Shown: positions 1-23,630 of the stretch, one piece after another
Position numbering within the stretch: position 1 is the stretch's first letter
How the letters are laid out: every line of letters begins with the position of its first letter
Virus record (IMG/VR): IMGVR_UViG_3300036766_000125
Coordinates: 1 to 23,630 of that record
Reading direction: 5' to 3' (one strand)
DNA length: 23,630 nucleotides
Origin: a virus
Notes under the pieces: model-generated
Told to the model about the DNA's origin: nothing
What the model saw: the letters and a program-made list of their open reading frames with translations, nothing else
Database searches by the model: none
Position numbers and translations under genes: made by a program

Positions 1-170
1 GTGGCGTAGTTTCCGGATACTTCTCGTTGAGCGGCCGCAAGGTCGTGGAGGTTCAAATCCTTCGGGCCGGAGGCGATTGTTCCCGTCAATGAATGCTCGG
101 CATGGCGAAGTCTTCGGTCGCTTTCCTACCACGGATTCCCGACCGAGGCGATTGTTCCTGCCGATAATCC
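1..170 (+). ncRNA. candidate Y-like RNA / structured leader upstream of Ro60
   Basis: This gene-free stretch lies directly upstream of a Ro60-type gene, where bacterial Y RNAs are often encoded. A tRNA T-arm-like hairpin is visible at 48-64 (stem GGAGG with CCTTC, loop TTCAAAT); YrlA-type bacterial Y RNAs carry a tRNA-like module. At 104-110 is GGCGAAG, which fits the Ro-binding consensus GNCGAA(N)G reported for bacterial Y RNAs. A 7-bp inverted repeat (TCGGTCG at 114-120, CGACCGA at 140-146) can form a stem. A 14-bp direct repeat (GAGGCGATTGTTCC) occurs at 70-83 and 145-158. No complete cloverleaf and no clear 5' end are visible, and the window may cut the RNA. The Y RNA reading is inference from position plus two motifs. 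Confidence 0.3.
70..158 (+). repeat. 14-bp direct repeat pair upstream of the Ro60 gene
   Basis: GAGGCGATTGTTCC occurs at 70-83 and again at 145-158, exactly 75 bases apart, just before the ribosome binding site of the TROVE gene. The spacing is close to one tRNA length, so duplication of a tRNA-like unit or a repeated protein or RNA binding site are both possible. Function unknown. Confidence 0.6.
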
Positions 171-183
171 AAAGGAGCAGCCA

Positions 184-1536
184 ATGAGAACCAATCTGCG
201 TTCTGCATTTCCCCCTGTTCACACTCACGAGGGCGCCGTGGCGCAGAAGGTGGACGCCTACCGTGAACTCAAGCGCACGCTGATGACCTGCCTCTTGTGG
301 GAGGACACCTTCTACGAGAAGGGCGACTCGATCGCGCAGCGCATCGCTGACCTAGTGCCCAAGGTTGATCCGCAGAAAGTTGCACACCTGGCGGTCGAGG
401 CTCGCGAGAAGATGTTCCTGCGCCACGCCCCGCTGTGGCTGGTGCGCCAGCTCGCGAGGGTCAAAGCGCATCCGATGGACCAGGTGCAGATCGGCACATT
501 GGTTGCTCACACGCTCGAGCAGGTCATCCAACGGGCCGACGAGCTGGGCGAGTTCGTATCGCTCTACTGGAAGGAAAAGAAAGAACCACTGTCTGCCGGC
601 GTGAAGCGCGGCTTGGCAGCAGCCTTCCGGAAGTTCGATGCCTACGCCCTGGGCAAGTACAACCGCGATAACGCGGTGAAGCTGCGGGACGTCTTGTTCC
701 TGTGCCACGCGAAGCCCAAGGATACCGAGCAGGCGTTTCTCTGGAAGAAGCTGGTGGAAAAGACCTTGGAGTCTCCGGACACCTGGGAAGTCGAGTTGTC
801 GGCCGGGAAGGACAAGAGGGAAACCTTCGAGCGGTTGCTGCGGGAGAAGAAGCTGGGCGGGCTGGCCGTCCTGCGCAACCTCCGCAACATGCAGCAAGCT
901 GGCGTGGACGATGGGCTGATCCGCGAGCGGCTCGAGCAGGGTGCCAGGAAAGCTCTGCCTTTCCGGTTCGTGGCAGCCGCTCGGTACGCGCCGACGCTCG
1001 AGTCTGCGATCGAGGCGGGCATGTTCAAAGCCGCGGAGGGACTCGCGAGCCTGCCGGGCAAGACCGGGCTACTCATTGACGTATCCGGCTCGATGGACGG
1101 GGCCTTGTCCAGCAAATCCGAAATGACGCGCATCGACGCAGCCGCAGGTCTGGCCATCCTGGTGCGGGAGAAGTGCGAACGGGCGCGGGTGGCGACGTTC
1201 TCCGAACGCTTCGTGGAGATCCCCGCGCGGCGTGGTTTCGCTTTGCGGGACGCCATTGCCAGCTCGCAGGGCCACAGTGGGACTTACCTGCGCGAAGCTC
1301 GTGCCCGCGCAGCGATTGCCTGGAAGGACCTGGACCGGCTCATTTTGATCACCGATGAACAAGCGCACGATGGGTGCGGGTCCGCCTTCACGAAGTTCGC
1401 CTACGCCGTCAACGTGGGTAATTACCAGCACGGTCTGACCTATGGCAATGGCTGGACGCACATTGACGGATTTTCCGAACGCATTCTGGACTATGTACGA
1501 GAATACGAAGCGGAAATGGCTCACAATGACGACTGA
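184..1536 (+). CDS. Ro60/TROVE-domain RNA-binding protein (Rsr-like)
   Basis: A 450-residue ring-type RNA-binding protein related to Ro60 and bacterial Rsr. The family binds Y RNAs and misfolded RNAs, and in bacteria it can partner with polynucleotide phosphorylase in RNA decay. The TROVE helical-repeat region spans about residues 1-280; the N-terminal THEGA followed by the CLLWEDTFYEKG stretch is typical of bacterial TROVE proteins. A von Willebrand A domain follows, with the metal-site motif DVSGSM at about 299-304, a conserved GTYL near 367 and an ITDEQ segment near 390. The start ATG has a good Shine-Dalgarno (AAAGGAG). The next gene begins inside its last codons, so the two are probably co-translated. 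Ro60 homologues are known in some phages; here it may protect or sort phage tRNAs and tmRNA, which is inference. Confidence 0.92.
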   Translation: MRTNLRSAFPPVHTHEGAVAQKVDAYRELKRTLMTCLLWEDTFYEKGDSIAQRIADLVPKVDPQKVAHLAVEAREKMFLRHAPLWLVRQLARVKAHPMDQVQIGTLVAHTLEQVIQRADELGEFVSLYWKEKKEPLSAGVKRGLAAAFRKFDAYALGKYNRDNAVKLRDVLFLCHAKPKDTEQAFLWKKLVEKTLESPDTWEVELSAGKDKRETFERLLREKKLGGLAVLRNLRNMQQAGVDDGLIRERLEQGARKALPFRFVAAARYAPTLESAIEAGMFKAAEGLASLPGKTGLLIDVSGSMDGALSSKSEMTRIDAAAGLAILVREKCERARVATFSERFVEIPARRGFALRDAIASSQGHSGTYLREARARAAIAWKDLDRLILITDEQAHDGCGSAFTKFAYAVNVGNYQHGLTYGNGWTHIDGFSERILDYVREYEAEMAHNDD

Positions 1537-2029
1537 GATGGTCATTTGTCGGTTGTGCAAGCGGCCACTTCCGACAACTGACTTCTACGAATACGGCAAC
1601 GGCAAGCGGCGGACGGAGTGCAAGAAGTGTCACAACGCTCCGTCTCGCCGTTCCAAAACTATAAGGTCTCAGTACAACAAACACTACCGCCAGAACAATA
1701 GAGATCGTCTGGCAAAGAAGGATAACGCCAGATACCTAAAGGTCAAGGGCACCACAGCCTACAAGCAAATTGCTCGAAAGGCCCATCTCAAAAAGTATGG
1801 CCTTTCGCCCGAGCAGTACAGCAAACTGTTAGAGGCACAGAATGGTGTCTGTGCGATATGCCAACGTCCACCGGCCACTGGAGAGAAGCTAGCCGTCGAC
1901 CATCATCACGCAACCGGCAAAATTCGGGGCCTCCTGCATCGAACATGTAACAACGCAATAGGTTTACTCAAAGATAAGGCCGAATGGTGCTTGCGGGCCG
2001 TAGACTATTTGAAAAGAGAAACTCAATGA
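1526..2029 (+). CDS. endonuclease VII-type HNH nuclease
   Basis: A 167-residue protein of the recombination endonuclease VII / HNH (beta-beta-alpha metal) group. An N-terminal CxxC...CxxC zinc knuckle (about residues 8-35) is followed by a basic linker and then the catalytic core: CAIC at 109-112, a DHHH cluster from D125, and RGLLHRTCNNAIGLLKD, the usual HNH/EndoVII ending. In phages such enzymes resolve branched DNA before packaging, or act as homing endonucleases. The ATG at 1526 overlaps the end of the Ro60 gene by 11 bases; an alternative in-frame ATG lies at 1538. Its stop overlaps the next start as ATGA. Longer in-frame starts upstream lie inside the Ro60 gene and are unlikely. Confidence 0.85.
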   Translation: MTTEMVICRLCKRPLPTTDFYEYGNGKRRTECKKCHNAPSRRSKTIRSQYNKHYRQNNRDRLAKKDNARYLKVKGTTAYKQIARKAHLKKYGLSPEQYSKLLEAQNGVCAICQRPPATGEKLAVDHHHATGKIRGLLHRTCNNAIGLLKDKAEWCLRAVDYLKRETQ

Positions 2030-2232
2030 AGTCCAAATCTAAGGAATCAATGCCGTGGCGCATAAGAATGCCACTTGACTTACTTCACAGCCTCCAGCGG
2101 CTGGCCGCAAAAGATGAACGCAAGACCACCGATTATGTCCGGAAGGTGCTGAAAGATCATGTCACTCAGAAAGAAACAGAACCCCAAGCCTCGGCTGGAC
2201 AGGCTCAAAGCGGCGGCGAAAGAACTGCATGA
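2026..2232 (+). CDS. small ribbon-helix-helix-like protein
   Basis: A 68-residue basic protein starting at an ATG that overlaps the previous stop (ATGA), which indicates translational coupling. The segment WRIRMPLDLLHSLQRLAAKD followed by TTDYVRKVLKDHV has the pattern of a ribbon-helix-helix (Arc/CopG-like) DNA-binding fold: a short beta strand and two helices. The C-terminal 20 residues are polar and probably disordered. A role as a small repressor is plausible but not proven. The last 70 bases overlap the next small gene in another frame. Confidence 0.6.
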   Translation: MKSKSKESMPWRIRMPLDLLHSLQRLAAKDERKTTDYVRKVLKDHVTQKETEPQASAGQAQSGGERTA

Positions 2233-2332
2233 ACGCCATCGGGTGCTATTACACCATCTGGATCTGGCGGAATCGTTCTGGACCCAGCGCGCAGCCGATC
2301 TGGACAAAAGAATGAGCGATCAAAATGTCTGA
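2159..2332 (+). CDS. 57-residue helical small protein
   Basis: A short reading frame beginning MSLRKKQNPK and ending DKRMSDQNV. It is rich in Lys, Arg, Leu, Glu and Ala with heptad-like spacing (LKAAAKELHERHRVLLHHLDLAE), so it probably forms one long helix or coiled coil. It overlaps the preceding gene by 74 bases and the following ATG (2325) by 8 bases, making it a bridging, coupled gene. No homologue is recognised. It could instead be a chance frame, but the snug overlaps on both sides favour a real gene. Confidence 0.5.
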   Translation: MSLRKKQNPKPRLDRLKAAAKELHERHRVLLHHLDLAESFWTQRAADLDKRMSDQNV

Positions 2333-4004
2333 GCGCATCCGAATCGAAATGCGGTTCAAGAACGCCGCGCTGTTCAATGCGCTGGTCGCGCGCTTCCCAC
2401 CTTATCGGAACCGGCGCAATCAGCGAATCCTTCATGGCTTTAACCATGCAGCCGAGGCCATCGGCGTTTCTTATGGAACGCTATTGTCCTTCCTGAATCT
2501 CAGCCAATGTCCCTGGGCGGCGAATGGGGAACTGCGGCCTCCCGCAGAGAAAGTCATGCTTTACCTGGAAGTCCCTGCGGAAGAACTATTTCCGATTCGA
2601 CTGTACGAATCAAAGATTCCCAAGGCGTTGGCTCGCGAGTTGGATGTCTCCAACCACTTGACGATGCTCGAAGCTCAGAAACAGCATCTACTTCCGCGCT
2701 CGACGGAAGAAATGGATATGCCGCTCGACGGCAAGAACCTGGAAGAATGTCGGAGTGCCATCGAAGATGTGCTGGAAACGCTGATGCCGAGAGAACAACG
2801 GATGGTGAGACTGCGCTTTGGGTTGGAAGATGGAGTGGAACACAGCCAAGAGGAAATCGCAGATCAATTTGCCGTATGCCGGGGCCGGGTTCATCAAATT
2901 ATGAGCAAGGCGCTGCGTAAACTTCGGCATCCTGCGCGGGCTCGGAAACTCAGGGTGTTTTTGGGTGATGCGACGCCGGATGAAATCCAGGCATCCGAGG
3001 AGGCAGTGTTGCCGGCCCCGCCTCCGGGGCAGCGACTGATTTCTTGTGCTCGCTGCCAGACGCCCTTTCTTCCCAAGGGGTTGGAGAAGTATTGCAGTGA
3101 TGATTGCCGCTTTCCTGGACGTGGACCGAAAGTTCCCTGGACGTGTCCGCGCTGTCAGACCGTGATCATGCTGAGTCCTGCGACGGCGGCAGTTCGCAAG
3201 TATTGTACGAGAGCGTGCCATGACGCAGCGAGGATAGAGACGCCGCGGCCTTCGCGGAAAGTGTGGCTTAACGCGACGCAGCGGGAAACACTACAAATCA
3301 TCGCGGTCGACGGGGCCAAGGCTGTTAAATATAAAACTCCCAAATGGACATGGTACGCTCGGAAGCATCCACTCATAATTCTTCGGCGGCAGCGAGGGTC
3401 CGGGTGGGACAGCGAACCGACCTTGGAAACCAAAATCACGACCTTCAATCCGGGCACCATTGCGGTTCTAATAACGCGAGGTCTTATTAAGGAATCGACC
3501 CCGCGTAAGTATCGAGAGGGTATGATGTCCTCGATTCGGATCACGCAAGAGGGCTTGGCGCTTTTGGAGAGCTTCCGTCCCATTGAGTCAGGAGGGTTTA
3601 TGATCTTCGATGCAATCGTGCTGATAGCGGACGACCAGCCGGATGCAGACCACGAACGATTCGTGGCTACCGGGCTGCACTTTGCAGAGATTGTGCCAGT
3701 GCGCGTGCAATTCGATCCGATGCGCCCGGTAGGGCGCGCGGCGCTACGGCTGGAAGGCAATGAAGTCCATGCCCGAGTGGAAATCCCCGACTTCCTGTTG
3801 AAAGATCTGAGCGGCTGCTGGTATCCTGGGGTGGGCGGGTCGATCAAGCGAAAGACTCAACAGGGCGACGTGACGGTGATTGAGGAATGCGAGATCCACG
3901 AGATCAGCCTAGTGCCAAAGGCGAATCCAGACCCGCGGATCAAACCGCTGTTCGACAGCAAGGACCTTGAATTTGCGCCGGAGGGCGCACCGGATAAAAG
4001 CTAG
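2325..4004 (+). CDS. sigma-70 region 4 / zinc-ribbon regulator with C-terminal protease-like domain
   Basis: A 559-residue multidomain protein. Residues 1-90 look like a small helical HTH-type domain. Residues about 153-209 match sigma-70 region 4: LMPREQRMVRLRFGLEDG, then a HTH (EEIADQFAVCRGRVHQIMSKALRKLRHP), the part of sigma that reads the -35 box. Two Cys-rich knuckles follow at about 241-263 and 275-298, each CxxC with a YCxxxC-type second half. A winged-helix-like region covers about 310-415. From residue 426 the tail resembles a HK97-type prohead-protease fold (PVGRAALRLEG, EISLVPKANPDPRI), but the usual His is Phe (VQFDPMRPVGR), so it is probably inactive. A strong internal ribosome site precedes the in-frame ATG at 3600, so a separate 134-residue C-terminal product is likely. 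A transcription role is inferred. Confidence 0.7.
   Translation: MSERIRIEMRFKNAALFNALVARFPPYRNRRNQRILHGFNHAAEAIGVSYGTLLSFLNLSQCPWAANGELRPPAEKVMLYLEVPAEELFPIRLYESKIPKALARELDVSNHLTMLEAQKQHLLPRSTEEMDMPLDGKNLEECRSAIEDVLETLMPREQRMVRLRFGLEDGVEHSQEEIADQFAVCRGRVHQIMSKALRKLRHPARARKLRVFLGDATPDEIQASEEAVLPAPPPGQRLISCARCQTPFLPKGLEKYCSDDCRFPGRGPKVPWTCPRCQTVIMLSPATAAVRKYCTRACHDAARIETPRPSRKVWLNATQRETLQIIAVDGAKAVKYKTPKWTWYARKHPLIILRRQRGSGWDSEPTLETKITTFNPGTIAVLITRGLIKESTPRKYREGMMSSIRITQEGLALLESFRPIESGGFMIFDAIVLIADDQPDADHERFVATGLHFAEIVPVRVQFDPMRPVGRAALRLEGNEVHARVEIPDFLLKDLSGCWYPGVGGSIKRKTQQGDVTVIEECEIHEISLVPKANPDPRIKPLFDSKDLEFAPEGAPDKS
3590..3602 (+). promoter_or_regulatory. internal Shine-Dalgarno and ATG
   Basis: AGGAGG followed after five bases by ATG (3600-3602), in the same frame as the surrounding 559-residue gene. 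This decides the case for a nested second product. Confidence 0.5.
3600..4004 (+). CDS. possible nested C-terminal product from an internal start
   Basis: In-frame ATG at 3600 within the larger sigma-like gene is preceded by a full AGGAGG at about 3590-3595, a better ribosome site than most independent genes here have. The product would be 134 residues (MIFDAIVLIADDQ...), matching exactly the separate C-terminal domain with the prohead-protease-like strand pattern ending EISLVPKANPDPRI. Catalytic His and Ser positions seem to be lost. The upstream part may therefore be an in-frame fusion that still allows independent expression of the tail. Confidence 0.4.
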   Translation: MIFDAIVLIADDQPDADHERFVATGLHFAEIVPVRVQFDPMRPVGRAALRLEGNEVHARVEIPDFLLKDLSGCWYPGVGGSIKRKTQQGDVTVIEECEIHEISLVPKANPDPRIKPLFDSKDLEFAPEGAPDKS

Positions 4005-4029
4005 GTGGTGGAGGCGAAGTCGGCACGTA

Positions 4030-4328
4030 GCACCGGGGTTCCCTAGCTCCCCAAGTACGCTCGTAGACAGCTCATGACTATCCATGCGGACACGGGTTCG
4101 ACTCCCGTCAGGTCCACCATGCGGGCCTGTTCCGGTTTCGACGTGTGCGGTAGGGATGGGGCTAATTCGAGCCGGCCCGGACAAGCCGACGAACTATCTA
4201 AACCAACAAACGCGAAACAGAAACTCGCGCAGGTGGTTACGTTCGCTAAGAACCTGTTCGCTCCAGCAATGGAGCCGCAGCTCATGGCGGCGTAGTTGCC
4301 GGGAGGGGCTGCCGGAAGGTGGCCCCTT
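4030..4328 (+). ncRNA. ssrA: tmRNA, circularly permuted (two-piece)
   Basis: The 3' tRNA-like half comes first: T arm 4092-4108 (ACGGG, loop TTCGACT, CCCGT), acceptor strand CAGGTCC at 4109-4115, then ACCA to 4119. After only three bases the 5' half begins: GGGCCTG at 4123-4129, which pairs perfectly (one G-U) with CAGGTCC, followed by the tmRNA hallmark GGTTTCGACG at 4134-4143. A P2-like helix joins the halves: GGATGG (4154-4159) with CTATCC (4078-4083). The segment GCGGACACGGG before the T loop is typical of tmRNA 3' ends. An A-rich stretch leads to the likely resume codon GCG at 4212 and a 27-codon tag starting AKQKLAQ and ending PQLMAA, stop TAG 4293-4295. A GC hairpin follows (4304-4309/4322-4327). 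Outer ends are approximate. tmRNA with SmpB rescues stalled ribosomes. Permuted genes are known from alphaproteobacteria and some cyanobacteria and betaproteobacteria. Confidence 0.88.
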
Positions 4329-4353
4329 CACTCCAAGTGGAAGGCTGGACGAA

Positions 4354-4575
4354 ATGGAGATATTACCAGCGAATCCTTCGCCTTCCGCCAAGTTATTGGA
4401 AGCGTATCGCATGGGTCTGCACACGCTCTTATGCTACGGCCGGATCTCGATAAACGATGCTCGCCGGCGGCTGGCGGAGTTTGAGTCGCTGGGCGAAGGC
4501 GACGGTAAGCGGGCATTGCGGAGGTTGCTGGCGCTCCGAGACTGTTACCGCAGGTCGCCTGGCAGCCAAATTTGA
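4354..4575 (+). CDS. small hypothetical protein, 73 residues
   Basis: An ATG at 4354 with a GGAAGG-type ribosome site about 10 bases upstream opens a 73-residue frame, MEILPANPSP to RRSPGSQI. The middle is helical and basic (LLEAYRMGLHTLLCYGRISINDARRRLAEFESLG, KRALRRLLALRDCYRR). It sits between the tmRNA and the tRNA-array promoter. No family is recognised; an RNA-associated role would be a guess. The frame also runs upstream through the tmRNA, but that part is not credible as coding. Confidence 0.4.
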   Translation: MEILPANPSPSAKLLEAYRMGLHTLLCYGRISINDARRRLAEFESLGEGDGKRALRRLLALRDCYRRSPGSQI

Positions 4576-4613
4576 TCCGGGCCCGGAGATGGCCCTTTAG
4601 GCAGAATTACTTC

Positions 4614-4642
4614 TTGCATTTCTTGTCCGCAACGAGAATAAT
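4614..4642 (+). promoter_or_regulatory. candidate sigma-70 promoter for the tRNA array
   Basis: -35-like TTGCAT at 4614-4619, a 17-base spacer, and -10-like AATAAT at 4637-4642. Transcription would begin about seven bases later, right at the first tRNA (4651). Matches are 4/6 and 5/6 with ideal spacing. Confidence 0.5.
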
Positions 4643-4650
4643 GTTTACTT

Positions 4651-4726
4651 GCTGGTGTGGCACAGCGGCGACTGCACCGCATTTGTAATGCGGCAATCGA
4701 GGATTCGAGTTCCTCCACCAGCTCCA
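4651..4726 (+). tRNA. tRNA-Thr (TGT)
   Basis: Acceptor GCTGGTG pairs with CACCAGC. Anticodon stem CCGCA/TGCGG with loop TTTGTAA gives TGT, reading ACA. T arm GAGGA/TCCTC. Discriminator T, CCA encoded. First tRNA of the array, just after a candidate promoter. Confidence 0.9.
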
Positions 4727-4889
4727 GAGTTGAAATGTTGAGATTCCCCAAACCCGAAACGAAGCGCGAGCGGCAAGGTAGGCCGTCGATCGCGATGTGC
4801 GCCCATTGGCAGTTTGATCGCACCGTCATAGCGACGAATCCAGGGCGTGGAGGGAGCGGGTAGAATCCAACCAGAATTAGGATTCCAGC
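4727..4889. other. spacer between first tRNA and terminator
   Basis: No tRNA is visible here. A 42-codon frame (ATG 4735, stop by 4863) with a weak ribosome site exists but has no recognisable features. The stretch ends in the terminator at 4890, so the first tRNA may form its own short transcript. Confidence 0.4.
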
Positions 4890-4915
4890 GCCCGCCCTAA
4901 AAAGCGGGCTTTTTT
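4890..4915 (+). terminator. rho-independent terminator
   Basis: Stem GCCCGC (4890-4895) with GCGGGC (4904-4909), loop CCTAAAAA, followed by six T (4910-4915). It separates the tmRNA/first tRNA segment from the main array. Confidence 0.75.
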
Positions 4916-4947
4916 ATTGCTCTTTGACAACTGAAAGAAACGAATAC

Positions 4948-5023
4948 AGGGGAGTGGTCCAGCGGCTACGATGCCGGTCTCCAAAACCGTGCGACGAGAG
5001 TTCGAGTCTCTCCTCCCCTGCCA
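4948..5023 (+). tRNA. tRNA-Trp (CCA)
   Basis: Acceptor AGGGGAG pairs with CTCCCCT. Anticodon loop CTCCAAA gives CCA. T arm GAGAG/CTCTC. Discriminator G, CCA encoded. Confidence 0.88.
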
Positions 5024-5024
5024 A

Positions 5025-5100
<76 letters not shown>

Positions 5101-5101
5101 T

Positions 5102-5193
5102 CCCGGTGAAGTGTACGGTGCACGAACGGTCTTATAAACCGTGAAGCTCCAGATCGGAGCATGGGCTGGGTTCGACTCCCAGCACCGGGACCA
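5102..5193 (+). tRNA. long-variable-arm tRNA with anticodon TAT (nominally Ile)
   Basis: Acceptor CCCGGTG/CACCGGG, A73 and CCA. Anticodon stem ACGGT/ACCGT with loop CTTATAA gives TAT, reading ATA. Between anticodon and T arms is a 23-base variable region with a 5-bp stem GCTCC/GGAGC, the class II form normally reserved for Ser, Leu and Tyr. The D arm is small (GTG/CAC). The amino acid is therefore uncertain: Ile by anticodon, but the body looks like a class II tRNA. Confidence 0.7.
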
Positions 5194-5200
5194 AGATTTC

Positions 5201-5277
5201 GCCTCCGTCGTTCAATGGACTAGGACACCACGCTACGAACGTGGAGATTGGGGGTTCAACTCCTCTCGGGGGCACCA
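5201..5277 (+). tRNA. tRNA-Arg (ACG)
   Basis: Acceptor GCCTCCG/CGGGGGC, anticodon stem CCACG/CGTGG with loop CTACGAA, anticodon ACG (A34, expected to be edited to inosine). A73, CCA encoded. T arm contains G-U pairs. Confidence 0.9.
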
Positions 5278-5283
5278 AGTAGT

Positions 5284-5362
5284 GGGCGCGTGCGGCCAAC
5301 TGGATCGGCCACCAGCCTCCTAAGCTGGCGATATGTGAGTTCGAATCTCACCGCGCCTTCCA
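5284..5362 (+). tRNA. tRNA-Arg (CCT)
   Basis: Acceptor GGGCGCG/CGCGCCT, anticodon stem CCAGC/GCTGG with loop CTCCTAA, anticodon CCT reading AGG. T arm GTGAG/CTCAC. Discriminator T, CCA encoded. Confidence 0.9.
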
Positions 5363-5363
5363 T

Positions 5364-5437
5364 GCCGGGCTCATCTAACGGCAAGATGTGCGCCCGATTA
5401 GCGCAACATCGGGGTTCAAGTCCTCGGCTCGGCACCA
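5364..5437 (+). tRNA. tRNA-Ile (GAT), C33
   Basis: Acceptor GCCGGGC/GCTCGGC, anticodon stem TGCGC/GCGCA with loop CCGATTA, anticodon GAT. Position 33 is C instead of the near-universal U. A73, CCA encoded. Starts one base after the previous tRNA ends. Confidence 0.87.
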
Positions 5438-5438
5438 C

Positions 5439-5513
5439 TCCGGTCTATCACAATGGTCGTGAAACGCACTGTTAATGCGTGTTATCTCCGTTCGAGTCGG
5501 AGGGCCGGAGCCA
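5439..5513 (+). tRNA. tRNA-Asn (GTT)
   Basis: Acceptor TCCGGTC/GGCCGGA, anticodon stem ACGCA/TGCGT with loop CTGTTAA, anticodon GTT. G73, usual for Asn, and CCA. T arm CTCCG/CGGAG. Confidence 0.92.
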
Positions 5514-5518
5514 GATTC

Positions 5519-5594
5519 GGGGTCAAGGTGTTACTGGCAGCACACTCGCCTTTTAAGCGATGAGGTCGGGATTCGAATTCCCGTGGCCCCACCA
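5519..5594 (+). tRNA. tRNA-Lys (TTT)
   Basis: Acceptor GGGGTCA/TGGCCCC, anticodon loop CTTTTAA, anticodon TTT. T arm CGGGA/TCCCG. A73, CCA encoded. Confidence 0.9.
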
Positions 5595-5595
5595 G

Positions 5596-5669
5596 GCTGC
5601 GATAGCTAAGTGGCAGAGCCGCTGACTCGTAACCAGCAGACCGGAGTTCGATTCTCCGTCGCAGCTCCA
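5596..5669 (+). tRNA. tRNA-Thr (CGT)
   Basis: Acceptor GCTGCGA/TCGCAGC, anticodon loop CTCGTAA, anticodon CGT reading ACG. T arm CGGAG/CTCCG. Discriminator T as in the other Thr tRNAs here, CCA encoded. Confidence 0.9.
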
Positions 5670-5670
5670 C

Positions 5671-5746
5671 GGTGACTGAACCCAAACGGTGCGGGGCCTG
5701 TCTGTGGAACAGGTTCTAGCGAGTTCAACTCTCGTCAGTCACCCCA
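5671..5746 (+). tRNA. tRNA-His (GTG)
   Basis: Acceptor GTGACTG/CAGTCAC, anticodon stem CCTGT/ACAGG with loop CTGTGGA, anticodon GTG. The encoded G-1 (5671) opposite C73 is the histidine identity pair. CCA encoded. Confidence 0.93.
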
Positions 5747-5754
5747 AGTTTTCG

Positions 5755-5831
5755 GCCCCTGTGGCGCAGTGGACCAGCGCGGCTCCCTCCGAAGGAGCAG
5801 GTCATCGGTTCGAATCCGATCAGGGGTTCCA
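5755..5831 (+). tRNA. tRNA-Arg (CCG)
   Basis: Acceptor GCCCCTG/CAGGGGT, anticodon stem GCTCC/GGAGC with loop CTCCGAA, anticodon CCG reading CGG. T arm ATCGG/CCGAT. CCA encoded. Confidence 0.92.
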
Positions 5832-5832
5832 G

Positions 5833-5906
5833 GCTGGCGTAGCTCAGTGGCAGAGCCGTCGCATGGTAAGCGACAGATCCGAGTCCGATTCTCGGCGCTA
5901 GCTCCA
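5833..5906 (+). tRNA. tRNA-Thr (GGT), T loop with C55
   Basis: Acceptor GCTGGCG/CGCTAGC, anticodon stem GTCGC/GCGAC with loop ATGGTAA, anticodon GGT. T loop is TCCGATT, so position 55 is C rather than U/pseudouridine. Discriminator T, CCA encoded. Confidence 0.9.
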
Positions 5907-5908
5907 TT

Positions 5909-5984
5909 GCAGGCGTAGCTCAATCGGCAGAGCAAGCGGCTCTTAACCGCGAGGTTCGGGGTTCAACTCCCCGCGCCTGCACCA
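5909..5984 (+). tRNA. tRNA-Lys (CTT)
   Basis: Acceptor GCAGGCG/CGCCTGC, anticodon stem GCGG/CCGC with loop CTCTTAA, anticodon CTT reading AAG. Standard D and T arms. A73, CCA encoded. Confidence 0.92.
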
Positions 5985-5989
5985 GATTT

Positions 5990-6068
5990 GCCCGGTTAGC
6001 TCAGACGGGTTATGAGCACTGGTCCTACAAACCAGAGGTCCCGGAATCCCAAGCCGGACTGGGCACCA
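5990..6068 (+). tRNA. tRNA-Val (TAC) with aberrant T arm and C33
   Basis: Acceptor GCCCGGT/ACTGGGC, A73 and CCA. Anticodon stem CTGGT/ACCAG with loop CCTACAA gives TAC; position 33 is C. The T arm lacks TTC: CCGG (6041-6044) pairs with CCGG (6054-6057) around AATCCCAAG. It may be a decaying or non-standard tRNA, and it is the only valine tRNA seen. Confidence 0.72.
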
Positions 6069-6072
6069 GATT

Positions 6073-6148
6073 GGGGGCATAGTGTTTAACGGGAGCACGC
6101 TAGTCCTGCAAACTAGAAGTGAGGGTTCGACTCCCTCTGCCTCCACCA
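6073..6148 (+). tRNA. tRNA-Ala (TGC), C33
   Basis: Acceptor GGGGGCA/TGCCTCC, anticodon stem CTAGT/ACTAG with loop CCTGCAA, anticodon TGC. Position 33 is C. T arm GAGGG/CCCTC. A73, CCA encoded. Acceptor pair 3:70 is G-T (GGGGGCA positions 1-7 G-C, G-C, G-T), which is the G3-U70 identity element of alanine tRNAs. Confidence 0.9.
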
Positions 6149-6156
6149 ATGTTTGA

Positions 6157-6230
6157 GCGGCCATAGTTCAGTGGTAGAATGGCGCTTTGCCAAGGCGCAG
6201 ACGCGGTTTCGATTACCGCTGGCCGCTCCA
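6157..6230 (+). tRNA. tRNA-Gly (GCC)
   Basis: Acceptor GCGGCCA/TGGCCGC, anticodon stem GCGCT/GGCGC with loop TTGCCAA, anticodon GCC. U73 and CCA fit glycine. T arm GCGGT/ACCGC. Confidence 0.92.
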
Positions 6231-6231
6231 G

Positions 6232-6305
6232 GCGGGTGTCGTACAATGGCAGTACCGCAGTCTTCCAAACTGCTGATGCCGGTCCGATTCCGGTCACCCG
6301 CTCCA
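6232..6305 (+). tRNA. tRNA-Gly (TCC), C55
   Basis: Acceptor GCGGGTG/CACCCGC, anticodon stem GCAGT/ACTGC with loop CTTCCAA, anticodon TCC. T loop TCCGATT has C55. U73, CCA encoded. One base after the previous tRNA. Confidence 0.92.
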
Positions 6306-6310
6306 AGTTT

Positions 6311-6386
6311 CAGGGTGTAGGGTAACTGGTAGCCCACCTGCCTTGGGAGCAGGTAATTGGAGGTTCAAATCCTCTCACCCTGACCA
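6311..6386 (+). tRNA. tRNA-Pro (TGG)
   Basis: Acceptor CAGGGTG/CACCCTG, anticodon stem CCTGC/GCAGG with loop CTTGGGA, anticodon TGG. T arm GGAGG/CCTCT. A73, CCA encoded. Confidence 0.92.
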
Positions 6387-6461
6387 CGGGGTCTAGGCCA
6401 ATGGTAAGCCACCTGCCTCGGGCGCAGGTATGTCCCGGTCCGATTCCGGGGACCCCGACCA
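6387..6461 (+). tRNA. tRNA-Pro (CGG), C55
   Basis: Acceptor CGGGGTC/GACCCCG, anticodon stem CCTGC/GCAGG with loop CTCGGGC, anticodon CGG. T loop TCCGATT has C55. A73, CCA encoded. It follows tRNA-Pro (TGG) with no spacer, and their anticodon stems are identical, suggesting duplication. Confidence 0.92.
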
Positions 6462-6468
6462 AGATTGA

Positions 6469-6544
6469 TGCGGGCTAGAACTCTGGTGAGTTTAGCGGTC
6501 TCATAAGCCGCCAAAGGCGGGTCCGATTCCCGTGCCCGCTACCA
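6469..6544 (+). tRNA. tRNA-Met (CAT)
   Basis: Anticodon stem GCGGT/GCCGC with loop CTCATAA, anticodon CAT. Acceptor TGCGGGC/GCCCGCT leaves T1 opposite T72 unpaired. T loop TCCGATT has C55. The D arm is compact (AACTC/GAGTT around TGGT). A73, CCA encoded. Elongator, initiator or modified Ile (CAU) cannot be separated with confidence; it lacks the three G-C pairs of bacterial initiators. Confidence 0.82.
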
Positions 6545-6550
6545 AATTAC

Positions 6551-6625
6551 GGCCTTGTCGTCCACTGGTTAAGATGCCAGATTCTCAATCTGGAGAACCG
6601 AGTTCGATTCTCGGCAGGGCTACCA
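6551..6625 (+). tRNA. tRNA-Glu (CTC)
   Basis: Acceptor GGCCTTG/CAGGGCT, anticodon stem CCAGA/TCTGG with loop TTCTCAA, anticodon CTC reading GAG. T arm CCGAG/CTCGG. A73, CCA encoded. Confidence 0.92.
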
Positions 6626-6626
6626 C

Positions 6627-6703
6627 GGGCATGTAGGGGAGCGGCCGTCCCCGGTGGCTTGTCACGCCACAGACCGCCGGTTCAAATCCGGTCATGCCCG
6701 CCA
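6627..6703 (+). tRNA. tRNA-Asp (GTC)
   Basis: Acceptor GGGCATG/CATGCCC, anticodon stem GTGGC/GCCAC with loop TTGTCAC, anticodon GTC. G73, the Asp discriminator, then CCA. One base after the previous tRNA. Confidence 0.93.
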
Positions 6704-6710
6704 AGATTGT

Positions 6711-6788
6711 ACGGTGGAAGGCGAAGTGGTCGAGCCCTCACTCTTTCAAAGTGAGCATTAGCGGGTTCAAGTCCCGTCCACCGTACCA
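6711..6788 (+). tRNA. tRNA-Glu (TTC)
   Basis: Acceptor ACGGTGG/CCACCGT, anticodon stem TCACT/AGTGA with loop CTTTCAA, anticodon TTC. T arm GCGGG/CCCGT. A73, CCA encoded. Confidence 0.92.
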
Positions 6789-6789
6789 C

Positions 6790-6866
6790 GCGCCCGTGGT
6801 CCAACGGAGCAGGGCGCCGCGCTTCTAACGCGGACGATGCGAGTTCAAGTCTCGCCGGGCGTTCCA
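6790..6866 (+). tRNA. tRNA-Arg (TCT)
   Basis: Acceptor GCGCCCG/CGGGCGT, anticodon stem CCGCG/CGCGG with loop CTTCTAA, anticodon TCT reading AGA. T arm GCGAG/CTCGC. CCA encoded. Fourth Arg tRNA; the inserted HNH gene follows. Confidence 0.92.
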
Positions 6867-6878
6867 CTTTGAGGGAAG

Positions 6879-7424
6879 ATGATGAGCGACACTCTTGTTC
6901 TCGACATGCAGGGCTTTCCAGTCGCGTTCGTATCCTGGCGGCGCGCCGTCAACTTGCAATGGCAGGACCGGGCGGTGGTGGTGTCTGAGGATGCGCAGCG
7001 GATCTTGCGCTCCCCTTCGTTCGAAATGGGATTGCCGCGCGTCATCAAACTGCGGAACCATATCAGCCGGAAGCTGCGGCTAAAGGTTCCCATGACGCGG
7101 CGCAACATCGCGGTGCGTGACAACAGCTCTTGCCAATACTGCGGGGAGCTGCTGGAGACGCCGGAGTACACGGTCGACCATGTGCTGCCGAGAAGCCGTG
7201 GGGGCAAGTCGGTCTGGACGAACCTGGCCCTCGCCTGCGTGCGGTGCAATAAGCGGAAGTCGAATTGCCTTCCGCATGAGGCGGGTCTTACGCTCCGACA
7301 GAAGCCGGTGGAGCCCAATCAATTTGACCCGCGGTTCAATTTCCGCTTGCACATCAAGGTGCTGCGGCCGGAGTGGAAGGACTACGCGCCCTACATCTAC
7401 TGGAACGTCGAATTGGAGAAGTAA
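6879..7424 (+). CDS. HNH endonuclease inserted in the tRNA array
   Basis: A 181-residue HNH nuclease of the stand-alone family whose N-terminus reads like LVLDMQGFPVAFVSWRRAV, a beta-rich lead domain, followed by the catalytic core: CQYC at residues 85-88, DH at 100-101 followed by a SRGGKSVWTNLALAC stretch, then CVRCNKRK. The two CxxC pairs bind structural zinc; His101 and the downstream Asn are the expected catalytic residues. ATG 6879 (a second ATG at 6882) has a GAGGGA ribosome site 6-8 bases upstream. It begins 12 bases after tRNA-Arg and its TAA stop is immediately followed by the first base of tRNA-Phe. It is probably a mobile free-standing homing-type nuclease that settled in the array, though family members with cellular roles exist. 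Confidence 0.9.
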   Translation: MMSDTLVLDMQGFPVAFVSWRRAVNLQWQDRAVVVSEDAQRILRSPSFEMGLPRVIKLRNHISRKLRLKVPMTRRNIAVRDNSSCQYCGELLETPEYTVDHVLPRSRGGKSVWTNLALACVRCNKRKSNCLPHEAGLTLRQKPVEPNQFDPRFNFRLHIKVLRPEWKDYAPYIYWNVELEK

Positions 7425-7500
7425 CCCCGGTGAGCAAGCGCGGTCGTTGCGACGGTCTGAAAAGCCGTAGAGTCCCGTTCGACTCGGGGACCGGGGACCA
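7425..7500 (+). tRNA. tRNA-Phe (GAA)
   Basis: Acceptor CCCCGGT/ACCGGGG, anticodon stem ACGGT/GCCGT with loop CTGAAAA, anticodon GAA. A73, CCA encoded. Its first base follows the TAA of the HNH gene with no gap, so transcript processing must cut precisely at the stop codon. Confidence 0.9.
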
Positions 7501-7501
7501 T

Positions 7502-7575
7502 TCTGGCCTCGTCTAATGGTAGGACGGCTGACTTTGACTCAGCTAATCTTGGTTCGATTCCAGGGGCCAGAACCA
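7502..7575 (+). tRNA. tRNA-Gln (TTG)
   Basis: Acceptor TCTGGCC/GGCCAGA, anticodon stem GCTGA/TCAGC with loop CTTTGAC, anticodon TTG. T arm CTTGG/CCAGG. A73, CCA encoded. Confidence 0.92.
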
Positions 7576-7576
7576 T

Positions 7577-7651
7577 TGCGAGATCGTCTAACTGGTAGGA
7601 CGCCGGGCTCTGAACCCGGTAATGTTGGTTCGACTCCAGCTCTCGCAGCCA
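7577..7651 (+). tRNA. tRNA-Gln (CTG)
   Basis: Acceptor TGCGAGA/TCTCGCA, anticodon stem CCGGG/CCCGG with loop CTCTGAA, anticodon CTG reading CAG. T arm GTTGG/CCAGC. G73, CCA encoded. One base after the previous tRNA. Confidence 0.92.
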
Positions 7652-7668
7652 AATTCACCTTGCTTATT

Positions 7669-7692
7669 CCACAGGCTGGTGTTAGCCTGTGG
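7669..7692 (+). other. 9-bp stem-loop after tRNA-Gln
   Basis: CCACAGGCT (7669-7677) pairs with AGCCTGTGG (7684-7692) around GGTGTT. There is no T run, so it is more likely a processing or stability element than a terminator. The rest of this 185-base spacer has only a 24-codon frame (ATG 7710) of unlikely significance. Confidence 0.5.
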
Positions 7693-7804
7693 CTGACACG
7701 GACAGACGCATGAGAATCTTATCCTCCTCGCTCTTGCTATCATCGCTGAGTTATCTCAGCCGGGATCGAGGGGGTGGCGCGTAAAGTCCAAGGATTTCTC
7801 GACA

Positions 7805-7831
7805 GGCCGCCCCTCAAAAGGCGGCCTTTTT
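7805..7831 (+). terminator. rho-independent terminator within the array
   Basis: Stem GGCCGCC (7805-7811) with GGCGGCC (7820-7826), A-rich loop, then five T. It divides the main array from the last seven tRNAs, yet the next tRNA starts six bases later, so read-through or a promoter inside the spacer is implied. Confidence 0.8.
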
Positions 7832-7836
7832 GTTTT

Positions 7837-7911
7837 GCGCGGCTGGTCAAATGGCAAAGGCGCTCGGCTCAAACCCGAGAGATTCTGTGGGTTCGACTCC
7901 CACGCCGCGCA
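7837..7911 (+). tRNA. tRNA-Leu (CAA), short variable arm, no encoded CCA
   Basis: Acceptor GCGCGGC/GCCGCGC, anticodon stem CTCGG/CCGAG with loop CTCAAAC, anticodon CAA. Variable region only 7 bases (7880-7886), unlike the long arm of bacterial Leu tRNAs. After A73 the DNA reads CGG, so CCA is not encoded; the next tRNA starts two bases after A73. Confidence 0.85.
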
Positions 7912-7912
7912 C

Positions 7913-8002
7913 GGGAGCGTGGCTCAGTGGCGACGGCAGCGGCCTGTAAAGCCGCCACCCCACGGGGAAACACCGCAGGTTCGACTCCTGCCGCTCCCAC
8001 CA
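7913..8002 (+). tRNA. tRNA-Tyr (GTA), class II
   Basis: Acceptor GGGAGCG/CGCTCCC, anticodon stem GCGGC/GCCGC with loop CTGTAAA, anticodon GTA. Long variable arm with a CCCC/GGGG stem, normal for bacterial Tyr. A73, CCA encoded. Confidence 0.92.
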
Positions 8003-8009
8003 AGATTGT

Positions 8010-8088
8010 GCCGGGATGGTCAAATTGGCAAAGGCGCTCCGTTCAGACCGGAGAGATTTTGCGAGTTCGAGTCTCGCTCCCGGCACCA
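8010..8088 (+). tRNA. tRNA-Leu (CAG), short variable arm
   Basis: Acceptor GCCGGGA/TCCCGGC, anticodon stem CTCCG/CGGAG with loop TTCAGAC, anticodon CAG. Variable region 7 bases (8054-8060), class I size. The D arm is Leu-like and nearly identical to that of the CAA tRNA at 7837. A73, CCA encoded. Confidence 0.88.
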
Positions 8089-8096
8089 AAGGTTAG

Positions 8097-8173
8097 GCGC
8101 AGGTGACGCAATCGGCAGACGTGCCAGTTCGAGAGACTGGATTTTGGAGGTTCGAATCCTCTCCTGCGCACCA
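8097..8173 (+). tRNA. tRNA-Leu (GAG), short variable arm, C33
   Basis: Acceptor GCGCAGG/CCTGCGC, anticodon stem CCAGT/ACTGG with loop TCGAGAG, anticodon GAG. Position 33 is C. Variable region only 5 bases. A73, CCA encoded. Confidence 0.85.
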
Positions 8174-8178
8174 AGATC

Positions 8179-8267
8179 GGAGAGCGAGGCAGACGGTAAG
8201 CCAGCGCACTGCTAACGCGCCAACTGCCGAAAGGTAGAACTGGGTTCGACTCCCAGGCTCTCCGCCA
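8179..8267 (+). tRNA. tRNA-Ser (GCT), class II
   Basis: Acceptor GGAGAGC/GCTCTCC, anticodon loop CTGCTAA, anticodon GCT reading AGC/AGT. Long variable arm as expected for Ser. T arm CTGGG/CCCAG. G73, CCA encoded. Confidence 0.92.
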
Positions 8268-8272
8268 TGATT

Positions 8273-8358
8273 GGAGGGCGCTGCTGAATGGCCGGCAACT
8301 GGTCCTGAAAACCAGGGACGGGTGACACCGTGGGGTTCGATTCCTCCGTCCTCCGCCA
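8273..8358 (+). tRNA. tRNA-Ser (TGA), class II, C33
   Basis: Acceptor GGAGGGC/GTCCTCC, anticodon stem CTGGT/ACCAG with loop CCTGAAA, anticodon TGA. Position 33 is C. Long variable arm (CGGTG-type hairpin). G73, CCA encoded. Confidence 0.9.
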
Positions 8359-8363
8359 ACTTT

Positions 8364-8441
8364 GGGAGTGTAGCAGAACTGGCATATGCGGGAGGCTTAA
8401 ACCCTCCGTCCATGTGGGTCCGAATCCCACCACTCCCACCA
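8364..8441 (+). tRNA. tRNA-Leu (TAA), short variable arm, C55
   Basis: Acceptor GGGAGTG/CACTCCC, anticodon stem GGAGG/CCTCC with loop CTTAAAC, anticodon TAA. Variable region 6 bases (8408-8413). T loop TCCGAAT has C55. A73, CCA encoded. Last tRNA of the array. Confidence 0.88.
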
Positions 8442-8469
8442 CCTGAAATCCCTTTTCAAGTGGCACCCC

Positions 8470-8498
8470 TTGCGTGTTCAAATTTTGTAGTATATAAA
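8470..8498 (+). promoter_or_regulatory. candidate promoter of the terminase operon
   Basis: -35-like TTGCGT (8470-8475), 17-base spacer, -10 TATAAA (8493-8498), in an AT-rich island between the last tRNA and the first terminase-operon gene. The leader would be about 55 bases. Confidence 0.5.
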
Positions 8499-8559
8499 GC
8501 CTCTTGTGCGCTCGAAAAAGGCAATTTCTGACAATTAAGGCACCAGGAGGCGTCCAAAA

Positions 8560-8796
8560 TTGCCGAAAGCCCCGTCAATTCTGGCTGATTCAGTTCCGTA
8601 CAGTCCGGAACGTCACGCGAAGATCGTGCAGCTTTTTCAGGACGGCATGAACATCACCGACCTGGCCCACCGCTTCTCTTGCTCCTACTGGACGATCCGG
8701 AACGAATTGCTCATCGAAGCGAACGGGGGCGTCTTACCGCAACAAAAGAAAGGGCATAGGGTAACCAATTGGCGCAACGTGGGCGTAAGCGTATAG
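8560..8796 (+). CDS. small HTH DNA-binding protein, TTG start
   Basis: A 78-residue basic protein. Start is TTG at 8560, supported by a full AGGAGG at 8545-8550. Residues about 16-45 (PERHAKIVQLFQDGMNITDLAHRF... with SYWTIRNELL) form a Hin/Trp-repressor-like helix-turn-helix. It overlaps the following TTG-started gene by 28 bases. It lies just upstream of the terminase genes, so it may be a regulator or a DNA-recognition partner of packaging. No closer family identified. Confidence 0.65.
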   Translation: MPKAPSILADSVPYSPERHAKIVQLFQDGMNITDLAHRFSCSYWTIRNELLIEANGGVLPQQKKGHRVTNWRNVGVSV

Positions 8797-9320
8797 AGAT
8801 TGATTGGGAGGAATTTGAAGCTCTGTGTGCCATTCAGGCCACTTTAGAAGAAATGGCGATGGTCTTGAAGTGCTCCGACAGGACCATCGAGCGCGCCTGC
8901 CAGCGGCACTACAAAATGAATTTTGTCAGCATATTCGCCTTAAAGCGTAGAAGGGGACATATATCGCTCCGGCGACGCATCTGGACGGCCGCTTTGAACG
9001 GCAACACATCCCTTTTAATTTTCCTCGCAAAGCAGTATCTTGGGATGGCCGAACGACTTGACGTGAGGCTCCCGGGGGGGCAGCCACTGAATGACCAACG
9101 AGACATCTCCCGACTCTCCGACGAACAGCTCATCCACTACAAATTCCTTAACGCCATCAGCGCAGGACTCGACCCCGCTCTTGCCGCCGAGCAATACGCC
9201 GCCGCCCTCGCCAAGCTCCCCAAAGAAACACCGAGTGCCGGAAGCCCCGGAGCTGACAGATCATCAGATCGACGTGGTGATGTCGAAGAGACACCTCCTC
9301 CCGTTCGTCCAGTTAACTAA
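8769..9320 (+). CDS. terS: terminase small subunit (putative)
   Basis: A 183-residue protein with an N-terminal HTH (about residues 20-45, LEEMAMVLKCSDRTIERAC) and a central segment SLLIFLAKQYLGMAERLD that is characteristic of phage small terminase subunits, which recognise the packaging site and regulate the large subunit. The C-terminal 40 residues are Pro/Ser/Asp rich. Starts at TTG 8769 because the HTH lies upstream of the first ATG (8853). Its last 230 bases overlap the large-subunit gene in another frame, which explains both the odd tail here and the odd head there. Confidence 0.75.
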   Translation: MAQRGRKRIEIDWEEFEALCAIQATLEEMAMVLKCSDRTIERACQRHYKMNFVSIFALKRRRGHISLRRRIWTAALNGNTSLLIFLAKQYLGMAERLDVRLPGGQPLNDQRDISRLSDEQLIHYKFLNAISAGLDPALAAEQYAAALAKLPKETPSAGSPGADRSSDRRGDVEETPPPVRPVN

Positions 9321-11091
9321 GCCCGATTATGTCGCCGATAGGTTCCACGTGGAACTCTGCAATATCGTGGAAGAATTCCACCGGCGCGTCCAACGCAAAG
9401 AGTCACCCCGCACCATCATCGTCTCGCACCCGCAGTCCGGCAAGTCTCAGATCGTCAGCCGCCAGTATCCTTCCTGGGCCATGGGTTTGAACCCGGAATA
9501 CTGTTTAATTGGATCCAGTTACAACCAAGATTGGGCCAACGGGCTGTGCGGCGACATCCAGCGCATCATGGACACCGAGGAATACCATGAGGTCTTTCCC
9601 AATTCGTTTATTCCGCCCAGGGGTTCCGGCCTGGGGGCGCGCCGCAGCGATTACTTCGAGCTGGTCGGCCTGGGCGGACGTTACAAAGCCGCGGGCCGTG
9701 GTGCCGCTCCGGCCGGACGCCCTGCACACGTCCTGATCATCGACGACTTCTTGAAGGGTGCGGACGAAGCGATGTCCGAGACAATCCGCGAAGCCGCCTG
9801 GCAGAGCTACGTCCAAGACCTCCGGCCCCGTGTGCAAAGGGGCGGTGGCATCCTCATGATGTTCACCCGCTGGCACTTGGACGACCCGATCGGCCGGGCC
9901 CTCGACAATGCAGCCAAGGGCGGGGAGAAGTGGGACGTCCATGTTTTCCCCGCAATCGCCCAGGAGGACGGCAAAGATTGGCGAAAGAAGGGCGAAGCTT
10001 TGGCGCCCTCCCGCTTCAATGAAACAGACCTGGCTGCCATTAAGAGTGTACTGCCGGCAGCAGCCTGGGCGGCACTATACGAGGGCGACCCGATCCCACT
10101 CACGGGCAACATCCTGCCTCGCGACAAGTGGAAATACTATGGCGGGCCCGGGCAGCCAGCCTTCCCGGACATGCGGCAATTCGACGTGTTCGTTTCGACT
10201 TGGGACGCGAGCTTCAAGGACACGATGGGCAGCGACTTTTGCTGCGGCCAGGTGTGGGGCGTGCGGGGCGCGGAATTCTGGCTGCTCCTGAATGGCTACA
10301 TTTTCGAGCAGATGTCTTACACGGCCTTCAAGCAGGCCATCCGGCAGCAATCCTACGAGCATCCCTACATCAGCTTCAAGCTTATCGAGGAAACGGCCAA
10401 CGGCGTGGCGGTGATCAATGAACTGCAATCGGAACTCGGCGGCATCACTGCCATCAATCCTTCGGGTGGCAAGATCGCGCGCGCCTGGGCTGCCTCGGCG
10501 GACCTCTGCGCCGGCAACTGCTACCTGCCCGACCCTTCGATCGCCCCCTGGGTCGGTGCGTTCGTGACGCGATGCTCGCGCTTTCCGGGCGACCTGGGCA
10601 AGTCGGGGACCGACGATGATATCGACGCCTGGACTCAAATGGTGAATCACATGCGCCTGCATACGCACCCTCTCATTGAGATTTGGAAGGAGCAATTCGA
10701 GAAGCGCCGGGAGGCCGAAGCCAAGGCCAAGGAAGAACTCGCGGCATTTCCCGAATCTTCCGCGCCTGAGACGATTGTGGCTGTTCCTGAGACGGTAGCG
10801 GCCCCTGGTGAAACAGTTCCAATTAAAATTGAGACAAAACCGCGAGAAAGTGCTACAAGAGAGAACCCAGCGATAGTTCGTGAACTGGCTCAAGCGCAAA
10901 AGGTAGCCGCCGCAAGGAGCGGGATCTTCGGCGCGGAAAAGTTTACTGACGTGAACAAAGTCACGACTTCCACACTGGTCAAGCCTGCTACAAATCCCAA
11001 GACTCCACGTTGCCCACAGTGCGGTGGCCTCATGTCCAAATATGGCGACGTGGAAGTGTGCAACAACTGTCGAGGGAAAAAGCAGGGATGA
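9091..11091 (+). CDS. terL: terminase large subunit (ATPase-nuclease)
   Basis: The packaging motor, 666 residues. The ATPase half has Walker A at 112-120 (SHPQSGKSQ), Walker B VLIIDD at 214-219 and the coupling motif TRWH at 259-262. The nuclease half has the acidic pattern of the RNase H-like terminase nuclease: D372 in WDASFKD, E433 region in LIEETANG, and DDDIDAW near 510-514. A Glu/Ala/Pro-rich linker (about 545-630) leads to a C-terminal zinc ribbon, CPQCG...CNNC (about 642-661), unusual for terminases. The first ~60 residues are Ser/Thr/Pro-rich and overprint the small-subunit gene; an in-frame ATG at 9280 gives a more typical length. A G-run before ATG 9091 may serve as ribosome site. 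The stop overlaps the next ATG. Confidence 0.93.
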   Translation: MTNETSPDSPTNSSSTTNSLTPSAQDSTPLLPPSNTPPPSPSSPKKHRVPEAPELTDHQIDVVMSKRHLLPFVQLTKPDYVADRFHVELCNIVEEFHRRVQRKESPRTIIVSHPQSGKSQIVSRQYPSWAMGLNPEYCLIGSSYNQDWANGLCGDIQRIMDTEEYHEVFPNSFIPPRGSGLGARRSDYFELVGLGGRYKAAGRGAAPAGRPAHVLIIDDFLKGADEAMSETIREAAWQSYVQDLRPRVQRGGGILMMFTRWHLDDPIGRALDNAAKGGEKWDVHVFPAIAQEDGKDWRKKGEALAPSRFNETDLAAIKSVLPAAAWAALYEGDPIPLTGNILPRDKWKYYGGPGQPAFPDMRQFDVFVSTWDASFKDTMGSDFCCGQVWGVRGAEFWLLLNGYIFEQMSYTAFKQAIRQQSYEHPYISFKLIEETANGVAVINELQSELGGITAINPSGGKIARAWAASADLCAGNCYLPDPSIAPWVGAFVTRCSRFPGDLGKSGTDDDIDAWTQMVNHMRLHTHPLIEIWKEQFEKRREAEAKAKEELAAFPESSAPETIVAVPETVAAPGETVPIKIETKPRESATRENPAIVRELAQAQKVAAARSGIFGAEKFTDVNKVTTSTLVKPATNPKTPRCPQCGGLMSKYGDVEVCNNCRGKKQG

Positions 11092-11441
11092 GTTGCAAAA
11101 TTCGCGGTTGTGTGTGGCCCGAGGAGCCGGAGTGCGACGGCTATTGTATTCACCATTGGCGCATGTTCGGTGAAGCGGAGAAAACGCCTCATTCGGCTAT
11201 CCCGGTCGGAGAAAGAATTGCGCAGCGCCGGCTCTCCGCGCCGCAGAAGAAGCGCATGAAGTCTCTCTATCGCGAAGGCTACTCGATCCGAGGGACGGCT
11301 AAAAACATGAAAGTGACGCGCCAGACGGTGCAACGACAATTTCGAAGGCTCCTGCAACGCTATGGCCCCGCTCGCTGTCCGTGCGGTCTGCCGGCAACAC
11401 ACACGGGCCGATGCCGTGCACGCAGGCGAAGGAAGGTTTGA
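11088..11441 (+). CDS. zinc-knuckle / helix-turn-helix protein
   Basis: A 117-residue very basic protein whose ATG overlaps the terminase stop (ATGA). The N-terminus is Cys-rich (C3, C8, C17, C21 with HH following), the centre has a HTH (KSLYREGYSIRGTAKNMKVTRQTVQRQFRRL), and the C-terminus has CPCGLPATHTGRC. It probably binds DNA or RNA. Similar small Zn/HTH proteins are common in large phages as regulators or intron-less homing relatives. Longer starts upstream lie inside terL. Confidence 0.65.
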   Translation: MSCKIRGCVWPEEPECDGYCIHHWRMFGEAEKTPHSAIPVGERIAQRRLSAPQKKRMKSLYREGYSIRGTAKNMKVTRQTVQRQFRRLLQRYGPARCPCGLPATHTGRCRARRRRKV

Positions 11442-11855
11442 ATGGACGCAAAAGTGGTAAGTCAACTCAGCCCTTCGGCTCTGGATGCCGCGATTCGACA
11501 TTCGGCGATGGCCGAAGAGCAGGCCAAAGAAGTTCTGGCATCGTCAAAATCTTTCTGGTATGAAATAAACGTGCTTCCCCGGTTCAGAAACATCCTCCTT
11601 GCCTGGTGGTATGTGTGGCAATCGAGACCGGGAGGCCGCGCCGACCGGCTGGCGCGCATCGATCCCAATGAGAAGTGTCCGGCCTGTGGCTGGCGGCAAG
11701 GCAAAATTCACTGGACGGCCCTAGTGGAATGGTCGGACAAAACCAAAGGCGCAATCGTGCATCGTTGCGAGGTGTGTGCAGCCTTTTGGTTCAAAAAGCC
11801 ACTTGTTCCCAGCGAGAAGTGGGTCGTGGATCTCGCGGAGCCGCCGAAGGAATAA
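11442..11855 (+). CDS. zinc-ribbon protein between terminase and portal
   Basis: A 137-residue protein starting at the base after the previous stop, with ribosome site GGAAGG. The N-terminal third is helical with an LLAWWYVWQS stretch that could be an interfacial helix. The C-terminal half has a four-Cys ribbon (CPAC near residue 80, CEVC near 110) with Trp-rich flanks. No family recognised. Its position in the packaging operon suggests a structural or DNA-handling accessory. Confidence 0.6.
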   Translation: MDAKVVSQLSPSALDAAIRHSAMAEEQAKEVLASSKSFWYEINVLPRFRNILLAWWYVWQSRPGGRADRLARIDPNEKCPACGWRQGKIHWTALVEWSDKTKGAIVHRCEVCAAFWFKKPLVPSEKWVVDLAEPPKE

Positions 11856-11858
11856 CAC

Positions 11859-13673
11859 ATGGGCCTCTTTGATAGGCTGCGCGGCAAGACGCTGATTAAC
11901 GAATCTCTGGTCAAGACTCCAAAGAATCTTCCCCCCGGAGCGCAAGTTCTGCAAATCCCCACGGTCTTGAATCTCCCCCAAATTGGGCCCACAGGGGGTT
12001 CTCACGTTGTCAGCGATGTCGTGACGAGCATGTGGTTCTCGGCCTTGCAACCGATCAAGCCGATGGCTCCCACCGGGCAGCGCGTCCGTGGCTTCGAGAT
12101 CCAGCCAGGTGCGAACATTGTCTGGACGCCCAAGACCGAGGTGGAAGGAACGGGCCCAGGCTATGCGATTCTCCGCGAGTTCGCCAACTCGTGGGACTTG
12201 CTGCGCTTGGTCATTGAAACCGTGAAAGATCGTTTGACCACGCCCCAATGGGAATTCCGGCTCATCGAAAAGAAAGGCGAAAAGAAAGGCGATTACAAGA
12301 GGCGGAACGCCGAGGACGTGCGCATCGAGCAGCTCACAAAGTTTTTCAAAGCTCCGGACGCCGAACACTGCTTTGCCGACTGGCTACGCCCCTTGCTCGA
12401 AGACATGCTTGTGATCGATGCCGCCAGCATCTATTTAGAACGCGACTTGAAAGGCCGCGTCGCCAACTTGCGCGTAATTGATGGAGGCACGATCGGTCGG
12501 ATGCTGACTGACCAAGGCTTCACTCCACCACCACCCCAGGTGGCTTATCAGCAGGTTCTCTACGGGCTGCCGGCGCACGATCTGACCACCGACGAACTGG
12601 TCTATGCCATGCGCAACCCGCGGACTAACCGGCGCTATGGCTTCTCGCCCGTCGAGCAGATGATGGTCACGATCGCCATTGGCCTCAGCCGGCAGAAGTT
12701 TACCTTGAACTATTATACCGATGGGAATATGCCCGAGGCGCTCTGCTTCCTGCCCCAGGACGTTCCCATCCAGCGTATCCGCGAAGTGCAAGAGTGGTTT
12801 GACTCGATCCTCGCGGGCGACCTGGCCAAGCGGCGCCGGCTCACCTTCCTGCCTGGCTACGGTTCGGGTAAGGATACGAAGCCGAACATCATCTTCCCTA
12901 AGGAAGTCCTACTCAAAGACTCGATGGATGAATGGCTGTGGCAAGTAGCTTGCTATGCGATGGGCACCACACCCCAAGCTATGCTCCGCATGATGAACCG
13001 CGCGACCGCCCAGCAGTCGGCGGAGTCTTCTGAGGAAGAAGGTCTCGAGCCCAAGAAAATCTGGATTGCGAATACTTTGAACGTCATCATCCAGCAGAAG
13101 ATGAAGTTCGAGGATCTCGAATTTGCTTGGAAGCAGGCGCGGGAAGTCGATATCGTCAAGCAGGCCACGGTGGACAAGATTTATATTTCTTGCGGCGTGC
13201 ACACCATCAATGAAACGAAGGACGCTTTGGGAGAGGACCGGTTCACTTTCCCCGAAGCCGACGAGCCCGGGATCTTGACGCAGAATGGGTTCGTGCCGCT
13301 CACGGCTGGCATCGTGAATCAACCTGGTGCAGCCGGATCGGGCAAGGGACCCGCTGCTCAACACCTGATCAGCAACCTCGAAGATCACCATGCGGCCCAG
13401 GAAGAAAAGCAACAGACACAGGGCGAAGTCGCACATGGCCGCGCGCTCGAGCTGCAAGGGGCCAAAGGTCCGGCCAAAGAAGAAGTTGCGCCGAAGAAGC
13501 CGGCACCCAAGCCGCCATCAAAGCTCAAAGGCAAGGCGTTTGAACTCAAAGCCCCATCCGGGAATGGACATGGTCACTGCGAGAAGCACGAGAAATATGC
13601 TGACGGGTGTTTTGTGTGTGCGCTTGCAGAACTGCATCGCGTGGAAGAACTCTACGAATTGATCGAGACATGA
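11859..13673 (+). CDS. portal protein
   Basis: A 604-residue portal of the large phage-portal superfamily, the dodecameric ring at the head vertex through which DNA passes. Supporting features are the position directly after the terminase, segments such as LVIETVKDRL, DELVYAMRNPRTNRRYGFSPVE, a long stem/wing region and LLKDSMDEWLWQVACYAMG. The core ends near residue 490. A Lys/Pro/Ala-rich linker (about 500-570) then leads to a C-terminal Cys/His knuckle, GHCEKHEKY...CFVC, an addition not typical of portals. Good start at ATG 11859 with GAAGGA upstream. The stop overlaps the next ATG (ATGA). Confidence 0.85.
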   Translation: MGLFDRLRGKTLINESLVKTPKNLPPGAQVLQIPTVLNLPQIGPTGGSHVVSDVVTSMWFSALQPIKPMAPTGQRVRGFEIQPGANIVWTPKTEVEGTGPGYAILREFANSWDLLRLVIETVKDRLTTPQWEFRLIEKKGEKKGDYKRRNAEDVRIEQLTKFFKAPDAEHCFADWLRPLLEDMLVIDAASIYLERDLKGRVANLRVIDGGTIGRMLTDQGFTPPPPQVAYQQVLYGLPAHDLTTDELVYAMRNPRTNRRYGFSPVEQMMVTIAIGLSRQKFTLNYYTDGNMPEALCFLPQDVPIQRIREVQEWFDSILAGDLAKRRRLTFLPGYGSGKDTKPNIIFPKEVLLKDSMDEWLWQVACYAMGTTPQAMLRMMNRATAQQSAESSEEEGLEPKKIWIANTLNVIIQQKMKFEDLEFAWKQAREVDIVKQATVDKIYISCGVHTINETKDALGEDRFTFPEADEPGILTQNGFVPLTAGIVNQPGAAGSGKGPAAQHLISNLEDHHAAQEEKQQTQGEVAHGRALELQGAKGPAKEEVAPKKPAPKPPSKLKGKAFELKAPSGNGHGHCEKHEKYADGCFVCALAELHRVEELYELIET

Positions 13674-15958
13674 TTGCCCCTCCCGAAGTTGTCGCTCAAG
13701 TGCAGGCCGTCAGACGCTCACTCGCTCTCTATCTGAAATCCTCTATTCAAAAAACTCACGACGGCGCGGTTCATGCCTGGGAGTCGCGAGATCGTGGCGG
13801 GAAAGAATCATGGGGTCCGAACGACAAAGAACTGGCCATCCTGAACGGCGTGCCGCTCGAGCCAGCCCTGCCCGACTATGACCAGCTCCAGGCGTCCATT
13901 CCAGAGCCGCCTTTTACGGGGGACGCTGCCGGCGTCATTCTACTCGAGCCAGACGGTCGGGTGTGGACGGTTTCACCCAAGAATGAGTTTGGCGGGTATC
14001 GCACCACGTTCCCCAAAGGCAGGCTCGATCCCGGCGAGACGCCGCAGGAAGCCGCGATCCGTGAGACTTGGGAGGAAACCGGGCTGGTCGGCAAGATCGA
14101 ATCCTTCCTGGGGGATTTCGAGCGCACGACAACCACAACGCGCTACTATGTGGGGTATCGCGTGGCCGGCGCGCCTTGGGCGATGGGCAGCGAAACCGGC
14201 ATTGTCCATCTGCAACCACTCGATGACAAACTGGCTGCCGACCTTCGCAACGTCAAGGGTGAAGTGACTAGCGACCACCATGTTCTCATTGCCTTGAAGA
14301 TGCGGGCGATGGGCAAGACGCACGAAGGCGCATTGCGCGCCTGGGAAAGCCGCAGGCGGAATGCCGAAGCCAAGAAAACCGGCGAGGTCGGACTCAAACC
14401 CGGCGAGGAATGGCGGACGATTTACGGCCGCAAGATCGGCTTCAATCCTTCCGACAAGGTTCAGCGGGCACTCGCGGAACTGCCAGCAACTTACCAGCAA
14501 CTACAACTGCCCGGGCATCACCTGAGTTACAAGAACATCGAGGACATCCGGCACGCAGCGGAGTTCTGGCAGGAATCGCACGATGGTTCGAACGCGCTTT
14601 CCTGGGCCGTGTCCATCTATCGCCAGGGTGGACAGGACGCTCTCGATGCGTGGATTCACGACCCACAAATGACAAGCTACTTTGGCGCCAAGGATGAATG
14701 GGCTAAAGAGCGGGCTGCGCTGAATGTTCCAGGGCTCGTGCAGGCACTCGACCATGCGCCGCTTGAAACCATGACTCCCATTTGGCGCAGCCTGAACGAA
14801 TTTGACATGAAGCGGTTCGGCAGCTTGAAAGAGGGCGACGAATTCCAAATGATCGGTCCCAAAGGCTTCTCGCACGCGGAGGACATGAAGCATTTCAACG
14901 GCTTCAATGTCATGGTCATCGAAGGGCCGGTGCGCGCCGTAAACTTTGAGGGAATGCACGCGCAGTTTCATACCGAAGAAGAAGTGATCACCGCGGGCAA
15001 GTTCAAAATCACCAAGATCGTGGACGTGCCCGAACCGGTCTATAGCAGCGAGCCCAAACTGCACCACTACATCCACGCGCGGTACATTGGCAAGCGGCAG
15101 GCCCGCATGGTGCGCATCTGGTTTGTCCAGCAGGTTGATACCGGCGTGGATCCAAAATTCCCGGACTTGACCCGAGACCTCTGCGCCTCATTCTCGGAGA
15201 GCCTGCGGCCCACGATCGGCAAGACATATTCGATCTACGACTTGCGCCTGGACTACACCCGCCAAGAGCGCGTGGCAGCCAGCGTCGATTTGATGCAGGC
15301 CAGCGATGATCCGGAAGTGAAGGCGGACATCGAAGCCGCCAGCGCCTATTCCGGCTATGTCCAATGGGGCCGCGCTGTCAGCGATGCGTCGGCGGCTTAC
15401 ATTCAGGAGGGCGATTCTGGACTGGAGACGTGGATTTCACAAATTTATGAATCTGCGAATTCGCGGGAGTACGGCCTGGACTTCGAGCCAGAGGAGGTCC
15501 GCCTGGATGGGGAGCCGATCAAGACGTCGGCCGAAGTCTCTGCCCGCGCTGCCAAGCGCCTGGTCGAGCACGTCCGCCACTCGCCGGGCCGCACAGTCGA
15601 TGTGTGGCGTGGGCTCCATGCTTCGAAGCCTATTCCCGAGCTGGATGCGCTGGCTGAGGGTGCGATCGTCAAGATCGATCGGCTGGCGTCCTTTTCTGCG
15701 AAGCAAAAGACGGCCATCCAGTTCGCCGAACGCGGTCACGATCCCGTGAACTACGAATACCTGCTGCATGTCCAGGGCGCGAGCCAGGGAGTGAATCTCG
15801 ATGCCTTGGCCGACCGGCACCAATGCGAATACGTTACCCAAGGCGAATTCAAAGTGGAAAGCGTGGTCAAGGAAGAAGCGCAATTCAAACGGCCCTCGGG
15901 CCTGACCTATCCGGTACAGCGTGCTACGATCACGCTGAGCCAGACCAAGGTGTATTGA
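13670..15958 (+). CDS. Nudix hydrolase fused to two ADP-ribosyltransferase-like domains
   Basis: A 762-residue fusion, ATG overlapping the portal stop. Order: short helix; tag KTHDGAVHAWESRDRGGK (28-45); Nudix hydrolase (about 75-205) with a complete Nudix box at 117-139 (G, x5, E, x7, REtwEEtGl); tag KTHEGALRAWESRRR (216-230); a first ART-like region (about 330-450) with WR at 372-373 and HTEEE at 434-438; a second ART-like region (about 600-745) with WRG (R647), ASFS (S674/S676) and a CEYVTQGEF segment (E720, E726), fitting the R-S-E pattern. ARTs transfer ADP-ribose from NAD to protein, DNA or RNA; Nudix enzymes cut ADP-ribose or NAD-type pyrophosphates. ART domains are common on phage head proteins and may be injected, as with T4 Alt. 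Pairing with Nudix in one chain is unusual. Confidence 0.8.
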   Translation: MIAPPEVVAQVQAVRRSLALYLKSSIQKTHDGAVHAWESRDRGGKESWGPNDKELAILNGVPLEPALPDYDQLQASIPEPPFTGDAAGVILLEPDGRVWTVSPKNEFGGYRTTFPKGRLDPGETPQEAAIRETWEETGLVGKIESFLGDFERTTTTTRYYVGYRVAGAPWAMGSETGIVHLQPLDDKLAADLRNVKGEVTSDHHVLIALKMRAMGKTHEGALRAWESRRRNAEAKKTGEVGLKPGEEWRTIYGRKIGFNPSDKVQRALAELPATYQQLQLPGHHLSYKNIEDIRHAAEFWQESHDGSNALSWAVSIYRQGGQDALDAWIHDPQMTSYFGAKDEWAKERAALNVPGLVQALDHAPLETMTPIWRSLNEFDMKRFGSLKEGDEFQMIGPKGFSHAEDMKHFNGFNVMVIEGPVRAVNFEGMHAQFHTEEEVITAGKFKITKIVDVPEPVYSSEPKLHHYIHARYIGKRQARMVRIWFVQQVDTGVDPKFPDLTRDLCASFSESLRPTIGKTYSIYDLRLDYTRQERVAASVDLMQASDDPEVKADIEAASAYSGYVQWGRAVSDASAAYIQEGDSGLETWISQIYESANSREYGLDFEPEEVRLDGEPIKTSAEVSARAAKRLVEHVRHSPGRTVDVWRGLHASKPIPELDALAEGAIVKIDRLASFSAKQKTAIQFAERGHDPVNYEYLLHVQGASQGVNLDALADRHQCEYVTQGEFKVESVVKEEAQFKRPSGLTYPVQRATITLSQTKVY
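13751..13804 (+). repeat. tag motif copy 1 (before Nudix)
   Basis: Encodes KTHDGAVHAWESRDRGGK. First of six copies of a shared peptide in this region; it stands immediately before the Nudix domain. Confidence 0.85.
14315..14359 (+). repeat. tag motif copy 2 (between Nudix and ART)
   Basis: Encodes KTHEGALRAWESRRR at the junction of the Nudix domain and the first ART-like region. Confidence 0.9.
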
Positions 15959-15969
15959 GGAGCAAACCT

Positions 15970-16380
15970 ATGGGACACAGTGAAGATCACGTCATTCCGG
16001 ATGAGAAATGCAGGCCGGAATACTTCAAAGCGACAGAGGGTGATGCACCCAAGAACGCGGAACTGCGCGGCCCGGACAGCCCATTTCCCGTGGCCGTAGA
16101 ACCCAGGCCGCCAAAGCTTTCAGCCTACGACTTTACAAGTTATACCGGCGACCGCAGTAGCGATGGAGTCGGTATTCAATTTGGGATGGATCAAATCCAA
16201 TGCGCGAAGGTTCTACGGGAGATTGCGGACAAGATCGAACGCCGGGAATATATCTTGCAGAGTGGGCGAGTCATGTCCTCGATGCACCGTGACGATTTCC
16301 CCATGACCATGCTGCGCTTGGTCTTTTACGAAGGACCGCCCCTGGAGAATGTGCCGGCTTCACCTGTGGCAGAAGGGTAA
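15970..16380 (+). CDS. hypothetical protein, 136 residues
   Basis: ATG at 15970 with GAGGAGC ribosome site. The acidic, Pro-rich first half (HVIPDEKCRPEYF, ELRGPDSPFPVAVEPRPP) is followed by an amphipathic helical part (MDQIQCAKVLREIADKIERREY) and a strand-rich end (DFPMTMLRLVFYEG). It stops 3 bases before the next gene. No family recognised; it lacks the shared tag of its neighbours. It may be a chaperone or immunity-type partner of the large enzymes around it, which is only a guess from position. Confidence 0.65.
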   Translation: MGHSEDHVIPDEKCRPEYFKATEGDAPKNAELRGPDSPFPVAVEPRPPKLSAYDFTSYTGDRSSDGVGIQFGMDQIQCAKVLREIADKIERREYILQSGRVMSSMHRDDFPMTMLRLVFYEGPPLENVPASPVAEG

Positions 16381-16383
16381 AGC

Positions 16384-18048
16384 ATGAGCGTTGCAGAGCT
16401 GGTCAAAGGCACGTTCGGGAAAACGCATGAGGGCGCGTTGCTGGCGTGGGAGACGCGCGACCGTGGCGGCAAACCAACGGACGTTTCCACCTGGAAGCGA
16501 GTGGGCCCGCAGCAAGGCTCGAACCCAGGTGGCCTATTCGAAGCTCCAGACGGCACGCGCTACTACGTGAAATTCCCACAGACCAACTCTGAACAGGTCC
16601 GCTCTGAGCAGCTTGCCAACAGCATCTATCACGCCTTGGACGTCCCGGTACCGGGAACTCAGCTCATTACCGGGCACGTCGGCTGGGGTGAGGCCGGCAA
16701 CCTTGGCATTGCCAGCAAGATGCTGGACGCGGAACCCATGACGCGCGAGGAAATCGAAAAGAGCGATGATGTGCGCGCTGGTTTTCTGGCCGACGCTTTC
16801 CTCGCCAATCACGATGTCATGGGCGCCGGCTACGATAACATCCTGCACGGTGCGGATGGGCGCGACTATCGAGTGGACAACGGCGGCTCGATGTTCTACC
16901 GCGCCCAAGGCTCGACCAAGGACTTTGACGCCGACCAGGTCTCGCAAATTGACAGTATGCGGGATCCGGAAATGGCTCGAGAAGCTGGCCGCATCTTCGC
17001 TGGGCTCGATAACGCCGAGCTGCACGCGCAGGCGTTGCGGTTGGTTCACTATCTGCCCGACACGAAGATCAAGAGTTTGGTGCAAGCGGCCGGGCTGCCC
17101 ACGAAATATGCGGCGGCGCTGATTGGCCGGCGCAACGCGATCGCGGACCGCTTCAAGATTCGCAGGCCGACGGAGTACAAGGTTCAGAAAACGCACGAGG
17201 GAGCGATTGCCGCCTGGGAGACGCGACGCCGAGCCGCGGAGGGCCTGACCGAAAAACCGCTGGCTCCAAAGAACGAATGGGGCCATCGTACAGAGTTGGA
17301 ACAACTTAGATTGGAGCGCCAAGTCAAGGAAGCCAGCCAGCTTACGCAAAAGCAATATCTGGCGAGTCAGCATGGCACGAAATATAAGGATTCCCTGGGA
17401 AGGGATGAAACCTGGTCCGGGAAAGATCACGAGATCCGGACTGCTAAATACTGGCATGAAATGGCGGTAAAGTGGGCAATGAATCATGGAATCCATGTGC
17501 CCAAGGCTGTGCTCAAAGACTATTCGTTGGGGAAAACTCACGAAGGCGCGCTGCGCGCCTGGGAGACGCGGCAGCGTGCCAAGCCTAAAGCACCGAAGGC
17601 GGACGCCTCCGAACAAGAGCGGCGCCGGGCGGCCGCGTTCAAGAACTTCAAGCCACAGACTGAGGAAAAGGAACTTATTGCCCACGAAAGTGAACAGCGC
17701 GTGGCCGCAGCCCTCGGTGGGGAAGCCACGACCGACGCGCACCCTATGGACATTTGGTGGCCGTCGACTGCCAATCCCCAGGTCGGGATTGAGGTAAAAA
17801 CTTTGATCGGGGCTGACATTACAAATGTCAGGGTCAATATGAGACCAGCCTGCCGCACTGAGAAAATTGAAGCGTTAGGCAATAAACGCGGTTTTGTTGT
17901 GCTCCTTGACCAGCGTGGACGCACGAGCCTGAGTGATCGAAATTTCACGGAGCACATTTTCATTAAAGAGGGGATGGGTGCTTGGAGACTATCAACCATG
18001 CAGGAGGTGAAATCGTTGAGTGAACTCAAGCGATCACTGCTAAAATAG
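16384..18048 (+). CDS. HipA/PI-kinase-like domain fused to a PD-(D/E)XK nuclease
   Basis: A 554-residue modular protein in which each module follows a copy of the shared tag. Tag 1 at 13-30 precedes a kinase-like domain (about 40-260): VKF with K63, an NHDVMGAGYDN loop (D144, D151, N152) and RVDNGGS (D165), the pattern of HipA / phosphatidylinositol-kinase-like folds. Tag 2 (269-283) precedes an ~95-residue unknown basic helical region. Tag 3 (384-398) precedes a nuclease domain (about 420-540): a SEQRVAAALGGEATTDAHPMD run with D456, then GIEVKT with E470 and K472, the D-ExK core of restriction-type nucleases. Encoded between portal and the Mu F protein, so probably head-associated. The kinase target and nuclease substrate cannot be told. 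Confidence 0.75.
   Translation: MSVAELVKGTFGKTHEGALLAWETRDRGGKPTDVSTWKRVGPQQGSNPGGLFEAPDGTRYYVKFPQTNSEQVRSEQLANSIYHALDVPVPGTQLITGHVGWGEAGNLGIASKMLDAEPMTREEIEKSDDVRAGFLADAFLANHDVMGAGYDNILHGADGRDYRVDNGGSMFYRAQGSTKDFDADQVSQIDSMRDPEMAREAGRIFAGLDNAELHAQALRLVHYLPDTKIKSLVQAAGLPTKYAAALIGRRNAIADRFKIRRPTEYKVQKTHEGAIAAWETRRRAAEGLTEKPLAPKNEWGHRTELEQLRLERQVKEASQLTQKQYLASQHGTKYKDSLGRDETWSGKDHEIRTAKYWHEMAVKWAMNHGIHVPKAVLKDYSLGKTHEGALRAWETRQRAKPKAPKADASEQERRRAAAFKNFKPQTEEKELIAHESEQRVAAALGGEATTDAHPMDIWWPSTANPQVGIEVKTLIGADITNVRVNMRPACRTEKIEALGNKRGFVVLLDQRGRTSLSDRNFTEHIFIKEGMGAWRLSTMQEVKSLSELKRSLLK
16420..16473 (+). repeat. tag motif copy 3 (before kinase)
   Basis: Encodes KTHEGALLAWETRDRGGK near the N-terminus. 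The trailing DRGGK is shared with copy 1, also N-terminal in its protein. Confidence 0.9.
17188..17232 (+). repeat. tag motif copy 4 (after kinase)
   Basis: Encodes KTHEGAIAAWETRRR at the end of the kinase-like domain. Confidence 0.9.
17533..17577 (+). repeat. tag motif copy 5 (before nuclease)
   Basis: Encodes KTHEGALRAWETRQR immediately before the PD-(D/E)XK nuclease domain. Confidence 0.9.
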
Positions 18049-18052
18049 GAGC

Positions 18053-18088
18053 GCCCCAAACAGTCAGCGGATACTGACTGCATGGGGC
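18053..18088 (+). other. strong intergenic stem-loop upstream of HNH gene
   Basis: CAGTCAG (18061-18067) pairs with CTGACTG (18074-18080) around CGGATA, and outside it GCCCC (18053-18057) pairs with GGGGC (18084-18088) across AAA/CAT. No T run follows, so a terminator is unlikely. It may regulate or process the mRNA, or mark the edge of the inserted HNH gene. Confidence 0.6.
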
Positions 18089-18115
18089 TAACCACAACTC
18101 CTAGCAGGAGGAATT

Positions 18116-18646
18116 ATGGCTCCATCCATTTTACACAATCGCTTCTGGTCTAAAGTAAATAAGAATGGCCCTGTTCCTGAATTGCGCCCCGAGCTAGGCC
18201 CGTGCTGGATTTGGAATAGTGCCAAACAGAGCGATGGATACGGAAGTTTCTGGTTTGCTGGACGCGCGGCGCTGGCGCACCGTATAGCGTATGAATGGGA
18301 GAATGGCCCAATCCCGCTTGGTCTTGAGCCAGATCATTTGTGTCGAACCCGCGCATGTGTGCGACCATCGCACATGGAAGTGGTTACGAAACTGGTCAAT
18401 ATGATGCGCGGCAATGGAAAGGGCGTAGAGAATGCAGCCAAAACGCATTGTCCAAAAGGGCACGCTTACACGCCCGAAAACACGATTGTAATAACGAAAC
18501 CGGGCGGGGTTTTCGAGCGACGAGAATGCAAAGTCTGTCGGCGTGCGACTGGTCGCAAGGCGCAACAGCGTTATCGGCAGAACAATCTCGATGCGGTACG
18601 AGAGCGCGACAGAAAGTGGCAAAGAGAAAGGCGGAAGGGAACATGA
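18116..18646 (+). CDS. HNH homing-type endonuclease
   Basis: A 176-residue HNH protein of the HNH_3 type. The core has CWIWNSAKQSDGYG, an AHRIAYEW strand-helix and PDHLCRTRACVRPSHMEVVT (about residues 70-95), the usual catalytic His and structural residues. It continues with CPKGHAYTPENT (about 113) and a second CxxC before a very basic C-terminal helix likely to grip DNA. A full AGGAGG precedes ATG 18116. It interrupts the head gene cluster between the kinase-nuclease and Mu F genes, and its stop overlaps the Mu F ATG (ATGA). It is probably a free-standing mobile nuclease. Confidence 0.88.
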   Translation: MAPSILHNRFWSKVNKNGPVPELRPELGPCWIWNSAKQSDGYGSFWFAGRAALAHRIAYEWENGPIPLGLEPDHLCRTRACVRPSHMEVVTKLVNMMRGNGKGVENAAKTHCPKGHAYTPENTIVITKPGGVFERRECKVCRRATGRKAQQRYRQNNLDAVRERDRKWQRERRKGT

Positions 18647-20922
18647 GTCTCTCCCTTTTTTCAGACGACAGCGAATGGATCGGCAGCGTGGCGTCGACGG
18701 GCGGCTGGCACGACTTATGCGGCGCCGTAGGCGAGGACGATTCCGAATTCGCGGCCTTCTGCAAGCAAGGGTATAGTGACGACGCCCAAAAGTTGCGCTG
18801 GGCGATTGGCCAATTCTTGCTGACCAAGAGCTACGCTGATGGCGCTCACCTTCCTCCGGGTGTGCATGACACCGCCGCGAAACTGATGAAATTGGTGACC
18901 GACCGGGAAGGACTTGTCATTCTCTCGGACAGCGTGATAGTGGAAGAGGACCCGGAACCTGAAACTGAAAAGGTGTCGATCGAGACCGAACTGGTCAAGG
19001 CGCTCTCGGAACTTCTGCACAAGCCCACACTGGCCATCGACTTCGACGCCACTCTGCAAGTGCAGCATCCCGACGATCCCACGGCGCTCACCGAACCCGT
19101 CGACGGTGCGATTGAGGCGCTGCGCCAGCTCGCAGAGGACTTTGATTTAATCATCTTCTCCGCCCGCGATGACTTCGAGCCGATCTGGAAATGGCTGCAA
19201 GATCATCAGGCCACGGCCTACATCACGGACGTGACGAACATCAAGCCCCAGCAGGCGCACGAATTCATCGACGACCGCAACGTGACCTTTACGGGCAAGT
19301 GGACGCCTGAATTTATTGCGGCGGTCCGCGCCTTTCAGCCTTATTGGAAAGCCACCCGCGGCGCGCGGGTGCTGCTGATCAAGTACAGCTACGACTTGGT
19401 GCAATACAATCTGGCACCCGAGGACGCAAAGAAAGTGCTGGCGATTCCGGTTGACGAAGCAGATTGGGCCGAGAAGGGCCGCGAACAGGAACCGCACATC
19501 ACCGTTCTCTTTGGCTTACTTGGAGTGACCGCCGAACAAATCCAGACCGCGATCGAGGATATCCCGACCAAGATCACCGTGGACATCATCGGCCTTCATT
19601 CATTCCCGGCCGGTGAGGATGGAGAACCCCTGGTCTTACTGGTCAAGAGCGACGAACTAGTACGCTTGCGGAACGCCCTGGCCTACACCTTCGAGCACTT
19701 CGATAGTCATGGTGGCGGGTACGTCCCGCACATCACGATCGGCTATCTCAAACCCGGTACCGCCGCGAAGTATGTCTGCCCGATTCCCGATTGGGAGCAG
19801 ATCAATCTCAGTGAGTTGATCCTGAGCCGCAAGGACAACACGACTGCGCCGCTGGTCAAGGCGCGCACGCTCAAAATCGACTCAGCGTATGCTCCGGCCG
19901 AAGTGGTCAAGGCGCGGCATGACCTGGCGGACGTATTCAAAAAGGTCTTTCGCCGGCAGCGCGATAAAGCGAAGGACAAAGCGGGGCGCCTGCTCAAAAC
20001 GCGGCTCGATGTCCACAAGGCGTGGATGGAAGCGGGGCTCATCAAAGTCTATCACTCGGTCGACGAGCTGCCTGAGTACATGCACGACCTCCCCAAGCGC
20101 CAACAGCGGCAATGGATGGCTGTCTGGAATTCCGCTTATGCACGCGCGAAGAAACCGAAGGATGACGGTGGCCTGGGCATGGACACTGCCGAAGCCGAAG
20201 CGTTCGCTTTCCGAAACGCGAATGGCGTGGCTGGGCCCAATGCTTCGAAGGTCTTGTTCCCTGAGCTACTCAAGCAAGAAGAGGACCCGGAAGCGGTGAA
20301 CATCGCGGACGCCATCTATGACGCCCTGCGTGAACTCTTTGATGAAATTCCTGCGGCGGCAGCCAAGCCGCTCGAGCGCGCAGCCCTCGCCGGGGTCGAG
20401 AAAGGAATCGCCGAGGTGGAAGTGGCAGATAGTGGCATGATCTCCGGACTCAATGCCGGGGCCCATACCTGGGCGGACGGCCGAGCCGCCGAATTGGTTG
20501 GCAAACGTGTGACACCCACCGGCGAGCTTATTCAGAATCCAGATGCGAAGTGGGTTGTCTCGGATACTACCCGCGATGAGTTGCGCCGCATTGTGACCTC
20601 GGGCTTTGCCAAAGAAACACCGATGGAGGAAATGGTCAAGCAGATCCAGGAAGCGGGGGCGTTCTCCGATGCCCGGGCGGAAATGATAGCGCGTACCGAA
20701 ATCGCTTTCGCGCAGGTCCAGTCCAATTACAAGGTGTGGAAAGAAACCGGCGTGGTCAAGACGATCACCTGGCATGTGTCCGTGGATCATCCCGAACTCG
20801 ATGAGTGCGATGACAACCAGGGCGTGGTCGTGCCGCTCGGCACGGAGTTCCCTTCCGGAGATTTATTTCCTCCGGCTCATCCGAACTGCTGGTGCGCGAT
20901 TATCGCGGTGGGCTTTGCTTGA
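18643..20922 (+). CDS. HAD phosphatase / 2H phosphoesterase / ChaB / Mu F head morphogenesis fusion
   Basis: A 759-residue fusion, start ATG 18643 with GGAAGGGA upstream, overlapping the HNH stop. Residues 1-115 unknown. HAD-type phosphatase about 125-235: DFDAT at 133-137, FSAR (motif II), IDDR with D210-D211. 2H phosphoesterase about 240-380: two HxT motifs, HIT at 285-287 and at 363-365. ChaB-like domain about 470-540 (LPEYMHDLPKRQQ, WNSAYARA). Phage Mu F / SPP1 gp7 domain at the C-terminus: ARTEIAFAQ (R684), a D/C-rich DECDDN segment and PPAHPNCWC. Mu F proteins are minor capsid proteins at the portal and can be injected. 2H enzymes cleave 2',3'-cyclic phosphates or cyclic oligonucleotides (T4 Acb1 is a 2H enzyme), so RNA-end healing or anti-CBASS action is possible; that is inference. 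Confidence 0.85.
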   Translation: MSLSLFSDDSEWIGSVASTGGWHDLCGAVGEDDSEFAAFCKQGYSDDAQKLRWAIGQFLLTKSYADGAHLPPGVHDTAAKLMKLVTDREGLVILSDSVIVEEDPEPETEKVSIETELVKALSELLHKPTLAIDFDATLQVQHPDDPTALTEPVDGAIEALRQLAEDFDLIIFSARDDFEPIWKWLQDHQATAYITDVTNIKPQQAHEFIDDRNVTFTGKWTPEFIAAVRAFQPYWKATRGARVLLIKYSYDLVQYNLAPEDAKKVLAIPVDEADWAEKGREQEPHITVLFGLLGVTAEQIQTAIEDIPTKITVDIIGLHSFPAGEDGEPLVLLVKSDELVRLRNALAYTFEHFDSHGGGYVPHITIGYLKPGTAAKYVCPIPDWEQINLSELILSRKDNTTAPLVKARTLKIDSAYAPAEVVKARHDLADVFKKVFRRQRDKAKDKAGRLLKTRLDVHKAWMEAGLIKVYHSVDELPEYMHDLPKRQQRQWMAVWNSAYARAKKPKDDGGLGMDTAEAEAFAFRNANGVAGPNASKVLFPELLKQEEDPEAVNIADAIYDALRELFDEIPAAAAKPLERAALAGVEKGIAEVEVADSGMISGLNAGAHTWADGRAAELVGKRVTPTGELIQNPDAKWVVSDTTRDELRRIVTSGFAKETPMEEMVKQIQEAGAFSDARAEMIARTEIAFAQVQSNYKVWKETGVVKTITWHVSVDHPELDECDDNQGVVVPLGTEFPSGDLFPPAHPNCWCAIIAVGFA

Positions 20923-21088
20923 ACGCCTTAATCAACCGTGGATGGACGCAGACTTGAAAGGTCCCCCAAAATAATTCCAGGAGCTTGTCGATTTCGGCGA
21001 TGGTTCCACTTGGCCGAATAAGGCAACTTGACCGACACTTCCGCGCCCTCGTAGCCGAGCGGATCGGAGCGCGTTGGCGTGTGATCAA
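20900..21088 (-). CDS. possible small minus-strand protein
   Basis: A 62-codon frame on the minus strand opening at a TTG that overlaps the stop of the minus-strand zinc-finger gene (TTGA) and ending 22 bases inside the 3' end of the Mu F gene. It is basic at first, then TIAEIDKLLELFWGTF. No family is recognised and coding is uncertain. Confidence 0.2.
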   Translation of the reverse strand: MITRQRAPIRSATRARKCRSSCLIRPSGTIAEIDKLLELFWGTFQVCVHPRLIKAFKQSPPR

Positions 21089-21309
21089 GGACTTACTCCA
21101 TCACACACCGCGTCCACAATCGCCTCCTCGGGTCGCAGTAGCCCACGCACATCACGGCACTCGGCGCAAAGCGTGCCATCGAAAAGCACGGTGCAGTGTT
21201 TCAACTCACCGCAGCCCAAGCATCTTTCGATGGTTGAGCCCGTTGCGCCTCGCCGCTGCCAGTTGCGCGGGGCGGGCATCCGGTCTGTTGAGACGACGTT
21301 TTGTCTCAT
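21085..21309 (-). CDS. small zinc-finger protein, minus strand
   Basis: A 74-residue frame (start ATG at 21309-21307) beginning MRQNVVSTDRMPAPRNW. A four-Cys knuckle, CLGCG...CAEC, spans about residues 30-52, followed by an acidic helical tail (LLRPEEAIVDAVC). Spaced Cys pairs make chance unlikely. No strong ribosome site is visible; a GTG at 21348 or an internal ATG are alternatives. It is the only well-supported gene on the minus strand, lying opposite a + strand gap, so it may be a later insertion (moron-like). Confidence 0.5.
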   Translation of the reverse strand: MRQNVVSTDRMPAPRNWQRRGATGSTIERCLGCGELKHCTVLFDGTLCAECRDVRGLLRPEEAIVDAVCDGVSP

Positions 21310-21402
21310 GAGCGCAGTATGCCATGCAAGGGGCTGGAAAACAAGCACTTACAAATAAAAGTAGCTGTTTGTGGTCATTTTCTTGCCGCTGGCCGTCCGA
21401 CT

Positions 21403-21435
21403 TTTGTACCCTTTTCGCCTCCACAAAGGTACAAA
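21403..21435. promoter_or_regulatory. inverted repeat, possible operator
   Basis: TTTGTACC (21403-21410) and GGTACAAA (21428-21435) form a perfect 8-bp inverted repeat separated by 17 bases. It lies between the minus-strand gene and the + strand protease gene, where a shared operator or RNA hairpin could act. Confidence 0.4.
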
Positions 21436-21511
21436 GGCCCGAAAAAATCTTGACCTTACCCCAAAGATTTTACTTGCACGCTCAAAAATGGGTTTCTACC
21501 TTTCCTGTGGG

Positions 21512-23630
21512 ATGAACAACTTCCAGAAATTCTATCCGCTGGTGAAGGTCGACGAAGCGACCCGGACTGTTTATGGATTAGTTACAGCCGAAAAGCCGGA
21601 CCGCGACGGCGAGATTTGCCACTTCGCTTCGACCGTTCCCTACTACAACGACCTCCGAGATGAATTCAGCAAGGCCACCGATGGCAAGTCCATCGCACCG
21701 CTGCGCGAGATGCACCAGCTCTCGGCGGTGGGTGTGGGCAAGTCCATCGACTTCCGCGAAGCCGAACGCGCGATCTACATGGGCTTCAAGGTCGTGGACG
21801 ATGTGGCGTGGAAGAAAGTGCAGGAAGGTGTTTACACCGGATTTTCGCAGGGCGGCAATTACGTCAAGACGTGGCGCGGTGTGTGGACCAACCCCGACAC
21901 GCAAAAGACGGCAGAGTACACCTGGTTTACGGCAAAGCCCGGCGAAGTCTCTCTGGTCGATTCTCCCTGTCTCAAGGATGCGCGTTTTCAAATCGTGAAG
22001 GCCGATGGCTCGGTGGAAGAAAAGACGTTCAAAGTGGAGGTTGCCGCGATGCCCACCGCTCCGGCCGGCTCAATCGTTCCTCCACCGTATGGCCAGGCCC
22101 CGCAGCAACCTGCCGAACAGAAGTGCGGGAAGTGCGGAAAAGGATTCAAGCCCGCGGCCCAGGAAACAGTTTGTCCTGAGTGCGGGGCGGCCGAGAAGGT
22201 GGCCAAGGCCACGGAACTGTCGCTCGATGACAAGCGCAACTTGGTGAGTGCTGCCTGCCGCGCAAAGTTCAATGCGCCGATGCTTTCGGCTTCTGCCCCC
22301 TGCAATGACATTTGGGTGCGCGAGTTGTATGACGGCTACGCCATCATCGACAGCCAAGGTGCTGATTGGAAGGTTCCCTACACGATTTCCGCTGAGGGCG
22401 AAGTTGCCTTGGGCGAGCCCGAGAAAGTCGTGCAGACCTATGTGCCGGCAGAAAAGGCCAAGCGGTTTTGTCCTGGTTGTGTGGGAGAGCTGAGTGACGG
22501 CGACAAGTGCAGCAAGTGTGATGCGAGTGGCTTTGAAAAGGCCCTGAGCGACAAGATCGATCGGCTGATTCAGAAGGCGACGACCGGCGAACCCATCTGG
22601 TGTCAATGCGGCGCCGGACTCGAACCGGAGGACATCGACCTGGGCAAGTGCCAGGAATGCGGGACCGACATCACCGACCCGATGCACGTGGTCGAGAAGG
22701 CGATGACCAAGACGCATGAAGGTGCAATCGCCGCATGGGAAACTCGCCGCGCCGGTAGTGGTGAAAAGCCTGCGGCAGCGGGCAAGCCAGCGGCTGGCAC
22801 GGAAACCGGCCAAGCGCGCGAGCATCACCTGAAAAACACCTCGCCTGGGCACAACAAGGAATATCACCTGCGACAGACCGTGACGGGAAACAAGTCGGCG
22901 GTGGAAATCTCTTTTGGCCGAATCGGTGGCGGGCTGACTCGCGGCTTCCTGGATGCGGAAGGCAAGATGTCGGGTTCGCGGGTTCTGATGGATCACGCGG
23001 ACGCCAACCGCGTCTATGAAGCACGTCTGAATCAGAAGCTTGGGCGCGGGTACAAACAAACCAAGGTGGAGGCGTCCGGCGACCTCGAAAAGGGCGACAA
23101 GAAAACCAAGACCGTAGGTGGCAAAAGCCTGTCCTCTTCGGCCTTCGCCTATGTCGGGGATCCGGAAGTCACTTCGACCTGGAAGTACCCGATCCACGAC
23201 AAGTCACACGCGCAGAACGCGCTCGCCCGCTGGGGCCAGCACACCGGCATACCGAAAGAGAAAGAAGCGGCGGTGCTCGGTCGCATCCGCGCGGCGGCAA
23301 AGAAATTTGGGATCAAAGTTTCCGAGGAAGCCGAGAAGGTGCTGCGGGCCTATCAGTTCCTGACGGAACCGGTGGAGAAGGCAGCTACCTGGAACGCCCA
23401 GCAACTCAGCGATGTGAACGAAGTATTCGAGGTGCTGAAAGCGGCGGCAATCGAGGACGGCGAATCCCCCGATGATTTGGCTGGCCTGCTCGATAAGGCT
23501 GTCCAGTGTTTCACAGCGTTACTCACCGAAGAAACTCAAGAGCTTCGGGATCAAGCGGCCGCAGTGGCCGAACACACCAAAGGAGAGACGACCATGACTC
23601 CAGACGAATTGCAAAAGGCAGCGGAAGATC
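21512..23630 (+). CDS. XkdF/prohead-protease-like protein with zinc ribbons (partial)
   Basis: The frame stays open to the window end, giving at least 706 residues. The N-terminal ~160 residues match the XkdF/prohead serine-protease pattern: VDEATRTVYGLV, a candidate catalytic His (H68 in LREMHQL), Ser in GFSQGG (S112), and PGEVSLVDSPCL, a typical EvSLV strand. Three Cys-rich knuckles follow (about 205-223, 320-337, 366-387), then the shared tag KTHEGAIAAWETRR (400-413), a basic beta-rich stretch, and a DUF6582-like module (about 555-600, HDKSHAQNALARWGQH). The end (CFTALLTEETQEL) may lead into a scaffold. If it is the maturation protease it would cut the other head proteins. Start ATG 21512; ATG 21488 in frame is possible, and neither has a strong ribosome site. 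Confidence 0.75.
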   Translation, partial: MNNFQKFYPLVKVDEATRTVYGLVTAEKPDRDGEICHFASTVPYYNDLRDEFSKATDGKSIAPLREMHQLSAVGVGKSIDFREAERAIYMGFKVVDDVAWKKVQEGVYTGFSQGGNYVKTWRGVWTNPDTQKTAEYTWFTAKPGEVSLVDSPCLKDARFQIVKADGSVEEKTFKVEVAAMPTAPAGSIVPPPYGQAPQQPAEQKCGKCGKGFKPAAQETVCPECGAAEKVAKATELSLDDKRNLVSAACRAKFNAPMLSASAPCNDIWVRELYDGYAIIDSQGADWKVPYTISAEGEVALGEPEKVVQTYVPAEKAKRFCPGCVGELSDGDKCSKCDASGFEKALSDKIDRLIQKATTGEPIWCQCGAGLEPEDIDLGKCQECGTDITDPMHVVEKAMTKTHEGAIAAWETRRAGSGEKPAAAGKPAAGTETGQAREHHLKNTSPGHNKEYHLRQTVTGNKSAVEISFGRIGGGLTRGFLDAEGKMSGSRVLMDHADANRVYEARLNQKLGRGYKQTKVEASGDLEKGDKKTKTVGGKSLSSSAFAYVGDPEVTSTWKYPIHDKSHAQNALARWGQHTGIPKEKEAAVLGRIRAAAKKFGIKVSEEAEKVLRAYQFLTEPVEKAATWNAQQLSDVNEVFEVLKAAAIEDGESPDDLAGLLDKAVQCFTALLTEETQELRDQAAAVAEHTKGETTMTPDELQKAAED
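22709..22750 (+). repeat. tag motif copy 6 (in protease-like protein)
   Basis: Encodes KTHEGAIAAWETRR after the zinc ribbons of the protease-like protein, the sixth copy and the third protein to carry the peptide. Confidence 0.9.

Follow-up and report, generated by a model that had tools for sequence, protein, structure and literature searches.

A phage-borne, beta-like circularly permuted tmRNA gene with a three-base spacer and a 27-residue tag

Two-piece tmRNAs of phages are an established finding: of 133 unique tmRNA structures from phages, a study of 2022 called 53 two-piece, 50 of these 53 coming from marine or aquatic phages (PMC9004378), and a database of 2025 reports 11,946 permuted genes and 79 phage sequences, with 10 residues as the most frequent tag length (PMC11915505). 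The methylophage Melnitz and the pelagimyophages have a permuted tmRNA as well as tRNAs in their genomes, and the Melnitz tmRNA belongs to the alphaproteobacterial type, with a glutamine riboswitch linked to it (PMC9004378). The mycobacteriophages of cluster C1, namely Bxz1 and its kin (PMC4131195), among them Lethe with 34 tRNAs and one tmRNA (PMC13097058), combine a tmRNA with a large tRNA array. The DNA analysed here, called the window in the following, is a 23,630-base IMG/VR virus fragment that was taken as a whole. It shares the permuted phage tmRNA and the presence of tRNAs with Melnitz and the pelagimyophages, but its tmRNA is beta-like and accompanied by a large tRNA array, and no riboswitch match was obtained for the window. 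The large array is a feature in common with the cluster C1 mycobacteriophages. In the permuted tmRNA of betaproteobacteria (RF01850, RF04321) the same gene order, G3-U70 acceptor stem, GGUUUCGACG motif, P2 across the permutation and resume region are found; the chromosomal betaproteobacterial genes seen in this study have spacers of 4 or about 24-42 nt and a tag of 10 residues, whereas the window gene has 3 nt and 27 residues. The tmRNA genes of cluster C1 mycobacteriophages are of the standard form, while the window gene is permuted.

The locus is very probably a phage-borne, beta-like circularly permuted tmRNA gene whose product would be processed by the host into two pieces and would use the host SmpB to rescue ribosomes. 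As a kind of gene it is largely ordinary and well identified, with two extreme traits, the spacer and the tag, both also present in other genes.

Gene form and pairing

In a profile search against Rfam, positions 4059-4249 matched RF04321 (tmRNA_permuted) over its full length (positions 1-213) with 73.4 bits and an E-value of 1.3e-12, the cut-off of the family being 47 bits. ARAGORN independently predicted a permuted tmRNA (tmRNA*) at 4027-4386 with the tag AKQKLAQVVTFAKNLFAPAMEPQLMAA. Both place the acceptor half 5' of the coding half with an intervening sequence between them, the arrangement of the permuted form. The circularly permuted tmRNA suggested by a preliminary description was thus confirmed, and the covariance-model check proposed there returned the whole model and not merely a tRNA fragment. 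The parts of the gene are:

4059-4119, plus strand: acceptor piece (tmRNA 3' half) with P2 strands, GGAC, T arm, acceptor strand and ACCA; start from RF04321 (ARAGORN: 4027)
4092-4108, plus strand: T arm, from the sequence
4109-4115, plus strand: acceptor 3' strand CAGGUCC, from the sequence
4116-4119, plus strand: encoded ACCA, from the sequence, the CCA being 4117-4119
4120-4122, plus strand: intervening TGC (UGC), presumed to be removed; from the sequence, and placed by the RF04321 alignment between CCA and G1
4123-4295, plus strand: coding piece as far as the stop codon of the tag, from the RF04321 and RF01850 alignments and pairing probabilities
4123-4129, plus strand: acceptor 5' strand GGGCCUG including G3-U70, from the sequence
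4134-4143, plus strand: GGUUUCGACG, from the sequence
4142-4150, plus strand: P2 5' strand, from the RF04321 alignment
4212-4295, plus strand: tag reading frame AKQKLAQVVTFAKNLFAPAMEPQLMAA, 27 residues, stop TAG; from ARAGORN, start aligned to the resume codon of RF04321
4296-4386, plus strand: remaining 3' portion of the coding piece, containing a GC-rich hairpin at about 4302-4329, from the fold; predicted end 4386 from ARAGORN

The outer ends of both pieces (4059 or 4027; 4386) are set by the programs and not fixed by the sequence. The sequence hallmarks, the ACCA reaching to 4119 and the 5' half beginning at 4123 had been described exactly to the base. All seven pairs form between the acceptor strands, including G3-U70 (U 4113 opposite G 4125), and in the unsplit precursor the fold computation assigned each of the seven a probability >0.99. 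A G-U third pair is an identity element for alanine. P2 joins both pieces, 4082-4088 pairing with 4142-4150 and 4059-4063 with 4168-4172, and no non-standard pairs were flagged in the RF04321 alignment; full acceptor pairing and a P2 across the permutation, as read before from the letters, were both recovered. Among the matches listed, the acceptor strands of 53 distinct permuted genes co-vary (356 of 371 cells paired versus no more than 320 in any of 1000 shuffles), and G3-U70 is present in 48 of the 53. The T-loop plus CAGGYCCNCCA pattern has one exact match in the window, for a chance expectation of 0.09 even if three mismatches are allowed. A chance origin is excluded by this single exact match of the 3' end together with the acceptor covariation over 53 genes.

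The best clade-specific model was RF01850 (betaproteobacterial tmRNA, beta_tmRNA), matched partially (positions 77-166 of 331) with 49.6 bits against a gathering score of 84; we therefore term the window gene beta-like and not a member of RF01850. L059, a contig from a related phage that has a homologous portal and a 3-nt spacer, passes RF01850 over the full length with 84.2 bits. Standard tmRNA (RF00023) had no match in the window in the Rfam search, and a standard tmRNA whose 3' end would lie further downstream was rejected, no such second 3' end being present in the window. The tmRNA region also gave a YrlA-like hit (16.5 bits, cut-off 69), which was discarded as a fortuitous similarity to the T arm.

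The three-base spacer

Only TGC separates the two halves, as had been noted and as the sequence and the RF04321 alignment confirm; 3 nt is the shortest spacer among the matches listed in the survey of similar genes. The implied rarity of so short a join did not hold, since viral contigs commonly have spacers of 3-7 nt and 4 nt occur in chromosomal genes of the Rhodocyclaceae type. When 2.9 million viral contigs were scanned for a permuted gene order with a spacer of 0-30 nt, 78 other contigs were recovered, the spacer lengths peaking at 3-5 nt and 27-29 nt. After removal of redundancy and with pairing required, spacers of 3, 4 and 5 nt were frequent among the matches listed in a looser viral scan (0-12 nt). 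Besides the window, at least four other distinct genes have a 3-nt spacer (L012, L053 with L071, L059, L144), which rules out uniqueness. Spacers of 0-2 nt were absent from the viral matches listed once register errors and one contig (L172) had been set aside: apparent 2-nt spacers were due to a register error in GGGGGTG stems and have a true length of 4, and the '3-nt' case of L172 is a standard tmRNA within a tRNA array. The exact pattern, with 0-5 nt allowed, occurred in 84,980 cellular genomes at 11 places, seven of the Rhodocyclaceae type (4 nt, tags of the ANDE.FA.AA kind), one in a Dyella prophage (5 nt) and three false; L083, L085 and L086 were rejected as not being permuted tmRNA. All survey counts are lower bounds, because the patterns demand exact motifs. 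A published minimum length of tmRNA spacers was not found in a limited literature search.

The tRNA genes of the window's own array lie 0-1 nt apart; in contrast, the tmRNA spacer was never shorter than 3 nt among the survey matches listed. Because the spacer of a permuted gene has to bridge the acceptor end of that gene in a closed loop, it may reasonably be hypothesised that the 3-nt minimum would reflect a steric limit for RNase P. In the proposed working, a single transcript would present the acceptor half first, and its acceptor stem would close a loop of 7 nt (ACCA plus UGC). The host RNase P would cut 5' of G4123, 3' exonucleases of the host would trim the UGC back to the CCA, and the acceptor stem and P2 would keep the two pieces associated. 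Alternatively, the precursor may stay uncut at the three-base join and act as a whole, e.g., as an SmpB-tying competitor like the tRNA-like RNA of DS6A. The loop is merely 7 nt, the removal of a very short acceptor-loop intervening sequence has been called open for a 1-nt permuted archaeal tRNA (PMC3978253), and inhibition of tmRNA by a phage RNA that is tRNA-like only is possible (PMC4131195). Such a role is nevertheless very unlikely, for acceptor pairing, encoded CCA, resume region and open tag frame are kept in the window gene and the related genes with 3-5 nt, and the chromosomal Rhodocyclaceae-type genes have a 4-nt spacer, one of them (L090) being the sole permuted gene there, with no standard tmRNA above the cut-off.

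The long tag

The tag begins with GCG 4212 and comprises 27 codons up to TAG 4293-4295; its C-terminus is LMAA, not the common ALAA. ARAGORN and the resume-codon alignment agree here with the preliminary description. Its statement that the tag is longer than most stands against the commonest length of 10 (PMC11915505), but tags of 20-33 residues recur among the surveyed permuted genes, and 16 of 69 distinct tags among the matches listed have 21-33 residues. The extra length lies in the middle of the tag, since the start aligns with the resume region and the end, UGGCGGC-stop, resembles those in the viral contigs L037 and L059. The window tag is closer to other long tags than its shuffled versions are (P about 0.013-0.019), its nearest neighbours being those of L037 and L053, and about ten long viral tags among the matches listed look alike. 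These comparisons lend modest support to a single lineage of long tags. A close homologue for testing selection on the tag was not found. The IMG/VR contigs L059, L037 and L053 resemble the window in spacers of 3-4 nt, L037 and L059 also in portals homologous to that of the window, and L037 and L053 in tags of 27-28 residues; unlike the window, they have no large tRNA array in the parts examined, and the letters of their tags differ. In four viral tmRNAs with a 27-nt spacer (L002, L026, L054, L068) the ARAGORN tag GKADEWIFMGSVGG ends in GG instead of AA, possibly a miscalled frame.

The permuted tmRNA of the Dyella prophage (L088, Dyella sp. AtDHG13, NZ_QICJ01000013) has the 5-nt spacer CCTAC and the ARAGORN tag GAKPIDANDNVYDQAIAA, whose true start may be at ANDN. 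It lies among ERF, YqaJ and S24 repressor genes in a prophage-like region, and the host genome carries its own standard tmRNA (197 bits). Thus the phage form can differ from the host form. Phages might have evolved a compact two-piece tmRNA of their own, with a spacer worn down to the RNase P floor of about 3 nt and a long-tag lineage (K-[VL]-[VL]-[AT]-F ... M-A-A, 20-33 residues) setting a non-host fate, a possible but rather doubtful extension. The preliminary description is upheld in part: the kind of gene, its permuted order, the three-base join, the length of the tag and the phage context are borne out, but the rarity implied there is not, as phage two-piece tmRNA has been published (PMC9004378), and 3-7 nt spacers and long tags recur among other surveyed genes.

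Phage setting and proposed ribosome rescue

The main neighbours of the tmRNA gene are:

2325-4004, plus strand: sigma-70 region 4 domain protein gene, just upstream of the tmRNA (PF04545, phrog_351)
4651-8441, plus strand: tRNA array directly downstream of the tmRNA, 33 genes by ARAGORN plus tRNA-His(GTG), 34 in all (ARAGORN, Rfam)
9091-11091, plus strand: terminase large subunit (phrog_38, 1e-79; PF17289)
11859-13673, plus strand: portal protein (phrog_2662, 9.6e-50; by tblastn related to portals in L037, L059 and L093)

The contig is identified as phage DNA by its genes for terminase, portal and Mu F-like head proteins, in agreement with the earlier assignment. The tmRNA match begins about 55 bases past the end of the gene for the sigma-70 region 4 protein. 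The tRNA-His(GTG) at about 5671-5746 was missed by ARAGORN and matched by Rfam (RF00005, 44.1 bits); a tRNA-Val was found in the window by neither. With CCA encoded in 32 of the 33 ARAGORN tRNAs and many genes 1 nt apart (at least 11 neighbouring pairs, besides one clear 0-nt case), tightly packed precursors are the rule in the array. Searches with terminase and portal yielded only distant relatives of 28-41% identity, the portal of L059 sharing 28%. Among named phages, no close tmRNA was obtained at E-values up to 1e-5 for three short-spacer queries, the window query giving T-arm matches only.

Several other genes of the window were noted. A TROVE-domain (Ro60/Rsr-like) gene at 184-1536 (PF05731, 1.7e-13) lies upstream of the tmRNA and the tRNA array; relatives with 49-67% identity are situated among tRNA genes in the viral contigs L178, L180, L182, L183 and L184, the last also with a permuted tmRNA (spacer about 118 nt), so that TROVE, tRNA array and tmRNA may be a recurring phage RNA module. 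An HNH endonuclease gene within the array (6879-7424) resembles the free-standing homing endonucleases of such arrays and has relatives near tRNA arrays in L022, L076, L180, L183 and L184. The large head-morphogenesis protein at 18340-20922 combines a Mu F-like end with a 2'-5' RNA ligase-type domain (PF13563) in its middle. A NUDIX domain is present in a 783-residue ORF (13607-15955) within the structural gene block; the KTHEGALRAWE motif of this ORF is found again in the ORF 16384-18048.

A decayed or passenger copy without function could account for an RF04321 score of 73 bits, compared with 156-166 for the cellular genes, and for the result that no promoter-like site was found near the tmRNA gene. 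It is highly improbable, given that no element is broken, pairing is full and the tag is open, that the gene is placed directly upstream of a 34-gene tRNA array, and that related phage contigs keep the gene with acceptor stems that have diverged and still pair. A tRNA gene or 3' fragment lying by chance just 5' of a standard tmRNA, an arrangement that also matched the pattern in L086 (tRNA-Lys) and L083, where a standard tmRNA directly follows tRNA sequence, and is paralleled by the standard tmRNA in the tRNA array of L172, deserves hardly any credence and stands refuted by the match to the whole of RF04321 and the 7/7 acceptor pairs, besides the lack in the window of an RF00023 match, of a second matching 3' end and, by ARAGORN and Rfam, of a tRNA body upstream of the T arm.

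For a functional two-piece tmRNA, AlaRS would charge the acceptor piece via G3-U70, the host SmpB and EF-Tu would deliver the tmRNA to stalled ribosomes, and the 27-residue tag would be added with release at TAG. An SmpB gene was found neither in the window record nor in 24 other viral records, the same search being positive in ten bacterial control genomes. The host SmpB is the likely partner because the record has no SmpB gene; as the record is a fragment, such a gene outside it is possible. The likely benefit of ribosome rescue during infection would be that ribosomes are kept free when mRNAs break, in analogy to the proposal for Melnitz (PMC9004378), and both retagging and the freeing of ribosomes are plausible functions of a phage tmRNA. 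With the window, the phages known for two-piece tmRNA gain a lineage of beta-like type whose phage has a large tRNA array. Together with its relatives the gene forms a natural spacer series from 3 nt upwards, which makes the minimum cuttable acceptor-loop spacer testable, and the shared long tags could be used to examine whether retagging by phages gives proteins a fate specific to the phage.

What the first reader, a model, noticed from the sequence alone, without database searches (positions are those of the whole stretch)
13751..22750. A recurring KTHEGAxxAWETRxR peptide marks module boundaries in three head-region proteins
Six copies are encoded at 13751, 14315, 16420, 17188, 17533 and 22709. 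Seen directly: the core K-T-H-[ED]-G-A-x2-A-W-E-[ST]-R is nearly invariant while codons vary, and each copy lies between or before folded domains (Nudix, ART, kinase, middle domain, PD-(D/E)XK nuclease, DUF6582-like part). Invariance across unrelated neighbours means selection on the peptide itself. Inference: a prohead-protease cleavage site, a capsid-targeting/ejection tag, or a docking helix that lets the phage swap enzymatic cargo. One copy lies in the protease-like protein, which suits a shared processing or recruitment system. Repeated short tags at domain junctions of other phage head proteins are known to me only as different sequences.
Basis: partly seen in the sequence, partly recalled or inferred. 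Interest (0 to 1): 0.88.

Follow-up and report, generated by a model that had tools for sequence, protein, structure and literature searches.

The report
Repeated tag on phage head-gene cargo
A phage repeats one 15-residue peptide six times in front of mostly unrelated enzyme modules of its head genes; a sister phage lacks both the peptide and three of the module blocks, and related phages have different short peptides at the same places, so it is probably a lineage-specific tag that gets effector modules into the virus particle.

Summary
Six copies of KTH[ED]GAxxAWE[ST]RxR lie at exactly the stated coordinates in three proteins downstream of the portal. Codons for identical residues differ as often as random draws would (92 against 94.7 expected), so selection acts on the peptide, not on copied DNA. 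Predicted structures place the copies outside the confidently folded domains.

Comparison gives the main new result. A sister head module (L106/L108: same five genes, portal 65% identical) has no copy. Three motif-led blocks are missing there: copy 2 with an ART domain; copies 4 and 5 around a middle domain; copy 6 with a WGR-like domain. In related phages the same cargo domains follow other short peptides: HPRDxxGxF before the nuclease, HGVLGMKWG before the kinase, VKGYxKxDGTYVKPHxR before Nudix. Actinophages carry an unrelated GMKWG tag at the N-terminus of 4-8 consecutive genes beside the portal.

Beyond this phage I found one likely relative (L007, also in a head region). Nothing credible appeared in 84,980 prokaryote genomes, phage or plasmid records.

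Best reading: a lineage-specific cargo tag (docking peptide, perhaps also a processing site) for virion effectors, functionally like T4/P1 capsid-targeting sequences but mostly internal and repeated. Virion location and cleavage are untested.

The parts
13751..13795 (+). Motif copy 1, KTHDGAVHAWESRDR, residues 28-42 of the Nudix-ART-ART protein, before Nudix
   Evidence: low-confidence helix end; L106 has a degenerate GYGGVQSWRAQDRR here (my reading of the alignment)
14315..14359 (+). Motif copy 2, KTHEGALRAWESRRR, residues 216-230, before the first ART domain
   Evidence: motif plus ART block absent from L106/L108
16420..16464 (+). Motif copy 3, KTHEGALLAWETRDR, residues 13-27 of the kinase-nuclease protein, before the kinase
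   Evidence: helix 15-26 at low pLDDT; L107 has EHGVLGMKWGVHKAK at the same place
17188..17232 (+). Motif copy 4, KTHEGAIAAWETRRR, residues 269-283, between kinase and middle domain
   Evidence: helix 271-285; inside a block absent from L106
17533..17577 (+). Motif copy 5, KTHEGALRAWETRQR, residues 384-398, between middle domain and nuclease
   Evidence: helix 385-399; L243 has DHPRDEKGEFTAG before the homologous nuclease
22709..22753 (+). Motif copy 6, KTHEGAIAAWETRRA, residues 400-414 of the protease-like protein, before a WGR-like domain
   Evidence: inside a block absent from L106
11859..13673 (+). Portal protein
   Evidence: PF04860 6e-11, phrog_2662 9.6e-50
13670..15958 (+). Cargo protein 1: Nudix - ART - ART, carries copies 1 and 2
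   Evidence: NUDIX 1.1e-15; Nudix fold
14363..15205 (+). First ART-like domain, following copy 2
   Evidence: homologous to the second ART by BLASTP, E 3.5e-5; conserved R, FS and E positions; no Pfam hit
15206..15955 (+). Second ART-like domain, no motif in front
   Evidence: 57% identical to the L106 counterpart; weak match to phrog_832, RNA polymerase ADP-ribosylase
16384..18048 (+). Cargo protein 2: CtkA/HipA-like kinase - middle domain - PD-(D/E)XK-like nuclease, carries copies 3-5
   Evidence: kinase family seen in 517 viral loci; best fold match CtkA, E 1.4e-5; nuclease assigned from its DIWW...IEVKTL pattern and conservation in L106 and L243, no database hit
18643..20922 (+). HAD phosphatase-like - 2H phosphoesterase - MuF protein, no motif
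21512..23629 (+). Protease-like - zinc ribbons - copy 6 - WGR-like - DUF6582 protein; runs off the record
   Evidence: phrog_9427 head maturation protease 1.9e-6; Peptidase_S78_2 0.033 and WGR 0.057, both below cut-off; DUF6582 1.1e-6

Best explanation
The peptide is a lineage-specific cargo tag. Each copy is a short, probably helical recognition peptide in a flexible linker in front of an effector or nucleic-acid-binding module. During prohead assembly a head component (scaffold/protease, portal or capsid; not identified) binds it, so that modules lacking their own structural anchor are carried into the head and delivered with the DNA. A new module can be added as a tag-plus-domain block, and other lineages use unrelated peptides in the same positions. 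Shown: sequence, positions, selection on the peptide, presence/absence of blocks between sister modules, and substitution by other peptides. Inferred: helix, binding, packaging and delivery.
For: Six copies at synonymous saturation before six different modules. Sister module L106/L108 lacks the motif and the blocks holding copies 2, 4-5 and 6. Position-for-position replacement in relatives: DHPRDEKGEF before the nuclease in L243, EHGVLGMKWGVHK before the kinase in L107, VxGYxRxDGTYVKPH in 13 of 80 kinase loci, before Nudix where inspected. Actinophages put one GMKWG tag on 8, 4 and 4 consecutive genes beside the portal; in Teacup the four remainders are unrelated, and the tag crosses at least 13 PHROG families, one annotated virion structural protein. 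Record fHe-Yen8-01 annotates the homologous kinase-ART and Nudix proteins as particle associated. The only likely outside relative is in a head region. Precedent: T4 and P1 capsid-targeting sequences (PMC9026906, PMC9024508).
Against: No experiment on this phage or peptide. Four of six copies are internal, while known capsid-targeting sequences are N-terminal; one tag per polypeptide should suffice unless it is cut. One copy is in the protease-like protein itself. No partner is known. The models of the motif regions are low confidence and the hydrophobic moment is weak (0.04-0.17). No profile similarity to the GMKWG tag.
Confidence: 0.5

Rival explanations
1. The motif is a maturation cleavage site: the head protease cuts the multi-domain proteins at each copy into separate effectors, removing short N-terminal leaders of 27 and 12 residues.
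For: Copies lie between domains and just after short leaders; all six contain A-x-E-[ST], like the AXE motif cut in SPN3US and S/A-X-E in phiKZ; a protease-like protein is encoded next door and carries a copy.
Against: The protease is S78-like at best, not the T4/phiKZ class; about 12 conserved residues is long for a cleavage site; no copy between the two ART domains; A-x-E in a 15-mer is not rare.
Confidence: 0.27
2. The motif is only a spacer or capping helix, or makes copies stick to each other, with no role in packaging.
For: Predicted as an isolated helix in linkers.
Against: Near-invariance of K, T, H, G, A, A, W, E, R at codon saturation is unusual for a spacer; relatives have unrelated sequences there.
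Confidence: 0.13
3. The motif is a basic nucleic-acid tether that holds cargo on packaged DNA.
For: Most copies end in R-x-R; some modules act on nucleic acid.
Against: Charge outside the RxR end is mixed; H, G, A, A, W, E are among the most conserved positions.
Confidence: 0.07
4. The copies are remnants of a mobile DNA repeat or recombination site spread recently.
For: They flank blocks that are present in the window and absent in L106.
Against: DNA identity is only 51-80% and codon differences are at the random level.
Confidence: 0.03

Closest known systems
Capsid-targeting sequences of T4 internal proteins and P1 DarB
   Same: Short peptide on otherwise different head-packaged effectors; T4 sequences are shared between internal proteins and may let phages load varied cargo (PMC9026906)
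   Different: Those are N-terminal; here most copies are internal and repeated before each module; unrelated sequence; packaging untested. In P1 no consensus among Dar proteins was found (PMC9024508)
Polyvalent proteins (Iyer et al. 2017, PMC5512222)
   Same: Multi-domain effector proteins, some encoded beside or fused to portal/MuF genes, as here (2H and MuF fused; Nudix, ART and kinase beside the portal)
   Different: The word 'linker' does not occur in that paper's text; the repeated boundary peptide is the added feature
GMKWG N-terminal tag of actinophage head-region proteins (Qui, Teacup, Eddiemania; seen here)
   Same: One short peptide with conserved H and W on many proteins beside the portal; L107 has it directly before the homologous kinase
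   Different: Mostly N-terminal; no profile similarity to this motif; no relevant paper found by the string GMKWG
Prohead protease sites of phiKZ/SPN3US (S/A-X-E)
   Same: A-x-E present in every copy
   Different: Protease class appears to differ; consensus here is far longer

Membership tests
Capsid-targeting sequence | Shared short peptide on several otherwise unrelated head-region proteins | tested here: met
Capsid-targeting sequence | N-terminal position | tested here: not met
   Copies 1 and 3 start at residues 28 and 13; copies 2, 4, 5, 6 are internal
Capsid-targeting sequence | Needed and sufficient for packaging a reporter | not testable with these tools
   needs fusion experiments
Prohead protease cleavage site (T4/phiKZ type) | (S/A/L/I)-x-E followed by cleavage | tested here: inconclusive
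   A-W-E-[ST] in 6/6, but cleavage cannot be tested
Prohead protease cleavage site (T4/phiKZ type) | T4/phiKZ-class protease encoded | tested here: inconclusive
   Neighbouring protease-like protein matches Peptidase_S78_2 weakly (0.033, below cut-off) and a PHROG head maturation protease; the record is a fragment
Polyvalent phage protein | Two or more effector domains in one polypeptide, encoded with virion genes | tested here: met
GMKWG tag family | Profile similarity of the peptide | tested here: not met
   hhalign probability 0.2%
   Copies 1, 3, 4, 5 at pLDDT about 33-61 between or before confident domains; copy 2 about 64-76 on a helix after Nudix; copy 6 not modelled

The most novel reading that the evidence does not exclude
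Tailed phages use a set of mutually interchangeable, unrelated short peptides (this motif, HPRDxxGRF, GMKWG, GDTKxGADGxLVFxNGRWH, VxGYxRxDGTYVKPH and others) as lineage-specific addresses for virion cargo, placed before each effector module so that modules can be exchanged without redesigning the head.
Probability: 0.35. Interest if true: 0.82.

Novelty: new variant of a known kind. Interest (0 to 1): 0.62.

Why it matters
How phages choose which proteins to put inside the head is known in detail for few phages, and for P1 no shared signal was found among the Dar proteins. A repeated tag that can be read from sequence would let one predict virion-delivered effectors (ART, kinase, Nudix, nuclease domains) in metagenomic phages, and gives a direct test: fuse the tag to a reporter and look in the particle.

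Tried and rejected
Wider occurrence of the exact motif: four DNA-pattern scans of 2.9 million viral contigs gave only L007 as credible; the others were a Lar-type zinc ribbon (L008; recognised from memory), or ORFs without the extended motif, many short or wrong-frame. In genome contigs 86 matches, none with the extended motif. Phages: one weak hit at E 9; plasmids: none. None of the 79 newly fetched portal-relative loci has it. Ro60 THEGA rejected as a copy. Common descent with GMKWG: no signal. Amphipathic helix: weak moment. A scan of viral contigs with the whole kinase-nuclease protein found no close relative. Literature for the peptide class: nothing specific found. In one search the alignment of protein 1 used a wrong L106 frame and was discarded; the tblastn result and the ORF were used instead.

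Full report
Observation. In all six the core is K-T-H-[ED]-G-A-[LIV]-x-A-W-E-[ST]-R. DNA identity between copies ranges from 51% to 80%, and identical residues are written with different codons as often as random draws by usage would give (92 of 157 sites, 94.7 expected). The pairs are not independent, but the point stands: the copies are not recent DNA duplicates and the peptide itself is conserved.

Setting. The record is a 23.6 kb viral fragment with terminase, portal, three motif proteins, and a HAD-2H-MuF protein. Cargo protein 1 is Nudix plus two ART-like domains; the ART domains are related to each other (E 3.5e-5). Cargo protein 2 has a kinase whose best fold match is the H. pylori kinase CtkA (weak Pfam match to HipA-like kinase), a middle domain without Pfam matches, and a PD-(D/E)XK-like nuclease (assigned from its sequence pattern; no database hit). 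The third protein has a protease-like N-terminus (PHROG head maturation protease 1.9e-6; Peptidase_S78_2 only 0.033), zinc ribbons, a WGR-like segment (0.057, below cut-off) and DUF6582.

Structure. In the model of cargo protein 2 the three copies are separate helices at 15-26, 271-285 and 385-399 with pLDDT about 40-60, between a confident kinase and a fairly confident nuclease. In cargo protein 1 copy 1 is low confidence and copy 2 sits on a helix after Nudix at pLDDT 64-76. The models are built on shallow alignments, and the motif regions are the weak part; they say the motif is outside the domains, not what it does. The hydrophobic moment is weak.

Sister comparison. A scan with the kinase alignment found 517 viral relatives, of which 80 were fetched. 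Two of them, L106 and L108 (same alignment values throughout), hold the same five head genes in the same order: portal 65% identical, Nudix-ART 44% and 57%, kinase-nuclease 49% and 44%, HAD-MuF 47% and 43%, protease-like/DUF6582 55% and 62%. They have no copy of the motif. In three places the alignment breaks around motif-led blocks: copy 2 with the first ART; copies 4 and 5 with the middle domain (L106 has about 36 other residues there); copy 6 with the WGR-like segment. At copy 1 L106 has a degenerate GYGGVQSWRAQDRR, at copy 3 unrelated residues although the start M-x(4)-L-x2-GT-[FL]-GK is shared. L243, a more distant relative, also lacks the WGR block, so for copy 6 gain in the window's lineage is the simpler reading; for the others gain and loss cannot be told apart.

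Other peptides in the same places. Directly before the homologous nuclease L243 has DHPRDEKGEFTAG. Directly before the kinase L107 has EHGVLGMKWGVHKAK. Many myophage-like relatives have GDTKxGADGxLVFxxGRWHK upstream of the kinase and VxGYxRxDGTYVKPHxR (13 of 80 loci; before Nudix where inspected). L106 has an HPRVPAGTPGGGRF peptide between MuF and an added kinase-like extension (the kinase call is my reading of the sequence). A regex count with reversed-protein controls gives no control match except for the loose HPRD pattern: 17 of 80 kinase loci against 2 in the control, but 5 against 3 in the portal set, where it shows nothing. These patterns were written after seeing examples, so the counts are descriptive.

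An independent precedent. In Arthrobacter phages Qui and Teacup and Gordonia phage Eddiemania, 8, 4 and 4 consecutive genes between terminase and portal begin with nearly the same ~20 residues around FLxHYGVxGMKWG. Four of Qui's eight proteins and two of Eddiemania's are related beyond the tag; Teacup's four are not. The tag crosses at least 13 PHROG families, one annotated virion structural protein. It has no profile similarity to this motif, so it is an analogue. I found no paper on it.

Virion link. The record of Yersinia phage fHe-Yen8-01 labels the kinase-ART homologue and the Nudix homologue as particle associated; I could not find its paper and do not know how it was established.

Distribution. 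The motif outside this phage: only L007, SLTHEGAIKAWETSQRAA, in the ORF just after a protein with a weak head-protein match followed by an FAD-dependent reductase-like part. It has ETS where the others have E[ST]R, was found with a pattern designed on the copies, and runs off the contig, so it is likely but not certain.

Conclusion. What is shown: a conserved, repeated boundary peptide whose blocks differ between sister phages and whose place is taken by other peptides elsewhere. What is inferred: that it addresses cargo to the virion (0.5), possibly through or together with cleavage (0.27). It fails the strict definition of a capsid-targeting sequence on position, so I file it as a variant that may work like one, not as a member.

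Noticed in passing
4027-8441: 33 tRNA genes and a permuted (two-piece) tmRNA in this phage fragment (Rfam tmRNA_permuted 73.4 bits, cut-off 47; ARAGORN tag AKQKLAQVVTFAKNLFAPAMEPQLMAA).
   Followed up: partly
184-1536: Ro60/TROVE-like protein (phrog_850 6.6e-47) encoded upstream of the tRNA array; no Y RNA reached an Rfam cut-off.
   Followed up: partly
L187 9746-16162; L188 10418-13298; L189 5285-7697: Runs of 8, 4 and 4 consecutive actinophage genes by the portal share a GMKWG N-terminal tag on proteins that are partly or wholly unrelated beyond it.
   Followed up: partly
L114, L116, L117, L143, L181: DLLPxxHPxSxK peptide in two ORFs per locus near very large proteins, another repeated short peptide.
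   Followed up: no
L007 516-2915: MuF-like protein fused to a thioredoxin-reductase-like FAD domain, with VERGYHGHFFGGGG at the junction.
   Followed up: partly
15823-16380: Small ORF between the two cargo proteins (in-frame segment 15847-16377) without Pfam match.
   Followed up: no
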